Shown here piece by piece: positions 1 through 64,000 of a DNA stretch of 64,000 nt (positions are counted from its first letter, which is position 1; every line of letters starts with the position of its first letter). The translations under genes and the position numbers were made by a program. This DNA is from Oscillospiraceae bacterium (lineage in GTDB: Bacteria; Bacillota; Clostridia; Oscillospirales; Oscillospiraceae), in the NCBI GenBank assembly GCA_009777775.1, contig WRLE01000011.1:1-64000 (forward strand), given 5' to 3'. The notes beneath the pieces are model-generated. The model did not search any database. It was not told the DNA's origin and saw nothing but the letters and a program-made list of their open reading frames with translations.

Positions 1-534
1 TATCGTGAAGCATTGGAGAATCTATGGTTACTGGATGAACTACAACCCTGGATAGATGGTGAAAGCTTTTTTTCAAACCTTAAATTATCGCCAAAACACT
101 ATTTAGCCGACCCTGCTTTTGCTACATTTCTCCTCGGCCTTGATGAAAACTCATTGACAGGTGGTGCTGGGTGGTCTCCAAGAGCCGAGAGATTCGATGA
201 AAAATACGGGAGCATTATCGGGAGGCTCTTTGAATCATTGGTTCATCTTTCCTTAAATACATATGTCAGCGTTAATAATGCAAAGTTGTATTTCGCTAAA
301 ACGCAAAGAGGGGAGCGGGAAATAGATTTCGTTATCCAAAAGGATTCGAGAGTTATTGCATGTGAGGTTAAGTTTTCGCCAGTCGTCGATGCTTCCGATG
401 GAAAGCATCTTCGATGGTTCATGGAAAAAGTCGGACCCGATTGCTGCGATGCTATGATAATATCAACAGGTTCAGCTGCATATCGGCGAGAAGATGGGAT
501 AGCCGTAGTGCCAGCAGCTTTGCTTGGAGCGTGA
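1..534 (+). CDS. DUF4143-type ATPase, C-terminal part (5' end outside window)
   Basis: The reading frame is open from base 1, so the start lies upstream of the window and only about 178 C-terminal residues are visible. The segment resembles the DUF4143 domain that follows the P-loop ATPase domain in a widespread family of prokaryotic AAA-type ATPases. Near its end it has a nuclease-like core, with EIDFVI followed by ACEVKFS, the E-D...E-x-K pattern seen in PD-(D/E)XK folds and usual in this domain. The family's biological role is poorly defined; members are often found in accessory and defence regions, and a Wadjet system lies 1.3 kb downstream on the other strand. The family call is by resemblance; the N-terminal Walker motifs cannot be checked here. 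Confidence 0.75.
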   Translation, partial: YREALENLWLLDELQPWIDGESFFSNLKLSPKHYLADPAFATFLLGLDENSLTGGAGWSPRAERFDEKYGSIIGRLFESLVHLSLNTYVSVNNAKLYFAKTQRGEREIDFVIQKDSRVIACEVKFSPVVDASDGKHLRWFMEKVGPDCCDAMIISTGSAAYRREDGIAVVPAALLGA

Positions 535-651
535 GCAACAAAAAAATTGTAGAATTTGAAATAAAGGAATATATGGTAACACCAAATGAGTGAAAAATTA
601 AAAATTGTTGCTCGCGAAACTCTTGATATTTCAATTCAAGGAGGATTTTAT

Positions 652-1812
652 ATGTCGAACAGTATAATCGATGGATTCCATATGCTCGAAGAAGGGGGTA
701 TGGATAAGGAACAGTATGAGAAGCTTTCCAATGAGGAAAAGTATGAAATCATTGGGAAATGGGCTTTGGAAGCTAGAAGGCGAAACCCTGATGTTTTTGA
801 TGCTCTTATTGACTGGGTATTAGACGATTCCCAATGGAGCGAGGAAACGCTTGTTGAAAACGAGCAGATTCTCATATATGGAATCTTTGCCAGATTTAGA
901 GAGCAAAATAATCGCCTCAGGGCTTATTTAGCAGAGCTGGAGCCTTCTGGTATTGTGAATCCTGCTGTATATAAGGCTCTGGACAGGTTTGACGATGAAC
1001 TGGCGGGGAAGCCTCATGATGAGCGGCTGCAAGATGCTGTTTCCACTTTGTTTGCAGACTTTTCAGCTATGCTGGAGCCTGGTATTCGACAATTTATTGC
1101 AGGGAGCAAGACCGGGTCATACTGTACTGAAACAGAAGCTGTGGATGTATATGGATATATCAATTATTTAAAAGACTGCGATGCTGCTGTTCAGTGGGCT
1201 CTTTTCATGCCAAGTTATGTGGAAGCGCAACAAAAAGGCTTTAGTATAGAAAGCTTTGAGTATAAAAAAATGCCCGCCCTGCGTTTTATTGGACGGGAGA
1301 GCGAGCTTGAATTGAATGATGGAGAAACTACGTCTGACGGAACAGTTAGCGGTGGAGTACCACTTGGTATGCAAGAGCGGATGGAGTTGTTTGCAAAACT
1401 TGATACCATGGCAGATTACAAATCTGCTTGGGACTTTGACATATTGCTGATGCATCATATGGGGTTAGGTGTGGATGTGGAGAGGATTCATTTATACTGG
1501 GGACGTTTTATGGCGGCTGATGCACCAGTACCTGAGGGATTCATAAGCTTCGACTTTGTTCCGGAAAATAATGATAAAGCAGGATTGCCTTTTGTTTCGC
1601 AATTTGCTTTTGCTACGTTTTTTGGCGATATGGAGGCTATGCATAAAGTCGAAGGTTACGATAGCGATGCCATGTATGATGTTACAAGAAATATTATACT
1701 AGGTGAAGGGGTGCATATTCCTTATCCTGATAAATATTGGACTGCTGAGGTTTTTGTCGATGGTTTCGACAAGCCCAGTAATGCATATATGTTCAGCGTT
1801 CATCGTGATTGA
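652..1812 (+). CDS. GyrI-like / effector-binding domain protein
   Basis: A 386-residue protein. I chose the ATG at 652 because AAGGAGG at 638-644 sits 7 nt before it; the in-frame ATG at 586 would add 22 residues but has no comparable ribosome binding site. The N-terminal half is acidic and helical without a recognised domain or a helix-turn-helix. The C-terminal half (about residues 205-386) resembles the AraC/GyrI effector-binding fold: it opens with KKMPALRFIG, has a typical central FDFVPEN segment and ends with a WTAEVFVDGF strand. Such domains bind small hydrophobic ligands. It converges on jetD with a 17-nt gap. Not a known Wadjet component; function unknown. Confidence 0.6.
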   Translation: MSNSIIDGFHMLEEGGMDKEQYEKLSNEEKYEIIGKWALEARRRNPDVFDALIDWVLDDSQWSEETLVENEQILIYGIFARFREQNNRLRAYLAELEPSGIVNPAVYKALDRFDDELAGKPHDERLQDAVSTLFADFSAMLEPGIRQFIAGSKTGSYCTETEAVDVYGYINYLKDCDAAVQWALFMPSYVEAQQKGFSIESFEYKKMPALRFIGRESELELNDGETTSDGTVSGGVPLGMQERMELFAKLDTMADYKSAWDFDILLMHHMGLGVDVERIHLYWGRFMAADAPVPEGFISFDFVPENNDKAGLPFVSQFAFATFFGDMEAMHKVEGYDSDAMYDVTRNIILGEGVHIPYPDKYWTAEVFVDGFDKPSNAYMFSVHRD

Positions 1813-1829
1813 TAAAAGTTATATAGTTT

Positions 1830-3068
1830 TTACAAAAATACTTCCTGTTCTATTGTTACGCCGTGTTTTAGGATTTCGCGGATGGAATCGTTGAATATGG
1901 GGTGTTCGTTGCGCTCTAGGACTCCTCTTAGTGTATGCAAATACTGCTCACTGCGTACCAAGCCTTGATGGGCATGAATGGTAACATCAATGGCTAACAT
2001 CCGCATGGGGCGAAGCTTGGGGAATATTTTTTCAAGTTTGTAAAACATCCGAAAGCCTCCCAGGTCAATGTCTGCCCAAAAATATACATCAATATTATCT
2101 CTTTGCATTGACTGCGCCAAAAGATTCAAAAATTGTCGCTTACGTGGGCTGATAAAGCCTCCGTGGTAGACCACCAGTTCTCTGTCGTCTATTTCGTTTC
2201 TGATATATTCGTTGTAATTGGTCAAGTTTTCTATAAATGTGATATATTTAATGAGCGAGAGGTCAAAAGATTTGATTTCGTATATGGAGGTGCTGCTTAA
2301 GGCAAACCCAGAGTTGATTAGCGGTGATATATTGACATTGCCTTTTTCCATTATGATTTCGCAGCGGCCCGAAAGCTGGTAAAGTTCTGGCTGGGAATAA
2401 ATACCCAAAAGTGCGAGCTTATCTCGAGGACCGATTTCCTCTTGCTGGGAAAGCTCTTCTATATCAGGGTGATAGCGAGTTGCTGCTCTGAGAAACTCGT
2501 CCATATATTCCAGCTCAAAGCTTTTTGAGTTCTGAAAGCAGCTTATGCTAAAGGAACGTAAGCTAATGGAGGAGTCTTTCAAGCGGTCATATACCACTAG
2601 CATATAAAAAAATGAGCGGACATAATCTAATCCTTCTCTAGCAAAAGAAGGCAGGCGGAGGGATTTTTGAGTGGTCTCGCAAACATCGTCTCGCCAGGCT
2701 ATTATCCAAGGAGTGCTAATTGAAGATAGCATTTTTTCGACTAAATCAAGAAACTCCTCTGCTGTTTGGGCGGGGTGTTTTCTTTTTGCTTCTTTATATG
2801 CTTTGTCCGTTTCCTGGAGGTTAAGTACCAGGGCTGTCATTATTGGACGGTCCTTGAGGGATTCAACTTTGATGATGCCTTCGGATTCCAATTCACGAGC
2901 AGCTTTATTATATCTATCTCTGGACTCGGAGGATTCGTAATTATACTCAGGCAGCTCCTTTTTGTCTATGCGGAGCATAACTCGCCTATTGGAAGTGTTC
3001 GGCGATGAAAGGTGTTTGCTATTTTCGTATTTGTCCAAGAGTCTGTTTAAAATTACTCCACGCTCCAT
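1830..3068 (-). CDS. jetD: Wadjet nuclease subunit JetD
   Basis: A 412-residue protein matching the DUF3322/DUF2220 family, the topoisomerase-VI-A/TOPRIM-like subunit of Wadjet. In studied Wadjet systems JetD cuts the closed circular DNA that the JetABC motor has extruded. The C-terminal TOPRIM region shows the acidic metal site: FIENLTNY near residue 277 and the DIDLGG motif near residue 333. The N-terminal half should form the winged-helix arm. The gene is last in the order A-B-C-D and its start overlaps the end of jetC by 16 nt, which implies translational coupling. Length and motifs look intact, so it should be active. Confidence 0.93.
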   Translation of the reverse strand: MERGVILNRLLDKYENSKHLSSPNTSNRRVMLRIDKKELPEYNYESSESRDRYNKAARELESEGIIKVESLKDRPIMTALVLNLQETDKAYKEAKRKHPAQTAEEFLDLVEKMLSSISTPWIIAWRDDVCETTQKSLRLPSFAREGLDYVRSFFYMLVVYDRLKDSSISLRSFSISCFQNSKSFELEYMDEFLRAATRYHPDIEELSQQEEIGPRDKLALLGIYSQPELYQLSGRCEIIMEKGNVNISPLINSGFALSSTSIYEIKSFDLSLIKYITFIENLTNYNEYIRNEIDDRELVVYHGGFISPRKRQFLNLLAQSMQRDNIDVYFWADIDLGGFRMFYKLEKIFPKLRPMRMLAIDVTIHAHQGLVRSEQYLHTLRGVLERNEHPIFNDSIREILKHGVTIEQEVFL

Positions 3069-6000
3069 GTGTCGGCTATCTCCTTGCTGTATGGCAATGT
3101 CTGCATTGTATAGTTTTCGTTGAAAGCCAAGAGGGTAACATCTGCTTCCGGCATGATATCGGGAAGTTTATTTGGCGGTGCGCAGATAATCGCTTGAAGT
3201 CCCATCGTTCGTAGTAGGCGTATGCTCTCGATGATTCTGTTGCTGTCCATTTTGTTAAAAGCTTCGTCAAAAACCACTAGGCGAACTGTGTTGCCAAAGC
3301 TGCTTTTGTCGGTTACTCTGTATAGCTGGGCAAATGATGCCAGGACCGCCACATAGAATGGCTGCTGTGTCTCTCCGCCGGACCTGGTGTTCATGGTTTG
3401 GGAGAGCAGCTCCTTGTTGCCATTTTTGTCTGTGGCTTCCAGGTCAAATTTTAAGTATGTGCGAAAGTCTGTGTATCGCTCTATGTTTTGTTGAAGTTCG
3501 CTTTGCATCCTGGCATTAAGTTGATTATCGTCTGAAGTGGCGATTCGGCTGAATAGGTCTTCGATGAGTTGACCGTATTTTTGCTGAAAGGGCATTGCGA
3601 ATAAGCCACCATCGCCTTCCATTAAATCAGGTGACATTATCATGTCGTAAAACTCTGCTTCGTCTGGGTTTCGCCCGATAATGAAGCGATATTTGTCTGT
3701 GGCAAAAGATGCTATTTCCAACGCTCTGTTAAGGTTTTTCACTTGGTCAGTAACCTGGTCGATGCTGGATTTTAATTTAGATAAAAAATCGTTTTGGAAC
3801 TGTTCCAATGCACTTTCTCTCGCAAATTTTATTTTTTCTCGATAGGCAGGCAATTCGCTTTCTTCCAATGCGAGCCGCTCGGCATCAAACTCTTCATTGT
3901 CAGTTGCATCCACTTTGAAGGAGCAAGGTTGGAATTCCCTGACATACTCCAATCGTTTGAGGAAGAGCTGACTTTGTGCGTTCTCTACTTCGTTTTGGCT
4001 GCTAACGATGCTTCGAGAGAAGTTTTGGAAAATAGTAGCAGGGTTTATTAAACGATTTATCTCTAATTCATATCGGGGTATTCCTATATCATCACGATAT
4101 TGAGATGTAAAACTCTCGTTGAAATTATCTTCTTTTTCACCGAGTTCTTGGTATTTTTCTGGCAGCGATTCGTATTCTAAAACATATAGCTCGTTTTCTC
4201 GAAGAGCCTTGTTTGCATTGCTTTTTTCTTTTCTGTCTCGTAGCTGTACAAGCTCATCTTCCAAGTCCTTGATCTGCGCATCAAGGTTGGCTAGCCAAAA
4301 CATATCAAGTTGGGAAAGCTTTTCATCGACTATTTCATACTCCAACTTGATTTCCAAAGTTCGTAGGTAGTCACTCTGTCTCTGCTCAGCTTCTTGGACA
4401 AAGCGTCTGTTTATGAGAAATTCTCTGTTTTGGGAGCTTATCAAGGAGTTGTGAATTGGCAAGTTTATTGCGACGTTGCTTTGAATCTCTTCAATGCTTT
4501 TTTCTAAGCGGGCTATTCGCAGCTCGATGGCCTTGCGTCCAATGAAAGCATCGTCCATCAGGCTTTGGGGGATAGGTCGAGCGACATATCCTTGATATAA
4601 CATACCTTGAGCGGTGATGGCAGTTGGGTGATTTCGCAGCTCGCTGATTTGATTCACGCATATGACACGCCCCAATAAATAATCCACATAGCTTCTCGCC
4701 AAAGAGTTGTCCGTTTGGACTTTGCTAGCTAAGCTGTCCTCTCTGATGTCGAGCCTCTCGTTTTCCCTGAGTTTGCCAATGTCCACCAAGCCAAAGGAGC
4801 GTGTGCCGAAATCGCCTTTAAACTCGTCAAATATTTTCAATGCTTCGGGGTAATACATCGGCTCCACGAGTAGATACAGTTTTTGTGTATTGAGATAGCC
4901 TTCTACTGCACCTCGCCAATCTTCTTGTCCTTCTGCGATTTCCAAGACATCAGCTAAAATATGGACATGGACAGGCTGCCCTTGCTTTGCAGATAGTCTT
5001 TCTTCAAGACCTCCTTTTAGTGACAATAGCTGCCTTGGATAGTCCTTGATGTTGTTTCTCAGTTTCATGAGGACTTCATTATTCTCTTCTAAATCTTCAT
5101 TTAGTTGTCGTATTAACTCAGCCATGTCAAAAGCTGCTTGGCGAAGTTGGGATGAAAAAATTGAAACTGCTTCCCTGATAGATTCAAAAGGCTCTTGCGA
5201 ACCTGAAAAAATATCAGATGAACACGAAACAAATGGTGTACAGGCGACATATAAAGTGTTTGCAGTAATTTGAAGAGAACTGAGCAAGTCTGTTTTATCC
5301 CATGAAGATATATCTTCACTCAAACTGCATAATATCTGCACTTCTCTTCTAAGCTCCAGAGCCATATGGTCTATTTTTTCGCTGAGTATTTTTTCCTCAC
5401 TTATCAGAGCGTTTTTTTGCTCTCTGAGTCGGATTTCTTCCTGAGCCACATCACTGTTTGCTCGGTCTGCAATAAGCTCGTTTTTTCTCTGGTCTTGGCG
5501 TTCTATTTCGCGCTCTAGCTCATCATATCGTTCTATTTCTTCGTTAATGCTATCGATGCAGTCTTGCTTTTTTTTATTCTTTTCATCGATTTCGTTTTTC
5601 AACACATTGATTTCTGACCAAAGAATTAGAAATCTTTGTGATTGGAACTTATCTAATGCAGTTTGAAGGTTGTGGTATTGTTTGCTTATTTCCCTGAGAA
5701 ACTCTAGCTTGTTTTCCTCGCGCTGAGCTAACTGTTCATGGCGTTTGTAATCCCTGATGTTTTGCTGCATGGATTCTATATTAGGTTTTTCGGGGATGTC
5801 GCAGATGTTTTCGGTGATGAATTTTTGGATGTCATCGATATGCTCGTAGGAAACAGCCTTTTTGAGCATCTTGCAAACCTGTTCGTTGTGGACGTTCCAT
5901 TTAGCTAAAAGATCGTCTCTGTATCTTCTAGCACTATCGTAAAATATCTCACGGGCATCTGGGATACCTTTCAGATATGCACGAAATGTGGCTATATCCA

Positions 6001-6436
6001 TTGCTTCTTTATCAACTAAGTAGCAATCCTCAGGTATTACTCCATTGTATATGAAAAATTGCTCTCGCCTAGTACCGTCGTTTCTGCAGTCAAAGACAAT
6101 GCCACAGACAAATTGGGCTCCGCTTTGGTCGTCGAGGTATTGACAGGCGATGTAACTGGAAAAATCTTTCCCTCTGCGAGATTTGGTGTTTCCAGCGTCT
6201 CTATCTGCTCGCAAATAGCCATCTAATGTCCTCTGTGCTCGCTCATTGGCAGCTCTATTGAAATTTCGGGAGTTAAGCTCTCCTAAAAGTACAATCTGAA
6301 GTGCGTCCACAATGGCGGATTTACCGGCTCCGTTTTTACCGGTTATGAAGCTTATTGTGTCTACTTCGATGACTTGTTTGGAGAAAAATAGCCAATTAAC
6401 CAGTAGTATCTTCGTCAGTTTCTTCAATACTTTCAT
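3053..6436 (-). CDS. jetC: Wadjet SMC-like ATPase JetC
   Basis: A MukB-like SMC ATPase of about 1127 residues, the motor of the Wadjet loop-extruding complex. The N-terminal head has Walker A GKNGAGKS at residues 33-40. Long Lys/Glu-rich heptad segments (about 220-360 and 640-790) flank a central hinge-like globular region around 450-600, and a second coiled coil follows. Near the C terminus are the ABC signature RSGGETQQ (about residue 1020) and Walker B LVVFDEAF (about 1056). I prefer the ATG at 6436; a TTG at 6457 would add seven residues and neither has a strong ribosome binding site. It overlaps jetB by about 41 nt and jetD by 16 nt. No frameshift is visible. Confidence 0.93.
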   Translation of the reverse strand: MKVLKKLTKILLVNWLFFSKQVIEVDTISFITGKNGAGKSAIVDALQIVLLGELNSRNFNRAANERAQRTLDGYLRADRDAGNTKSRRGKDFSSYIACQYLDDQSGAQFVCGIVFDCRNDGTRREQFFIYNGVIPEDCYLVDKEAMDIATFRAYLKGIPDAREIFYDSARRYRDDLLAKWNVHNEQVCKMLKKAVSYEHIDDIQKFITENICDIPEKPNIESMQQNIRDYKRHEQLAQREENKLEFLREISKQYHNLQTALDKFQSQRFLILWSEINVLKNEIDEKNKKKQDCIDSINEEIERYDELEREIERQDQRKNELIADRANSDVAQEEIRLREQKNALISEEKILSEKIDHMALELRREVQILCSLSEDISSWDKTDLLSSLQITANTLYVACTPFVSCSSDIFSGSQEPFESIREAVSIFSSQLRQAAFDMAELIRQLNEDLEENNEVLMKLRNNIKDYPRQLLSLKGGLEERLSAKQGQPVHVHILADVLEIAEGQEDWRGAVEGYLNTQKLYLLVEPMYYPEALKIFDEFKGDFGTRSFGLVDIGKLRENERLDIREDSLASKVQTDNSLARSYVDYLLGRVICVNQISELRNHPTAITAQGMLYQGYVARPIPQSLMDDAFIGRKAIELRIARLEKSIEEIQSNVAINLPIHNSLISSQNREFLINRRFVQEAEQRQSDYLRTLEIKLEYEIVDEKLSQLDMFWLANLDAQIKDLEDELVQLRDRKEKSNANKALRENELYVLEYESLPEKYQELGEKEDNFNESFTSQYRDDIGIPRYELEINRLINPATIFQNFSRSIVSSQNEVENAQSQLFLKRLEYVREFQPCSFKVDATDNEEFDAERLALEESELPAYREKIKFARESALEQFQNDFLSKLKSSIDQVTDQVKNLNRALEIASFATDKYRFIIGRNPDEAEFYDMIMSPDLMEGDGGLFAMPFQQKYGQLIEDLFSRIATSDDNQLNARMQSELQQNIERYTDFRTYLKFDLEATDKNGNKELLSQTMNTRSGGETQQPFYVAVLASFAQLYRVTDKSSFGNTVRLVVFDEAFNKMDSNRIIESIRLLRTMGLQAIICAPPNKLPDIMPEADVTLLAFNENYTMQTLPYSKEIADTWSVE

Positions 6437-7025
6437 CCTTTCGTAGAGCAGATACAACAGTTTCCAAGCGTTCTGATGATACCACAGTCATTATGGTGGG
6501 TAAAATGGTGAACTTGCAATCTACTTGATTAAATCGTCCTTCCAACCTCTGGACTATGCTATGGTTTTCTAGTAATGTAAAGCCTCGTCGAACTTCATCC
6601 ATATTTGGACGGGAAGAAAGAATGTGGTAATCGGTGACCACCTTTTCCAAAACATCTCGCACAGTGCATATCACATCATGTTCCAAGCCAACGCGCTCCT
6701 GGTTTTCTTCGTAAATCATCCTGAGTGCCAGTAGGATAGCAGTTGTGTTTTTATTAATGGTACGGCGGTTTGCTTCGTCGGTATTGGTAACATAAAAATA
6801 GCCGTGAAAGTCATCTTTTCGCAGTTCCCAATCAAGAAGTGACAGGTACTGCTTCACAGTTTCAAAATGAATCGTCAAGAATGTGTAATCTGGATTGTTG
6901 ATTCTACCTCTGTCACGGGTGTACAGGCTTCGGACGATGAATGTATGACTGAGTAGATAATTGCATATTGATTTGAATTGTTCCAATTCCTTGGTCGAAA
7001 AATCATCGAGACTACTAAAACTCAT
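6396..7025 (-). CDS. jetB: Wadjet KITE-like subunit JetB
   Basis: A 209-residue protein in the position and size range of JetB, the KITE-type winged-helix subunit that links the JetA kleisin to the JetC heads. The start at 7025 (protein begins MSFSSLDDF) is favoured because AAGGAGC at 7034-7040 lies 8 nt upstream. The frame stays open to an ATG at 7088, but that start would place the first 13 or so codons inside the arm of the palindromic element at 7050-7180 and is probably spurious. The call rests mainly on context between jetA and jetC plus the mixed alpha/beta character; the sequence has no catalytic motif and none is expected. Confidence 0.85.
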   Translation of the reverse strand: MSFSSLDDFSTKELEQFKSICNYLLSHTFIVRSLYTRDRGRINNPDYTFLTIHFETVKQYLSLLDWELRKDDFHGYFYVTNTDEANRRTINKNTTAILLALRMIYEENQERVGLEHDVICTVRDVLEKVVTDYHILSSRPNMDEVRRGFTLLENHSIVQRLEGRFNQVDCKFTILPTIMTVVSSERLETVVSALRKDESIEETDEDTTG

Positions 7026-7049
7026 TATATGTTGCTCCTTTATATATAA

Positions 7050-7180
7050 GGATGGTAGTGTATTGTGTCTATTTCTTAGTTCCGTCAAGCGAAACCAAGG
7101 ACGGTGGAGCGCGCGAATTGACGCAAGGATGCGTCACTGAGCGATAGGAACTAAGAAATAGACACAATACACTACCATCC
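7050..7180. repeat. 131-nt palindromic element with perfect 34-bp arms, between jetA and jetB
   Basis: Bases 7050-7083 and 7147-7180 are exact reverse complements over 34 nt. The 63-nt centre contains its own hairpin (TGACGCA-AGGA-TGCGTCA). It begins 6 nt after the jetA stop and ends about 10 nt before the jetB ribosome binding site, so it fills nearly the whole intergenic gap and would be transcribed in the jet mRNA. The outline is that of a MITE-like or REP-like element, but no target-site duplication is evident. It could also act as an RNA hairpin that sets the JetA:JetB ratio or protects mRNA ends. Unrelated in sequence to the 27451-27639 palindrome but of the same design. Confidence 0.9.
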
Positions 7181-7186
7181 CAACAG

Positions 7187-8593
7187 CTACTCCTTTTTTG
7201 TAAAACGTAGCTGGGGGATTTGGTAAGGTTTATTTGTATAATCGCCTTCAAGGATCTCCACTTGGTAAAAGGAATCGGGGTCGCTGCCGTTGCTTACAGA
7301 GAGCAGGCTCATTAAATAGGCATGGTCATCGCTGACATTCATGTCTTTTGTATAAAATTGGTCTCCATTAGCAAATAAACTAGCCATAAACTCAGCAACC
7401 GCTGCTTTGCCATATTTAAGGGAAATCATATTTTCTATCTCCAAGAGCATATCCTCACTGATTTCCGCTTCTTCCACAGTCACAGGAGCTGTCTTTTCCC
7501 GTTTTGCTGGTTCTCTGCGGTTCCAAAGGCTTTTCTCGGATATGAATCCTTGCTCAAAGAGTTGGAAAATTGATTGTATATTATCCAAAAGGGTTTCTGA
7601 TTTACTACTTTGCACCATTGCAGTCAGCAAATAGTTCAGGTTTCCCCTAGTGTTTTGGTCACGGTTGCTGAGGTTTTCAATCTTCTGTGTAGTTGCACGA
7701 GTATAGCGACGCACCTGCTGGTCGATTTCGTCGAGATAATCGCTCTCGATGCGTTCATATTGGTCTTTTATGCGAAACATTTTTTCCATGAGGTCTATTT
7801 TGCAACTATCCAAATTTTCACCCCGCTTATCTTGAAAAGCAGCGTTTGACATTGCATATAATATACCATCGTCTTCCAACCATTCGTCTAAAATACTGCG
7901 AATGGGAACTTTGTATTTTGGCACAGAATCCCTTATTTTTAAAGGTCGAATGTATGATTCAATGACTCCTTGTCCAAAATCGTCGAAATGGGAAGCTAGG
8001 ACTTTGTTGATGTCATGCAATTCGATTTGCATTTGAAAAAAGCGGTTCACATTGTGGTAGACGCTCTTCAATAGTGAAATGAGCTCTTGGGTATTGTCAT
8101 ATGCGCTATACACAGCAAGCATTTTTTCATAGGCGTTATCCTCATCTTTTGCTACTTTCAGGGAGGAATATGTGCTGAAAACATATGAATAGCCGCGCAT
8201 GATGTCTTCGCTGGTGAGCTGGTGAAAAAGCTCCAGTAGCATGCTTGAATATCCAGGTACGATGATATACTCTTCGAAGTCTTTACTGCCACGCTCCTTT
8301 TCATACCAACCTCTGCTGTGGAGCTTTCGCATCAAAAAGCGTGCTTTGCCAGATGTTTCCCTCAGCTCGTCTTCGTCGATGATTTCTCCTTCGATGTCTT
8401 CTCCTGCGAAAGTCGTCTCATCCAATTGCTTTTCCAATTTTCCCCGCAACATGGAATATAGCGTCTGTTCAGGGATTTTCAAGTGGTCTTGGTATGCTTC
8501 ATACAGCACTTCCAATGCGTTGGCATATAGATTCTTATTAGGTGAGGCGAGAAGGGTGAATACATCGGGATGCACTGCTTCAAATAATTTCAT
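7187..8593 (-). CDS. jetA: Wadjet kleisin-like subunit JetA
   Basis: A 468-residue protein beginning MKLFEAVHPDVFTLLASPNK, characteristic of the JetA family annotated as DUF5716. JetA is the kleisin that closes the JetC ring. The N-terminal region (about 1-120) should be winged-helix; residues 150-330 are helical with many charged residues; an acidic linker (around 375-390) precedes a C-terminal domain. The DUF5716-like JetA and SMC of about 1100 residues suggest the type III subclass, but I hold the subtype loosely. First gene of the operon, read from the promoter at 8666-8694; the ribosome binding site is GGTGG-like, 10 nt before the ATG. It is separated from jetB by the palindrome. Confidence 0.9.
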   Translation of the reverse strand: MKLFEAVHPDVFTLLASPNKNLYANALEVLYEAYQDHLKIPEQTLYSMLRGKLEKQLDETTFAGEDIEGEIIDEDELRETSGKARFLMRKLHSRGWYEKERGSKDFEEYIIVPGYSSMLLELFHQLTSEDIMRGYSYVFSTYSSLKVAKDEDNAYEKMLAVYSAYDNTQELISLLKSVYHNVNRFFQMQIELHDINKVLASHFDDFGQGVIESYIRPLKIRDSVPKYKVPIRSILDEWLEDDGILYAMSNAAFQDKRGENLDSCKIDLMEKMFRIKDQYERIESDYLDEIDQQVRRYTRATTQKIENLSNRDQNTRGNLNYLLTAMVQSSKSETLLDNIQSIFQLFEQGFISEKSLWNRREPAKREKTAPVTVEEAEISEDMLLEIENMISLKYGKAAVAEFMASLFANGDQFYTKDMNVSDDHAYLMSLLSVSNGSDPDSFYQVEILEGDYTNKPYQIPQLRFTKKE

Positions 8594-8665
8594 TGTCGTT
8601 TGCCACCTTTGCGTGAGTGTGTTTGTATCTGAATTGTGACCACTAGCCCAGTCGTCTTTTTTGCT

Positions 8666-8694
8666 ATTCTATCTTATTATGGCTATATTCGCAA
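8666..8694 (-). promoter_or_regulatory. Probable promoter of the jet operon
   Basis: On the minus strand TTGCGA (8694-8689) is followed after 17 nt by TAGAAT (8671-8666), about 70 nt before the jetA start. It is divergent from the metal-efflux promoter at 8733-8760, with only about 40 nt between the two -35 boxes. Confidence 0.55.
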
Positions 8695-8732
8695 TATGTG
8701 ATGTAAAATAGAAATTATAGTGCAAAATCCTA

Positions 8733-8781
8733 TTGACAAAATAAAAGAAAAGAGTATAATAACAATTGAGCAAACGCTCAA
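8733..8781 (+). promoter_or_regulatory. Promoter with ArsR/SmtB-type operator for the metal-efflux genes
   Basis: TTGACA at 8733-8738 and TATAAT at 8755-8760 are perfect consensus boxes 16 nt apart. Immediately downstream, over the expected transcription start, is the dyad TTGAGC-AAAC-GCTCAA (8766-8781). This placement and form are typical of operators bound by ArsR/SmtB-family metal repressors, which let go when Zn, Cd or Pb binds. No arsR-like gene is in the window, so the regulator would be encoded elsewhere. The repressor assignment is inference. Confidence 0.75.
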
Positions 8782-8833
8782 CCATTATTAATCACTAATC
8801 ATTAATTAACTTGAAAGGTTTTATTTACATATT

Positions 8834-9055
8834 ATGAAAAAGTCGTTTAAGCTGGAAGGACTGGATTGTGCTAGTTGTGCTGATAAGATTCAGAAGAGGA
8901 TTGGAAAAATCGATGGTGTTAGCGATGCCAGTCTCAATTTTGTCACATGTAAACTTGTTATAAGTGGCGAAGAAAGTAAAATGGAACAAATTGTCACCTC
9001 GGCAAAAGCGGTTATAAAGAAACTTGAGCCCCATGTGGTGGTGCAGAGTATATAA
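8834..9055 (+). CDS. Free-standing heavy-metal-associated (HMA) domain protein
   Basis: A 73-residue protein consisting of a single ferredoxin-like HMA domain, with the metal-binding DCASC motif at residues 11-15 in the usual loop. Such domains are normally the N terminus of CadA/ZntA-type ATPases or are separate metal chaperones. Here the domain is encoded alone, 194 bp ahead of an ATPase that lacks it, so it probably delivers or senses metal for that pump in the cytosol. Transcribed from the promoter-operator at 8733-8781; the start has a weak ribosome binding site (GAAAGG, about 14 nt upstream). Confidence 0.88.
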   Translation: MKKSFKLEGLDCASCADKIQKRIGKIDGVSDASLNFVTCKLVISGEESKMEQIVTSAKAVIKKLEPHVVVQSI

Positions 9056-9150
9056 AGGTGCAAAGCATATAGCAACATCGGGTATGTAAACAATAATACA
9101 ATATGATGGAAAGCAAATAAATTGCGCTTTCCATTGTTTTCAGCAAAACA

Positions 9151-9168
9151 GTTGAGCAGGCGCTCAAC
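9151..9168 (+). promoter_or_regulatory. Second ArsR-type dyad, before the metal ATPase
   Basis: GTTGAGC-AGGC-GCTCAAC (9151-9168) has 7-bp arms and matches the operator at 8766-8781 in arms and spacer length. It lies between the HMA gene and the ATPase. I see no clear -35/-10 pair next to it, so it may be an auxiliary site for the same repressor or control a weak internal promoter. Confidence 0.65.
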
Positions 9169-9248
9169 TAATAGCATAGACATATGATTAATAAAGTTGA
9201 AAAAGCTGCTTTATGCATCCCCTCGCAGCAGCAACTAAGGAGCTAGTC

Positions 9249-11117
9249 ATGAAAAAGCAAACAAAACGAATATTACAAATAAGCTTTGGTAGCATTCTGA
9301 TGCTCATTGGCAATTATTTAGATACTGGTAATCATTGGCTTACCTTTGGTATATATATGGTAAGCTACATTATAGCAGGTGGCGACATTGTACTTACAGC
9401 TATTCGTTATGTTATTTCCGGACAGGTATTCAATGAAAGCTTTCTCATGACAGTGGCAACCATCGGAGCCTTTGCCATCGGGGAGTATCCTGAAGGTGTT
9501 GCAGTCATGCTGTTTTACAAAGTGGGAGAGTTGCTACAAAGCTATGCTGTGGACAAATCACGAAAGTCCATAAGTGGATTGATGGATATGCGTCCAGATT
9601 ATGCCAATCTTGTAAGTGGTGAAGATTTAATAAAAGTCGAACCTGAGGCTGTGAAAATCGGTGATATAATAAAAATTTTACCAGGTGAGAGAGTACCACT
9701 CGATGGACTCATCCTCGAGGGCTCGTCTTCCCTGGACACATCTGCTCTCACAGGTGAGTCTCTCCCTCGGGATGTATACTCCGGTGGTGAAGTACTCAGC
9801 GGTTGTATCAATATAAATGGACTGCTTACGGTGGAAGTCACAAGGGAATTTGAAAATTCAACAGTGGGAAAAATATTGGATTTGGTGGAAAACGCTGCTG
9901 TGAAAAAGGCAAAGACGGAAAATTTCATCACAAAATTCGCCAAATTCTACACACCTGTGGTTGTAGCTCTAGCAGCCCTCATATCGATTCTTCCACCCCT
10001 TTTACTTACTGATGCCACGTTTAATGAGTGGATATATAGAGGCTTGACATTTCTCGTTATATCATGTCCCTGCGCTCTTGTTGTATCGGTTCCTTTGAGC
10101 TTTTTCGGAGGAATTGGTGGAGCGTCGAAAAATGGCATTCTTATAAAAGGGGGCAATTACCTGGAAGCTATGTCACAATTGGAAACGGTGGTTTTTGATA
10201 AAACAGGAACTCTTACAAAAGGTGTGTTCACTGTGCAAAAAATTGTTGGCATGGGAATTAATGATGAAAAATTATTGGAACTGGCTGCATATGCCGAGTA
10301 TTATTCCAACCATCCCATTTCTGCTTCAATAATCAAAGCATATGGGCAAGAAATCGACATTTCTAGAATTGTTGAGATTGAAGAATTTGCAGGTCTAGGT
10401 ATAAAAGCGCAAATCGACGAAACAAGAATAGCCATAGGAAATGCTAGGCTGATGGAGCGATTGATGCTTGATACCCCACAAATACCACCAGATGAAATTA
10501 TTGGTACAATAATTCATGTGGCCATTGACAATGTATATTCGGGATACATTGTCATTGCGGATGAAATCAAAGCCGATTCAAAAGTAACGATAAATATGTT
10601 AAAAGAAGCAGAAATAAAAAAGACTGTCATGCTGACAGGTGATACTGCTGTTATTGGAGAGGAAGTGGGCAAAGAAATAGGCATCGATTTTGTCTACTCT
10701 GCCTTACTACCTGGTGATAAAGTGGAAAAGTTTGAGCAACTTCTTTTGGAAAAATCCCCAAAGAAAAAACTTGCTTATGTGGGTGATGGTATCAATGATG
10801 CTCCGGTGCTTGCACGGGCCGATGTTGGGATTGCCATGGGGGGATTGGGTTCGGATGCTGCAATAGAAGCTGCTGATGTTGTTATTATGTCAGATGAACC
10901 ATCGAAACTAATCGATGGGATAAAAATATCGAAAAAAACTTTAAGTATCGTAAAGCAAAATATTTACTTCACTTTGATTGTGAAGTTTTCGGTACTTACC
11001 TTAGCGGCTCTTGGCTTTGCCAGTATGTGGGCAGGTGTTATGGCGGATGTGGGAGTTACGGTCATTGCGGTGTTAAATTCTGTAAGAACCCTTGGAATAA
11101 AATCGCAGGTGCAATAA
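9249..11117 (+). CDS. cadA: Cd/Zn/Pb-exporting P1B-type ATPase (CadA/ZntA-like)
   Basis: A heavy-metal translocating P1B ATPase of about 622 residues, which exports divalent soft metals across the membrane at the cost of ATP. Visible motifs, in order: two pairs of N-terminal membrane helices, the TGES actuator loop, the SCPCALVVS metal-binding membrane segment, the phosphorylation site DKTGTLT, the HPIS nucleotide-binding motif and GDGINDAP in the hinge, followed by two final helices. The CPC motif places it in the Zn/Cd/Pb or Cu groups; the overall sequence and the linked HMA gene favour Cd/Zn. It lacks the usual fused HMA domain. I use the ATG at 9249, which has AAGGAG about 7 nt upstream, rather than an ATG at 9213. 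Confidence 0.92.
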   Translation: MKKQTKRILQISFGSILMLIGNYLDTGNHWLTFGIYMVSYIIAGGDIVLTAIRYVISGQVFNESFLMTVATIGAFAIGEYPEGVAVMLFYKVGELLQSYAVDKSRKSISGLMDMRPDYANLVSGEDLIKVEPEAVKIGDIIKILPGERVPLDGLILEGSSSLDTSALTGESLPRDVYSGGEVLSGCININGLLTVEVTREFENSTVGKILDLVENAAVKKAKTENFITKFAKFYTPVVVALAALISILPPLLLTDATFNEWIYRGLTFLVISCPCALVVSVPLSFFGGIGGASKNGILIKGGNYLEAMSQLETVVFDKTGTLTKGVFTVQKIVGMGINDEKLLELAAYAEYYSNHPISASIIKAYGQEIDISRIVEIEEFAGLGIKAQIDETRIAIGNARLMERLMLDTPQIPPDEIIGTIIHVAIDNVYSGYIVIADEIKADSKVTINMLKEAEIKKTVMLTGDTAVIGEEVGKEIGIDFVYSALLPGDKVEKFEQLLLEKSPKKKLAYVGDGINDAPVLARADVGIAMGGLGSDAAIEAADVVIMSDEPSKLIDGIKISKKTLSIVKQNIYFTLIVKFSVLTLAALGFASMWAGVMADVGVTVIAVLNSVRTLGIKSQVQ

Positions 11118-11143
11118 CAATAAAGCAGTGCTTATTTTCATCA

Positions 11144-12418
11144 TTACGAGTTTTCGGCTCCCTTTACTCTCGATGATGTGAGTCGAAGACGGTGTAGCTC
11201 CTCAGTTGCCAATGCAATTTTCGTTACAGAAAACTCTGTGCCCTCGGGATAAAGATAAAAAGTATCATCATTAGTACTCAAAGTAACACAATCGCCTTTC
11301 CCATTATAATCAAACTCGACTTGACAGGTATATAGGGATGAAACAGACCAATGTAAGCTGAATGGTTCATCGTCATATTCGCCAGATAAAGTAAAACCAG
11401 TTTCGTCATGGGTTAGATTGCCTGGTTTTTCAAATACAACAAATCCCTTTGGGTTTGGCAAGGACTCAACGCGAACATTTCGCTCAAAGTAATAGTGGCC
11501 ATTTTCCAACTCCTGCCTGACATTACTCCGCTGCCACTCGAACCAATCTGGGATGTGGGAAAACTCAGTTTCTCCAGAAAGTGCATGCATTTCACCATAT
11601 TCGGTTAACTCCCACTCTTTTCCACAATTGGAGCAAAATAGTTTGATGCCAGATGAATCCATTCTATACTCCTGTTGGCATGATGGGCATTGATACAACA
11701 CATGATGGAGACCTTCTGCGCGTTTTTTGTATTTCACGCGGATGCCTCGTTTTTTCTGCCAGGCGTAATCATCATAAACAAATGTCTCTGCCAGCATATC
11801 ATTAATGCTCTCTGCAGAGAGTTCCTGTGTTTGTTCTTGTGTTAAAAGAAGCTTCATCTCTGATTCCACAGGACGCACCTTACGATTTCCCTTTTTCCAA
11901 AAAGGAGAGTTTATATGATGACCGTGCATGATTAAAGTGACAACTGGAAGATTCATTGCACGAATCATTTTACCGATGGAAGAAGGCATAATATTTGGAG
12001 TTCCGCATAGGGAATATTTCGCTTCGGGGAAAAGTATAATGACATCTCCGAATTTGCGAGCCAGGAGAAGATTTCTGACTAGTGATATGCTTGTCGTAAA
12101 TTTTCTGTTGCAAATGCCACCCAGTGTATGGTTGACCCATTCAATTCCAATGTATCCGTCCAAGGCAATGACATAATTGGCTCGTTTCGGAAAAATCGCC
12201 TTAGTCATAACTTTGAAATCCATGAATGAATTATGATTACAAAGTAGAAAATAAGGCGGTTTCATTTTTTTTGGCATTAGAGTTTTATTTATGCGAGCTC
12301 TATGCATAAATGTTTTTGGAAAGCTAATGAACCATGTGGCAAGCAAAGCAATAAGACGCTGCCTATTCGGCTTGCGGTTCATGTTATACCTATCAAAATC
12401 ACCGATTTTACGGCTCAT
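11144..12418 (-). CDS. PlsC-like acyltransferase with a C-terminal zinc ribbon
   Basis: A 424-residue protein. The N-terminal half is a PlsC/lysophosphatidate acyltransferase domain: the catalytic NHNSFMD (the NHx4D motif) is at about residues 69-75 and an FPEAKYS segment (the FPEG-type substrate motif) near 137-143. A hydrophobic stretch (about residues 20-37) may anchor it at the membrane. The middle, around residues 240-270, has two CxxC pairs, CPSC and CSNC, forming a zinc ribbon, and the remainder is a beta-rich domain I do not recognise. Substrate is probably a lysophospholipid or related acceptor. The ribosome binding site GGGAG is 6-7 nt before the ATG. The ribbon is an unusual appendage for this family. 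Confidence 0.8.
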   Translation of the reverse strand: MSRKIGDFDRYNMNRKPNRQRLIALLATWFISFPKTFMHRARINKTLMPKKMKPPYFLLCNHNSFMDFKVMTKAIFPKRANYVIALDGYIGIEWVNHTLGGICNRKFTTSISLVRNLLLARKFGDVIILFPEAKYSLCGTPNIMPSSIGKMIRAMNLPVVTLIMHGHHINSPFWKKGNRKVRPVESEMKLLLTQEQTQELSAESINDMLAETFVYDDYAWQKKRGIRVKYKKRAEGLHHVLYQCPSCQQEYRMDSSGIKLFCSNCGKEWELTEYGEMHALSGETEFSHIPDWFEWQRSNVRQELENGHYYFERNVRVESLPNPKGFVVFEKPGNLTHDETGFTLSGEYDDEPFSLHWSVSSLYTCQVEFDYNGKGDCVTLSTNDDTFYLYPEGTEFSVTKIALATEELHRLRLTSSRVKGAENS

Positions 12419-12444
12419 TCATAAACAGCTCCCATACTAGTGGT

Positions 12445-13239
12445 CTATTCAAGTTTATTTTCATCACGTTCGATTTTCGACTTTTTCAAAGACCTGCGTA
12501 TCCATCGGAAAAATCGAATAATAAAAAATGGCTTTTTTTCAGGGGGCTCAGTGCGTATCATCAAGATTTCAAGTGTTGCCTCTATTTTATCAAGGGAAAA
12601 TAAACGCCTTTCAATATCTACTTTGAATCTATCCAATAGACGTTGAGTTTCTCTATGCATTTCCACTAAGCGTTTTTCGGTGTCTGCATGGAGTTTGCTG
12701 ACGCTCCGTTGCAAATCACCGATTTCTTTAGGTAGCAGCTCCTCATGACGAATTGAATGGGTATTGATTTCTTTAATAAGCTTATCATGGGTTTCCAACA
12801 ATGTACCCATATCCGTAAGGGCTTTGTTTGTGCTTTCAAGGGCGTATGCACTTGCTGAGACAATCTTTTCCTGTGAAGCGAGACGATTACTGATGTCTGT
12901 TATGATATTATTAATGTTTTCTTGGGAAAATGCAATAGTAGATTGTTTTTTATTCAGTTCACTCACTAGCTCGCTTAAACGATCTTGTTCATTTACAAGG
13001 CTGAGCATATCGGAACGGTAGCGGGATATTGCTTCCGATGATTTTTCCGTTGCTGAAACAGCAGCATTTTGTCGAACCAGCTGTCGCCGTTCTATGCTTT
13101 CTATTTCCGATATGAGCTCGTTTTGTTTTTTGGCAGCCTCGTTAAGGAGGTTTTCTTGGGTAGCTATACTGTCAGCTAAGCGTTCGAGGACTTTAATTAG
13201 GGTTTCATCCCGCAGGGACATATTACGTTCATCGGACAT
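12445..13239 (-). CDS. Coiled-coil protein of unknown function
   Basis: A 264-residue, strongly helical protein with long heptad-like Glu/Lys/Leu-rich stretches over residues 5-225 and a basic, aromatic segment near the C terminus (FFIIRFFRWIRRSLKK), which could be an amphipathic membrane-binding helix. No signal peptide or catalytic motif is seen. GGAG lies 8 nt before the ATG. It is 26 nt upstream of the acyltransferase on the same strand, so the two are likely co-transcribed and may both work at the membrane. I do not recognise the family. Confidence 0.65.
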   Translation of the reverse strand: MSDERNMSLRDETLIKVLERLADSIATQENLLNEAAKKQNELISEIESIERRQLVRQNAAVSATEKSSEAISRYRSDMLSLVNEQDRLSELVSELNKKQSTIAFSQENINNIITDISNRLASQEKIVSASAYALESTNKALTDMGTLLETHDKLIKEINTHSIRHEELLPKEIGDLQRSVSKLHADTEKRLVEMHRETQRLLDRFKVDIERRLFSLDKIEATLEILMIRTEPPEKKPFFIIRFFRWIRRSLKKSKIERDENKLE

Positions 13240-13433
13240 ACACTTTCTCCAATAACCCTATGATAGAGCAAATGATAAACTGGCGTAGGTAATATATGCA
13301 AAACTTGTATTATTACCATTTATTCATCAATAGCTACAAAGTTTGTGTGAAATTTTAGGATAGACCACAAGAGCAACTATATATATTAACGTAACAAACA
13401 CCTGATTATTTAGGCATTGGAGAATGAGTCCGG

Positions 13434-14336
13434 TTAGTGGAAGCCTATTAAGCCCTGTGCATATAAATCTGCTGTTCGAGTTTTTTCCGCCAATAGATAT
13501 GCCATATATGCTTCAGGAGCGTGGGGGTTGCCTCGAGCGACATAGTCTTTTCCCGTTAAGCTTTTATATTTTGTGAGTACATCAGGATGATTTGAGGGCT
13601 TGAATTCATATGCTTTGCCGTGTTTGCTGGAAAAAAGGGGGAAATCCACCACAAGCCAATCATCTAAATTTTTCCAATTGAAAATGTTTCTATTTTCGAT
13701 GTCTGATACAAATGGTGTCGCATATGCGGTGGCAAAAGTGTATACATAAACGAGCAATTTATTATCAGTTAAACGAGGAGCAATAATGTTGGCAACTGCG
13801 GCGCCTCTGCTGTGACCGACTATGAAAAACTTTGTATTCTCAGTAGCTTCGATTGCCCTTGCGTAGCTTCTTAGGTTTGTTTCGACTGTATTTGCCGCAT
13901 AAGTGAAACCAAGAAGCAGGTTGCCAATCCATTCTGTGTATGATCTCGGAGCATATGGTGTTCCACGCAAGACAACCGCAACTATATCTTCGCTGCGGGA
14001 GTATGCAAAAGCATGAGCGCAATTGAAAACATTGTTTTTATTGTATTCATGGTGAGTGAACCTGTCAGTGAAGCCCAATGTGTTCAGGGTGTTTTCGATT
14101 CGTTTCAAATCGTATGCAGCTTCGGCTAAGACAAGGGATGCGATTGCTATATCGTGGTTATATATAGTTGGATTGTCATCGAAATAGTCGAAACTCCATT
14201 CTATATCTAACCTGATATATCCTTTTATTTCCCTCACATAAAAGCCGACAGTCACGAGTCCGGAACCATCGCCTAAAATAAAGGGTTCAGGTGCTTGCAA
14301 TTCCTCTCGGTAAATTGCATAATCTCCGTGAAGCAT
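13434..14336 (-). CDS. Lipase class 3-like alpha/beta hydrolase
   Basis: About 300 residues from the ATG at 14336, which follows AAGGTGA; an upstream ATG at 14438 would add 34 hydrophobic residues without a ribosome binding site. The nucleophile elbow GHSRGAA (about residues 159-165), preceded by a VVLRGTP strand-turn, matches Lipase_3/DUF2974-type hydrolases, where the Ser acts with Asp and His on ester bonds. No export signal is visible with the chosen start, so it is probably cytosolic. Natural substrate unknown. It stands alone, divergent from the nitroreductase gene. Confidence 0.72.
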   Translation of the reverse strand: MLHGDYAIYREELQAPEPFILGDGSGLVTVGFYVREIKGYIRLDIEWSFDYFDDNPTIYNHDIAIASLVLAEAAYDLKRIENTLNTLGFTDRFTHHEYNKNNVFNCAHAFAYSRSEDIVAVVLRGTPYAPRSYTEWIGNLLLGFTYAANTVETNLRSYARAIEATENTKFFIVGHSRGAAVANIIAPRLTDNKLLVYVYTFATAYATPFVSDIENRNIFNWKNLDDWLVVDFPLFSSKHGKAYEFKPSNHPDVLTKYKSLTGKDYVARGNPHAPEAYMAYLLAEKTRTADLYAQGLIGFH

Positions 14337-14516
14337 TGTAATCTCACCTTCGTTCCATACACATACTACGAGAATATCGATTTTTTTCCAGAATAGCAGA
14401 AATTCATATAAAATTCCACAATTATTTTTTGTTGCCATTCATAAATAAATAAATTAATTGCTCAATCGGATAATATCTGTTAAAATTAGAAAATAATATA
14501 AAAAAGGAGAAATACT

Positions 14517-15044
14517 ATGACAACTTTTGAAGCTTTTGCCATGAGAAGGTCAACTCGTGGGTTTAAACCTGACCAGATTCCAGATGAAGCTCTGGAAAAA
14601 ATCCTGGATGCTGGCTGCGTAGCTCCAGTGGGTATGGGCGCGTATAAATCTATGCATCTTGCTGTTGTTCAAGACGCTGCTCTAATCGAAAAAATCTCCG
14701 ATACAGTTAAAAAAGCAAGAGGTCGCACTGAGGGACCTAGTATCTATTATGGTGCTCCGACGATTATCGTTATTTCTTCGGCGGAACTACCCCTAGCGGG
14801 AATAGAGCTTGCCAATGGTGCTTGCGTTGCTGATCATATCTGCCTTGCTGCAACGGATTTGGACATCGGAAACATCTATATCTGGGCAACTGGCGGAGCC
14901 ATTGAAGCAGACCCCAGCCTAGCAACAGATATGAAAATCCCCGAAGGATATAAAGCAGTAGCAACTGTAGCCCTTGGTTATCCCCTAGAGCCCATCACCG
15001 AACCCAGACCCTTCGAGCGCAAAATAGAAATCAGCAGGGTGTAA
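14517..15044 (+). CDS. Nitroreductase-family FMN oxidoreductase
   Basis: A 175-residue member of the nitroreductase superfamily, homodimeric flavoproteins that reduce nitro groups, quinones or other acceptors with NAD(P)H. The N-terminal FMN-phosphate motif RRSTRGF is at residues 9-15; a GAPTIIVIS strand and the ALGYP motif near 153-157 are also typical. It is on the short side for the family. The ribosome binding site AAAGGAG lies 7-8 nt before the ATG. It is followed by a tandem repeat and a strong terminator, so it is likely monocistronic. Substrate unknown. Confidence 0.87.
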   Translation: MTTFEAFAMRRSTRGFKPDQIPDEALEKILDAGCVAPVGMGAYKSMHLAVVQDAALIEKISDTVKKARGRTEGPSIYYGAPTIIVISSAELPLAGIELANGACVADHICLAATDLDIGNIYIWATGGAIEADPSLATDMKIPEGYKAVATVALGYPLEPITEPRPFERKIEISRV

Positions 15045-15047
15045 TCG

Positions 15048-15148
15048 AATGCACCGACCGTGTCATTGGATGCACTAACCGTGTCATCGGATGCACTAAC
15101 GTGTCATCGGATGCACTAACCGTGTCATTCTGAACGAAGTGAAGAATC
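15048..15148 (+). repeat. Four 20-22 bp tandem repeats plus a GTCATTCTGAACGAAG-type repeat
   Basis: Units at 15047-15068, 15069-15089, 15090-15109 and 15110-15130 share the core GATGCACTAACCGTGTCATC with small changes. The last unit runs into GTCATTCTGAACGAAGTGAA (15123-15142), a version of a short repeat seen scattered in many bacterial genomes. There is no spacer structure, so this is not CRISPR. Confidence 0.85.
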
Positions 15149-15176
15149 TTATTAGTAAAATACTGATCATAATAAA

Positions 15177-15210
15177 AACTCTCGAAAGAAGCTCTTTCGG
15201 GAGTTTTTTG
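15177..15210 (+). terminator. Rho-independent terminator of the nitroreductase gene
   Basis: ACTCTCGAAAGA and TCTTTCGGGAGT pair (one G-T) around a 3-nt loop and are followed by TTTTTTG. Confidence 0.88.
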
Positions 15211-15266
15211 TTTGATGGTATAAAGCTCAAGTAAGTATAAAAATATGTTCTTAAATTGATTTTTAG

Positions 15267-16250
15267 TTATTTATTATTAGAGAAATCAAAATAATAAATT
15301 CCTTCGCCAATGAGTGAAACATCAACCGATGTTCTTCCATATCTTATTAAATCGTTCATGGTTACTCGAGTTCCGCTTGGTACACCAATCCGATTTCGTA
15401 AATATTTACCAAGAATGCTTTTTGCAGGGAAAGAACTTATTTGTTTTGGATAGACTTTTCCACCCATTATATAAGACCCTTCCATTAGCCCTGTTATGCT
15501 AAAACCATCATCCCATATCATCTCGATTGCATCGTTGTGTCGTCTAGTTCTTCCTTTCTCAGTATTAGTTCTTGGTAAAGTTAGTTTTTCTGGAAAAAAA
15601 GTAGGAAAATTACGTATATGATTTGCTCTTATAGGTATACTCGCATCGTCTTGATTTACATGAGATCCTTGTGCCATACCCCAATTTAATCCGCTACCAG
15701 ATTGGACTTCATCTTTTTTTGGATCGTATAATATCATTGTACATGATTTTGTGTCTGTGACAACAATAGTTTCTTCATTTGGTTTTGAGCTTGTTGTCTT
15801 AAGTGTTATCTGCTCACAGGGGATTGAATTATCCAGAATTGTATTTATATATTGATACAATGGCGAAAATGTATCTCGTGTTGTTTCTGCAAGTATTTCT
15901 CGAAAAGGTGTTGTTAAGCCATTTGTAGAAAAATTCGCTGAACCAATTAAAGCATGGATAATTTGGTTTTCTTTTTTCCACATATAACATTTCGAATGGA
16001 TAGGTAATGTTGAGTATAGTATTTTTATATTACTAATGCTCTCTTGCAAACTTTTTAATGAATTATGTAGACTTTCAGAAATACCATCACTGCCATACAT
16101 CCCGTATATTACTGTTGTATTCATCGGTAAACTCTCAAGTTTTGCTACAGGAGCAGGGCCGATATACCCTGATAATATAATAAACTCATTACTATCGAAT
16201 ATTTCATGTCTAGTAAAAATTATTTCTTCCAGATTCTCATAATATAGCAA
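15267..16250 (-). CDS. PLD-fold (NgoFVII/BfiI-like) type II restriction endonuclease
   Basis: A 327-residue protein. The N-terminal half has the phospholipase-D nuclease signature, with IHSKCYMW (the HxK part) near residues 103-110 followed by GSANFSTNG, matching restriction enzymes of the NgoFVII family, which cut DNA without a metal through a covalent histidine intermediate. The C-terminal half would hold the DNA-recognition domain. It starts with TTG at 16250, preceded by AGGAG at 7 nt. It lies directly downstream of two cytosine methyltransferase genes on the same strand, with a 28-nt gap, which supports a restriction role. The target sequence cannot be read from the protein. Confidence 0.85.
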   Translation of the reverse strand: MLYYENLEEIIFTRHEIFDSNEFIILSGYIGPAPVAKLESLPMNTTVIYGMYGSDGISESLHNSLKSLQESISNIKILYSTLPIHSKCYMWKKENQIIHALIGSANFSTNGLTTPFREILAETTRDTFSPLYQYINTILDNSIPCEQITLKTTSSKPNEETIVVTDTKSCTMILYDPKKDEVQSGSGLNWGMAQGSHVNQDDASIPIRANHIRNFPTFFPEKLTLPRTNTEKGRTRRHNDAIEMIWDDGFSITGLMEGSYIMGGKVYPKQISSFPAKSILGKYLRNRIGVPSGTRVTMNDLIRYGRTSVDVSLIGEGIYYFDFSNNK

Positions 16251-16278
16251 TATTTTTCTCCTAATAATTTATTTAATA

Positions 16279-17499
16279 CTAATAAAGCTGCATTACTGCA
16301 TCAGCTAGTTTTTTAGCAAATAATGGAGGTACGGCATTTCCGATTATTTTGTAATCTAGTGCAGTCCTAGATATGAATTCAAAATCATCAGGAAAAGTTT
16401 GCAACCTTGCAGCTTCCCTGACTGTGATGGTTCGTGCTTGCTCAGGGTCTGGATGTATATGACGAAGCCCGTCCTTGTAAAGATGCGCTGGGATTGTATT
16501 GCTAGGTTCGTTCCATCGTAGAACATAATACTTGTGTACATTGGATGTTCGACCGGTTTGGTCAGTATAAAGTTTCTTTAGTGCTTCTGACGATACATAC
16601 TTCATCTGTCCACTTCGAATGTCTTCGGTGAGGAGCTTAAATATTCCGATTTCGCGTAGATTGTTGTATCGAGCAGTATGGTTGTTTACACTATTATCAG
16701 GAGGTAGTGTATGTGAGTATTGCTTACCGTTTATACGTATAGGACTATCTAATGGGAATAGCTTGGGTAAATCTGATATAGCATCAAAAACAGTGTTTAT
16801 ACTATCTACTTTGCCTTTTGGCAATAGATCATTATAAAAATGGTTAAGCGTTTTTTCTACATTACCGCTGAAATAATCTTTTCTCAATCCGAGTATTATC
16901 ACACGTTTACGATTTTGTGGAACACCATACTCTGTAAAATCAATTACAGCATTATTTAAATCATCAAGTATAACATACCCAGCTTCAATAAAACCTGTTT
17001 TAATGCGATTTACAATTTTCTCGTTTCCGTTCCCTGGAGTAGCACTTAGCATACCGGGTACATTTTCAAAAATAAACGCTTTTGGAGCATAATGTTTAAC
17101 AATAGCAATATAGTGTTCAAACAAATAATTTCTATAATCGTCTTTCATTCCATTTTCATCTCTTACACGTCCAGCAACAGAATATGCTTGGCAAGGAGGC
17201 CCGCCAATAATTAAATCAACATTACCACCATACTTTGATACAAGTGAATCTAGTCCGTCAGATTTGCCATATTCAATGTCATCCCAACCATTTATCAGTT
17301 CATTTGAGCGTTGAATATCGAAACGTAAAATTCTCTCTTTTGCATCACAATATCCCCATTTTGATACGAAACGATGGAGAAGCGTATCGAAAGGTGTTTT
17401 GTCCCATTCTACACATGCAATTGTGTTATAGTTACCATTTTGCTTAAATCCTTCTGTCAAGCCTCCGCAACCTGCGAATAAATCAACTGTGTTAATCAA
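16279..17499 (-). CDS. DNA (cytosine-5) methyltransferase, second of the pair
   Basis: A 406-residue m5C methyltransferase. Canonical motifs are present: I (DLFAGCGGL, residues 6-14), IV with the catalytic cysteine (GGPPCQAYS), VI (ENVPG), VIII (QNRKRVIILG), IX (REAARLQTFPDDF) and X (GNAVPP). The variable target-recognition region lies between VIII and IX. It starts with TTG at 17499 behind GAGGAGG and overlaps the upstream methyltransferase gene by 8 nt. It shares fold but not close sequence with its neighbour, so the two likely modify different strands or sites to protect against the nuclease encoded next. Confidence 0.93.
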   Translation of the reverse strand: MINTVDLFAGCGGLTEGFKQNGNYNTIACVEWDKTPFDTLLHRFVSKWGYCDAKERILRFDIQRSNELINGWDDIEYGKSDGLDSLVSKYGGNVDLIIGGPPCQAYSVAGRVRDENGMKDDYRNYLFEHYIAIVKHYAPKAFIFENVPGMLSATPGNGNEKIVNRIKTGFIEAGYVILDDLNNAVIDFTEYGVPQNRKRVIILGLRKDYFSGNVEKTLNHFYNDLLPKGKVDSINTVFDAISDLPKLFPLDSPIRINGKQYSHTLPPDNSVNNHTARYNNLREIGIFKLLTEDIRSGQMKYVSSEALKKLYTDQTGRTSNVHKYYVLRWNEPSNTIPAHLYKDGLRHIHPDPEQARTITVREAARLQTFPDDFEFISRTALDYKIIGNAVPPLFAKKLADAVMQLY

Positions 17500-18586
17500 T
17501 TATAGAAACCTCCTCTTCATGTATAACAGAGCGAAGTGTTTTTCCAATGTAATAACCTAGCAAGGGAGGAACAGCATTTCCTACTTGTCGGTTCTGCTGA
17601 GTCCGTGTGCCATAAAAAATGAAATTATCAGGAAAGGATTGCAGACGAGCATTTTCGCGTATTGTTGGGACTCGGTTGTATTTATAATGGAAGTGATTCC
17701 TATGCCCTGTGTCGATTGTCTTTGAAGGTTTGTCGCTATGATATCTTGTCCATGCTTCATTAAAACTCCTGCTGTTACCAACCCCTTTTGGGAGGGATTT
17801 GTAATTGCCTCCTTCTGGTACTTGTGAAATAACATCGATTACAAATTGTTTATGCTGTGTGGCCACATGATTGTATAGCTCTTTGCATTCACCTCGCATT
17901 TGCTGTTGATAATTAGTCTCAGGGTCTGTTGAGTATTCATCTATTTCATTTCCATACCATCTTGGATTATTTACATCTGGTTCTCGGGCAGGCAAATCAC
18001 TGATTGCTTGACTGCACGTTATATATTTGTCCGGTGTTAAGATCGGTTCAGGAAACATTGGTATACCAACATCCTCCCGCACTCCCATTATAAAAAGCCT
18101 TTTTCGCATTTGAGGGACACCGTAATCAGCAGCACACAAAACATTTGGTTCGACATAATAGTTTAGTGTCTGGAAACGGCGAACTACCTCACGTAGTATA
18201 TCTCCTTTATATAGGGTTGCCATTCCTGGTACGTTTTCTACGAGGAAAGCTTTTGGATTATATCGTTTTACTGCTTCAATGACTGCTAGATACAATGTAT
18301 TGCGTTCGTCGTCAAAATTCCTTGGTCCTGTTAAAGAGAAGCCTTGGCATGGAGGTCCAGCAATAATAACATCAATGATTTTACCATTTAAAACTTCATC
18401 AATCAATGTGAAAGCTTCAGGTGATGATAAATCTGTATTCAGTACTGATGCTTCTCCGTGGTTTTCTTTAAATGTTTTCAACGCAGCTGAGTCGTTGTCT
18501 ACACCGAGGAGCAAGTTATACCCAGCTAACATGAATCCTTTCGACAAACCACCACATCCTGCAAATAGATCAATTGCGTTGAGCAT
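17492..18586 (-). CDS. DNA (cytosine-5) methyltransferase, first of the pair
   Basis: An m5C methyltransferase of 364 residues from the ATG at 18586, chosen because AGGAGGC (18594-18600) sits 7 nt upstream; an ATG at 18613 would add nine residues. Motifs: I (DLFAGCGGL), IV (AGPPCQGFS), VI (ENVPGM), VIII (QMRKRLFIMG), IX (RENARLQSFPDNF) and X (GNAVPP). First gene of the restriction-modification operon. The operon looks more AT-rich than the surrounding housekeeping genes, in keeping with acquisition by transfer, though I did not compute this. Confidence 0.93.
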   Translation of the reverse strand: MLNAIDLFAGCGGLSKGFMLAGYNLLLGVDNDSAALKTFKENHGEASVLNTDLSSPEAFTLIDEVLNGKIIDVIIAGPPCQGFSLTGPRNFDDERNTLYLAVIEAVKRYNPKAFLVENVPGMATLYKGDILREVVRRFQTLNYYVEPNVLCAADYGVPQMRKRLFIMGVREDVGIPMFPEPILTPDKYITCSQAISDLPAREPDVNNPRWYGNEIDEYSTDPETNYQQQMRGECKELYNHVATQHKQFVIDVISQVPEGGNYKSLPKGVGNSRSFNEAWTRYHSDKPSKTIDTGHRNHFHYKYNRVPTIRENARLQSFPDNFIFYGTRTQQNRQVGNAVPPLLGYYIGKTLRSVIHEEEVSIID

Positions 18587-18613
18587 TTTAACAGCCTCCT
18601 GCTTGTACTTCAT

Positions 18614-19034
18614 CGTTTATGATATTTATATATTTTCGTCTGTGGTGTAGTAAGATAACTAATCAATAGGTATAAAACACAAATAGAGATTGACATTATA
18701 CATAATGATAGTTGATACTTCGATATTAAACCATATATTCAATAATAATATTATTATAATTTATTTAATATAATAGAAACCTGTGATACGCATTTATCTG
18801 ATGTATGTTTTTTGTGTATCGAAAATAAAAATAAAATTATTGTATTGTATATATTTACTCTGTTCAAATTTAAATTCTACACGAAAAAGGAGATATTTTG
18901 GATTGCTCATCAATAAATACTTTTCTATGTGTAAAGCTCAACAAATTGCGATTATTGATTCTAACTACCATGGTATATATAATTAGGTTATCATATTCAG
19001 GTAAATGAAAAATTATTATTTATGGTGAGTGTAA
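18614..19034. other. AT-rich intergenic region upstream of the restriction-modification operon
   Basis: About 420 bp, very AT-rich; 18731-18777 is nearly all A and T with palindromic AATAATATTATT. It must contain the minus-strand promoter of the methyltransferase operon (a TATAAT lies on the minus strand near 18699-18694). A plus-strand frame at 18783-18986 has biased, hydrophobic composition and no ribosome binding site; I do not regard it as a gene. No terminator or RNA gene was recognised. Confidence 0.4.
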
Positions 19035-19217
19035 ATGATTATTATTGGCAGACATGTTAATGGAATTATACTTAATGAGTTGGAATATTTATTGAGTGAT
19101 GACAATAAACCAATGCTATTTGTGGACGAAGCAACAGCATCATCGTTTCTATATGAGCATGGATTAAATGATGAAGATATAGAATCGTTAGTTTTTCTAT
19201 ACATAGAAGAGGAGTAG
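19035..19217 (+). CDS. Small acidic protein of unknown function
   Basis: A 60-residue frame encoding an acidic protein (about 14 Asp/Glu) with a balanced, globular-looking composition. GGTGAG lies about 6 nt before the ATG at 19035. It is isolated in an AT-rich stretch between the restriction system and the dehydrogenase gene. I do not recognise it; it could be a real small gene or the remains of a larger one. Confidence 0.4.
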   Translation: MIIIGRHVNGIILNELEYLLSDDNKPMLFVDEATASSFLYEHGLNDEDIESLVFLYIEEE

Positions 19218-19373
19218 GTAAATAATACGTTATTATTACATTTGTTTCTCGATTAATATCGCAATTTATTAATTTTATTGGGTGTACATTCGATATTTAA
19301 AATGATGCGATTTTCGTTCTAGCTCACGCTTGCACGATACTCGTACTTATTTGTATTTTTATAAGGAGCATCA

Positions 19374-20417
19374 ATGATTATGCTTAAAATCGCTTTTTTC
19401 GACACGAAACCATATGATCAAAATTGGTTTGATAAAATTAACGATGTTCATACGATAACATATTATGAAAACAGGCTCAATTCCGCAACTGCAAGTTTGG
19501 CAAAAGGCAACGAGGTAGTTTGTGCATTTGTTAACGATGACATATCAGCTGAAACAATTGGTATACTCCAAAATCTCGGTGTTCGTCTCATAGCTCTTAG
19601 ATGCGCAGGATACAACAATGTTGATATGAAAGCAGCTTTTGGAAAGATTCATGTAGTCCGAGTTCCCGCATACTCGCCTTATGCAGTGGCAGAACATGCC
19701 ATGGCTCTTTTGCTTACACTCAATAGGAAACTCCACAGAGCATATAACCGTACCAGAGATTTTAACTTCAGCTTAGTTGGTTTAGGTGGTATAGATTTGT
19801 ACGGCAAAACTGTTGGGATCATAGGTACAGGAAAAATCGGGAGGGTCTTCATCGATATTTGCCACGGCTTTGGTATGAATATTATCGCTTATGATCTCTA
19901 CCCTGGGGAGGATTCGGATATAAAATATGTAGATTTAAACACATTGTTCAAAGAAAGCGATGTCATCTCCCTACATTGTCCATTAACCGATGAAACTAGA
20001 CATTTGTTAGATGCAGTAGCTTTTTCTCATATGAAAAATGGTGTTATTATCATAAACACCTCTAGAGGAGCACTAATAGACACTGTAGCTTTACTAGAGG
20101 CTCTAAATAATGGCAAAATTGGAGGTGCAGGTCTTGACGTTTATGAGGAAGAATCAGATTTTTTCTATCAAGACTTGTCAGGAACGATAATCCACGATGA
20201 TTTACTTGCTCTCCTTGTTTCCCGTCCCAATGTTCTTCTCACTTCCCACCAAGGTTTTTTGACAGAGGAAGCCTTATCAAATATCGCTGAAACAACGTTG
20301 GCAAATATTGATGAGTTCTTTAAAAACGATGCAATTATCAATGAGATTTGTTACCAATGCGATGCTGGTAAAGTTGAAGGCAACTGCAGTAAGAAAAGAA
20401 CAGGACGTTGTTTCTAA
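19374..20417 (+). CDS. ldhA: D-2-hydroxyacid dehydrogenase (D-lactate dehydrogenase-like)
   Basis: A 347-residue NAD-dependent D-2-hydroxyacid dehydrogenase of the D-LDH type, reducing a 2-oxo acid (classically pyruvate) to the D-hydroxy acid. The Rossmann motif VGIIGTGKIG is at about 148-157; the INTSRGALID segment carries the catalytic Arg, GLDVYEEE the catalytic Glu and SHQGFL the catalytic His. AAGGAG sits 6 nt before the ATG. The C-terminal tail is unusual, with four Cys in the last 25 residues. It converges on the aromatic operon with a 13-nt gap; an arylpyruvate substrate is possible but pyruvate is the default. Confidence 0.88.
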   Translation: MIMLKIAFFDTKPYDQNWFDKINDVHTITYYENRLNSATASLAKGNEVVCAFVNDDISAETIGILQNLGVRLIALRCAGYNNVDMKAAFGKIHVVRVPAYSPYAVAEHAMALLLTLNRKLHRAYNRTRDFNFSLVGLGGIDLYGKTVGIIGTGKIGRVFIDICHGFGMNIIAYDLYPGEDSDIKYVDLNTLFKESDVISLHCPLTDETRHLLDAVAFSHMKNGVIIINTSRGALIDTVALLEALNNGKIGGAGLDVYEEESDFFYQDLSGTIIHDDLLALLVSRPNVLLTSHQGFLTEEALSNIAETTLANIDEFFKNDAIINEICYQCDAGKVEGNCSKKRTGRCF

Positions 20418-20430
20418 ACAAACGTATGCA

Positions 20431-21651
20431 CTAATACCTATTGTCGAAAATTCTAGTGGTTTTCTTTTCGCTTCTGGGTAAATCGCCGATGGGGACTGCT
20501 TTTGCCACTGGAGTGAGACCTATTTTGTCTTTAAAATCCTCTTCAACAGTTCCCTCCAAAGTTCTTGCCGAATCACCATCAAGGGCAGTTTCAAAAAAGA
20601 CAGTTAAAATATCTCTACCATCTAGATGATCTATCATAATTTGGTATTCGCTGCTCACTCCATCGATGGTTGCCAATAAAGAATCAACACTACTAGGATA
20701 CAGGATAACACCCTTAACCTTAATCATGTCATCGCTGCGACCGAGAATGGCATCGATACGTGGGTATTCCAGACCGCATTCACATTTGCCAGCAATTGCT
20801 CTGGTTAAATCGTGTGTGCGATAACGGATAAGTGGAGCACCTTCCTTTTCCAAGGTGGTGATGACCAGCTCGCCAGTAACACCCTCAGGCACTAGCTCGC
20901 CAGTGTTGGGGTCGATGATTTCATAATAAAAGTAGTCTGTCCACATATGCATGGCACTTTGCAATTCGCAATTGATACCAATACCGGGACCATAGACTTC
21001 GGTAAGCCCATAGATGTCATACAGCTCCACGCCAAGTTCCCCGGCGATTCTGGCGCGCATTTTTTCGCCCCAACGCTCCGAGCCAATTACGCCCTTCTTA
21101 AGATAGAGTTGGTCACGCAGACCTCGCTTTTGAATTTCCTCAGCCAGGAGCAAAACATATGATGATGTACCTGTTATAACCGTGGTTTTCATATCAATCA
21201 TCATGCTAATTTGCTTGTCAGTATTGCCCGGACCCATGGGAATCGCCATGGCTCCTAAAAGCTCGCTTCCTGCTTGAAAACCAATACCAGCAGTCCAAAG
21301 TCCATAACCAGGGGTGATTTGGATGCGGTCAAGATTCGTTATTCCCGCTGTTTCGTAGCAGCGTTTAAACATTACAGCCCAATCATGAACATCCTTGCTG
21401 GTATAGGGGATGATAACTGGAACTCCAGTGGTGCCTGAAGAAGAATGGATTCGCACAATTTTTTCATCGGGAACAGCTTGAAGCCCTAAAGGATATGCGT
21501 TTCTCAAATCGTCCTTGTCGGTGAAAGGCAATTTTTGGAAATCTTCCATTGTTTTTATGTCTTCCACATTAATATCCTTGAAGCGCGATTTGTAAAATTC
21601 GCCCTCCATTGCACGGGAAATAGCTTTTTTGATGTTACTTAAATTATCCAT
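20431..21651 (-). CDS. paaK: Phenylacetate/arylacetate-CoA ligase
   Basis: An AMP-forming acyl-CoA ligase of 406 residues from the ATG at 21651. The P-loop-like adenylation motif SSSGTTGVPV lies near residue 82, a YGLTE motif follows (aromatic/ATP contact), then a YRTHDL segment and the C-terminal Lys region EKKTTR. PaaK-type enzymes turn phenylacetate, indoleacetate or hydroxyphenylacetate plus ATP and CoA into the CoA thioester. The start overlaps the iorB stop by 8 nt, so production is coupled to IorAB. In archaea and anaerobic bacteria the same gene pairing handles arylacetates and aromatic 2-oxo acids. Last gene of the T-box operon. Confidence 0.92.
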   Translation of the reverse strand: MDNLSNIKKAISRAMEGEFYKSRFKDINVEDIKTMEDFQKLPFTDKDDLRNAYPLGLQAVPDEKIVRIHSSSGTTGVPVIIPYTSKDVHDWAVMFKRCYETAGITNLDRIQITPGYGLWTAGIGFQAGSELLGAMAIPMGPGNTDKQISMMIDMKTTVITGTSSYVLLLAEEIQKRGLRDQLYLKKGVIGSERWGEKMRARIAGELGVELYDIYGLTEVYGPGIGINCELQSAMHMWTDYFYYEIIDPNTGELVPEGVTGELVITTLEKEGAPLIRYRTHDLTRAIAGKCECGLEYPRIDAILGRSDDMIKVKGVILYPSSVDSLLATIDGVSSEYQIMIDHLDGRDILTVFFETALDGDSARTLEGTVEEDFKDKIGLTPVAKAVPIGDLPRSEKKTTRIFDNRY

Positions 21652-22174
21652 GATACAACTTCTTTCCAATTTCAAATGCTTCTATGTTTTCCTCGCGGTA
21701 GCGAGGCATTTCCGAAATAACGTCAAGTAGAGCTTTTTCATCAAATGGGAAGATACCGCTCTGGGTGGCGGCTCCCAAAAGAGCCACATTGAGCATCCTT
21801 GAATATTTTTCTTTTAGAGATTCTCCAGAAATTATTACACCACCAGGTATACTGGTCTCGATGTACTCCATCATATCTGCAGCACCGTCATATGTTATCA
21901 AGCTGCCCTTTTGTGATAAATAGGACAATTGGCGTACAGCTTCAGTGGGGTCAAAGCCAATGATGATGTCAGCTTTGCCTTTGGGAATTAAAGGGGAAAA
22001 GACTTGAGTTCCCATGCGAATATGGCTAACGACACTGCCGCCTCGTTGAGCCATGCCGATGGTTTCAGTGGTGCGAACCTCGAAGCCTTGATTCATCGCA
22101 GCGGCGGCTAATAGTTTCGAAGCTAGGACTATACCTTGTCCGCCGATGCCTGCTATTAAACAGTTGAAAATCAT
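21644..22174 (-). CDS. iorB: Indolepyruvate:ferredoxin oxidoreductase, beta subunit
   Basis: A 176-residue gamma-domain subunit of the 2-oxoacid:ferredoxin oxidoreductase superfamily. The N-terminal GIGGQGIVLASKLLA motif and the RGGSVVSHIR segment are hallmarks of IorB. With IorA it interconverts aromatic 2-oxo acids (indolepyruvate, phenylpyruvate, hydroxyphenylpyruvate) and arylacetyl-CoA, exchanging electrons with ferredoxin. It follows iorA by 24 nt and overlaps paaK by 8 nt. Confidence 0.95.
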   Translation of the reverse strand: MIFNCLIAGIGGQGIVLASKLLAAAAMNQGFEVRTTETIGMAQRGGSVVSHIRMGTQVFSPLIPKGKADIIIGFDPTEAVRQLSYLSQKGSLITYDGAADMMEYIETSIPGGVIISGESLKEKYSRMLNVALLGAATQSGIFPFDEKALLDVISEMPRYREENIEAFEIGKKLYHG

Positions 22175-22198
22175 GTTTGCTATTCCCTGCCTTTCTAA

Positions 22199-23833
22199 TT
22201 ATAGCATGATGCACGGAGACTCGAAGATTATCACTCGAACGCCTTTAAGTGCCATTGCATCGGTGACGGCTTGCCTTGCTTCTCTCGCTTTGAAGGGGTC
22301 TACTCGGAATAGTTTTGTGATGTTCAAAGCTTCCACAACATTACCTATATCAATTTTTTCTGTGACATTTCCCATCATTGTTACACCAGTTCCAGGATGG
22401 GGCTGTCCACCAGTCATCGCAGTTGTGGAATTGTCAAGAATAACAACGATTATATCTGATTGGTTATACACAGCATTGACGATGCCGGTTATACCAGAGT
22501 GGAAAAAGGTGGAATCGCCGATGAATGCGAAGTGTACAGTATCAGGCTCGATGCGATGCAAACCTTGGGCAATGGTGATGCCTGCGCCCATGCATAGGCA
22601 AGTGTCCACCATACCTAGGGTATTGCCTAAAGTGTAGCAGCCAATATCTCCAGTATATACAGCGGAAATCCCCTGGGTTGCGTTTTTCACAGCGGAAAAG
22701 GATGCTCTATGGGGGCAGCCGATGCATAGGGAAGGAGCGCGTCCTGGTATTTCTGGAGGAGCTTTTGAATTAGGAGTTAGGAATGAGGAATTAGGAGTGT
22801 TTTTTAGGTTTCTGCTTTCGCCTATTTCCTCTTCAAAGAATTTGCAAATTGCTGCTTCTACGCTTTCTGGGGTGAACTCTCCTGCTATTGGGGTGTTTCT
22901 TGTGTTTTGTCCTTTGATTTTCACATTAAGGTTGTGTAAGCCACATAGTCTCACCAGGTCTTCTTCGATAACAGGATCTAATTCCTCGACCACTAAAACT
23001 TCATCTAAGCCAGTCAAAAATTCCAAGGCTAGTTTGTCGGGGAAGGGGAATGTTGTGACTTTTAGAAGTTTGTGATTTATATCAAGACTTTCAAGGGCTT
23101 CTAGAGTGTAGGAATAACTCACACCACCAACTGCTATGCCTTTTTTTCCAGAACCTGTGAGCAGGTTTTTATCATAATTGGAAAAATCCTCTCGCATTTT
23201 CAGTAAATCTTCTTGGATTTTTATATGGTTGTTATATGACAGCCTTGGGAATATTACCCATTTTTCATCTTTAATGAAACCTTCAGCCTGCTTCTTTGGT
23301 AAGTCATCGAGAATGTCTATTGAAGCGCAGCTGTGGCATACCCTTGTGGTGGGGCGAAATAGCACCGGTTGACCGTATTTTTCCGAATGCTCAAATGCAT
23401 CGGCAATCATAGTATAAGCTTCCTCAGGGGTGGAAGGATCAAAGAGTGATAATTTTGCATATTTGGCAAAGTGGCGTGTGTCCTGCTCGGTTTGGGAAGA
23501 TATGGGACCTGGGTCATCTGCAACAACGATGACCATGCCGCCTTTTACACCTATGTAATTGAGGCACATTAATGGGTCAGAGGATGCGTTCAAGCCAACC
23601 TGTTTCATGGTCACAAGAACCCTAGCTCCAGCATATGCAGCTCCCGCAGCCACTTCCAAAGCAGCCTTTTCATTGACAGACCACTCGACATAGACACTGC
23701 CATCATTATTCTTGGCAACTGTATCAAGTATCTCACTAGAGGGAGTACCAGGATACCCAGTAACCACAGAAACCCCAGCTCTTAAAGCACCAAAAGCGAT
23801 AGCCTCGTTACCCATCAGAAGCTTTTTTGACAT
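22199..23833 (-). CDS. iorA: Indolepyruvate:ferredoxin oxidoreductase, alpha subunit, lacking the C-terminal ferredoxin domain
   Basis: About 544 residues from the ATG at 23833 (a GTG at 23842 is alternative). The N-terminal pyrimidine domain begins GNEAIAFGALRAG with the YPGTPSSE motif; the C-terminal thiamine-diphosphate domain has the CIGCPHR motif, GDIGCYTLG and the GDSTFFHSG...N metal/TPP motif. Known IorA proteins usually end with a two-[4Fe-4S] ferredoxin domain of roughly 60 residues; here the protein stops after ESPCIML and iorB begins 24 nt later, so that domain is absent. A repeat of the TAGGAAT type is translated in frame at about residues 345-358, in the linker between domains. 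Both oddities leave the catalytic motifs intact. Confidence 0.93.
   Translation of the reverse strand: MSKKLLMGNEAIAFGALRAGVSVVTGYPGTPSSEILDTVAKNNDGSVYVEWSVNEKAALEVAAGAAYAGARVLVTMKQVGLNASSDPLMCLNYIGVKGGMVIVVADDPGPISSQTEQDTRHFAKYAKLSLFDPSTPEEAYTMIADAFEHSEKYGQPVLFRPTTRVCHSCASIDILDDLPKKQAEGFIKDEKWVIFPRLSYNNHIKIQEDLLKMREDFSNYDKNLLTGSGKKGIAVGGVSYSYTLEALESLDINHKLLKVTTFPFPDKLALEFLTGLDEVLVVEELDPVIEEDLVRLCGLHNLNVKIKGQNTRNTPIAGEFTPESVEAAICKFFEEEIGESRNLKNTPNSSFLTPNSKAPPEIPGRAPSLCIGCPHRASFSAVKNATQGISAVYTGDIGCYTLGNTLGMVDTCLCMGAGITIAQGLHRIEPDTVHFAFIGDSTFFHSGITGIVNAVYNQSDIIVVILDNSTTAMTGGQPHPGTGVTMMGNVTEKIDIGNVVEALNITKLFRVDPFKAREARQAVTDAMALKGVRVIIFESPCIML
22767..22799. repeat. TAGGAATT-type repeat inserted in frame within iorA
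   Basis: Plus-strand GAATTAGGAGTTAGGAATGA and the following GGAATTAGGAGTG match the arrays at 57466-57512 and 58886-58932. Read on the minus strand it encodes a Pro/Asn/Ser-rich stretch (TPNSSFLTPNSK) in the interdomain linker of IorA. Confidence 0.85.
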
Positions 23834-23849
23834 ATGTATCACTACCTTT

Positions 23850-24608
23850 TTAATTAATGATTAACCCAACTATATATCCTGCTAGGGTCACTAACAAGAC
23901 TATTGCGTCTCTTAGTCCGAACTTTGTGTTTCGGTAGCTAGATCGGGGTCCTGCGCCGAAGCCTCTTACTTCTAGGGATATTGCCATTTGTTCAGTTTTT
24001 TTCACCGAAGACGATAACAGAGGAATCGTCAAGGGGAGCATTTTTCCGAAACGTTTTATGGGTCCGCCTTTGTCCAATTCGCAGCCTCTGGCGGTTTGGG
24101 CTTGTATTATTTGTCCCATTTCGCTGGTTAGCATTGGTATAAATCTCAAAGTTGCTGTCACAGCAAAGGCATATTTATATGGTACTCGAAAATGCTTCAC
24201 AACAGCTGTTGCCAAATCGTTTGCAGGTGTGAGCATTATCATTATGCAAATTGGCATCAAAGCACCTATTGTGCGAAACACCATGGTAAAACCTTGTATT
24301 AAACCCACATCGCTGATGGCTATAATACCATAGTTTATTAGAAAAATACCATCTCGATTGAAAAAAACAGTAAAAAACAGCAAAAGAGCGCAAATCAAAG
24401 TAAACATTTTAATGATTGCTTTGCCTTCTCGCACTATCCCGCTGGTGAAAAAAATGAGCAAATTGATTGATGCAATCGCTCCAAGAAACCAAATGTTTTG
24501 ACAGATGAAACATAGGATTCCAAAGAGAATTGCCCATATTATTTTTGTTATAGGATGTAGTTTATGAAAAAACGAGTTTCCAGGTACATATTGAAGAACA
24601 GCCTTCAA
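23850..24608 (-). CDS. ecfT: ECF transporter transmembrane coupling protein EcfT
   Basis: A 252-residue membrane protein with about five hydrophobic helices and the ARG coupling motif (QTARGCELD) that contacts the ATPases; a second such helix (LEVRGFGAG) lies near the C terminus. EcfT joins the substrate-binding S component to the EcfA ATPases. It starts with TTG at 24608 behind AGGAGG. It lies between the ATPase genes and iorA (8 or 17 nt gap), so importer and enzymes are in one transcript. Confidence 0.95.
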   Translation of the reverse strand: MKAVLQYVPGNSFFHKLHPITKIIWAILFGILCFICQNIWFLGAIASINLLIFFTSGIVREGKAIIKMFTLICALLLFFTVFFNRDGIFLINYGIIAISDVGLIQGFTMVFRTIGALMPICIMIMLTPANDLATAVVKHFRVPYKYAFAVTATLRFIPMLTSEMGQIIQAQTARGCELDKGGPIKRFGKMLPLTIPLLSSSVKKTEQMAISLEVRGFGAGPRSSYRNTKFGLRDAIVLLVTLAGYIVGLIIN

Positions 24609-24635
24609 AGGGTCCGACCTCCTGAGTGCGTGGGG

Positions 24636-25457
24636 TTATATTTTACCATTGTTTTTTACATTATCTTTTATAGCTTCAAAAAGCGTTTCTACGCTATATA
24701 CACCTTCATAACCACCTAAGGTAATGGCGACATCAATCATCTGAGGTGGCTTTAGCCCAGTACGTTCAAGCTCTTCCTTTTGCCACAGCACATCAACTGT
24801 ATTTCCGTCACCTATTACTTGACCATCATAAAGCATAATAGCTCGTTTAGTATAGTCAACCACCACTTCCATATCGTGGGACACCATGAGGACTGTGACA
24901 CCCTGCCCATTGAGCTCGGTGACAATATCCATGATTTTTACACATTCACGATAATCTTGTCCAGTTGTTGGTTCGTCGAGGACAAGCACCTCTGGCTTGA
25001 TGGCAAGCACTCCAGCAAGTGCAGTTCTCTGGCGTTCACCACGACTGAGGGAGAAGGGATGGGCTTGCATTTTACCCTCTATACCGAGTAGTTGTGCGGT
25101 TTTATAAGCGCGATCTTTAATTTCATCCTCTGGCAATCCGAGGTTTTTCATTCCAAATTCTATCTCTTCTTCAACAGTTTGGCAAAAAATTTGATGATCG
25201 GGATTTTGGAAGAGATAACCGATGTGTTTCGCCATTTCGCTGACACGGGTCTTTGATGTATCCATTCCTGCTACGACAACTCTGCCTTTGGTGGGTTTTG
25301 AGAGTCCATTTAATTGACGAAGAAGAGTAGTTTTACCAGAGCCGTTCTGCCCAATTAATGCCACCATTTCACCTTTGTCTATGGTTATATTTATACCTTT
25401 AAGTGTTAGGGGGTCACGAGGGGAGTATTGGTACTCCAAGTTTTCCACCAATATCAT
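24636..25457 (-). CDS. ecfA2: ECF transporter ATPase (EcfA, second copy)
   Basis: A 273-residue ABC ATPase with Walker A GQNGSGKTT (residues 37-45), Q-loop YLFQNPDHQ, signature LSRGERQR, Walker B VLVLDEPTTG and the switch His in VSHD. The pattern FQNPDHQ is typical of energy-coupling-factor ATPases. It pairs with the upstream ATPase, whose stop it overlaps by 4 nt, to form the EcfAA' heterodimer. Confidence 0.95.
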   Translation of the reverse strand: MILVENLEYQYSPRDPLTLKGINITIDKGEMVALIGQNGSGKTTLLRQLNGLSKPTKGRVVVAGMDTSKTRVSEMAKHIGYLFQNPDHQIFCQTVEEEIEFGMKNLGLPEDEIKDRAYKTAQLLGIEGKMQAHPFSLSRGERQRTALAGVLAIKPEVLVLDEPTTGQDYRECVKIMDIVTELNGQGVTVLMVSHDMEVVVDYTKRAIMLYDGQVIGDGNTVDVLWQKEELERTGLKPPQMIDVAITLGGYEGVYSVETLFEAIKDNVKNNGKI

Positions 25458-26296
25458 GGTCTCGTCACCTCTCTTACCATCGTTGCTGCTTCTTCAACAG
25501 TTCGGGGATATGTTCCGTTATATAGCCCCTCTTCTTCCAACATACGAGCTAGGCTGACGACTCGTGGGCAATTAATTCCCATTTCGATGAGTCGCCAGCT
25601 TTCTTTCAATGTGTCTATGGTGGACATATCCGTCATAATCTCGCCATCCACCATGGTTATCATCCGTTTACTGAAGTGGGATAGAAGCATGATTTTTTGC
25701 TCCACTATTATAATTGTCATATTATGATCTTGGTTCAGCTTTGCTAATGTTTCAAATATCATTTGACTGCCCATGGGGTCAAGCTCGCTGGTGGGTTCGT
25801 CCAGAACTAATATCTCTGGTCGCAGGGCAATGGCGGCTGCCACAACTACACGCTGTTTTTGTCCTCCTGATAAACCTGCTGTATCGCGCTTTCTCAAATG
25901 GGGGATACCGGAGAGCTCCAGCGCCTCTGTTATTCGCATATCAATTTCCCCGGCGGGAACATTGAAGTTTTCGAGACTAAATGCGATTTCATCTTCCACA
26001 TATGATGTGACAATTTGTGCTTCCGGGTCTTGTAAAACGCTTCCCACATGTCGGCTCAATGCCACGCAACCACTGTTTACAGTGTCAAGCCCACAAACCG
26101 TCACGCTTCCATAAAAATCCCCTGTGTAATAATGGGGAACAATGCCGTTAATAGAAGACAGCAAAGTACTCTTCCCAGCCCCTGAAGGACCGATAATACC
26201 CACGAACTCACCCTTTTCAATGTGTAAATTAATCCCCTTGAGTGCAGGCTGTTCAGTATCGCCATATTGAAATGTATAGTCTTTTATGGAAATCAT
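25454..26296 (-). CDS. ecfA1: ECF transporter ATPase (EcfA, first copy)
   Basis: About 280 residues from the ATG at 26296 (AAGG 9 nt upstream); an ATG at 26323 would begin inside repeat-derived sequence. Motifs: Walker A GPSGAGKST, Q-loop VLQDPEAQ, signature LSGGQKQR, Walker B ILVLDEPTSE, and VEQK in the switch region, where Gln replaces the usual His. Partner of the downstream ATPase gene. Confidence 0.95.
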   Translation of the reverse strand: MISIKDYTFQYGDTEQPALKGINLHIEKGEFVGIIGPSGAGKSTLLSSINGIVPHYYTGDFYGSVTVCGLDTVNSGCVALSRHVGSVLQDPEAQIVTSYVEDEIAFSLENFNVPAGEIDMRITEALELSGIPHLRKRDTAGLSGGQKQRVVVAAAIALRPEILVLDEPTSELDPMGSQMIFETLAKLNQDHNMTIIIVEQKIMLLSHFSKRMITMVDGEIMTDMSTIDTLKESWRLIEMGINCPRVVSLARMLEEEGLYNGTYPRTVEEAATMVREVTRP

Positions 26297-26302
26297 TGGA
26301 AA

Positions 26303-26475
26303 AAACCTTCTATCAATGAACAATTAACAATGAACAATGAACAATTAGCTGTTGTTCATTATTTATCGTCTATTGTTGATTGTCCATTGTTAATGTTAAT
26401 ATACTAGGAAGTTGCTAATATTTCATCGTTAATCTGTCATCGTTAATTGTTAATTGTTAATTGTTAATTGTTCAG
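26303..26475. repeat. TTAACAATGAAC-type short repeat arrays between the S-component and ATPase genes
   Basis: Two clusters, 26313-26350 (CAATGAACAATTAACAATGA) and 26436-26472 (TTAATTGTTAATTGTTAATT), flank a less regular middle. The second forms the 3' end of the S-component gene, giving the C-terminal residues QLTINN and its stop. The same motif is at 43325-43443 and 48195-48235. Confidence 0.85.
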
Positions 26476-27049
26476 TGTTCTTCCGTTTCATTATTGTTCC
26501 TAGAGCGGGGTAGAGGATGAAGACGGTTATGGAGTTGGCTGCTGCTGTGCCGATGATTATTGCGTTGAATACGCCCAGAGCCATGTTGTTGACTTCCATA
26601 CCTGAAAGAAGGAGTATTTTCAGCATGAGAAAGAATGTATAGCCGCTGGCAAGGGTAGTTAGAAAAGTCATCACTGCTGGTATCAATGACATTTTGCCAA
26701 ATTTTGTATTGATGGGTATGCGGATTAGCAGGAACATTACAACAGCTCCAATGGCTTCGCTGGCGATATTGGCATAGGGTGTTGCTCCGGGGAGGAACAT
26801 ACAGACGACTCCTGCGATGAGTCCGATTGCGAGAGCTTCGAAAAATCTGGGTCGCACCAGCAAAATTGCCAGGGCGTACATTGCAATGACCATGTTGGGT
26901 TTTAGCGGTGTGAATGAAAATATTGTGTTAGATACTGCTTTAAGGACAGCTCCAGCTGCGATGAGTACCGCTACGATTAATATTTCCGTAACGGTGATGC
27001 CTTGTTTCTTCTTGGTTTCCAGTTCTCTTTTTTGTGCTAGTTCTGACAT
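26450..27049 (-). CDS. trpP: ECF S component, TrpP-like (probable tryptophan uptake)
   Basis: A 199-residue integral membrane protein with about six hydrophobic helices. The central part (helix, FSFTPLKPNMVIAMYALAIL, helix, GLIAGVVCMFLPGATPYA) resembles TrpP of Firmicutes, an S-component-like tryptophan transporter. It is followed by both ATPases and EcfT, giving a complete dedicated ECF importer. The tRNA-Trp-like T-box in its leader supports tryptophan as substrate. The ribosome binding site AAGGTGG is 10 nt before the ATG. The last six or so residues come from the short repeat array and are unlikely to matter. Confidence 0.8.
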   Translation of the reverse strand: MSELAQKRELETKKKQGITVTEILIVAVLIAAGAVLKAVSNTIFSFTPLKPNMVIAMYALAILLVRPRFFEALAIGLIAGVVCMFLPGATPYANIASEAIGAVVMFLLIRIPINTKFGKMSLIPAVMTFLTTLASGYTFFLMLKILLLSGMEVNNMALGVFNAIIIGTAAANSITVFILYPALGTIMKRKNTEQLTINN

Positions 27050-27078
27050 GATAATGGGTCCACCTTTCGTTAATTAGT

Positions 27079-27370
27079 AAACAAAATACTCGCCCAATGA
27101 CTATCTATTGTCAAGGACGAGTTGTGACCCGTGGTGCCACCTTGATTCGCAGAAATGATTCTGCCTCCGGCGGGATACTGATATATCCCTCAGCTTTCAC
27201 GCAGCTGATACGTTGCGGAGTACTCGGATTATTAATCCTTTGACCGCACCCTCCGTGGACCATTATGATATCCTGCAATTCCGCAAGGCTCTCAGCTACT
27301 CCCTGCTCTCTGTGGGCGCATATAATATCTTTACTTCCACATCAACGGTTTGATGGACGAATATTCGGTT
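27079..27370 (-). promoter_or_regulatory. T-box leader, probably tRNA-Trp responsive
   Basis: The minus-strand leader has the antiterminator T-box AAGGTGGCACCACGGGTC (27143-27126) with its partner CTCGTCCTTG, and a Rho-independent terminator (arms 27122-27115 and 27095-27088, then TATTTTGTTT). Upstream are AGAGAG and a stem GCAGGG/CCTTGC closing an AG-bulge-like loop, as in Stem I. The variable T-box base is C, which pairs with a tRNA whose discriminator base is G; tRNA-Trp has G73, whereas tRNA-Phe and -Tyr have A73. A TGG triplet lies in the 3' side of Stem I (27262-27260). Uncharged tRNA-Trp would thus turn on the whole operon. The T-box is certain; the Trp assignment is well supported but provisional. 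Confidence 0.93.
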
Positions 27371-27376
27371 TTTGAA

Positions 27377-27406
27377 ATCCTAGCACAAAGGGATGTGCTT
27401 TGTCAA
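27377..27406 (-). promoter_or_regulatory. Promoter of the T-box operon
   Basis: Minus-strand TTGACA (27406-27401), an 18-nt spacer and TAGGAT (27382-27377). The spacer contains the dyad AGCACA-N6-TGTGCT, a possible operator. Confidence 0.75.
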
Positions 27407-27450
27407 TACTTTTTTTGGCAAATGGAAAATATAGTTGTGACATCGGAGCG

Positions 27451-27639
27451 TGTTGCATAAATAGTGTTTTCGTTTTCATGAGCTAAGGAGCTACGAGCAA
27501 AGCCGCACAAAGGCTCATTTTCGCGGCTTGCGAACTCGCTTCGCTCAAACAGCGCAAGCCCTTTAGCTCAAATTTCGCCATGTGCGGCTAATGCTCTTCG
27601 CTATACGCTCATGAAAACGAAAACACTATTTATGCAACA
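27451..27639. repeat. 189-nt palindromic element with perfect 33-bp arms
   Basis: Bases 27451-27483 (starting TGTTGCATAAATAGTG) are exactly complementary to 27607-27639. The centre is also largely self-complementary: GAGCAAAGCCGCACA near 27491 pairs with TGTGCGGCTAATGCTC near 27582 with small bulges, so almost the whole element folds into one long branched hairpin. No reading frame or transposase. Looks like a non-autonomous insertion element; same design as 7050-7180 but with different sequence. Confidence 0.9.
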
Positions 27640-27670
27640 TAATAGATTTTGGGGACACATGATTAGTCAT

Positions 27671-27815
27671 AAAAAAACGTCAGGGAAAGATTGCTCTTTC
27701 CCTGACTTTGGTTGCGGCATGCCTCGCCGCGAAAGTTTCCTCTTATTGGGATTCCTCCCGGAGAGGCATGTCACTAGGCTTACTAATTTTGACCCCCTCC
27801 TTTCGTGTTAAGATA
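27671..27815 (-). ncRNA. Candidate free-standing structured small RNA, about 144 nt
   Basis: A minus-strand unit with a good promoter (27849-27821) and a very strong terminator, the perfect hairpin GTCAGGGAAAGA/TCTTTCCCTGAC followed by seven T. Between them an 8-bp stem, CATGCCTC (about 27770-27763) with GAGGCATG, encloses a smaller stem-loop region. An AAAGGAGG near the 5' end precedes only an eight-codon frame, so it does not look like a protein gene. No gene follows before the next promoter. I do not recognise the RNA family; I checked for SRP RNA and common riboswitch cores without success. Confidence 0.6.
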
Positions 27816-27820
27816 CTATT

Positions 27821-27849
27821 ATTTTACCCCAAATGGCGAAGTATTGCAA
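27821..27849 (-). promoter_or_regulatory. Promoter of the candidate small RNA
   Basis: Minus-strand TTGCAA (27849-27844), 17-nt spacer, TAAAAT (27826-27821). Confidence 0.6.
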
Positions 27850-27866
27850 GAAAAAATTTTCAAACT

Positions 27867-27894
27867 TTGCAAAATCTTTGTATTGTGATATGAT
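27867..27894 (+). promoter_or_regulatory. Probable promoter of the DUF2812 gene
   Basis: TTGCAA (27867-27872), 16-nt spacer, TATGAT (27889-27894), about 70 nt before the GTG start; divergent from the small-RNA promoter, 18 nt apart. Confidence 0.5.
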
Positions 27895-27968
27895 GAGCAA
27901 CAAAATGATGAAAAATCAAATTATGTGATATTGTACAGTTAATTATTTCAACGAAAGCGGGGATTTTT

Positions 27969-29249
27969 GTGGCAAAGACAATAGGAAAGACTATGCATTA
28001 TTGGCATTGGGAAATTGGAAAAGTCGAAAGTTGGTTTACCCATATGTCTAAGCAAGGGCTTCATCTTGTTGAATTAAAAAATAATAAAGCTCGTTTTGAA
28101 CATGGGGAAGAAAAACGATATAAATATCGTATGCTTTTTGGAGAAAAAGGATATGCAAACGCTCCACCAGAGCATTTTAAAGAATTTGAGGAATTGGGCT
28201 GGGAGTATGTATGCGAAAATAATGATACATACATATTCCGATCGCTCGAATCATTGGATTTACCCGAGATTCAAGACCCTCAGGAGTTAGCCAATGAGTT
28301 GAGCATTAGTAGAAAGAAACGGACTAAATGGGTATATCCTATGATTATAATCTATGCTTTCTATTTAATTTATAGATTTTTTATAAGAAAATACCCAATA
28401 TTACGCTTAGTAGATTTTAGTGGAAATTCTGACTTAAGGTCATTATTTCTACTTATATATGTATGCTGTGTTGCATTTAAATCAGCAAAGGAACTAAAGC
28501 GACTGGAATTATCATTATCAACAGGAGTTCCAATTGACCATAATGAAAAATGGGAAATTCCAATTGTTCGTCGAAAACTGCGATATATAGGCTTATTTGT
28601 CATCGGATTAATATTGCTTTTTCTGCCACGCTTTCTAATATACCCTTATTCTATAGAAAATATTAACTATACATTGAATCTACCTTACGAAAGTATAGAT
28701 TATCGAGTTATTCGACTAGCAGATATAGAAAATGATGAAAATTTGTTACGTAGAAATCTTGGAGTCGAAAAACGAGGAGTTGATTATGGAAATTACATTA
28801 GCACTAATTGGTCTCCATTTGCTCCGTTGGTAATTGACACATCGGAACATGGAGTAGTACCAAATAAAAAATGGGTATCCAGCGGACCTCATTCGCGTGC
28901 TGATATGGAATATCAACCAATTCTTGAGTATGTATTATATCAATTCAGGTTCTCATGGATGGCTGATGTAGCATTACGAGAATTGCTACTTTGGACAGAA
29001 AGCTACGATATTAAATATTTTTCCCAGGGAATAACCCTGAGTTACGCCCCCGAGAGAATCGCACCCTCTGAAGTATTCGACCATCCGCAATTCGACAGAT
29101 TATTCATCAGAGAAGAAACAGTCGTTCCCGAAATGCATATAATTGCTACGAAAGGTAACTACATAGTCAGAATCAAATACATCGGCGAGCAGAGTTTGGA
29201 AATCGTACTGATTGAAATAGAGAAGCTGTTCGATAGATTGATGGCTTAG
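27969..29249 (+). CDS. DUF2812 membrane protein
   Basis: A 426-residue protein beginning at GTG 27969. Residues 1-100 match the DUF2812 domain (WHWEIGKVESWFTHMSKQGL is its hallmark opening), followed by three hydrophobic helices at about 119-137, 157-174 and 203-224 and a 200-residue C-terminal domain that lies outside or inside the membrane depending on topology. DUF2812 proteins are common in Firmicutes, often next to PadR-type regulators, and are of unknown biochemical function. No PadR gene is adjacent here. Stands alone between the small-RNA locus and the PstS-like pair. Confidence 0.75.
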   Translation: MAKTIGKTMHYWHWEIGKVESWFTHMSKQGLHLVELKNNKARFEHGEEKRYKYRMLFGEKGYANAPPEHFKEFEELGWEYVCENNDTYIFRSLESLDLPEIQDPQELANELSISRKKRTKWVYPMIIIYAFYLIYRFFIRKYPILRLVDFSGNSDLRSLFLLIYVCCVAFKSAKELKRLELSLSTGVPIDHNEKWEIPIVRRKLRYIGLFVIGLILLFLPRFLIYPYSIENINYTLNLPYESIDYRVIRLADIENDENLLRRNLGVEKRGVDYGNYISTNWSPFAPLVIDTSEHGVVPNKKWVSSGPHSRADMEYQPILEYVLYQFRFSWMADVALRELLLWTESYDIKYFSQGITLSYAPERIAPSEVFDHPQFDRLFIREETVVPEMHIIATKGNYIVRIKYIGEQSLEIVLIEIEKLFDRLMA

Positions 29250-29452
29250 GATTGTAGTGTTTGGCGTATCCTCTATTTTGTTATAAAATTCGCTCTAAAA
29301 TGTTTGTAAAATGCCTCTAAAATGTTATGAGCAGTGATATAGCTTAGGCTTATATTGTTACGCATAATAATGAAGCATTTACGAGAGTTAGTGACTTTTC
29401 CTTAACAAAGATATAAAAACGAATGATTTCCTTTGAAAAGAGATGTTCTTAC

Positions 29453-31471
29453 ATGAAAAAAACAATAATTTTAATGCTATGTTTGACAATATGCTTATCC
29501 TTGATTATAGGATGCAAGAAGGAAATCCAGGCTACTCCCTTTGATGCTGGGTATCCATACACAGAGGAAAACTTTCCTCGCATCGATGGCTCCACTGCAA
29601 CAATTCCGCTTATTGAAGCTGTTACCTGCGCTCTTTTGGGAAAACCGCGATGGGAAGTTGATGTCAGTGTTAGCACAACAAGCGATGCTTATTTTGCCCT
29701 TGCCAGTGGAGAAGCAGACATTCTTTTCGTATATGATGGCGGTGAGAATACTCGCAGGCTGGTCAATGCTGATGAAATATTTGAAACTGTGCCCATTGGG
29801 AAAGATGCTTTGGTGTTTATCGTGAACAGAGACAACCCTATAGACAATCTAACAACAGAGCAAGTGCAGAAGATATTCACCGGGGAATACACCAACTGGA
29901 GCGAATTGGGTGGTAACGATGAGCAGATTAGAGCATATCAAAGGGAAGAAGGTTCTGGAAGTCAGACCCTGATGGACAAGCTAGTTATGCAAGGCTTAAC
30001 CATGGGAGACCCTACTGACGTTGCGATTGTACGATTAATGCCTGAATTAGTGGAAGTGGTTGCTGATAATACTGAGAGACCAACGAGTATTGGATACAAT
30101 GTCTATTTTTATGTTACAGAAATGCGAGGAAACGATTACATAAAAATATTGTCCATTGATGGTATTGAACCCTCCTACGATACAATTCAATCAGGCGAGT
30201 ACCCCTTTGTCGGCGAGTTCTATTCTGTTATACGTAAGAATGAGCCCATTGACAGCCCTGCTCGTGCTCTTTTTGAGTGGATACAAAGCGATGAGGCACA
30301 AAATCTTATTGCCAGCGAAAACTATGTGGCGATTAGAAACAACCCAAGCGCGAGAACTCCATATGTACAAGGTAACTACTCGCCATATCCTCCTGGTGAA
30401 GAACCGATATATTTTCGTGGAGTAGATCCATATCGACTTTCAGCGAGAAATGATTATGGGCAGCTTTATTTCTATTTGGGGAAAACTCGCGATGAAGATT
30501 ATAGGGTTCCCATCCGATTTTATGGACTCTGCACACAAGACGGTAAAGTCGTAACAGAACCGATTTATTCCATACCTCTAATTTTAAATGACAGTATGGG
30601 TAATCAGGCTTATGTATGCTATAGAAGTGATAAAGAACCTCAAATATTTACTTATGTTGATACTTATGGCGATGTAGAATATGAGCATAAATACGAGTTA
30701 AATCCTGTCTTATTATTTGCTACTGATGGTAGTTGGGTTATGGAGCTAGATAAAGTCCAACTTTTCGGTAGTCCGGAAGGTCCGAGTTATTCAGCAAAAA
30801 ACAATGACTTTCTTCAAGCTTTTTTTGATGGCGAAATGATGATAGTAAACATAAAAGGGGAGATAATATCAACAACTTATGAAAATGGAAACGTTCGTGC
30901 TTATAATTACCAAAGATTTTCACCTTTAGAGCTACGAAGTTTCAATATCGCTTTAACAGGTGATAGGTTTCTTGTCGGCGATTATTTTAATGGTAGACGA
31001 ATATCAGAACTATATAATGTCGATGGAAATTTGTTTGCCACAGGGATACAAGGGTATCCTTCGGGTATGGCTAGTACGTATTTTGTGACATATGAATCCA
31101 TTTATACGAGTAATTTTGGTGCAAGTGTTTTTACATATACTCTTGATGGTGAATTGATTGCAAGAATGGATTCAAATGAGCATTTTGAAATCACCTTTGC
31201 TGTACTAAAGGGAGATTATACTTTGATATTTACTCCCGATAGAATGCTACTATGCGATAGCGAACTAAATATTATATATGATTATTATATAGGAAATGAT
31301 GATGAATTATTCGATGATAGTCTGCGCTATACGATGGGATTAAACGTCCTGTATAGATCGGACACAAATAGCAATCTTCATCGAACATATTTAACAGACG
31401 GTACACTTTTAGTGAGCTGGTTTGATCCTGATATGGTATATCACTACACTGATACGAATTATTTTAGATAA
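29453..31471 (+). CDS. PstS-like solute-binding lipoprotein with WG-like C-terminal domain (copy 1)
   Basis: About 672 residues from the ATG at 29453 (an upstream ATG at 29423 precedes the signal peptide). A lipoprotein signal with lipobox LIIGC is followed by a PstS/SBP_bac_11-like domain: PRIDGSTATIPLIEAV, the FTGEYTNWSELGG segment and REEGSGSQTL are the phosphate-binding family signatures (about residues 38-290). Residues 330-670 form a second region of beta-rich repeats (LFATDGSW, DGELIARMD) like WG or propeller repeats. It should sit on the outer face of the membrane. No Pst permease or ATPase is adjacent, so it may sense or capture an oxyanion rather than feed a transporter. Tandem paralog follows. 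Confidence 0.82.
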   Translation: MKKTIILMLCLTICLSLIIGCKKEIQATPFDAGYPYTEENFPRIDGSTATIPLIEAVTCALLGKPRWEVDVSVSTTSDAYFALASGEADILFVYDGGENTRRLVNADEIFETVPIGKDALVFIVNRDNPIDNLTTEQVQKIFTGEYTNWSELGGNDEQIRAYQREEGSGSQTLMDKLVMQGLTMGDPTDVAIVRLMPELVEVVADNTERPTSIGYNVYFYVTEMRGNDYIKILSIDGIEPSYDTIQSGEYPFVGEFYSVIRKNEPIDSPARALFEWIQSDEAQNLIASENYVAIRNNPSARTPYVQGNYSPYPPGEEPIYFRGVDPYRLSARNDYGQLYFYLGKTRDEDYRVPIRFYGLCTQDGKVVTEPIYSIPLILNDSMGNQAYVCYRSDKEPQIFTYVDTYGDVEYEHKYELNPVLLFATDGSWVMELDKVQLFGSPEGPSYSAKNNDFLQAFFDGEMMIVNIKGEIISTTYENGNVRAYNYQRFSPLELRSFNIALTGDRFLVGDYFNGRRISELYNVDGNLFATGIQGYPSGMASTYFVTYESIYTSNFGASVFTYTLDGELIARMDSNEHFEITFAVLKGDYTLIFTPDRMLLCDSELNIIYDYYIGNDDELFDDSLRYTMGLNVLYRSDTNSNLHRTYLTDGTLLVSWFDPDMVYHYTDTNYFR

Positions 31472-31541
31472 TGATTTGTAATTTCGTTGCCCTCGTGAGC
31501 AGTTATAATAATTTTTATAATATATTATGAAAGGAAAAAAC

Positions 31542-33617
31542 ATGAAAAAAATACATTTTACTTTACTCGCTTTGCTTTTCTGCTTCGTTATGCTGGTGGC
31601 ATGTAAAAACGATTTGGATACATCGCCATCGCCATCGTCAATAGAAACGGAGCAAAGCACGCAGTCGCCATCACCAATAGAAACAGAGCAGGACACGCAG
31701 CCGCCTGATGTTTCACCAGTTGAGGAACCCACATCGACAATAGAAAATCCGCGATACCAATTTACCCAGGATAACTATCCCAGGATAGATGGCTCCACAG
31801 CAACGATTCCGCTTATTGAGGCTGTTGGCAGTGCTTTATTGGGAATTCCACGCTGGGAGATTGATGCCAATGTTAGCAAAACTAGCGGTGCTTATGTCGA
31901 GCTTGCCTTTAATAGGGCGGACATCTTACTGGTATATGATGGCGGAGAACAAACTCGGGAGCGAGTTAATGCCGATGAGCTTTTTGAGACTGTGCCAATA
32001 GGAAAAGACGCATTGGTGTTTATTGTCAACAAAGATAACCCGATAAATAATCTCACTACTGAGCAAGTAAGATTAATATTTTCGGGTTTTTATACCAACT
32101 GGAGCGAAGTAGGTGGTAGTAACGAGCCAATACGTGCTTACCAAAGGGGTATTGGTTCAGGTAGCCAGGCACTTATGGACAAATTGGTAATGCCAGGTCT
32201 GAATATGGGAGACCCGATAAAAATACCAACCATAGAGGACATGGGTGGATTAATAGCAGCGGTCGCAGACTTTTCAGGAAGTCCATCAGCCATTGGGTAT
32301 AATGTCTATTTCTACGTGACGGAAATGCGAGGTAATGACTATATAAAAATTCTTTCCATCGATGATGTGATGCCCAGTTATGATACGATACTCTCTGGTG
32401 AATATCCCTTTGTCAGCGAATTTTATTCGGTTATTCGTAAAAGTGAGCCCGACGATAGCCCGGCTCGAGCATTGCATGAATGGCTGCAAACAGCGGAAGC
32501 CCAAAACCTGATAGCCAGTGAAAACTATGTGGCTCTTAGAGCAAATCCCAACGAAAGCACTCCCACTGTGATTGGCGATTTCTCTTTGTATCCTCCTGGA
32601 GAAGAGCCGGAGTACTTCCCTGGTATTGACCCTTATATATTCACAGCAAGAAGCGATTATGGACAGTTGTATTTTTATTTAGGTTTACATCGCATTGATG
32701 AATATTCATCACCGGAGTTTTATGGACTATGCAATGAAGAGGGAAAAATAATTACAGAACCCATATATACTGTACCATTACTGCTTACTGACAGTATGGG
32801 GAATCAATCATATTTATGCTATAGAAGCGACAAAGAACCGACAGTTCAAGTTGAAACTTGGGATACGTGGACATATGCGTATAGCTATTATCCTGTGTTG
32901 CTTTTCGCCACTGATGGTAGCTGGATCAAAGAATTTGATGGTGCCTCGCCTTGTACAGGTTTTCGTGGAGCCATCGATGCATACATCAACAATGATAGCT
33001 TGGCGGTCATGCTGAACGGCAAATGGGGTATGGTGAACATGATGGGCGAAACAGTTGCTCCCTTTGAGCTTGACAGCAAAGATGGGATATACAATCCGGA
33101 AGGACTAAGTGGCAATAATGACATTATCAATTACAGCCTTGCTGTTACTGGCGACAGGTATATAGCTTACATGATTCTTACCGATGATTATGGTTTAGAA
33201 CACGTCAGTGGAACTGACTTGCTTGATAGGAGCGGAAATATAATAGCAAAAAATATTAAGGGTAGACCATATGGAATGCCCGGTGTGTATTTTGTGACTA
33301 GCGAATGGTTTGTGGATGAAGATAAAGGTAATTCAGTATATACTTATACCTTGGATGGAGATTTGATTGCTTCTTTGGAATCAACGGATGATATGTTTAT
33401 CACCCATGCTGTTCCCCTGGGAGACTATGTGTGGATATTTACAGATAACAGAAATATTCTCTGTGATAGGGAGCTGAATATTCTAATTGAGTATCCGGAG
33501 TTTGATTACTATGGATATGGAGCAAATGTATTATACCTTTACGATTGGGATAGCCCATATTATCGCACATATCTCCCAGATGGTACGCGCCTCGTGACTT
33601 GGTACGATTCGGATTAA
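31542..33617 (+). CDS. PstS-like solute-binding lipoprotein with WG-like C-terminal domain (copy 2)
   Basis: About 691 residues from the ATG at 31542 (GAAAGGA 6-7 nt upstream). Lipobox LVAC, then a Ser/Pro/Glu/Thr-rich spacer of about 50 residues with near-repeats of SPIETEQ, then the same PstS-like domain as the gene upstream and the same C-terminal region, including KWGMVNMMGE, a clear WG-type repeat. It is co-oriented with copy 1 after a 70-nt gap; the two are evidently a tandem duplication, strongly conserved in the ligand domain. The added low-complexity linker in copy 2 would hold the domain further from the membrane. Confidence 0.82.
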   Translation: MKKIHFTLLALLFCFVMLVACKNDLDTSPSPSSIETEQSTQSPSPIETEQDTQPPDVSPVEEPTSTIENPRYQFTQDNYPRIDGSTATIPLIEAVGSALLGIPRWEIDANVSKTSGAYVELAFNRADILLVYDGGEQTRERVNADELFETVPIGKDALVFIVNKDNPINNLTTEQVRLIFSGFYTNWSEVGGSNEPIRAYQRGIGSGSQALMDKLVMPGLNMGDPIKIPTIEDMGGLIAAVADFSGSPSAIGYNVYFYVTEMRGNDYIKILSIDDVMPSYDTILSGEYPFVSEFYSVIRKSEPDDSPARALHEWLQTAEAQNLIASENYVALRANPNESTPTVIGDFSLYPPGEEPEYFPGIDPYIFTARSDYGQLYFYLGLHRIDEYSSPEFYGLCNEEGKIITEPIYTVPLLLTDSMGNQSYLCYRSDKEPTVQVETWDTWTYAYSYYPVLLFATDGSWIKEFDGASPCTGFRGAIDAYINNDSLAVMLNGKWGMVNMMGETVAPFELDSKDGIYNPEGLSGNNDIINYSLAVTGDRYIAYMILTDDYGLEHVSGTDLLDRSGNIIAKNIKGRPYGMPGVYFVTSEWFVDEDKGNSVYTYTLDGDLIASLESTDDMFITHAVPLGDYVWIFTDNRNILCDRELNILIEYPEFDYYGYGANVLYLYDWDSPYYRTYLPDGTRLVTWYDSD

Positions 33618-33641
33618 ATATTTATTAGACGGAGAGTCAAT

Positions 33642-34454
33642 TCAAGCTATTTTTACAGGGATTGATATGGCAATTAGGTAGTCTTCATCGTTTAGTACGC
33701 AAATTTCATTGAGAGGATACTCCTCATATGCCGGACCTGTGATGTCGTAGCCATTTTCATCAATAAACTCCAATAGACGCTCATATAAACTATGGGTGTT
33801 GCCATAACCGCCCCGCTTGTAACCAACGACATGCAAGCCGGGCGGGATTTTTTCATAACCTTCGGGACCATAAAAATAATACTTGTCGGGCCAAATCCAT
33901 TCCCTTCGGCGAAGGCGTTCCTGGGAAAAGATTGCCCAAACTGGGTAGTTTAGATCTAAATCGGGGTATTTTTCGTGGCAGTCTTCGTAAAAATCATACA
34001 GTGCATCATAATCACTTCTTGTTCCACTGTAATCGTTTTGCTTTCCAAGTACAATGCTTCTCTCAGGCAGTTGTTGCAATGTGATTATCTCTTCATCGAT
34101 ATCGAGATGCGTTTCTATAATATCTTTGATTAGCTCCAATAGTTTCTTTGCATGGAGCAGTTTATCTATTTCCTCGTTGATGCGAGTGAGCTGATTTCCC
34201 AAGAGTTGCTTTGACAATTCTGGAGTTCTTATGTCCTTAAGTCGTTTGATTTCAACTAATGGCATCCCAAGAGTCTTGAATGTGCGAATTAGGTTCATCA
34301 CCGCCAATTGTCCATGGGAATAGTATCTGTAGTTATTCTCCCCTCGAGTAACAGGAGTTAATAGTTTGATTTTGTCATAATGGAGCAAAGTATCCCTAGT
34401 AGTCCGAGCATACTTTGCAAAATCGTGTATAGAAAAAATATCTTTTCGAGTCAT
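33642..34454 (-). CDS. MerR-family transcriptional regulator with effector-binding domain
   Basis: A 270-residue regulator. Residues 6-75 are the MerR winged helix-turn-helix (FSIHDFAKYARTTRDTLLHY, then NNYRYYSHGQLAVM), followed by a dimerising coiled coil to about 125 and a GyrI-like effector-binding domain. MerR proteins activate promoters with over-long spacers; exactly such a promoter lies 170 bp away at 34623-34653, pointing to the divergent transporter and malic enzyme genes as targets. The ligand is unknown. Confidence 0.88.
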   Translation of the reverse strand: MTRKDIFSIHDFAKYARTTRDTLLHYDKIKLLTPVTRGENNYRYYSHGQLAVMNLIRTFKTLGMPLVEIKRLKDIRTPELSKQLLGNQLTRINEEIDKLLHAKKLLELIKDIIETHLDIDEEIITLQQLPERSIVLGKQNDYSGTRSDYDALYDFYEDCHEKYPDLDLNYPVWAIFSQERLRRREWIWPDKYYFYGPEGYEKIPPGLHVVGYKRGGYGNTHSLYERLLEFIDENGYDITGPAYEEYPLNEICVLNDEDYLIAISIPVKIA

Positions 34455-34518
34455 AATGTACTCATCCTTTGTTTAATTAGTGGTTTAAATCTCGTATCTT
34501 CTGCAGTGCGAGGCTTCC

Positions 34519-34572
34519 GTAGGGCGCGGCATCCCTGACGCGCCGCAAGCACCCACCGCACCATGTGCAACG
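34519..34572 (+). repeat. GC-rich dispersed repeat, one complete arm
   Basis: GTAGGGCGCGGCATCCCTGA and the next eight bases (34519-34546) are identical to the left arm of the palindrome at 50902-50978; the right arm here is degraded. Markedly GC-rich against its surroundings. Confidence 0.85.
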
Positions 34573-34622
34573 CGCCAAACTATATAATGTGAAAAAAACT
34601 TAAAAAACTTTGAAAAAACCTA

Positions 34623-34653
34623 TTGACCCTGGTGTTGCACCATAGCTTATACT
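34623..34653 (+). promoter_or_regulatory. MerR-type promoter/operator for the malate transporter operon
   Basis: TTGACC (34623-34628) and TATACT (34648-34653) are separated by 19 nt, two more than optimal, with the dyad GGTG-TTG-CACC in the spacer. This geometry is diagnostic of promoters that MerR-family proteins activate by twisting the DNA. The merR gene is divergent and adjacent. Confidence 0.75.
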
Positions 34654-34711
34654 CCCGATAGTAGTCATCTACTACATATTATTTTAGACTTCCGGAAAGG
34701 AGCAAAAAGAC

Positions 34712-36010
34712 ATGAACGAATCAAAAACTTTGAAACTTTATGGTATGCCATGGCAGGTGTTTTTCCTTTTTTCGGCAATTGTTGTTGCCGCTGTGTATAT
34801 GGGAAAACTCCCTGCTGGAATGATTGGAGCATTTCCCATCATGATTATCATTGGAGTTATCTTAGGTGAATTTGGTGACAGAGTCCCCATTCTCAATAGC
34901 TATTTAGGTGGCGGTGCGATTGTTACCATTTTCGGGACAGCAGCTCTGGTTTACTTCAATGTGCTACCCGAAAAGACTATCACCATCATCGATTCTTTCT
35001 TTGATGCAGGCGGCTTTTTAAATTTTTACATCGCTGCCCTCATCACAGGTTCAATACTGGGTATGAATCGTAAACTATTGGTCAAAGCAGCTGTGCGTTA
35101 TTTACCAGCAATCATTGGAGGCGTGGTTTGCGCACTGGGTTTCGTGTGGATAGCGGGAACGCTTTCTGGTTACGGCGGACTCAAAGCAATGCTATACATC
35201 GGTATTCCCATAATGGGAGGTGGCATGGGAGCAGGAGCAGTACCGCTTTCCCAAATTTTTGGAGATTCAATGCAAGTGGAATCAGGTGGTATCTTGTCGG
35301 TTATGATACCGGCAGTTGCCTTGGGAAATGCTTTGTCTGTGGTAGCTGGTGGCTTGTTGAGCCGCTTGGGTAAAGTTCGTCCTAGCATTTCAGGTGATGG
35401 CCAACTTATGGTACTGTCTGGAAATGACAAAGAAGCCATGGAAATTACCGAGGAAGTACAAACAAAGCGTGACAATATCAACCTTGATAAGCTCGCTGTG
35501 GGATTGATTATAGCATGTTCATTTTATGCCTTAGGCATGATTATTGGCAGATTCATTCCAAGCATTCATGGATACGCATGGATGATTATGTCTGTCGCAG
35601 TGGTGAAAATTCTTGGGATTCTACCAGAGGATTTTGAAGTATGCTGTTATCAATGGTATCAGTTCGTCATGAAAAACCTCACTGGAGTGCTTTTGGTGGG
35701 AATAGGTGTATCATATACAAACCTAGGACAAATTATCGCAGCATTTACACCGACTTACTTGCTACTATGCTTTGTGGTTGTTCTTGGAGCCATCATTGGT
35801 TCGGGACTTATTGGGAGGCTTGTGGGATTTTATCCTGTGGAGTCATCCATCACTGCTGGACTTTGTATGTCCAACATGGGAGGAACTGGCGATGTGGCTG
35901 TGCTTTCTGCAGCAAATCGCATGGAGCTTATGCCCTTTGCACAAATCTCGTCAAGAATAGGTGGAGCTTTTATGCTTCTGCTGGCGAGCTTTATACTTAA
36001 TATATTGTAA
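34712..36010 (+). CDS. 2-hydroxycarboxylate (malate/citrate type) transporter, CCS family
   Basis: A 432-residue membrane protein with about eleven hydrophobic segments. It has the two conserved glycine-rich re-entrant loops of the 2-hydroxycarboxylate transporter family: GGGMGAGAVPLS near residue 169 and SNMGGTGDVAVL near 388. Relatives are sodium- or proton-coupled malate, citrate or lactate carriers (MaeN, CitS, MleP). Linkage to malic enzyme favours malate. AAAGGAG lies 9 nt before the ATG. Confidence 0.92.
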   Translation: MNESKTLKLYGMPWQVFFLFSAIVVAAVYMGKLPAGMIGAFPIMIIIGVILGEFGDRVPILNSYLGGGAIVTIFGTAALVYFNVLPEKTITIIDSFFDAGGFLNFYIAALITGSILGMNRKLLVKAAVRYLPAIIGGVVCALGFVWIAGTLSGYGGLKAMLYIGIPIMGGGMGAGAVPLSQIFGDSMQVESGGILSVMIPAVALGNALSVVAGGLLSRLGKVRPSISGDGQLMVLSGNDKEAMEITEEVQTKRDNINLDKLAVGLIIACSFYALGMIIGRFIPSIHGYAWMIMSVAVVKILGILPEDFEVCCYQWYQFVMKNLTGVLLVGIGVSYTNLGQIIAAFTPTYLLLCFVVVLGAIIGSGLIGRLVGFYPVESSITAGLCMSNMGGTGDVAVLSAANRMELMPFAQISSRIGGAFMLLLASFILNIL

Positions 36011-36029
36011 TGAATAGGAGAAAATAATA

Positions 36030-37202
36030 ATGGATACGGGACACAAAGCATTGGAAATGCATTATCAATGGAAAGGTAAACTGGAAATAACACCTAAAGT
36101 ACCAGTTTCAACTAATGAAGACTTAGCATTGGCATACACTCCTGGAGTGGCGCAGCCTTGCTTGGAGATACAAAAGGATATAAACAAAAGCTTTGAACTG
36201 ACCGGTCGCTGGAATACGGTGGCTGTTGTAACAGACGGAACAGCAGTGCTGGGACTGGGAGACATTGGACCTGAAGCAGGAATGCCTGTTATGGAGGGCA
36301 AAAGTGTACTCTTTAAAGCCTTTGGCGATGTGGATGCTATCCCCCTTTGCATACGAAGCAAGGATGTAGATGATATAGTCAAGACTGTGAGTCTTTTACA
36401 AGGAAGTTTTGGTGGAATCAACCTGGAGGATATATCATCTCCTCGTTGTTATGAGATAGAGCGCAAATTGAAAGAAGTGTGTGATATTCCGATTTTTCAC
36501 GATGATCAACATGGAACAGCGGTGGTCACTTTAGCGGCACTCATTAATGCCTTGAAGCTTACTGGTAAAAAGCTTGAAGAAATATACATGGTGGTCTGCG
36601 GTGCAGGTGCTGCTGGGATTGCAACAACGCAACTGCTCATTGCCATGGGGCTGAAAAATGTCGTATTATGCGATAGAAAAGGTGCTATTTATGTGGGTAG
36701 GGAAGACCTTGATCCAGAAAAGGCTAGAATCGCAGCGATTACCAATGGCGCTATGAAAAAAGGTACACTAGAAGAAATGATGGTTGGAGCGGATGTTTTC
36801 ATCGGTCTATCCTCCCCAGGCATTTTAACGATAGAAATGGTGTCCGCAATGGCAAAGGATGCAATCGTTTTCGCTTGTGCAAATCCATTGCCGGAAATAT
36901 TCCCCCACGGTGCTAAAGCTGGCGGTGCTGCTGTGATAGCCACGGGTCGTAGCGACTTCCCCAACCAAGTGAACAATGTCCTCGCTTTCCCTGGCATCTT
37001 CCGTGGTGCTCTGGATGTGAGAGCAAGCGATATAAACGATGATATGAAAATCGCTGCAGCATATGCCATTGCTGGTTTAGTTTCCGATGAGGAGCTGCGT
37101 GATGATTACATTATTCCCCAGCCCTTCGACCCCAGAGTTAAGGAAGCTGTGGCAAAAGCCGTAGCAGATGCAGCAAGAAAAAGCGGAGTAGCTAGGATAT
37201 AG
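36030..37202 (+). CDS. NAD(P)-dependent malic enzyme
   Basis: A 390-residue short-type malic enzyme converting malate to pyruvate and CO2 with NAD(P)H formation. The N-terminal catalytic domain has AYTPGVAQPC, VVTDGTAVLG and the metal-binding FHDDQHGTA segment; the NAD-binding domain has CGAGAAGIA. It starts 19 nt after the transporter gene with a GGAG ribosome binding site, so uptake and decarboxylation of malate are coupled. Confidence 0.95.
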   Translation: MDTGHKALEMHYQWKGKLEITPKVPVSTNEDLALAYTPGVAQPCLEIQKDINKSFELTGRWNTVAVVTDGTAVLGLGDIGPEAGMPVMEGKSVLFKAFGDVDAIPLCIRSKDVDDIVKTVSLLQGSFGGINLEDISSPRCYEIERKLKEVCDIPIFHDDQHGTAVVTLAALINALKLTGKKLEEIYMVVCGAGAAGIATTQLLIAMGLKNVVLCDRKGAIYVGREDLDPEKARIAAITNGAMKKGTLEEMMVGADVFIGLSSPGILTIEMVSAMAKDAIVFACANPLPEIFPHGAKAGGAAVIATGRSDFPNQVNNVLAFPGIFRGALDVRASDINDDMKIAAAYAIAGLVSDEELRDDYIIPQPFDPRVKEAVAKAVADAARKSGVARI

Positions 37203-37227
37203 CTATAGGCTAAATATAACAAAAAAT

Positions 37228-37276
37228 AGCGGTGCTTCTGTGTGGTTCGATAAACCCATGGGAGTATCGCTTTTTT
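37228..37276 (+). terminator. Terminator of the transporter/malic enzyme operon
   Basis: AGCGGTGCTTC (37228-37238) pairs with GGAGTATCGCT (37261-37271) with three G-T pairs, followed by six T. Confidence 0.8.
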
Positions 37277-37428
37277 GTGCTATAATTGAAAGAGGATTTT
37301 TCACCATATGGATTCCATGTTGCAATGTTGATACACATTTTTGATAAATTCTTGATGATAAAAAATAATACCGAGCTAGAAAAGAGTATTTTTGAGAACT
37401 ATATCAATTAAGGAAAGGAAACTGTTAT

Positions 37429-38799
37429 ATGAATAAGCTTATTAAATATTGTACTGCGCTGTTTTTAGTATTGCTAGTTTTATTATCAGCCTGTGATAAA
37501 AGTGCCAATAAAGACATAAAAGAAAACGATTCCGACGATGTACTCGATGATGAAATATCTACCCAAATAGATGAAGCAATGGAATCTCCCGATGAATCTG
37601 ATGATACTGTCCAAATGATGATAAGTGATGATTTTGATATTCAAGGGGGAAATGAATGGATTACATCGACTTGTGTACCGAATTTATCCATAAGCCTTGA
37701 AGAAGCACACAAGCTTTATGCAGATTTTATTATGGATACACTCGAAAACAACCCAGATAAAAATTATGATATGAGCAGTACAGCCTTTTTATATATCTGC
37801 GATGACGAGATACCTGTATTGCTCATAGGTGCAGTTAATGAGTATCCTAGGAGATATTCACTTTCCATCGCCTCAAGCGCAGGGCTTCACACTATAGAAG
37901 CTGCATATATCCGCTATGTTGAAAATGGTAATTTGATTTATGATACGGGAAGATGGGACTCAAGAAATAACGATATCGTATATTCAGTTGAAAATGGCGA
38001 ATTTGTCGTATTGCACAGTGGTAAGTATGTAGAAAATGATGAAGGCGACTGGCCCAATAACTACACATGGTATTGGAATGACCATGAAGTACCCTATGCT
38101 GAATATTCGAAAAGACGTGATGATCTTGATGCTGTTATAAATTCGTATGTACCATATTACGAACATAGTGCGACATCAGCACTCAGGTTTTTATTTGGCG
38201 AACCAGCACTGACAGTGGCTGAAGAAAGAGCCATGAAGCTGGCAAAGCAATGGCTGGAAGATAATGGGATTTATTATTATGTTGAATGTATCAATATGCT
38301 AGTGGGTATAAAAACTATCAATAATGAAGAATATTACCATTTCGGTTGCAATGATATTGGCCATTATTATATTGGAGTATTAGTACACACAAAGACCGAT
38401 GAACTGCTCTATAGACACCAAGGGGATGGGCCTGCGAGTGCTTTACTTGTCCAGCCAATTTATGATTATTTTTTCGATGATGGGAGCAAGGCAAAGGAAA
38501 CAGCCTTTGATTATGCTGTTTTGAATACACCTGACTATATTAGCTTTTACATTGAATGGGATGATGGTTCATATTTGCATTTTTCCAGAGGTTATTATGA
38601 AAGCAGCTGGATTATAATCGATGATGAATACCGTGGGTATATAGAAGAATTGGAGTTTTCCTACGTTAATGAAGCTTTGACCTTTACTTTTAATTCTGAT
38701 CCTGAGCTTTACTATCTCCACAATGGAGGTCATGGAACAAAGGGTGAAACGGATTTCACTTGGTACTACTACATATTCAATAAACGCGGAATGTGGTAA
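37429..38799 (+). CDS. Lipoprotein of unknown function
   Basis: A 456-residue predicted lipoprotein with a clear signal peptide and lipobox LLSAC (Cys at about 23). A 35-residue Asp/Glu-rich linker follows, then a globular, Tyr/Trp-rich extracellular region with no motif I recognise. GGAAAGGA lies about 10 nt before the ATG. Monocistronic, followed by the dispersed repeats. Confidence 0.7.
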   Translation: MNKLIKYCTALFLVLLVLLSACDKSANKDIKENDSDDVLDDEISTQIDEAMESPDESDDTVQMMISDDFDIQGGNEWITSTCVPNLSISLEEAHKLYADFIMDTLENNPDKNYDMSSTAFLYICDDEIPVLLIGAVNEYPRRYSLSIASSAGLHTIEAAYIRYVENGNLIYDTGRWDSRNNDIVYSVENGEFVVLHSGKYVENDEGDWPNNYTWYWNDHEVPYAEYSKRRDDLDAVINSYVPYYEHSATSALRFLFGEPALTVAEERAMKLAKQWLEDNGIYYYVECINMLVGIKTINNEEYYHFGCNDIGHYYIGVLVHTKTDELLYRHQGDGPASALLVQPIYDYFFDDGSKAKETAFDYAVLNTPDYISFYIEWDDGSYLHFSRGYYESSWIIIDDEYRGYIEELEFSYVNEALTFTFNSDPELYYLHNGGHGTKGETDFTWYYYIFNKRGMW

Positions 38800-38802
38800 C
38801 AT

Positions 38803-38962
38803 GAACGCGGGGACGGTTCTTTTGTTCAGAAAGTTCGTTAAACGCGGGGACGGTTCTTTTGTTCAGAAAGTTCGTTATCTCTTAAATAATAATGAAAATA
38901 GTGAACGCGGGGACGGTTCTTTTGTTCAGAAATTTCGTTATCTCTTAAATAATAGTGAAAAA
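38803..38962. repeat. Three tandem copies of the GGGGACGGTTCTTTTGTTC repeat
   Basis: Copies of AACGCGGGGACGGTTCTTTT followed by GTTCAGAAAGTTCGTTA begin at 38804, 38841 and 38904; copies 2 and 3 share a longer 63-bp unit ending in TCTCTTAAATAATA. Inverted copies are at 40456-40540. The motif is of the class of short dispersed repeats with a GAACCGTCCCC core that I know from other Clostridia-like genomes. Confidence 0.9.
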
Positions 38963-38965
38963 AGC

Positions 38966-39008
38966 AAAGACCCTGCGGTACGTTAGATACGTTAACCGCA
39001 GGGTCTTT
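38966..39008 (-). terminator. Strong hairpin terminator downstream of tRNA-Pro
   Basis: AAAGACCCTGCGGT (38966-38979) is a perfect complement of ACCGCAGGGTCTTT (38995-39008). It lies 5 nt past the tRNA 3' end. T-tracts on both sides come from the stem ends, so it may work in both directions. Confidence 0.8.
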
Positions 39009-39012
39009 CTTT

Positions 39013-39088
39013 TGGTCGGAGTGCTCGGAGTCGAACCGAGGGCCTCTTGAACCCCATTCAAGCACGCTACCATCTGCGCCACACCCCG
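39013..39088 (-). tRNA. tRNA-Pro (anticodon GGG)
   Basis: A 76-nt tRNA on the minus strand. The acceptor stem CGGGGTG/CACTCCG pairs over 7 bp, the D-arm contains GCGCAGATGGTAGCGT, the anticodon arm CTTGA-ATGGGGT-TCAAG gives anticodon GGG (Pro), and the T-arm is CTCGG-TTCGACT-CCGAG. The CCA end is encoded (39015-39013). Confidence 0.96.
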
Positions 39089-39269
39089 ATGCTTCGTATT
39101 CTAACATAATGATTTTTGCTTTTCAAGCATTTTTAGTATTTTTATTAGCTGTCTCTGCGTCCACACATAAACTATATTATTCAATACAGTTTTTGCTTGC
39201 ATGGAGGGCTTAACCGTGCTACAATCCATGTGAGCTTTAAAATAACAGAAAAAATAGGAGGGACTAAGC

Positions 39270-40259
39270 ATGACACCGAAAGAAAACTGGCTAATGATGA
39301 TGCGCGGCGAAATACCGGAATTTGTACCGTCGGGCGGTTACATTCCCCATGCAAGGAGAATTAACGAAGACTTGCTGACCCCAGCTTCTGCTCCAGATGG
39401 ACCGATAGTGACAACCTTAGGAGTGACCTATATTGGCTCAGAGGATAATAACTGGGGAGCCATGCCAGAACCAGGAAACATTGTGCTACATGATATTACC
39501 CAATGGCGTGATGTGGTAAAAATCGCAGACATCTCAGACATCAACTGGGAAATGAAGTACAAACCCCAAGTGGACGAAATCGATCGTAACGAATTTACTG
39601 TCGGCGTTGGTGGGGGAGACTACTTTTTGACCCTGGTGAGCCTGATGGGCTTCAACGGAGCTCTACTTGCCATGATTGAAGAACCAGAGGAAGTGAAAGC
39701 ATTATTAACGCATATATCTGAGTTTTATACCACCATACTTAAGCATCAATTCTATTGGACAAAGCCTGACGTAATGGGTATTATGGATGATGATGCTTCA
39801 GAAAAAGCACCTTTCTTCTCATTGGAAATTTACAGAGACATCTTCAAACCCTTCCATAAACTCCATTGTGATATTGCTCTGGAAAATGGAGCTGTCATTG
39901 ACCGCCACGACTGCGGAAAGTCAGAGTCATTCATCGATGACTGGCTCGATATCGGCATTAGAGGATGGAACTCTGTTCAAATCATGAACGATTGCGTTGC
40001 CATAAAACAAAAGTATGTGGGACGACTTGCTTTGGCTGGTATGTGGAACATGATGGCTACAGCAAAACCAGAGTTTGATGACCCGCAATATTTGAAAGAC
40101 AAGCTAGTGGAATATGTGGATACATATGCTCCCGGCGGCGGTTTTTCCTTCGGTGCCGGCATCAGCGGTCCCATGGGCGATCCAAAAACCCAAGAAAAAA
40201 GAGATTTGGTAAAAGAATTCTATTTCGACTATGTGAAAGATTGGTACAAAAACCACTAA
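39270..40259 (+). CDS. Uroporphyrinogen decarboxylase (URO-D) family methyltransferase
   Basis: A 329-residue TIM-barrel protein of the URO-D superfamily branch found in anaerobes (MtaA/CmuA-like), where members move methyl groups between corrinoid proteins and a thiol rather than making haem. The length and the sequences DDDASEKAPFFS, DRHDCGKSE and the C-terminal GGGFSFGAGISGP (active-site and substrate loops) fit. No corrinoid protein gene is adjacent, so the substrate cannot be inferred. GGAGG is 8 nt before the ATG. Flanked on both sides by inverted clusters of one repeat. Confidence 0.78.
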   Translation: MTPKENWLMMMRGEIPEFVPSGGYIPHARRINEDLLTPASAPDGPIVTTLGVTYIGSEDNNWGAMPEPGNIVLHDITQWRDVVKIADISDINWEMKYKPQVDEIDRNEFTVGVGGGDYFLTLVSLMGFNGALLAMIEEPEEVKALLTHISEFYTTILKHQFYWTKPDVMGIMDDDASEKAPFFSLEIYRDIFKPFHKLHCDIALENGAVIDRHDCGKSESFIDDWLDIGIRGWNSVQIMNDCVAIKQKYVGRLALAGMWNMMATAKPEFDDPQYLKDKLVEYVDTYAPGGGFSFGAGISGPMGDPKTQEKRDLVKEFYFDYVKDWYKNH

Positions 40260-40276
40260 TTAGCGTTTAATAAATG

Positions 40277-40330
40277 AAAAAACGGTTCTTGTTTCTTACT
40301 TTTTGTAAGACACAAGAACCGTTTTATTTT
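40277..40330. terminator. Bidirectional terminator between the URO-D gene and ribF operon
   Basis: AAAACGGTTCTTGT (40279-40292) pairs perfectly with ACAAGAACCGTTTT (40312-40325), with an inner TCTTAC/GTAAGA stem. It is flanked by A and T runs on both sides, so it can end transcription from either direction. Confidence 0.88.
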
Positions 40331-40455
40331 GTATGGTGTAAGGATGTAGGTGCGGTAGGAATCTATGATACAATCGTTGTGCAGGTATCATTGCTGCGGG
40401 ACGGGTTGCGAACTAAAGACTCAACCTAGCTTTCAAGAAGCGAGGATAGTACAAA

Positions 40456-40540
40456 AATGAACAAAAGAACCGTCCCCGCGTTCAAAAATGAACAAAAGAA
40501 CCGTCCCCGCGTTCAATCGTTCACCCGTCCCTGCGTTCAC
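40456..40540. repeat. Inverted copies of the GGGGACGGTTC repeat
   Basis: ATGAACAAAAGAACCGTCCC with CGCGTTC appears twice (about 40457-40484 and 40488-40515) and a decayed third copy (CACCCGTCCCTGCGTTCA) follows, touching the ribF stop. Orientation is opposite to the cluster at 38803-38962. Confidence 0.9.
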
Positions 40541-41433
40541 CTGAAATATGATTTGGCTGATATGCAATCTTTTTGGATTTGTGCTCTTAGTTCATCGGTA
40601 TGGGAAAATTTTATTTCTTTGCGGATATATTTATGAAATTCGATGCGAACTTTGCGTCCGTATAGGTTGCCGTCAAAATCTAATATATGGGTTTCTGCTG
40701 TAACTTGCTGGGTACTGTTATCCACTGTGGGTCTCACACCTATGTTGCTCACACCAAGATGGTTACTTCCATCTTCTAAATAGACTTTTGTGGCATATAC
40801 GCCAAATGCGGGAACCAATACATCATCTTCAAAGAGCATGTTTATAGTAGGACTGCCAAGAGTTCTCCCTAAACGATAACCATATCGAACAACATTGGTT
40901 AAAACATGGGGGTGTCCTAAAAACTCGTTGGCTCTCTCTATATCTCCTGACGCTATCAGCTCTCGAATAAAAGTTGAGCTACAGGTGATGCCATCGAGCT
41001 TGACCTCTGGGATAATATCGCAGCCTATGCCCATTTCACGGCATTTTTCCATTAACAATGAGCTATTACCTGCTCCGCCTCGCCCGAATTTGAAATCGTG
41101 ACCAGCCACAAGATGCCCTGCGGAAAATTCCGATGATAGATGATCAATAAATTCATACCAAGGCATATTTGCTGTGTTGCTGTCGAAATGGAGAAAAATA
41201 ATGTCATCAATATGAAACAAGCGATTAATAAGTCCCACTCGGTCTTCCAGGGAGGTAATAAGTGGAGTTGTTTCTCCCCTTACTAGTGTTTGGGGATGGG
41301 TGTCGAAGGTGACAACTGAAGGAGTCAATCCTGTATCAATGGCAATATTCAGGACTTTTGATATGAGTGCGCTATGTCCAATATGGATACCGTCAAAAAA
41401 ACCAAGAGCAATTGCCCGCTTGTTCTCGTTCAT
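40537..41433 (-). CDS. ribF: Bifunctional riboflavin kinase / FAD synthetase
   Basis: A 298-residue RibF. The N-terminal FAD synthetase domain (nucleotidyltransferase) shows LGFFDGIHIGHSALI and VGHDFKFG; the C-terminal riboflavin kinase domain shows the YGYRLGRTLGSPTINM motif with the conserved PT(x)N. It makes FMN and FAD in the cytosol. It follows truB by 17 nt as the last gene of the nusA-infB operon, a common arrangement. The stop lies against the dispersed repeat. Confidence 0.96.
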   Translation of the reverse strand: MNENKRAIALGFFDGIHIGHSALISKVLNIAIDTGLTPSVVTFDTHPQTLVRGETTPLITSLEDRVGLINRLFHIDDIIFLHFDSNTANMPWYEFIDHLSSEFSAGHLVAGHDFKFGRGGAGNSSLLMEKCREMGIGCDIIPEVKLDGITCSSTFIRELIASGDIERANEFLGHPHVLTNVVRYGYRLGRTLGSPTINMLFEDDVLVPAFGVYATKVYLEDGSNHLGVSNIGVRPTVDNSTQQVTAETHILDFDGNLYGRKVRIEFHKYIRKEIKFSHTDELRAQIQKDCISAKSYFR

Positions 41434-41450
41434 ATTATTTCTCGCCTTTG

Positions 41451-42344
41451 TTATGAATTTACTTCAAAAAAGCTTTTAATTGTTTTCATTTTGCCTTTAT
41501 TCAATTCTCCCAGTAAGAGGAACTCATTATCGGGTCCATAGAACCTGTATATTCCATCCATGTAATTTGGTAGATTATATGCCGCACCGTTTTTGCATCG
41601 CTTTGTGTCCATTTCATCAAGCATTAGTGAAGGATGTTGCTGGAAAAGCGAATCGATGGGGAGCAATAAATCCTCTATGCTCCCATTATCTGATGCAGCT
41701 AGCACATCATCTAATTTATGAGAAGATTCTATGGAGAAGGCACCTGCTCTTGTTCTGCGTAGGGAGGATAATACTCCGCCACAACCCAGAGCTGCGCCCA
41801 TGTCATGACATAATGTGCGAATATATGTGCCTTTTGAGCATTCCACATGGAAATAATAATCTCCATCAATGCAGTTTATATATTCAATGCTAAATATCTC
41901 GATGTCCCTAGCCGGACGCGAAACTTCCTCACCGCGGCGAGCCAATTCGTATAGCTTTTTGCCATCCACTTTAATGGCAGAATACATGGGGGGTATTTGT
42001 TTATGCACTCCTAAAAAATCATGAAATACCTTTTTGATGTCTGTAGCAGTTATATCAGCGGCATTTACCGAAGTTTCTGTGGATGACAAAATTTGTCCTG
42101 TTATGTCTTGGGTGTCTGTGATAATGCCGAGCCTGAGCCCAGCCGTGTACACTTTGTTAGCATTTTCAATAAATTGGGCTGCACGAGTTGCGCGACCAAT
42201 GAAAACAGGCAGTACGCCCGTTGCCATCGGATCTAGCGTACCGCCATGGCCTATACGTTTAATTTTCAAGGTGGAACGCAGCTTCGCCACCACATCGTGG
42301 GAAGTCCAGCCAGTGGGTTTATCTATGATAATAATTCCGTTCAT
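41451..42344 (-). CDS. truB: tRNA pseudouridine-55 synthase
   Basis: A 297-residue TruB. The catalytic Asp is in GHGGTLDPMATGVLPV (residue 40), with the KTYT-like and YIRTLCHDMG motifs following and a C-terminal PUA-like part. It makes pseudouridine 55 in the T-loop of tRNAs. The start overlaps the end of nrnA by 4 nt. Confidence 0.96.
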   Translation of the reverse strand: MNGIIIIDKPTGWTSHDVVAKLRSTLKIKRIGHGGTLDPMATGVLPVFIGRATRAAQFIENANKVYTAGLRLGIITDTQDITGQILSSTETSVNAADITATDIKKVFHDFLGVHKQIPPMYSAIKVDGKKLYELARRGEEVSRPARDIEIFSIEYINCIDGDYYFHVECSKGTYIRTLCHDMGAALGCGGVLSSLRRTRAGAFSIESSHKLDDVLAASDNGSIEDLLLPIDSLFQQHPSLMLDEMDTKRCKNGAAYNLPNYMDGIYRFYGPDNEFLLLGELNKGKMKTIKSFFEVNS

Positions 42345-43306
42345 GGAAAGTATTCACCCAAAACTTCTAAAAGAGCTTTTTTAGCCTCATCAATGGGTTT
42401 TGCTATTGTGCAACCAGCGGCGGCAGCATGTCCTCCACCTCCGAAACGAGCGCAGACATCGGCAGAGTTGATTTGCTCTGTACTCCGTAGAGATATTCTA
42501 CATTCTTCTCCAACAATGGATTCACGAATTGTGATACCAACGACGACATCTTCGATGGAACCAGGTATTGCTGCTATGCCATCTGTATCATCGTCTGTGG
42601 CTGCAGATTCTTCCAGCATTTGCTGACTAATAGTTGAAATTGCTACATTCCCATCAAAATGGAATTCCAAGCCAGAATAAATCATACCTTCCAGCATAAT
42701 GCGGCTTTTTGTGAATGTTCTAAACAGAGTCTTATTCAATTCATTGTGCATAGCACCGGCTTCGATTAGATATGCTGCTATGCGTAAGCTGTCCGCTGTC
42801 GTATTCGTATAAGCAAAGCAGCCGGTATCAGTTGAAATGGCAATATATAGGTTATTTGCAACCTTTTCACCCACTGAAGCGTTTAAATTGATGAGCAGTT
42901 CATAAATCATCTCACCACAGGCTGCACGCTGGGGCTCTAGCCATGTATGCTCACTAAAAAATGTATTTGTTGGATGGTGGTCGATGGACAAAGCGATGCT
43001 CTCTTTATATACATCGCCATTTACAGGAAAAAGCTCTGTGGTGGCAGTATCCACACTTATTATGTGTTTTGGTACATAATCCTCAGCTGCCCAATACTCC
43101 GATAAAAATGGCTCATATCGTGGCGTTATTTCAGTGTTATATAGTATATATGCATTTTTCCCAAAATCTCGCAATCCCTGCACCAGACCACCAGCAGAGC
43201 CAATGGTATCACCATCAGGCTTCCGATGGGTAAGAACCAAAAAATCATCCCGTTGCCGAAACCAATCAGCGACATCTTCCAAATTTATACCTACAAAATC
43301 GTTCAT
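42341..43306 (-). CDS. nrnA: Bifunctional oligoribonuclease / PAP phosphatase NrnA (DHH family)
   Basis: About 321 residues from the ATG at 43306; a start at 43342 would add residues encoded by the adjacent short repeat. The DHH phosphoesterase motifs are HRKPDGDTIGSA, SVDTA, SIDHHPTN and the C-terminal DHHA1 motif GGGGHAAAAGC. NrnA degrades nanoRNAs and 3'-phosphoadenosine 5'-phosphate. Standard position between rbfA and truB. Confidence 0.94.
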   Translation of the reverse strand: MNDFVGINLEDVADWFRQRDDFLVLTHRKPDGDTIGSAGGLVQGLRDFGKNAYILYNTEITPRYEPFLSEYWAAEDYVPKHIISVDTATTELFPVNGDVYKESIALSIDHHPTNTFFSEHTWLEPQRAACGEMIYELLINLNASVGEKVANNLYIAISTDTGCFAYTNTTADSLRIAAYLIEAGAMHNELNKTLFRTFTKSRIMLEGMIYSGLEFHFDGNVAISTISQQMLEESAATDDDTDGIAAIPGSIEDVVVGITIRESIVGEECRISLRSTEQINSADVCARFGGGGHAAAAGCTIAKPIDEAKKALLEVLGEYFP

Positions 43307-43324
43307 ATAAAGCACCCAAGTTTT

Positions 43325-43443
43325 ATAATGAACAATTAACAATTAACAATGAACAATTATTTGTCGTTCGTCGATATTCATTCATTGTCAGTTATACATT
43401 GTTCGTTGTATATTGCTTATTGTTCATTGTTCATTGTTCATTC
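43325..43443. repeat. TTAACAATGAAC/TTGTTCATTGTTCATTG short repeat array
   Basis: A rightward part (AACAATTAACAATTAACAAT, 43331 onward) is followed by complementary copies (ATTGTTCATTGTTCATTGTT, about 43420-43440), so the region can form a hairpin in the nrnA-rbfA gap. The rbfA stop lies at its edge. Confidence 0.8.
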
Positions 43444-43797
43444 TTCATCATCTTCAGGGATGTCTAGGTTGGCTAGAATTGTGTTTATTCGAGAGCCGCG
43501 TTCTATGGAGTCGTCTAGGATGAATACTAGTTCTGGGGTGTTGCGTAGTTTTAGAGCGCGACCTAGTTCGCTGCGTAGGTAGCCAGTTGCGGATTTGAGA
43601 CCTTTTTGCATTTCCTTTTCCGAGCTAATGCCAAAGGCACTGAGATAAACCTTCGCTTGCTTTAAATCGCTTGTTGTCTCAACTTCGGTAACACTTACCA
43701 TAGCCTGGGCAATCCTGGGGTCTCTTATTTTGCGAAAGAGAGCACCCAATTCCCGGGCGATATCTTCATTGACCCGCTGTAATCTGTTGTTTGACAT
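43438..43797 (-). CDS. rbfA: 30S ribosome-binding factor A
   Basis: A 119-residue RbfA with the KH-like fold: RLQRVNEDIARELGALF, VSVTEVETTSDLKQAKVYLS and the C-terminal LRNTPELVFILDDSIERG are family signatures. Acts in late 16S rRNA 5'-end maturation and cold adaptation. Eight nt after infB. Confidence 0.96.
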   Translation of the reverse strand: MSNNRLQRVNEDIARELGALFRKIRDPRIAQAMVSVTEVETTSDLKQAKVYLSAFGISSEKEMQKGLKSATGYLRSELGRALKLRNTPELVFILDDSIERGSRINTILANLDIPEDDEE

Positions 43798-43804
43798 AAT
43801 GCTC

Positions 43805-46297
43805 CTATACCACTGGTATTTGCTCCATTGCGAAGCATTCTATTATATCGCCCTCTTTGATGTCGTTGTACTTTTCAAGGGCAATTCCACATTCGAAGTT
43901 TGTAGCCACTTCTCTCACATCGTCTTTGAATCGGCGAAGGGAAGCTAAAGCACCTTCATGGACGACGATTCCATCTCTCACCAAGCGAACTGAGCTGTTT
44001 CTGATAATTCTACCGTTTAACACATAACTTCCACATATGGTGCCGACAGCAGATGATTTAAACAGCTCTCGCACTTCAGCTTGTCCATAAACGACTTCTT
44101 GATATTTTGGTGCGAGCATACCCTTTATGGCAGACTCGATTTCGTTAATACAATCGTAAATAACACGATACATCCGCATATCTACATTGTTTCTAGCAGC
44201 ACTGTCTCGGGCGGAGTTATCGGGACGCACGTTGAATCCAACGATAATCGCGCTGCTGGTGGATGCAAGCATGACATCGGATTCGTTTATCGCACCCACG
44301 CCTGAATGTATAACTCTAACGCGCACTTCATCGTTGGATAGTTTTTCCACCGAACTTTTAATAGCTTCTATACTTCCTTGCACATCTGCTTTGACGATTA
44401 TATTTAAATCCTTTAGCTCGCCTTGTTTGATTTTATCAAATAGGTCTTCCAGGGAGACTTTAACGATGGAAGGTGAAAAAGCACCTTTCCTTTCATCTTT
44501 ACGCTGGGCAGCAAGCTCCCTTGCCATGCGTTCATCGGTGACAACATTAAATAAATCACCGGCATCGGGAACTTCGGACATACCTGCGATTTCCACAGGT
44601 ACAGAAGGTCCGGCAGAGGTGATGCGCTCGCCGTGTTCTGTCATCATAACTCTCACATTTCCCACTGCAGTGCCAGCGATAATTGTATCTCCTTGATTCA
44701 AGGTACCGTTTTGTACTAGAACGGTCATAATGGGACCGCGACCTTTATCAAGTCGTGCTTCTATTACAGTACCCTTCGCCAAACGGTCTGGATTTGCTTT
44801 TAATTCTGACATTTCGGCTGTTAGCAAAACCATTTCCAACAAATGGTCGATGCCTTCACCAGTTTTCGCCGAAATGGGGCAAACAATTGTATCGCCACCC
44901 CATTCTTCGGTTATGAGGTCGTATTCAGTCAATTGCTGTTTTATTTTTTCCACATTGGCACCTTCCACATCGATTTTGTTGATGGCGACAATGATTGGTG
45001 TTTGTGCTGCTCTGGCGTGGTTTATCGATTCAACGGTCTGGGGCATAATTCCATCATCTGCAGCGATAATAAGAATTGCTATGTCTGTGACTTTAGCACC
45101 TCTAGCTCGCATGGACGTGAATGCCTCATGACCTGGGGTGTCGAGGAATGTTATCGGGTTATCACCAATGTATGTTTGGTAAGCACCAATATGCTGGGTG
45201 ATGCCACCAGCCTCTCCTGCGGCAACGCTCTCTTCCCGAATCCTGTCTAGGAGAGAAGTCTTTCCATGGTCAACATGACCCATGACCACAACCACCGGAG
45301 CACGAGGCTTCAACAAATCTGTGCTGTCTTCGCTGTCATCGATTAGTCGTTCTTCTATGGTAACTACCACTTCTTTTTCGACTTTACATCCCATGTCAAT
45401 GGCAACAAGGGCAGCTGTATCATGGTCTATAATGTCTGAAAGGGAAGCCATTACGCCAAGCTTAACCAGCTGGCGAACAACCTCGGCTCCAGTTTTTTTC
45501 ATTCGAGTAGCCAGCTCGCCAACGCCAATTTCTTCAGGGATTTTAACAGTCAATGGTGCCTTTTTCGCAACTTCCAATTGGAGACGGTTCATTCTATCCC
45601 GCTCTTCTTGCCGTTGCTTAGCTCCAGATGCCATGGTCTGTTGACGCTGCTGTTGATTTCTACGGGTAATACGTTCTTTACCCCGGCTCATATTTTCCGC
45701 TCGCTCGGGAACTAGGCTATCTAGCCTCTCATCGTATTTATCAATGTTTATAGTTGCTCCAGATGTGTCTATAACTCGTTTTTGCGGTGCTTGGCGCGGG
45801 GTATATGGTTTGTCTGCTTGTTGGGTAGCTTGAGTAGTTGCTGAAGCGGCTGCTGGCTGGGCTGTTGCTGCAGCTGCTGCGGCTGCTGCGGCTGCTGGGC
45901 TAGCACTGGGAGCGGGGGCATCTCCTGTTGGCGTACTAACGCTTGCTGCAGGAGACTCAGTTTCAGCGGCAGGATCTGCAGTGGCAGCGGCTGGAGTTTT
46001 AGCTGCTGCTGCACCTTTGCTTGACGCTGTTTTGGCTGTTTCTTTTTTATCAGCTGCCTTTTCTTTCTCAGGAAGATTAGCTGGTGGAGATTCCACAGCA
46101 TAGATTTCCTCAATGCTTTCGATTTGATTATTACTAGTCAAGTACTCGAAAATTAAATCAAGCTCACGCACCGTAAGGACTTGCATATGGTTCTTTGGTG
46201 CTGTGGCGTATTTCGTTAGGATCTCTGTGATTTGCTTTGTGGGTATTTTAAAATCCTTTGCAACTTCGTGGACCCTATATTTGAACATTGTACTCAT
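43805..46297 (-). CDS. infB: Translation initiation factor IF-2
   Basis: An 830-residue IF-2. The N-terminal winged domain is followed by a long low-complexity Ala/Pro/Glu linker (about residues 75-185), then the G domain with GHVDHGKTS (G1, about 339), DTPGHEAF (G3) and NKID (G4), and the C-terminal fMet-tRNA-binding domains. AAGGAGG lies 9 nt before the ATG, and the start overlaps the ylxQ stop by 4 nt (ATGA). Confidence 0.97.
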
Positions 46298-46704
46298 TGC
46301 ATTGTCCTCCTTATATCGGTTGTGCTTGTTCTTTTTCTACGTTTGTATGCCTGTTCTCGAAGAGTAAGGGTTTCCGCTATTTGAAAATACTCTCCAGGAT
46401 TGTCCGCTGCCAAACCGTTTGCGAATTTCGTTGCGAGTCCAAGGTCTAAAATGGCAACTGTGCTGGGAGAGCCGCGACCGGAGACAGTTCCTATTTGGAA
46501 ACTTGTGTAAGGAACCTGGACATATAATGTTTTTCCGTTATCTGCGCTTTTTCGTGCCTGTCGCAAGGCGCTTTCGGATGCATCGCTGGCAGAAATTATT
46601 ATATGTGCTTTCTTGGCTTTTCCAGCTGCTGCACAGTCGCTTCCGCCAATGGCAAGCAGTCCTGCCTTTTTCGACAGACCAAGTATCTGCAGATTTCGAT
46701 CCAT
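46294..46704 (-). CDS. ylxQ: L7Ae-family ribosomal protein YlxQ
   Basis: A 136-residue protein. Residues 1-100 form an L7Ae/L30e-type RNA-binding domain (LGLSKKAGLLAIGG opening, AHIIISASDAS), likely a K-turn binder. The C-terminal 35 residues are an Arg/Lys-rich extension. Always found between ylxR and infB in Firmicutes; cellular role uncertain. Confidence 0.93.
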   Translation of the reverse strand: MDRNLQILGLSKKAGLLAIGGSDCAAAGKAKKAHIIISASDASESALRQARKSADNGKTLYVQVPYTSFQIGTVSGRGSPSTVAILDLGLATKFANGLAADNPGEYFQIAETLTLREQAYKRRKRTSTTDIRRTMQ

Positions 46705-46779
46705 AAGTATCCTCCGGTTATATATTGGTTTATAATAAAAGTTTGTAAAATGTGGAAATTAGTTTATTATTAATCCATT

Positions 46780-47064
46780 TTATGACTCTTTTGCTTCCAC
46801 TTGCATTTCTTTACTTTGATTTGACAATTCTTCCATGACGCTATCTGGTATATCAACGCCGAAAGCCCTGGATAAAGCTTTTGATTTAATGGCTTTTTTT
46901 AGGCATTGTTCGTCGGGACACAAGTAAGCTCCACGTCCAGGTTTTTTCCCCACGAAATCAAGGGAGACCTCTCCTTGGGGAGACCTAACGGCACGTATCA
47001 AATCACGTTTTTGTTTCATTTCACGGCAGCCAAGGCATTGCCGCATCGGTATCTTCTTAGGCAT
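46780..47064 (-). CDS. ylxR: YlxR (RNase P modulator-type nucleic-acid-binding protein)
   Basis: A 94-residue YlxR from the ATG at 47064 (AGAGG 5 nt upstream; the GTG at 47070 is less likely). The family signatures RQCLGCREMKQK and GRGAYLC are present. YlxR has been linked to RNase P activity and to transcription regulation in Bacillus and Clostridioides. Confidence 0.93.
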   Translation of the reverse strand: MPKKIPMRQCLGCREMKQKRDLIRAVRSPQGEVSLDFVGKKPGRGAYLCPDEQCLKKAIKSKALSRAFGVDIPDSVMEELSNQSKEMQVEAKES

Positions 47065-47109
47065 AAGCACCTCTGTATGGTATTTCTGTACCTAATCCCA
47101 AAATTACAA

Positions 47110-48171
47110 TCAGTCAGCTTGGGATTCGGGTTTTATATCTATTTTAAAGCCTGTCAATCTTGCTGCAAGGCGGACGTTTTGACCTTCTTTGCCAATGGCG
47201 AGGGACAATTGATTGTCCGGAACCACGACGCGACAGGATTTTCCATCTTCCAACACTGTAACGGAGATAACCTCGGAAGGAGCAAGGGCAGAGGCTATAT
47301 ATTCGGTGGGGTCATCGCTGAATCTAACGATATCAATCTTTTCTCCACCTAATTCGTCAACAATCGTATTTACTCTCCCACCTTTGGGACCAACGCAGGC
47401 GCCTATGGGCTCCACATCTGGGTCGTTGGAATATACGGCTATTTTAGAGCGGTTACCAGCTTCCCTGGCTATGCTTCGTATTTCAACAGTACCGTCGAAT
47501 ATCTCAGGAACCTCCAGCTCGAAAAGTCTTTTCACTAGCCCAGGATGGGTTCTTGATATAAGGATCTGAGGACCTCGAGAGGATTTTCGGACTTCTATCA
47601 CATAAACCTTGATTCTATCGCCGTCTCTTAAATATTCATTTGGTATTCGTTCTCCTGCGGAAAGCATGGCTTCTGTGAGCTCTGAACCAGCCCCGCTGCT
47701 TATTTGAATCGAAACGCCTCCGGTTCTCGGGTCGACTCTGGTAACGACACCGGTGAGTATTTCGTGTTCTTTTGATGTAAATTCGTCGAAGACAAGGTTG
47801 CGTTCGGCTTCGCGAATACCTTGGATAATGACCTGTTTTGCGGCTTGGGCAGCGATGCGTCCGAATCGTCCGGTATCAACAGGCTCGTTAATGAAGTCGC
47901 CTTCCACAGCACCGGGCATATATGCTTGGGCTTCTTCGACGGAATATTGGGTATGGGGGTTTTCAACTGTTTCCACGACTGTCCTTTGAATGTACATATC
48001 AACGGTTTGCTCCACCGGGTCCAGCACTACCCTTGCACATTCTGCTGAAAACTGGTAATTTTTCTTCAAAGCAGCTAAAAGTGCCTGTTCGATTTTTTCA
48101 ATCATATAGGACTGGGGAATACCCTTTTCCCTCTCAATATCAGTAATAGCCGTGAAAAACTCCGCGTTCAT
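47110..48171 (-). CDS. nusA: Transcription termination/antitermination factor NusA
   Basis: A 353-residue NusA of the shorter Gram-positive form: N-terminal RNA polymerase-binding domain, S1 domain (about 135-200) and two KH domains (IGACVGPKGGRVNTIV and LAIGKEGQNVRLAARL), without the C-terminal AR repeats of proteobacteria. GGAGG lies 8 nt before the ATG. Confidence 0.97.
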   Translation of the reverse strand: MNAEFFTAITDIEREKGIPQSYMIEKIEQALLAALKKNYQFSAECARVVLDPVEQTVDMYIQRTVVETVENPHTQYSVEEAQAYMPGAVEGDFINEPVDTGRFGRIAAQAAKQVIIQGIREAERNLVFDEFTSKEHEILTGVVTRVDPRTGGVSIQISSGAGSELTEAMLSAGERIPNEYLRDGDRIKVYVIEVRKSSRGPQILISRTHPGLVKRLFELEVPEIFDGTVEIRSIAREAGNRSKIAVYSNDPDVEPIGACVGPKGGRVNTIVDELGGEKIDIVRFSDDPTEYIASALAPSEVISVTVLEDGKSCRVVVPDNQLSLAIGKEGQNVRLAARLTGFKIDIKPESQAD

Positions 48172-48194
48172 GAATAAATCCTCCGATTTTAGTA

Positions 48195-48235
48195 ATTAAC
48201 AATTAACAATGAACAATTATTCGTTGTTCATCGAA
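48195..48235. repeat. Short AACAATTAACAATGAAC repeat between nusA and rimP
   Basis: Same family as 26303-26475 and 43325-43443; it supplies the last codons (MNNE) and stop of rimP. Confidence 0.75.
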
Positions 48236-48684
48236 ATCCTAAGCCATACTCCGGCTATTTCGGATTTTTTGAAATGGTGATGGATGCCTGCTTCGTCAAG
48301 TTCTATGTCTCCATCTTTATAGCTGAGCAGGTTTCCAAAAAATGCTTTTTGACCATTTTTGCTTTGATAAAGACTAATTTCCACATATCTCCCGATGAAT
48401 GGTGGAAAATCGCTTGGTCTGCGTAGTTGCCTCTCGGCACCAGCACTGGAAACTTCAAATGTATAGCTGCCAGGAATCAGGTTTTCGTGTTCGTCTAAGA
48501 TTGGGTCAAGGTCTCGACTGACAGCTTCGCAATGGTCGATGGATACGCCGTCCTCGCGATCGATATATACCCGCAGATACCAATCCCCAGCTTCTTTGAC
48601 ATATTCCACATCCCAAAGCTCGCAGCCGTGGCGTTTTACTATCGGCTCTGCTAATTCAGTGACTTTTTCGGTTATAGCACTCAA
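48217..48684 (-). CDS. rimP: Ribosome maturation factor RimP
   Basis: A 155-residue RimP with the CELWDVEYVKEAGDWYLRVYID and EVSSAGAERQL regions characteristic of the family (cited in part). It starts with TTG at 48684 behind AGGAGG (48691-48696). Needed for 30S assembly. First gene of the large minus-strand operon down to ribF. Confidence 0.96.
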   Translation of the reverse strand: MSAITEKVTELAEPIVKRHGCELWDVEYVKEAGDWYLRVYIDREDGVSIDHCEAVSRDLDPILDEHENLIPGSYTFEVSSAGAERQLRRPSDFPPFIGRYVEISLYQSKNGQKAFFGNLLSYKDGDIELDEAGIHHHFKKSEIAGVWLRISMNNE

Positions 48685-48881
48685 TGGAAACCTCCTGATT
48701 AGTCCTTAACGGCAAAAATGCTATGAACAATAAAGCAAGAAAAAGAGTGGGGAAATCCCACTCGGACAGGGTTTGCACAAGTTTTACAATCATAAGGGCT
48801 ACGGTGGATTTCTATGATTGGACACTGTGCCATCCGTTGATTGCAAAAGGAGCGAACACTCGATTTGCAACATTGAAACGC

Positions 48882-48909
48882 AGTATACAGGTTCAAATAA
48901 GCTACGCAA
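48882..48909 (-). promoter_or_regulatory. Probable promoter of the rimP-ribF operon
   Basis: Minus-strand TTGCGT (48909-48904), 16-nt spacer, TATACT (48887-48882). This gives a leader of about 190 nt before rimP; I see no recognised riboswitch in it. Confidence 0.5.
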
Positions 48910-48963
48910 CACTTGCATACTACCACAATAGCTGAGTTTTTGCAAGCGTTTCTTTGGATTTTC

Positions 48964-48992
48964 TTGCCTTGATACCATGCCTTTGATATAAT
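48964..48992 (+). promoter_or_regulatory. Promoter of the rplI-dnaB operon
   Basis: TTGCCT (48964-48969), 17-nt spacer, TATAAT (48987-48992), about 40 nt before the rplI start. Confidence 0.65.
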
Positions 48993-49039
48993 AGCGGAAA
49001 ATAAGCGAGCATTTTTGCAATATTGAAAGGAGATTGACC

Positions 49040-49492
49040 ATGAAAGTTATATTACAAGCAGATGTTAAAGGGAAAGGGAAGAAGGGGCAGTTGGTCGAAG
49101 TTGCCGATGGATATGCCAGGAATTTTTTACTACCTAGAAATCTCGCCGTTGCTGCCACACAGGAAAATATGACGAAGATGAAGCAATTGGAAAAGTCTCA
49201 GCAAAGAAAGCTAGAGCAAGACAAAGCCCTGGCAACGGAAATATCGGAGAAACTTGAGGGAGTCGTTGTGAAAATCCCAGCTCGCTCCGGCAGTGCCGCT
49301 GGAAAACTTTTTGGCGCGATTACCTCGAAGGAGATAGCGGAATCCCTCTTTGAGCAACATGGCATAGAGCTGGATAAAAGCAAAATCGTGTTGGACGAGC
49401 AATTGAAAAACTTTGGTTCCTATGAGATCAAATGTAAACTAGGCTTTGAAATAAATGGGATTATCAACATTCTAGTGGTTGAAGCTAATTAG
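49040..49492 (+). CDS. rplI: 50S ribosomal protein L9
   Basis: A 150-residue L9 starting at the ATG 49040 with AAAGGAG about 9 nt upstream. The N-terminal rRNA-binding domain ([30 protein letters not shown]) and the long connecting helix to the C-terminal domain are complete. Confidence 0.97.
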
Positions 49493-49524
49493 TTGAAGGT
49501 AGCCAATGAAATGGGTGAATTTAG

Positions 49525-50865
49525 TTGGAAGAATTAGTAAGCAGACAAATACCACAAAGCATCGAAGCGGAACAAGCGGTCTTAGGTTCGATGCTCATCG
49601 ATTCCCGTTGCGTATCCGATGTGGTGGGAATGATTAAGCCCAATGATTTCTATATTGAAGTCAATAAAAACATATTCACGACAATATATTCCATGTTTAA
49701 TTATTCCCTTAAAATCGACCCTGTGACGGTTCTGGAAAAAATGGGCGAAGATGGCCTGAGAAGAGATGAAACTGCTGAATATATTAGGGATTTGATGTTG
49801 AGCACTCCTTCCACAGCCAATGTCATGGAGTATGCAGCAATTGTGAAAGACAAGGCTCTGCTCAGAGATATTGCCGATGCTGGCAGCGATGTGAATGAAA
49901 TGGCAGTCGTTGGCGAAGGTGGTGCGATGAACATATTGGAGGCTGCCGAGCGGCGGATATATGGTCTGCGCCAAGGAAGAAACAGAGATGGGCTAGAGCC
50001 GATTTCAAAAATCCTACTCAGTGTATATGAACAAATAGCCCTTGCATCCACCAACGGTAACGGTATACCAGGTCATGGGACAGGACTCATCGATCTTGAT
50101 AGGGCGATACTGGGCTTAAACGATTCCGATTTGATAATCATCGCATCGAGACCAGGAATGGGTAAGACAAGTATTATTTTGAATATGGCTCTCAATACAG
50201 CAAAGACCTCTGGTAAAACAGTTGTTGTTTTTTCTTTGGAAATGTCTCGGGAGCAATTGGCTCTACGGCTTTTGTCCGCAGAGAGCTTCATCGATGGCAA
50301 AAAGCTGCAAACAGGTAGGATAAGCAAAGATGAATGGCGTCGCCTTACTGATGCGGCTGCATCCATTAGCCAAAACGATTTACTGATAAATGACGATCCA
50401 ACTCTAACTGTGGCCGATATGAGTGCCCAATGCAGACGATTGCCTAATTTGGGTTTGGTTGTCATTGATTATCTCCAACTTATGACCACCGCTTCAAATA
50501 ATCGGGGTTACCAAAATGAAAACAGAGTGCAGGTGATGTCGGAAATTAGCCGAACGATGAAAATTATGGCTAAGGAACTCAATGTACCTGTAATATGCGC
50601 AGCCCAGCTCAATCGTGCCAATGAGAGCAGGCAAAACAAGCGACCTCTCCTTTCAGATTTGCGTGAGTCGGGTGCGATCGAGCAAGATGCAGACATTGTG
50701 TTGGGCTTATATAGGGATGATTATTATAATGCGGAGACTGAATTTCCAAATACAGCGGAATGTATAATCCTAAAGAACCGCAGGGGCGAAACAGGTATGA
50801 TAGAACTCCAATGGATGCCGGAATATACAACGTTTTCATCCCTCGAAAGACGTTACACGGAATGA
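49525..50865 (+). CDS. dnaB: Replicative DNA helicase
   Basis: A 446-residue DnaB-type helicase (called DnaC in Bacillus). The N-terminal primase-interacting domain begins IPQSIEAEQAVLGSML; the RecA-like motor has Walker A SRPGMGKTS at about 206-214, Walker B LVVIDYLQLM and the arginine finger region near SGAIEQDAD. It starts with TTG at 49525 behind GGGTGA. It follows rplI by 32 nt, the standard Firmicutes arrangement. Confidence 0.97.
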   Translation: MEELVSRQIPQSIEAEQAVLGSMLIDSRCVSDVVGMIKPNDFYIEVNKNIFTTIYSMFNYSLKIDPVTVLEKMGEDGLRRDETAEYIRDLMLSTPSTANVMEYAAIVKDKALLRDIADAGSDVNEMAVVGEGGAMNILEAAERRIYGLRQGRNRDGLEPISKILLSVYEQIALASTNGNGIPGHGTGLIDLDRAILGLNDSDLIIIASRPGMGKTSIILNMALNTAKTSGKTVVVFSLEMSREQLALRLLSAESFIDGKKLQTGRISKDEWRRLTDAAASISQNDLLINDDPTLTVADMSAQCRRLPNLGLVVIDYLQLMTTASNNRGYQNENRVQVMSEISRTMKIMAKELNVPVICAAQLNRANESRQNKRPLLSDLRESGAIEQDADIVLGLYRDDYYNAETEFPNTAECIILKNRRGETGMIELQWMPEYTTFSSLERRYTE

Positions 50866-50901
50866 GATGTTGTGGGATACGATAACCCAGGGCTTAACTT
50901 C

Positions 50902-50978
50902 GTAGGGCGCGGCATCCCTGACGCGCCGCAAAGCGTCCACCGCAACCCAGGCGGCGCGTCAAGGATGCCGCGCCCTAC
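50902..50978. repeat. GC-rich palindrome with 28-bp arms
   Basis: GTAGGGCGCGGCATCCCTGA plus eight bases (50902-50929) pairs with 50951-50978, with one mismatch; the loop is 21 nt. It sits in the dnaB-tilS gap. A single arm recurs at 34519-34546. GC-rich against the host background, so it is probably a mobile REP/MITE-type element and may also act as a transcription attenuator in the operon. Confidence 0.9.
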
Positions 50979-51018
50979 AACGAATATTGTAAATTAATGA
51001 AATACGAATTATACAATC

Positions 51019-52560
51019 ATGATTAATAAAATCCTTCGTTTTGCTAATGACTATAATATGCTTCCCGACTCCATGCTCCCCGACTGCGCTTTGGTGCTGG
51101 TGGCGCTTTCGGGAGGGGTGGATTCCATGTGCCTTTTGGAAGCGCTTTTGGAAATATCAAAGGACAAAGGCTTTACTGTTGGAGCTGCCCATTTTAATCA
51201 TCAGCTAAGAGGGGATGAATCTCTCAGGGACGAAAACTTTGTCAGGGAGTATTGCCATAAACGTGGAGTCTCCCTTATAGTGGACTCAGGAGATGTCACA
51301 GCTTTCGCAAAAGAGCATAAATTGGGTATAGAAGAAGCTGCAAGGGAAATGAGGTATGCTTTCTTTTATGAAACAGCAATGGAAACAGGAGCGAGATATA
51401 TTGCCACGGCTCACACTGCCGATGACAATGCCGAAACTATATTGCTCAACCTAATTCGCGGTGCTGGTGCTGCAGGCTTGTCGGGGATTCCTCCAACAAG
51501 GAGGCTAACAAAAGCAACTGCCGAATCAAACAAAAGAAGAGCTTTAGCTACTGATACATTTTCAGCCAGTACCTCTTCCACAGCTTCAAAAATCGATATA
51601 GCTGGTGACGAATTAGATATTCAATCAGATGGTAAAAATTATGAAGTCATGCTTATTCGTCCGATGCTTCTTGTTTCCAAAGGGGAGGCAATGGAATTCT
51701 TGGATCAAAAGGGAATAGAGCATATTGAAGATTCATCAAACAGCTCAGATATTTATACTAGAAATAGAATTCGCCACCAAATAATACCCATCATCAAGGA
51801 TATTAATCCTAGTTTCAATGAGGCTGCAGCTGCTTTATCAACACTTTCCCGCTGGGATGATGATTTTTTATCGAGTTTAGCCGATAAATATATAGAAGAC
51901 AATTTTTGTGAAAATTCCACAGCTGCCAAAGAGCTGGCTGCGCTTCCATTGGCGATTTTTAGTAGGGTTGTCAAAAAGCTAACAAAGGGAAATATCACAT
52001 TTACTCACATAGATTCGCTGTATAAACTGTGTCTTAGCGATAAACCATCAGCAAAATTGTCTCTTCCAGGGATGATTGTTATCAGAGAATATGAAAAAGT
52101 CATATTTAGTGATAATAAAATGATTGATAATAATGGTGCTTTTTCCACGATTATTATAGATACCGATGAATTATCAGGATATAAGGAAATACCTGGCACA
52201 GGGCTTTCATATAGTTATCAAACAATGGAATATTCACAAGCTGTCCAGTGGGTTGAAGGGCATAAAGGAAAAATTAACAAATATGTAACTTCTTTTATAT
52301 TCAATTGTTCTGATATTTGTGGTAAAATGACCATTAGGTCGCGGTGTGCTGGGGATAGTATCAAGCTTTTTGGTCGTGAAAGAACAAAAACACTTAAAAG
52401 ACTCTTCATAGAACGCCGCATTCCGGCACGGAAAAGGGATATGATTCCCATTGTCGCTGATGATGTCGGCGTACTGGCGATTTACGGGCTTGGACCAGGG
52501 GATAGAGCGGTGCCAAAAACGGGAGACAATGTGTTTTTGATAGATTTTGAGGAGATATGA
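51019..52560 (+). CDS. tilS: tRNA(Ile)-lysidine synthase
   Basis: A 513-residue TilS, which modifies C34 of tRNA-Ile2 to lysidine so that it reads AUA. The N-type ATP pyrophosphatase loop SGGVDS is at 31-36; the TAHTADDNAETILLNLIRG motif follows near 130. A Ser/Thr/Ala-rich insertion (about residues 158-205) separates it from the LIRPML...FL region. The C-terminal domain has the family's RSRCAGDSIKL motif. No clear ribosome binding site precedes the ATG at 51019. Confidence 0.95.
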   Translation: MINKILRFANDYNMLPDSMLPDCALVLVALSGGVDSMCLLEALLEISKDKGFTVGAAHFNHQLRGDESLRDENFVREYCHKRGVSLIVDSGDVTAFAKEHKLGIEEAAREMRYAFFYETAMETGARYIATAHTADDNAETILLNLIRGAGAAGLSGIPPTRRLTKATAESNKRRALATDTFSASTSSTASKIDIAGDELDIQSDGKNYEVMLIRPMLLVSKGEAMEFLDQKGIEHIEDSSNSSDIYTRNRIRHQIIPIIKDINPSFNEAAAALSTLSRWDDDFLSSLADKYIEDNFCENSTAAKELAALPLAIFSRVVKKLTKGNITFTHIDSLYKLCLSDKPSAKLSLPGMIVIREYEKVIFSDNKMIDNNGAFSTIIIDTDELSGYKEIPGTGLSYSYQTMEYSQAVQWVEGHKGKINKYVTSFIFNCSDICGKMTIRSRCAGDSIKLFGRERTKTLKRLFIERRIPARKRDMIPIVADDVGVLAIYGLGPGDRAVPKTGDNVFLIDFEEI

Positions 52561-52566
52561 TGGTAA

Positions 52567-53106
52567 ATGATGGTAAATGATTTGAAAGAAATTATTTTTA
52601 CCCAAGAGCAAATCAGCGAAAGGGTTAGCCAGCTTGGAGCGCAAATAAATATGGATTATGCTGGGAAAAATCCTTTGCTAATTGGAATCTTAAAGGGCTG
52701 CTTCGTATTTTTTGCCGATTTAGCCCGCCACATCGACTTGAAATGCGAAATCAGGTTCATACTTGCCTCATCCTATGGTTTTTCATCAATCACAACAGGA
52801 AATGTTAAAGTGGGAACAGAGCTTGATTTTGAAATCGCTGGGCGAGATGTCATTATCATCGAGGATATATTGGACAGCGGAATCACATTATCAGCAATGC
52901 GAAAGCTTCTTTTGAGAAATGAACCACAATCTTTGAAAATTTGCACTTTGCTAGATAAGCCAACCAGGCGGCAAATACCAATTGATGCCGATTATGTCGG
53001 CTTTGAGTGTCCAGATGAGTTTGTGGTGGGATACGGACTAGATTACGCTGAGGGTTACCGCAATCTTCCATATATAGCATCGCTAAAACCGGAAATCTAC
53101 TCTTGA
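52567..53106 (+). CDS. hpt: Hypoxanthine phosphoribosyltransferase
   Basis: A 179-residue purine salvage enzyme. The PRPP-binding motif VIIIEDILDSGITL lies at about 98-111; the GILKGCFVFFADL and VGYGLDYAEGYRNLP motifs are typical. It begins 6 nt after tilS and shares its ribosome binding site region (GAGGAG); either of two adjacent ATG codons (52567, 52570) may be used. Confidence 0.95.
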   Translation: MMVNDLKEIIFTQEQISERVSQLGAQINMDYAGKNPLLIGILKGCFVFFADLARHIDLKCEIRFILASSYGFSSITTGNVKVGTELDFEIAGRDVIIIEDILDSGITLSAMRKLLLRNEPQSLKICTLLDKPTRRQIPIDADYVGFECPDEFVVGYGLDYAEGYRNLPYIASLKPEIYS

Positions 53107-53133
53107 TACAATGATTGCTACGCAATCATTGTA
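53107..53133. other. Perfect 12-bp hairpin directly after hpt
   Basis: TACAATGATTGC-TAC-GCAATCATTGTA immediately follows the hpt stop codon. No T-run follows, so it is a poor Rho-independent terminator and more likely a 3'-end stabiliser or pausing hairpin. Confidence 0.6.
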
Positions 53134-53291
53134 AATTGATTTTATGAATATCGTCTTGCTCCCGCCTTCGGCGGAACCGCAAGACATGATATAATACAAC
53201 AACAATTTCGAATTTAAACTTCGTATTTACTCAGATATTTCAATTTTTTCGAATTTACGAATTCATAATTTAAAGTAGGGGTGAAAACACT

Positions 53292-55319
53292 TTGAGACCA
53301 CAAAACAGAAGCCCGCGGGAAATTGGCATAGCACTTCTAATAATGATTGTAATAATTTCCACCGCATGGCTGTTGTTCATAGATTCAGGACCCGTTACGA
53401 GCAATGTGAGCTATTCGGAGCTGCGTCGCTTATTCATGAACGACCAAGTTGTGTCCTTTACCATTAGGGATAGCAAAATAACAGTTGAGTTAAAGTCAAT
53501 TTATAAGGAATCAGGAAGTAAGGTTGTTACACACGATTTGTATGACTTTTCTGTCTTTTATGTTGATTTTGCCGAATTTATCGATTCCAGCATGATGAGG
53601 GACTCCAACTACAAATATGATTATCAAATGGGGTATCGAATACCCTGGTGGGTTTCCTTTGTCCCATATATCGTTATATTTGGCGCATTTTTCTTTGTTT
53701 GGAATTCCATGATGAACCGTTCAGGGGTGAGCGGAGAAAGGGGAACCATGCGCTTTGGCAAAGCCAGGACGCGCATTGCCGGCGAAGAAGCGAAAAAAGT
53801 GACTTTTGCCGATGTGGCTGGTGCTGACGAGGAAAAAGAAGAGCTTAAAGAAATTGTGGATTTTTTGAAAGGTCCACAGAAATATATCACCCTTGGCGCC
53901 CGCATACCCAAAGGGGTATTGCTGGTGGGTCCTCCAGGAACCGGTAAAACCCTTATAGCAAGGGCAGTAGCTGGTGAAGCTGGTGTGCAGTTTTTGACGA
54001 TTTCAGGTTCCGATTTTGTGGAACTGTATGTGGGTGTGGGAGCATCAAGGGTACGTGACCTCTTCGATCAAGCTAAAAAGCTCGCTCCATCGATTATTTT
54101 CATTGATGAAATCGATGCGGTAGGACGACAGAGGGGAGCTGGATTGGGCGGCGGTCATGATGAAAGGGAACAAACCCTTAACCAACTCCTAGTGGAAATG
54201 GATGGCTTTACCGCCAATGAGGGGGTCATAATCATCGCAGCCACAAACAGGGCAGACATACTTGACAGCGCACTGCTGCGACCTGGTAGGTTCGACCGTC
54301 AAGTTTATGTCGGGCTTCCCGATGTGAAAGGTCGAGAAGAAATTCTAAAAGTCCACGCTCGTGGGAAAAGCATAGGCGAGGATGTGGATTTGGGCAGCAT
54401 TGCAAAGGGTACAATCGGCTTTACCGGAGCGGATCTGGAAAACCTGCTCAACGAAGCCGCTTTAATGGCAGCCCGAGAAAGTAAGCGTTTTATTACCATG
54501 GATGACATAGAAACGGCTACTTTAAAGGTTATAGCTGGTCCAGAGAAAAAGAGCAGAGTAGTCACCGAACATAGTAGAAAAATCACCGCATATCATGAAG
54601 CTGGTCATGCCATTGTCTCAAACAACCTTAAAAATGTTGACCCGGTTCACCTTGTTACGATTATACCCAGGGGAGCAACTGGAGGAATGACTGTATTTCG
54701 TCCGCAAGAAGACAGAGACTACACATCCCGCAGCGAAATGTTCGAGAGAATCGTTTCCATGCTGGGCGGACGTGTGGCAGAAAAGCTTTTCCTTGACGAC
54801 ATATCCACAGGTGCTTCCAACGATATTCAACAAGCTAGCACCATTGCTCGTTCCATGGTGACAAGATACGGCATGAGCGACAAGCTGGGTCCCATATCAT
54901 TTGACGATAGCAGTCGTTCGGTTTTCATAGGGAGGGATTTTTCCACCACAAAGAGTTATTCCGAAAAAACCGCCTCAGCCATTGATGATGAAGTGAAAGC
55001 TATTTTTGATGAAGCTTCTGAGCTTTGTGAAAAAATATTGATGGAAAATAGGGATGTCCTCATTGCCACCGCTGAATATTTGTTGGAAAACGAATCCATG
55101 TCCGGCGAAGACTTTGTACGTTTTTGCGAAAATGGCGGTGTAATGCCAGAACCCAAAAATGACGATAATAAAAGACGAGGCAACAATGTGCTCAAATTCC
55201 CCGATATGCCTGATTTATCCGAGTTTTTTGGGGGGAGGGGAAGCGCTTCGAGCAGTGATGACCTTAAAGATGACGAATCTGATATGGAAGAGCCGGATGA
55301 GACCGGTATGATGACATAG
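53292..55319 (+). CDS. ftsH: ATP-dependent zinc metalloprotease FtsH
   Basis: A 675-residue membrane-anchored AAA protease. Two N-terminal membrane helices (about 11-30 and 118-138) bracket an external loop. Walker A GPPGTGKT is at 213-220, Walker B IIFIDEID follows, and the zinc site HEAGH is at about 435-439. The C terminus is acidic. TTG start at 53292 behind GGGGTG. The tilS-hpt-ftsH order is typical of Firmicutes. Confidence 0.97.
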
Positions 55320-55322
55320 GAT

Positions 55323-56120
55323 ATGCGTAATAACAAAAAGCTTCTTTTACGCAATTTATTATTGCTGGTTGCGGTTTTGCCAGCTCTGTCTTTCTTGTTT
55401 GTTCAATCCGGCTGTCGCAAAGGGTTACCAAACGAGGTGCGTTCCATTGAAGATATTTCTGGCAAAACCATAGCAGTGCTCAGTGGAACACCTTCTGTAC
55501 GTTTAGCAGAAGAACTGGGTACTGCAAAGTATTATGCCACAGGGGAAGAGATAATCGGCGGGCTTCTTGCAGGCACCGTGGATTGTGCTTTTTTGGAGGC
55601 TGTTGTAGCCAGTGAACTCATTTCCAGTCAATCGGGAGCAAGGATTCTATCGGAAAACTTGATGGAATATGAGCTTCGCTTTGCTGTTCCTCGAGAAAAC
55701 CTGCAATTGTTGCAAGCAATAAATAATGCACTGGCTACACTAAATTCCAATGGCGTTTTACGAGCTCTGAGGGATAAATATATCTCTGGAAAAAACTACA
55801 CATACGAAAGTCCCAATAACATTGAAGCACGAGATGGGACATTGCGGTTGGCGATTCCTTCTGGGGGAGCGCCACCATATTCATTTTTAGATGAAAATGG
55901 ATATTACAGCGGACTTGATGTGGAAGTGGCAAAGGCTGTTTGCGATTTATTGGGAGTTGGGCTCGAAATCGTCGAAGTAGAATCTGCTGAGCTCATCACT
56001 GCTGTGTGGTTTGGTAGAGCTGAGATTGCAGCTGGCTGGTTACCTGGAGACGTAGAGGAACAAGTGCATATCACCAACCCATATGCTGACTCGGCATATG
56101 TGGTTGTTGTTAGAAAATAA
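55323..56120 (+). CDS. Solute-binding lipoprotein with lobes in swapped order
   Basis: A 265-residue lipoprotein (signal ending VQSGC, Cys at about 31) 3 nt after ftsH. It resembles amino-acid-type SBP_bac_3 proteins, but the two halves are in reverse order: residues 40-160 (SIEDISGKTIAVLSGTPS ... ALRDKYI) match what is normally the second lobe, and residues 170-265 (DGTLRLAIPSGGAPPYSF ... NPYADSAYVVVVRK) match the normal first lobe. It therefore looks circularly permuted, or is what remains of a tandem domain pair. No permease genes are adjacent. Ligand unknown. Confidence 0.8.
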   Translation: MRNNKKLLLRNLLLLVAVLPALSFLFVQSGCRKGLPNEVRSIEDISGKTIAVLSGTPSVRLAEELGTAKYYATGEEIIGGLLAGTVDCAFLEAVVASELISSQSGARILSENLMEYELRFAVPRENLQLLQAINNALATLNSNGVLRALRDKYISGKNYTYESPNNIEARDGTLRLAIPSGGAPPYSFLDENGYYSGLDVEVAKAVCDLLGVGLEIVEVESAELITAVWFGRAEIAAGWLPGDVEEQVHITNPYADSAYVVVVRK

Positions 56121-56158
56121 TTGAAGAAAAAATAATCGAAGAGAAGGGAGCGAGAGTT

Positions 56159-57472
56159 ATGATTGATATTGCTTGGTTGGCACAACATGGTCCGTGCATG
56201 AAATTCCAGGAAGGGGATGTGATACCCTGCCCTGGTACAGGAGCTGGTAATACGGAAAAGGCGATGTATATCCTTCTGGGAGGAAGGGTGGATGTAACCG
56301 GTACCCCGAGAAAGCCAGCAACAGCGATTTCCCTTTTTCCTGGCGATGTATTTGGCGGTGAAGAGTATTTTAAAAATAGAAGCGAAAAGGTCTATACAGC
56401 AGCAGCTGACTGTGTTGTCTATGTCATAACAGAAAGCTCTTTTTCTGATTTATCATGGTCGCAACCTGAGACGGTTTTCGCAGTGCTTAGAGCGGCTTAT
56501 ATACCCCAAGGAAGACCGACGGTGAAAACTATTTCAGCGATGGGAAAACAGGAAAAAGCAGTTTCCCAGACCGCTGTCGGTGAAAGCGCAGCGAAGCCAC
56601 AATCGGAGTCCGATATTGCCAAAGCTTCGACTATTGCAACTTCGACTGGGGAAGCTAGTACTGAAGCCGCCGCGGATGTGGTTGGTGAAGCTGATGCTGT
56701 TGCTGCCGTCGATGGTGCTTCCACTGCTGTAAGCCCTGTTGCCATTCCTGTCACTGGAGCGTTGTTTCCCCAAGGACACAAAAGCTATCCAGGTGTAACA
56801 AAACCTGAATTTGCTGCCCTTGTGTATGAAAAGGAATACAGCTGCCCCAATTGTAAACAGAAATTCACAGACTACAAAATATTTAGCTCAAAGCTGTATG
56901 AATCTGCACCCATGCGCTACGATATGCGAAAGTTTTACAAAGACTTTCAAACAGAATGGTACGACATCGTCACCTGCAGACATTGCTATTTTAGCACTGT
57001 ATCAGCTTATTACACAGAATCGAGACCTCTGCTGAAGCAAAAAATCGAGACACAGCTCACAGAAGCCAGAGAATCTTTGATATTAGATTTTGATTCAGAA
57101 AGAGAAATCGACTTCGTTTTCAGTGCCCATTATCTTGCCCTTGTTTGTGCAGATGGCTACTTATCCTATGCCCATCCCTTAAAAGCGAAAATATGGGGGA
57201 ATCTAAGTTGGCTCTACGAGGATGTGGAAGATAAGGAAATGGAAATATTCGCTGCCGACAAAGCAGCAGCGGCATATGAGCTGGTTTTTGCAGAGTCGAG
57301 GCTCACCCCAGTTGGGGAGCAAACCACCTGCCTGTCAATAGCAGGTATGCAAATGCGAGCAGGCATCGACAGAGATATGAAAAAATACCTATACCAAGTC
57401 AAGACCGCCAAAATGGGCGAAAAAGCCTACATAATCATGGCGGAAGACCTAATGGAAGACATGCGGAGTTAG
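56159..57472 (+). CDS. Cyclic-nucleotide-binding-like domain fused to DUF2225
   Basis: A 437-residue protein. Residues 1-120 resemble a cNMP-binding/CRP-type beta barrel (FQEGDVIPCPG, ALF-type GDVFGGEEYF). Residues 130-205 are an Ala/Ser/Glu-rich linker. The C-terminal part is DUF2225, with two zinc-type pairs, CPNC (about 224-227) and CRHC, and helical repeats. No DNA-binding domain is present. AAGGGAG precedes the ATG by 9 nt. Similar proteins occur near ftsH/radA in Clostridia, but the function is unknown. Its stop codon is provided by the TAGGAATT array. Confidence 0.75.
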   Translation: MIDIAWLAQHGPCMKFQEGDVIPCPGTGAGNTEKAMYILLGGRVDVTGTPRKPATAISLFPGDVFGGEEYFKNRSEKVYTAAADCVVYVITESSFSDLSWSQPETVFAVLRAAYIPQGRPTVKTISAMGKQEKAVSQTAVGESAAKPQSESDIAKASTIATSTGEASTEAAADVVGEADAVAAVDGASTAVSPVAIPVTGALFPQGHKSYPGVTKPEFAALVYEKEYSCPNCKQKFTDYKIFSSKLYESAPMRYDMRKFYKDFQTEWYDIVTCRHCYFSTVSAYYTESRPLLKQKIETQLTEARESLILDFDSEREIDFVFSAHYLALVCADGYLSYAHPLKAKIWGNLSWLYEDVEDKEMEIFAADKAAAAYELVFAESRLTPVGEQTTCLSIAGMQMRAGIDRDMKKYLYQVKTAKMGEKAYIIMAEDLMEDMRS

Positions 57473-57512
57473 GAGTTTGGAATTAGGAATTAGGAATTAG
57501 GAATTAGGAGTG
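57466..57512. repeat. TAGGAATT array between the DUF2225 gene and radA
   Basis: GGAATTAGGAATTAGGAATT units fill the gap. The TAG stop of the upstream gene and the AGGAG ribosome binding site of radA (57506-57510) are both part of the array. Confidence 0.9.
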
Positions 57513-57520
57513 AATATTAA

Positions 57521-58903
57521 TTGAGCAATACTCGGAGGGCGAAAACTGTTTATTTTTGTACGGACTGTGGGCATGAATCGCCGAAATGGGCGGGGCAATG
57601 CGCAGGTTGCGGAAGTTGGAACACTTTGGTGGAAGAATCCGTTGTCACAAAAACAAAAAGCTCTGCGGCAACTGCATCCGCCCGTTCCATGACGAAAACC
57701 CAAGCCCTTGGTCTTGCGTCGCTGGAATCCACTGAAGAATCCAGACTTCAAACAGGTATGGAGGAATTTGACAGGGTACTAGGTGGAGGAGCTGTTGTTG
57801 GGTCCTTAGTATTGGTTGGAGGTTCACCTGGCATCGGTAAATCCACGCTACTTTTGCAAATATGCGGTTTGTTCAACAAATCTCTCAAGTCATTGTATGT
57901 TTCAGGGGAGGAATCCGCCAGGCAGATTAAAATGCGAGCGGAACGGCTGAACATAACTGGAGACAACGTCTTCATCCTTGCTGAAACTGAAATATCCGAA
58001 GTATTGGCAGCAGCTGAGGAACTAGAGCCCGATGTGATGATAATCGATTCTATACAAACTCTATATAATCCGGAATTGTCTTCTTCTCCTGGAAGCGTCA
58101 CCCAAGTGAAGGATTGTACAATGTCACTGTTGAGGTTGTCAAAGGACAAAGGAGTTACGATATTTCTCGTGGGTCATGTGAATAAAGAAGGCGCAATCGC
58201 AGGACCTAAGGTGCTGGAACATATGGTTGATTGCGTCCTTTATTTTGAAGGGGAGCGGTCGATGAATTTTCGTATACTCCGTGCGGCTAAAAACCGTTAT
58301 GGCTCCACCAATGAAATCGGTGTATTTGAAATGCTGGATATTGGACTCACAGAGGTGATGAATCCATCGGAAATGCTCCTGACAGGTAGACCCGAAGATA
58401 CACCAGGTACCAGTGTAACCTGCGTAATAGAGGGAACTAGACCCCTTCTAGCAGAAATTCAAGCCTTGGTCACTCCCAGTAGCGCAAATATGCCCAGACG
58501 CAATGCCAATGGGGTGGAATATAATAGAGCAATGATGCTCCTTGCAGTTCTACAACAGCGAGGAGGACTGAGAATCAGCGGCTGCGATGCATATTTAAAT
58601 GTCATCGGTGGTCTTGACATCGATGACCCGGGAGTTGATCTAGCAGCGATTCTGGCACTGGCATCAGCATATAAGGACAAAGCGGTACGCAGCGATATTG
58701 CCGCCTTTGGCGAAGTTGGCTTAACAGGGGAGCTGAGGCAGGTTTCACAAATCAATCAACGTTTGTCAGAAGTAAAACGCATGGGCTTTCGAGCCTGCAT
58801 CCTCCCCCAATCAGCAAAAGGACGCATAGTAGCGCCCTCAGGTTTAGAATTAATCCACGCAAAAAACATAAACGAAGCTATTCAGTTAGGAATTAGGAAT
58901 TAG
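57521..58903 (+). CDS. radA: DNA repair protein RadA
   Basis: A 460-residue RadA/Sms, a RecA-like helicase that promotes branch migration. The N-terminal zinc finger (CTDCGHE, then CAGCGSW) is at 12-30, Walker A GGSPGIGKST near 102, the KNRYG motif near 257, and the C-terminal Lon-protease-like domain is complete. TTG start at 57521 behind an AGGAG that belongs to the repeat array. Its last residues (LGIRN) and stop lie in a second copy of the array. Confidence 0.96.
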   Translation: MSNTRRAKTVYFCTDCGHESPKWAGQCAGCGSWNTLVEESVVTKTKSSAATASARSMTKTQALGLASLESTEESRLQTGMEEFDRVLGGGAVVGSLVLVGGSPGIGKSTLLLQICGLFNKSLKSLYVSGEESARQIKMRAERLNITGDNVFILAETEISEVLAAAEELEPDVMIIDSIQTLYNPELSSSPGSVTQVKDCTMSLLRLSKDKGVTIFLVGHVNKEGAIAGPKVLEHMVDCVLYFEGERSMNFRILRAAKNRYGSTNEIGVFEMLDIGLTEVMNPSEMLLTGRPEDTPGTSVTCVIEGTRPLLAEIQALVTPSSANMPRRNANGVEYNRAMMLLAVLQQRGGLRISGCDAYLNVIGGLDIDDPGVDLAAILALASAYKDKAVRSDIAAFGEVGLTGELRQVSQINQRLSEVKRMGFRACILPQSAKGRIVAPSGLELIHAKNINEAIQLGIRN

Positions 58904-58932
58904 GAATTAGGAATTAGGAATTAGGAGTTAGG
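58886..58932. repeat. TAGGAATT array at the radA 3' end
   Basis: TTAGGAATTAGGAATTAGGA and further copies to GGAGTTAGGAACC. It contains the radA stop codon and runs to the end of the convergent phosphopantetheinyl transferase gene. Confidence 0.9.
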
Positions 58933-58936
58933 AACC

Positions 58937-59449
58937 TTACAGCAGCTCTATTGACTCTGGTAGATGGTCGGCGTAGGTGGAGGCTGCGGCGGGGCAATTG
59001 TCTATGCGGTATAGACGGGATATTCCCCTTGAATCCGGGGGGATGATTTCACCCTTTGCCATGGAAAAATGCAGGGTTTTTACCATCGGAAGTGTACCGC
59101 CAAGAAGCTTAATATAGCTTTCTTTCAACACCCACAAGTCTAGGGGATCAAATAGCTCTCGCTCTTGGGCTGTGGAGAAAAAAGAAAGGGCACGGTCGCT
59201 GACCTGCCTTGCTGTTTCGATATCTACGCCGATTGCCATATCAGACAAAGCGCAAAGGACATGGCTTTTTGAGTGGCTCAGGGAGAAATGAATATCAAGC
59301 CTGTCGGGAAAATATGGTTTCCCGGCAGGCGTTTTTTTTATGTCTGGCATCTGCCCGCTGTATTCCAAAGCATATATATATTCAAGTAGCTCATATGCGG
59401 TGGCAGAGCCGTTTCTTCCACTTAGTCTTGTTGCGTACAATCTTGTCAT
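58937..59449 (-). CDS. Sfp-type 4'-phosphopantetheinyl transferase
   Basis: A 170-residue single-domain protein with the hallmark GVDIE (about 73-77) and WVLKESYIKLLGG (about 107-119) motifs that bind CoA and magnesium. Sfp-type enzymes transfer phosphopantetheine from CoA to carrier proteins of fatty-acid, polyketide or peptide synthases. It is shorter than Sfp (about 220) and lacks much of the N-terminal pseudo-domain. No synthase gene is nearby. Confidence 0.86.
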   Translation of the reverse strand: MTRLYATRLSGRNGSATAYELLEYIYALEYSGQMPDIKKTPAGKPYFPDRLDIHFSLSHSKSHVLCALSDMAIGVDIETARQVSDRALSFFSTAQERELFDPLDLWVLKESYIKLLGGTLPMVKTLHFSMAKGEIIPPDSRGISRLYRIDNCPAAASTYADHLPESIELL

Positions 59450-59586
59450 AATAACATTTTCTAGTGATGAATATTTAATTTATCGAATAGATTTCTTCAT
59501 GCTAGGTGGATTGTTTTGTCGGGATTTCTTAGAAGCTGCACTTCTAGAAATGACAGGGAAGAACAAGTTCGTAATGATTAAATTTA

Positions 59587-61989
59587 TTAAAATACTGGGA
59601 CAAATTCCCGGATTTCGCAGCTTGTTACTATGGAATTATCATCCCAAGCAACGTAGACTGTGTATGAGCCATAGGCAGTATCATAGAGGAAAAACTTGTT
59701 GCCCTTTGAACGTTCATCCACTTTTTCAAAATGGTCAACTGTGAAGCTCCTGCCATCTGCCAATGTGATATGAACTGTGAATTTCATGTTTTCTTCGCCA
59801 CTACCTTGTAGGCTACTACTAAAGTAAGTAACCCTGGCTGTATCCAAGTCGCCGATTTTATTATATAGGACGCGTATCACATTATCGCTTTGTCCCACGA
59901 TAATCGTACCGTTGCTGCTATCCGTTCTGCCGAATCTATAGCCTTCCGGGAGGAAGAGGTCGCGAAAACTATTATCCAAAGCATAGCTGCTACCGTAAGA
60001 CAAGCCACCAATGATTTGATCATATGCAGTTCCCAAATATCCTGACTCATCCATGGTATCTTTATAATACTTTATGGTGATGTTCAAGTCGTTTCGCTTG
60101 GTATAAAGCACTTTTACTTCATTGCTACCCAAGGAAACGATAACAGAGCCGGTCTGGGCATCCATTCCGCCATATTGATAGCCCTCAGAGAGATGGCGAT
60201 TTCGTATATCCATGGGGATTTCATAGACATTACCATATGTCAAATTTCCCACAGCAACATCATATGTCGATCCCATATATCCGGAGTCGCTGATGCTGTC
60301 TTGATAATACTTTATAGTTACAACAAGGTCGTCTCGCTTGGTATATAATACCTTTATTTCGTTTTCACCTAGATTCACATCAACACTGCCTGTTGTGTGG
60401 TCCATTGTGGCGAAACGGTAACCTTCGGGAAGATGCTTTATACGAAGCTCATCGGAAATGGTATATATAGACCCATATGCAAGACCGCCAATAATCTCGT
60501 CATTCACCTGCCCCATATAACCAGCATCATCAAAGGTATCCAGGTAATATTTGACGGTGACGTTTAGGTCGCCTCTCTTTGTGTACAGTACCCTTATTTC
60601 GTTTGTACCAAGGGTAATCATCACAGTTCCCATGGGGACATCAGTGCGGTCGAAGCTGTATCCTTCCGGAGCATTCCTATCCCGATAACTATTGCTAAGG
60701 GTATATGAAGAACCATATGTTTGTGCTCCGATTGTAAAATCATAAGCCGAACCCATATAACCGGAATCGTTTATTGTATCTTTATAATACTTGATGGTGA
60801 CGGTTAAATCAGATCGCCGTCCATATAAAACATGAATCTCATTGTCTGACTCGCTAACTTGGAGGTTATCTTCATTGCTAGCCAAGTATATATAGCCTTC
60901 AGGTAAATGCAAGCCACGTACATCATTTGGTAAAGTATATGTGGAACCAATAGTTAGATTTTCTACAATATGGTCATTTTCAACACCCATATAACCAGCT
61001 TCGTCCATGGTATCAAGATAATATTTTACAGTGACAGAGTGGGAGCTGCTGACAAAGCTAATTGGTTCAATCTTGGGAGGAATTGTGGCAATGCTAATAT
61101 TCTGACTGATTAAGGTCGGCGGGATATATGGAACCTCCTCGGTATTCGTCAGCTTATATATACCAAAGACGATTCCACTACAAGCTGCCGCTGCAACCAT
61201 GGCAACTTTCACCTTTGAGGTCAATTGGAGTCCCTTTGAAATGTTTTGTGCGTTGCTGGAGAGGGTTTGGGCAATTTGCCCACCCAGTGCTTTTTCCACG
61301 AGAAGCCGCTCTCCCAAGCCAGCAATTAGGCGGTCTCTCACTATGGGTAAAGAGAGCCTTCCCATTTCCTCGCGGAATAGCAAAGTGAGAATCGGTACAG
61401 CTGTGGACAAGAGAAGCTCTTTGGAATCTGTGCGTTTTTCCACCAGCTCGGACAGCTTTTTCCTTGCCTTGAATAGACAATTGCCAACGGCATTGACGCT
61501 GATGTTCAACATTTTGGCTATTTCAGCAGTGGTGAAATCGTTGAAATAATAGTTGAACAACACCTCCCGCTGTCTGTTGGGGAGATTGTTGACCAATTCC
61601 AGTATTTCCTCTTTGAGCTCCTTTCGCTCCAGCACACTTTGAGGTAAAAATTCCTCTTTGTACGCAGGGGGCTCGTTGTGTAATTCATCAAGTGGAGTAA
61701 TCATATCGGACGGCACCTGTTTGGATTTGTTATAGTACCCACTACAAACCTCCAGGGCATAATATTGTATACCCTTGGCTAAATATTCGGGACCTTTCAT
61801 TCTGGCAATGCGCCGATATAAGATGATGAAGACTTCTTGAACTGCGTCTTCGGCATCCTGGGTATTGCGCAAGCGCTTGAGACAGTTGTAATAAGCCATG
61901 TCCCAATATGCATCGAATATTTTCGTGAACGCATCATTATCTCCTGATTGCGCTGCATAAAATGCATTGTTGACTTCTTGCTGATTCAT
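59587..61989 (-). CDS. Membrane-anchored sigma-70 family (ECF) factor with five external repeats
   Basis: An 800-residue fusion. Residues 1-185 are an ECF-like sigma factor: region 2 (DAEDAVQEVFIILYRR) and region 4 (NRQREVLFNYYFNDFTTAEIAKMLN) are both intact. A linker leads to a membrane helix at about 261-282. Residues 317-713 hold five repeats of about 79 residues, each with V.IKYY.D, GYMG, YG..Y, LPEGY and a closing VLY.KR.DL, resembling MucBP-type surface repeats. A unique beta-rich domain ends the protein. The layout predicts a cytosolic sigma domain and an external sensor in one chain. GGGGGA lies 7 nt before the ATG; no anti-sigma gene follows. Confidence 0.88.
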   Translation of the reverse strand: MNQQEVNNAFYAAQSGDNDAFTKIFDAYWDMAYYNCLKRLRNTQDAEDAVQEVFIILYRRIARMKGPEYLAKGIQYYALEVCSGYYNKSKQVPSDMITPLDELHNEPPAYKEEFLPQSVLERKELKEEILELVNNLPNRQREVLFNYYFNDFTTAEIAKMLNISVNAVGNCLFKARKKLSELVEKRTDSKELLLSTAVPILTLLFREEMGRLSLPIVRDRLIAGLGERLLVEKALGGQIAQTLSSNAQNISKGLQLTSKVKVAMVAAAACSGIVFGIYKLTNTEEVPYIPPTLISQNISIATIPPKIEPISFVSSSHSVTVKYYLDTMDEAGYMGVENDHIVENLTIGSTYTLPNDVRGLHLPEGYIYLASNEDNLQVSESDNEIHVLYGRRSDLTVTIKYYKDTINDSGYMGSAYDFTIGAQTYGSSYTLSNSYRDRNAPEGYSFDRTDVPMGTVMITLGTNEIRVLYTKRGDLNVTVKYYLDTFDDAGYMGQVNDEIIGGLAYGSIYTISDELRIKHLPEGYRFATMDHTTGSVDVNLGENEIKVLYTKRDDLVVTIKYYQDSISDSGYMGSTYDVAVGNLTYGNVYEIPMDIRNRHLSEGYQYGGMDAQTGSVIVSLGSNEVKVLYTKRNDLNITIKYYKDTMDESGYLGTAYDQIIGGLSYGSSYALDNSFRDLFLPEGYRFGRTDSSNGTIIVGQSDNVIRVLYNKIGDLDTARVTYFSSSLQGSGEENMKFTVHITLADGRSFTVDHFEKVDERSKGNKFFLYDTAYGSYTVYVAWDDNSIVTSCEIREFVPVF

Positions 61990-62165
61990 TCACGGGTCCC
62001 CCTAATAACTGTCATCGATCAGGTGCTGTGCAGCTTGCCTGACTCTTCGCCCATACCCAATCTAAAGGTTTGAAAAATGTCTTGACTATTTTGCCAAATG
62101 GAAAAATGTGCCGTCTAGTTTTTCTCTAAAAAATGTAGAAAAAAAGTGTTAGACCTTAGATTCCC

Positions 62166-62194
62166 ATTATAACAAAAATCATGAAAAATTACAA
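62166..62194 (-). promoter_or_regulatory. Possible promoter of the sigma-factor gene
   Basis: Minus-strand TTGTAA (62194-62189), 17-nt spacer, TATAAT (62171-62166), giving a leader of about 170 nt. The rest of the 470-bp gap 61990-62460 is AT-rich and holds only this and the hairpin at 62406-62433. Confidence 0.45.
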
Positions 62195-62405
62195 GATTTT
62201 CAACGATGTCAAATGAAATTTTTCGTTATGGTGTTACAGTTAAAAAGTATAGAAAATCAACTTTTTACCAGTAGACATAACACCACATAGATTCTACATT
62301 ATTTATGTCACACAAAGGTCACAGAAACCATGAAAAAATGCCAGTTTTCGCCAGTTTTTGTGTAATTGCAAAAATATATTCATATGATTTTTAGGAGATG
62401 CGAAA

Positions 62406-62433
62406 GGAGGCACTCGTGGTTTCGAGTGCCTCC
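62406..62433 (-). terminator. Terminator-like hairpin after the surface-protein gene
   Basis: GGAGGCACTCG and CGAGTGCCTCC pair perfectly around a 6-nt loop, 28 nt beyond the surface-protein stop. Only a short TTT follows on the minus strand, so termination may be modest. Confidence 0.6.
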
Positions 62434-62460
62434 CTTTGAATTGCAGGGGATTGGTATTTA

Positions 62461-64000
62461 TTAGGTAGTTATTTCTATGTTGTAATATCGAACAAGTTGC
62501 AAGTTGCCAGAAGTGACTTTAATATATAGGTTTAATGAGTTTATCCAATTAAATGAGTTATCAAGTCTGTCTATAATCACTATTTCGTTTGTAAAAGAAG
62601 AATCAGAATACATTTCGAAAGTAGCATCTTCGCCGACAAATACAAAGTTTCTATGAATGACTATATACATGAAATTTGCTGGTAATATAATAGTTGCTTC
62701 ATGAGGATTAGCTGCACTCAAACCAGTCCCATCGTTAGGCCAACCGCTGACTGGCATAACATCCTCGGTATATATTCTCAGCAAATCGGTGTTTCGACCA
62801 CCAATATCACCGAGTTCTCCAGGTGTGGATATGATTTGGAAAGGAGGACCAATCAAACCTTCTGCTGTAACAGCTCTGATTTGGAAAGTATATGGTACTC
62901 CGTTCACTAGCCGTATTCCATTTGGAAGGTTTTCAAAGAGAATGTACCATCTACCATTAGTTCCTGAAGAGGAGTCGAATGTGAGATCCTGTAAGTCGAA
63001 AGTCATCCATGCAAAATCATCGATTTTAATCTGGTATTCAACCACAGCATCTCCTGCAGGATCTGCCCACAATAGAGCAGTTTTCCTATCGCCAGGTAGT
63101 TGCTCAACTTCTGTGGGAGGACCGACTGCCAAGACCACTTCCTCGTCATCTTCACCATCGGGTTCTGTATTGCTATTGTAGAACATTTGGGCGTTATTAA
63201 TGATGGGGTCTAAAGCTGTCAATGCGACATTGAATTCCACTTCGATTTCCACCAATGCATCATTAACAAGCTTCAACAAGCCCGCAGCCGTCAGGTTAAT
63301 GGTCAAGGTTCCAGCAGCCGGGTTGTTGGTGATGAGATAATCTGTGACCGGGGTAAGGGCGGTGCCACCAACACTCAATGATTTGACACTGCTGTAACTT
63401 ACCAAAGTAGCATTGTAATTATCCACGACTCGCAGGGCTGTGATTGCACTGACATCATCGGGTAAGAGCCAGCTCACCGTATAGTCAATGGTACCACCGG
63501 GGATATACTTTTTAGCTGCGGCATCTTTACTAAACTCGTTTTCGTCGATGGTGGTTGTTCCCTCGCCGCCAATGTCAAGGTCATAGCTTATTTCAGCTTC
63601 ATTGGTTATCACACCTTGGGCATCAGCGGTTGCCACAAAGCGTAGATTGAGAACCAGGGCTTTACCAGCATCAAGGGTGAAATTATAATGACCTAGCGTA
63701 TCAACATTGATTCTCACCGTGACAGTGCCGTTCCCTTGGATTAAGCTGTATTGAGAAGCGGTAAGGGCAACTCCGCCGATGGTAAAGGAATCTACCTGGA
63801 CAAAGCTGAGATATGCAGCGGGGTAGGTATCCACAATTTCCAAAACCTTGCGGTTTTCGATTCCAGATGGAAGTGTGGCGGAAATGATGTAATCCACTCT
63901 GCTTCCAGGGGCATAATTGCTAAGTTTTACGTCTTTTTCAAAGTCGTTTTCTGTCACTATTTCGTCATCTTCACCATCGGGGTCAGTGCTGGCATTATAA
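62461..64000 (-). CDS. Repetitive surface protein with DUF11-like domains (5' end outside window)
   Basis: The frame is open to the window edge; about 513 C-terminal residues are seen. Two or more beta-sandwich repeats of about 125 residues appear, each with an (EN)xFxKD-like opening, APGS.VDYIIS or YIPGGTIDYTVS, a VVDNY/IVDTYPA turn and a closing YNSNTEPDGEDDEE-type linker, typical of DUF11 / isopeptide-forming adhesin repeats. A fibronectin-III-like domain (PTEVEQLPGDRKTALLWADPAG ... YTFQIRAVTAEG, in part) follows, then a C-terminal domain without LPXTG anchor. It is probably exported and wall- or S-layer-associated. It lies upstream of the sigma-factor fusion. Confidence 0.78.
   Translation of the reverse strand, partial: YNASTDPDGEDDEIVTENDFEKDVKLSNYAPGSRVDYIISATLPSGIENRKVLEIVDTYPAAYLSFVQVDSFTIGGVALTASQYSLIQGNGTVTVRINVDTLGHYNFTLDAGKALVLNLRFVATADAQGVITNEAEISYDLDIGGEGTTTIDENEFSKDAAAKKYIPGGTIDYTVSWLLPDDVSAITALRVVDNYNATLVSYSSVKSLSVGGTALTPVTDYLITNNPAAGTLTINLTAAGLLKLVNDALVEIEVEFNVALTALDPIINNAQMFYNSNTEPDGEDDEEVVLAVGPPTEVEQLPGDRKTALLWADPAGDAVVEYQIKIDDFAWMTFDLQDLTFDSSSGTNGRWYILFENLPNGIRLVNGVPYTFQIRAVTAEGLIGPPFQIISTPGELGDIGGRNTDLLRIYTEDVMPVSGWPNDGTGLSAANPHEATIILPANFMYIVIHRNFVFVGEDATFEMYSDSSFTNEIVIIDRLDNSFNWINSLNLYIKVTSGNLQLVRYYNIEITT

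Follow-up and report, generated by a model that had tools for sequence, protein, structure and literature searches.

The locus described here raises the question of why genes for an indolepyruvate oxidoreductase (iorAB) and a paaK-type arylacetate-CoA ligase should share an operon with an importer behind a leader predicted to sense tRNA-Trp, and in which direction these enzymes would then run. As a rule, T-boxes activate their genes when the cognate amino acid runs short. The window, a stretch of 64,000 nucleotides from an Oscillospiraceae bacterium, carries the leader followed by genes for an ECF S component, two ECF ATPases, EcfT, IorA, IorB and the ligase. All were located on the minus strand, in agreement with the initial annotation (Table 1). 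The anatomy of the leader, its tryptophan specificity, the gene set and their conservation can be read directly from the DNA.

Table 1. Coordinates and supporting evidence for the features of the operon, listed from promoter to last gene.
Feature	Position	Strand	Evidence
Sigma-70-like promoter, TTGACA-18-TAGGAT, TG before second hexamer	27377..27406	-	Consensus scan, 10/12 matches
T-box leader RNA, tRNA-Trp sensing (predicted)	27110..27354	-	RF00230, 80.2 bits (gathering score 93), E 1.3e-17 in a 901-nt scan
Stem I	27249..27351	-	Helix covariation; one of ten training sequences of model R1
Specifier triplet TGG (Trp)	27260..27262	-	TGG at same position in 25/25 aligned leaders
UGGN, N = C, able to pair with G73 of tRNA-Trp	27136..27139	-	Sequence
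Intrinsic terminator hairpin, bases common with antiterminator	27088..27122	-	-17.4 kcal/mol, z -4.34
ECF S component, TrpP type, 199 aa	26450..27049	-	46-61% identical to L018 and L017 proteins
ECF ATPase 1	25454..26323	-	TIGR04520 6.5e-68, under equivalog cut-off
ECF ATPase 2	24636..25457	-	TIGR04521 1.3e-76, under equivalog cut-off
EcfT transmembrane component	23850..24608	-	CbiQ PF02361 2e-32
iorA, indolepyruvate oxidoreductase alpha	22199..23842	-	TIGR03336 629.4 bits; without C-terminal two-cluster ferredoxin domain
iorB, indolepyruvate oxidoreductase beta	21644..22174	-	POR PF01558 9.4e-30; IOR beta models under cut-offs
paaK-type AMP-forming arylacetate-CoA ligase	20431..21675	-	TIGR02155 2.2e-109, under equivalog cut-off; PDB 4r1l 1.5e-98

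The match of the leader to the T-box family RF00230 lies below the gathering score of the family, and a scan of the whole window at that score left it unlisted. A search of the organism's own genome returned the leader at 9.5e-18, again under the cut-off, as one of ten T-box matches there, while leaders of the same kind in relatives reach 121.7 (L100), 97.7 (L106) and 93.3 bits (L083) with the same model. The claims that the leader has the anatomy of a T-box, that TGG lies in Stem I and that the variable base of UGGN is a C suited to tRNA-Trp were all borne out, TGG being the specifier. ARAGORN identified a tRNA-Trp in this genome with the anticodon CCA and a G at base 73, and pairing of specifier with anticodon and of UGGN with discriminator, both expected of a T-box, is available within one genome. 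Across 25 leaders the helices of Stem I covary (score 0.79 against 0.27 when shuffled, with 90.3% of cells paired). Folded alone, Stem I reaches -23.3 kcal/mol and 78 of 200 shuffles are equally stable, so that the case for this element rests on covariation rather than on excess stability. None of 200 shuffles equals the stability of the terminator hairpin, and the antiterminator folded alone (-10.8 kcal/mol, z -0.99) is equalled by 35 of 200. The two structures are mutually exclusive, as the folds of 27078-27126 and 27108-27150 overlap in bases. The T-box terminator is missing from the hits of the consensus terminator scan. Promoter-like sites numbered 23 in the scanned region against 15.7 expected, and the site upstream of the leader is by itself weak evidence. 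This site starts at the end coordinate of the feature as initially annotated.

From the S component gene to paaK the intergenic gaps are 126, -4, 27, 7, 24 and -32 nt, the last becoming -8 if paaK starts at the ATG at 21651. The description of the genes as overlapping or very close holds for every gap except the 126 nt after the S component gene, a gap that is flanked by heptamer repeats. A transcript ending before iorA was considered and set aside, as the consensus scan found no minus-strand terminator-like site inside the operon, although this test is weak in that the scan also missed the T-box terminator; its minus-strand sites lie only outside, at 27706-27679 and 20297-20285. With its genes for two ATPases, EcfT and an S component, the operon specifies an ECF transporter, the S component being recognized by its homology to TrpP-type relatives. 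The TrpP label itself could be upheld only in part. The window protein had no TrpP match in Pfam (PF17099) or NCBIfam, and PF17099 likewise gave none for the L017 and L172 proteins, but of six relatives included in the same scan, four (L018, L119, L174 and L177) are above the PF17099 cut-off. The ligase scores 365.8 bits against TIGR02155, below the equivalog cut-off of 646.3 that defines PaaK, and is a homologue of the phenylacetate-CoA ligase structure in Table 1.

To place the operon among its relatives, named genomes were scanned with an IorA alignment and the best 80 of 596 confirmed relatives were taken as loci; paaK lies within the locus in 63 of these 80. A Stem I model, R1, was built from ten leaders, among them the window leader and the leader ahead of trpB in the same genome, and searched over 83 sources consisting of the 80 loci, the window, L017 and L018. 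This search gave 25 matches of at least 50 bits, the next match being at 27.8 bits. Nine of the 25 had served in training, one is L147, which shares its record with L018, and 15 are new; every one lies directly 5' of iorA, paaK or an S component gene. A T-box thus stands on the gene set in 23 of the 80 loci (best 80 of 596), directly before iorA in 21, before paaK in L100 and before the S component gene in L147. The 23 include L083, where the leader was found by its core motif and confirmed by Rfam, and TGG was read by eye; Rfam also confirms the T-boxes of L100, L106 and, at 50.8 bits, L131. A relaxed T-box core 5' of iorA in L133 was left uncounted, as R1 found nothing there. The bearers include Sporomusa ovata, S. 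silvacetica, a Pelosinus MAG, Desulfosporosinus acididurans, Caproiciproducens galactitolivorans, Parasporobacterium paucivorans and two Christensenellaceae MAGs.

Because the ten training leaders had been cut by a pattern demanding ATGG, they provide no independent evidence for the specifier, and although the alignment (A5) has TGG in all 25 rows, ten from training and 15 new, the independent count is 15 of 15. With TGG in the window leader and in all of these, a specifier for another amino acid is ruled out. The UGGN base across 25 leaders (with L172, without L027) is C in 12, such as L074, and T in 13, such as L112, where it would form a G-U wobble with G73. No T-box was found by R1 or the core motif in 57 of the best 80 of 596 loci, some of which are cut short upstream, and eight of the 57 rechecked with Rfam had none near iorA. 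A quick IorA tree requires at least nine changes of T-box state on well supported branches, and the association of T-box and iorA is therefore patchy or often lost.

The complete run of seven genes was found in six other genomes (G001, G384, G434, G356, G333 and G486), one of which carries a T-box. This genome, G001, is from another family of the same order and has the genes in the identical arrangement S component-ecfA1-ecfA2-ecfT-iorA-iorB-paaK behind a T-box of 81.2 bits with TGG. No T-box was detected at the run in the other five by R1, nor by Rfam in the four searched with it (G384, G356, G333 and G486); G486 is 11% contaminated, and the iorA of G333 consists of two overlapping matches. 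The gene set is rearranged in Pseudobacteroides cellulosolvens and in G222, a genome of the same family as the window, where a T-box of 68.6 bits is followed by S component-ecfA1-ecfA2-ecfT-paaK and iorAB lies a few kilobases upstream. S components of the window kind occur in six of 295 genomes of the order, the window's included (one cut by a contig end, two weak), and in 22 of 391 genomes sampled from the class (eight weak). The ECF genes adjoining iorAB in the Ruminococcus loci L080 and L102 appeared by eye to be another ECF set and were rejected; a truA-like gene follows in L080. Among 19 genomes of the genus, this type of IorA is present only in the window genome, the IorA-like proteins of the others matching at about 40% or less. 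A second iorAB-paaK set in the window genome is 38-42% identical, and the RF00230 and R1 searches found no T-box beside it.

The wider tryptophan metabolism of the genome, which is 97.25% complete, was then considered. A second TGG T-box precedes trpB-trpA-transporter-trpD-trpC-trpF, the protein between trpA and trpD belonging to the sodium:sulfate-symporter family. Anthranilate synthase is absent from the genome, with no match to PF04715 (TrpE N-domain) or PF00425 (chorismate-binding), both of which were found in 14 of 14 controls. Eighteen of the 19 genomes of the genus had no match to a chorismate-binding enzyme, and of the ten with completeness of 90% or more and contamination of 5% or less none had one. 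Unless the missing part of the assembly holds the gene, the window organism, with no anthranilate synthase match, would be expected to rely on the import of tryptophan, anthranilate, indole or indoleacetate. In G001, searches for TrpA, IGPS and the TrpE N-domain all came back without a match. The T-box is nevertheless no mark of tryptophan auxotrophy, given that TrpA is over the cut-off in 15 of the 22 genomes of T-box loci (distant in G738) compared with 20 of 28 others, plus one under the cut-off, in a set of 50 genomes. Elsewhere, salvage would come on top of biosynthesis.

The absence of a ferredoxin domain from the window IorA had been overlooked in the initial annotation. The match to TIGR03336 is below the cut-off of 650.9 bits and stops at position 533 of 595, the expected start of the C-terminal domain; the domain with two [4Fe-4S] clusters is missing, and iorB begins 24 nt after iorA ends. 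Both CxxCxxC motifs are present in 77 of the 80 loci (best 80 of 596), the exceptions being L078, which has neither, L117, which is cut by a contig end, and L123, with one motif. The GNxxPL motif is shortened to GNTL only in the window and L078 among 93 aligned IorA rows, one short row (L181) of 94 having been left out before the tree was built. A single origin of the ferredoxin-less IorA was rejected, since none of 200 bootstrap trees groups the two and the p-AU is 0.0469, a borderline value for a pair named after the first tree; the window and L078 probably took the GNTL step separately. The window IorA departs at six of 157 near-invariant columns (median 0), making it the third most deviant of 86 rows, and a linker contains a heptamer-repeat insertion. 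The TPP fold, the conserved core cysteines and the adjoining beta subunit are those expected of IorAB. An AF2 model has a pLDDT of 84.5, and a fold search pointed to Helicobacter OorA (TM by target 0.72) and to TPP enzymes in general, which adds little. Sulfolobus-type 2-oxoacid oxidoreductases operate with one cluster. By analogy with these, and with the core cysteines invariant, a working minimal enzyme is plausible.

Taken together, the window probably contains a T-box-attenuated operon of seven genes that would supply tryptophan by TrpP-type import and by salvage of indoleacetate. Uncharged tRNA-Trp would bind the TGG of Stem I while its G73 and CCA end pair with UGGC, allowing the antiterminator to form and transcription of the single seven-gene unit to read through. 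Tryptophan could then be taken up via the ECF importer, or the ligase could use ATP to turn an arylacetate, most likely indoleacetate, into its CoA ester. IorAB working in reverse would carboxylate indoleacetyl-CoA with low-potential electrons to indolepyruvate, from which a general aminotransferase would produce tryptophan. In the window IorA, with only the conserved cysteines near the TPP site, electrons would enter without a built-in ferredoxin domain. The response to tRNA, the substrate, the direction and the compound transported are what we infer from these comparisons. Control of iorAB-paaK by tryptophan starvation is well supported by the leaders, as is the anabolic direction that follows from it. 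Synthesis is favoured by the combination of a switch that turns on at amino acid shortage with an AMP-forming ligase, and the salvage reading is strengthened by the missing anthranilate synthase.

The T-box could instead control import only, with iorAB-paaK sharing the transcript and serving oxidative fermentation of aromatic amino acids. Fermenters of amino acids do run IOR oxidatively (PMC13285125, in its account of such organisms), and the passages of PMC7438776 on C. difficile place the T-box on trpP, with iorAB in another operon beside an aromatic aminotransferase and a kinase. Against this, the T-box stands straight before iorA with no transporter between in 21 of the best 80 of 596 loci, which strengthens salvage over breakdown, as the initial annotation had argued from starvation control. 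Inducing breakdown at tryptophan starvation would also waste tryptophan, and the ligase is AMP-forming rather than an energy-conserving kinase or ADP-forming type; control of import only is very unlikely. A broader function, overlapping the preferred reading, would be salvage of phenylacetate, hydroxyphenylacetate and indoleacetate toward Phe, Tyr and Trp alike, tryptophan serving as the signal. Tryptophan is the costliest product of the three, which counts for this proposal, and IORs, arylacetate kinases and ligases are broad according to the portion of PMC13285125 that treats them. The 15 independent leaders, all TGG and none Phe or Tyr, and the recurrence of a TrpP-type S component in the operon speak against it, leaving general salvage a serious possibility that falls somewhat short of even.

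It is also conceivable that the IorAB of the window is decaying or has changed its reaction, and that the operon is now mainly an importer. The lost ferredoxin domain, the two-residue loop deletion and the linker insertion would fit such a history, as would departures from near-invariant columns that exceed those of 83 of 85 other rows and an end branch of 0.44-0.47, although L017 and L079 have branches nearly as long. The reading frame is nonetheless intact, near-invariant columns are kept at 151 of 157 positions in IorA, 24 of 26 in IorB and 134 of 135 in PaaK, and Cys 373, 376, 402, 415 and 417 are retained. The L078 IorA, moreover, has lost the domain and the loop residues as well in an intact frame and groups elsewhere, and this reading is unlikely. 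An extension of the preferred salvage reading would join these observations into a tRNA-Trp T-box regulon for tryptophan from indoleacetate across Clostridia. In a few of its members IorA would twice have lost the ferredoxin domain and a two-residue loop of the TPP domain, leaving a minimal arylpyruvate synthase supplied by a separate ferredoxin, and the S component may carry indoleacetate instead of tryptophan. As a whole this scenario is rather unlikely.

Reductive arylacetate use is reported for rumen anaerobes, a precedent on which a literature search returned nothing to the point. The methanogen precedent for a reductive IOR, also invoked in the initial annotation, has an experimental case in Methanococcus maripaludis (PMC3462420), which employs IOR in forming aromatic amino acids out of aryl acids as described in passages of PMC3462420 and PMC4162585; that pathway likewise runs toward aromatic amino acids, is archaeal, and is presented in those passages without mention of a T-box. 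In Bacteroides, an AMP-forming ligase adjoining IOR was assayed as an arylacetate-CoA ligase and a role in biosynthesis proposed, giving the same gene pair and the same proposed direction, with neither T-box nor importer in the relevant part of PMC13285125. In Clostridia, trp operons and trpP are also led by Trp T-boxes (RF00230), that of C. difficile trpP being one case (PMC7438776), and these have in common with the present leader the TGG of Stem I, the UGGN and the terminator/antiterminator pair. Here, in contrast, the target operon contains iorAB-paaK, and in many relatives the T-box is directly before iorA. A Geobacter entry, 'tryptophan (iorAB-paaK)', assigns the same three genes to tryptophan behind a conserved 5' sequence; that leader is about 90-100 bases long, and the T-box footnote of the table concerned marks leuA and not iorAB-paaK (PMC2700814). 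Assigning iorAB-paaK to tryptophan is thus not entirely new, judging from this table in PMC2700814. No report joining a T-box and IorAB was found in the literature, although T-box surveys, supplements, RegPrecise and TBDB may already list the regulon. PMC2700814 and PMC7438776 mention both iorA and T-box in passages that do not connect them, and the words 'indole', 'phenylacetate' and 'oxidoreductase' are all absent from the main text of PMC2494555. The present analysis adds the tRNA-Trp T-box of the iorAB-paaK set, its spread, and the operon with an importer.

The direction of IorAB-PaaK in anaerobes is ambiguous from enzymology, and the T-box would provide a genetic readout of it. It would also predict which bacteria import indoleacetate for tryptophan synthesis, and direct tests are possible in bearers that have been cultured, among them Sporomusa ovata, Desulfosporosinus acididurans and Caproiciproducens galactitolivorans. 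The presence of a T-box on iorAB-paaK in Clostridia hints at a little-noticed salvage route.

Two IorA proteins, those encoded at 22199-23842 of the window and in a relative (L078:1017-2654), lack the C-terminal two-cluster ferredoxin domain. Both also carry a common two-residue loop deletion, despite which they did not group together in the tree. The window's own genome contains a second iorAB-paaK set (L183), which is 38-42% identical to that of the window, is without a T-box, and is followed by genes for an ECF S component and an aminotransferase.

Arrays of the heptamer TTGTTMA (12 matches against 0.05 expected) flank the gap between the S component gene and ecfA1, with two further sites elsewhere in the window. 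One of the GARTTAG-type arrays lies inside iorA, where it encodes part of a low-confidence linker. Directly upstream of the operon's promoter stands an inverted repeat that looks like a small mobile element. The dehydrogenase encoded beyond paaK resembles VanH/D-lactate dehydrogenases, with scores below the cut-offs of those models.

Features of the window and of the compared loci
Feature	Location	Strand	Remarks
TTGTTMA heptamer arrays	window 26314-26344, 26440-26470, 43333-43443, 48193-48216		inverted orientation
GARTTAG-type heptamer arrays	window 22767-22795, 57466-57508, 58883-58932
Inverted repeat	window 27450-27640		large, imperfect; found by eye
2-Hydroxyacid dehydrogenase gene	window 19374-20417		convergent with paaK, directly after it
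Putative C5-cytosine DNA methyltransferases	window 16279-18613	minus	two adjoining genes; judged by eye
Second iorAB-paaK set	L183 (C7), 5635-13733		own genome; AMP-binding ligase-iorA-iorB-paaK
Second TGG T-box	L186 (C2:172000-185000), 1832-2073		own genome; genes 2082-8187
Trp-type T-box	L172 (G539), 2330-2431	minus	Stem I model R1, 80.4 bits

The Trp-type T-box of L172, a locus in another genome, stands 5' of an S component-ECF set, and the contig ends before any iorAB is visible. Behind the second TGG T-box of the window's genome (L186), the gene order is trpB-trpA-Na_sulph_symp transporter-trpD-trpC-trpF. Searches of this genome yielded no TrpE-type protein, and the Na_sulph_symp transporter of the trp operon may be an anthranilate importer.
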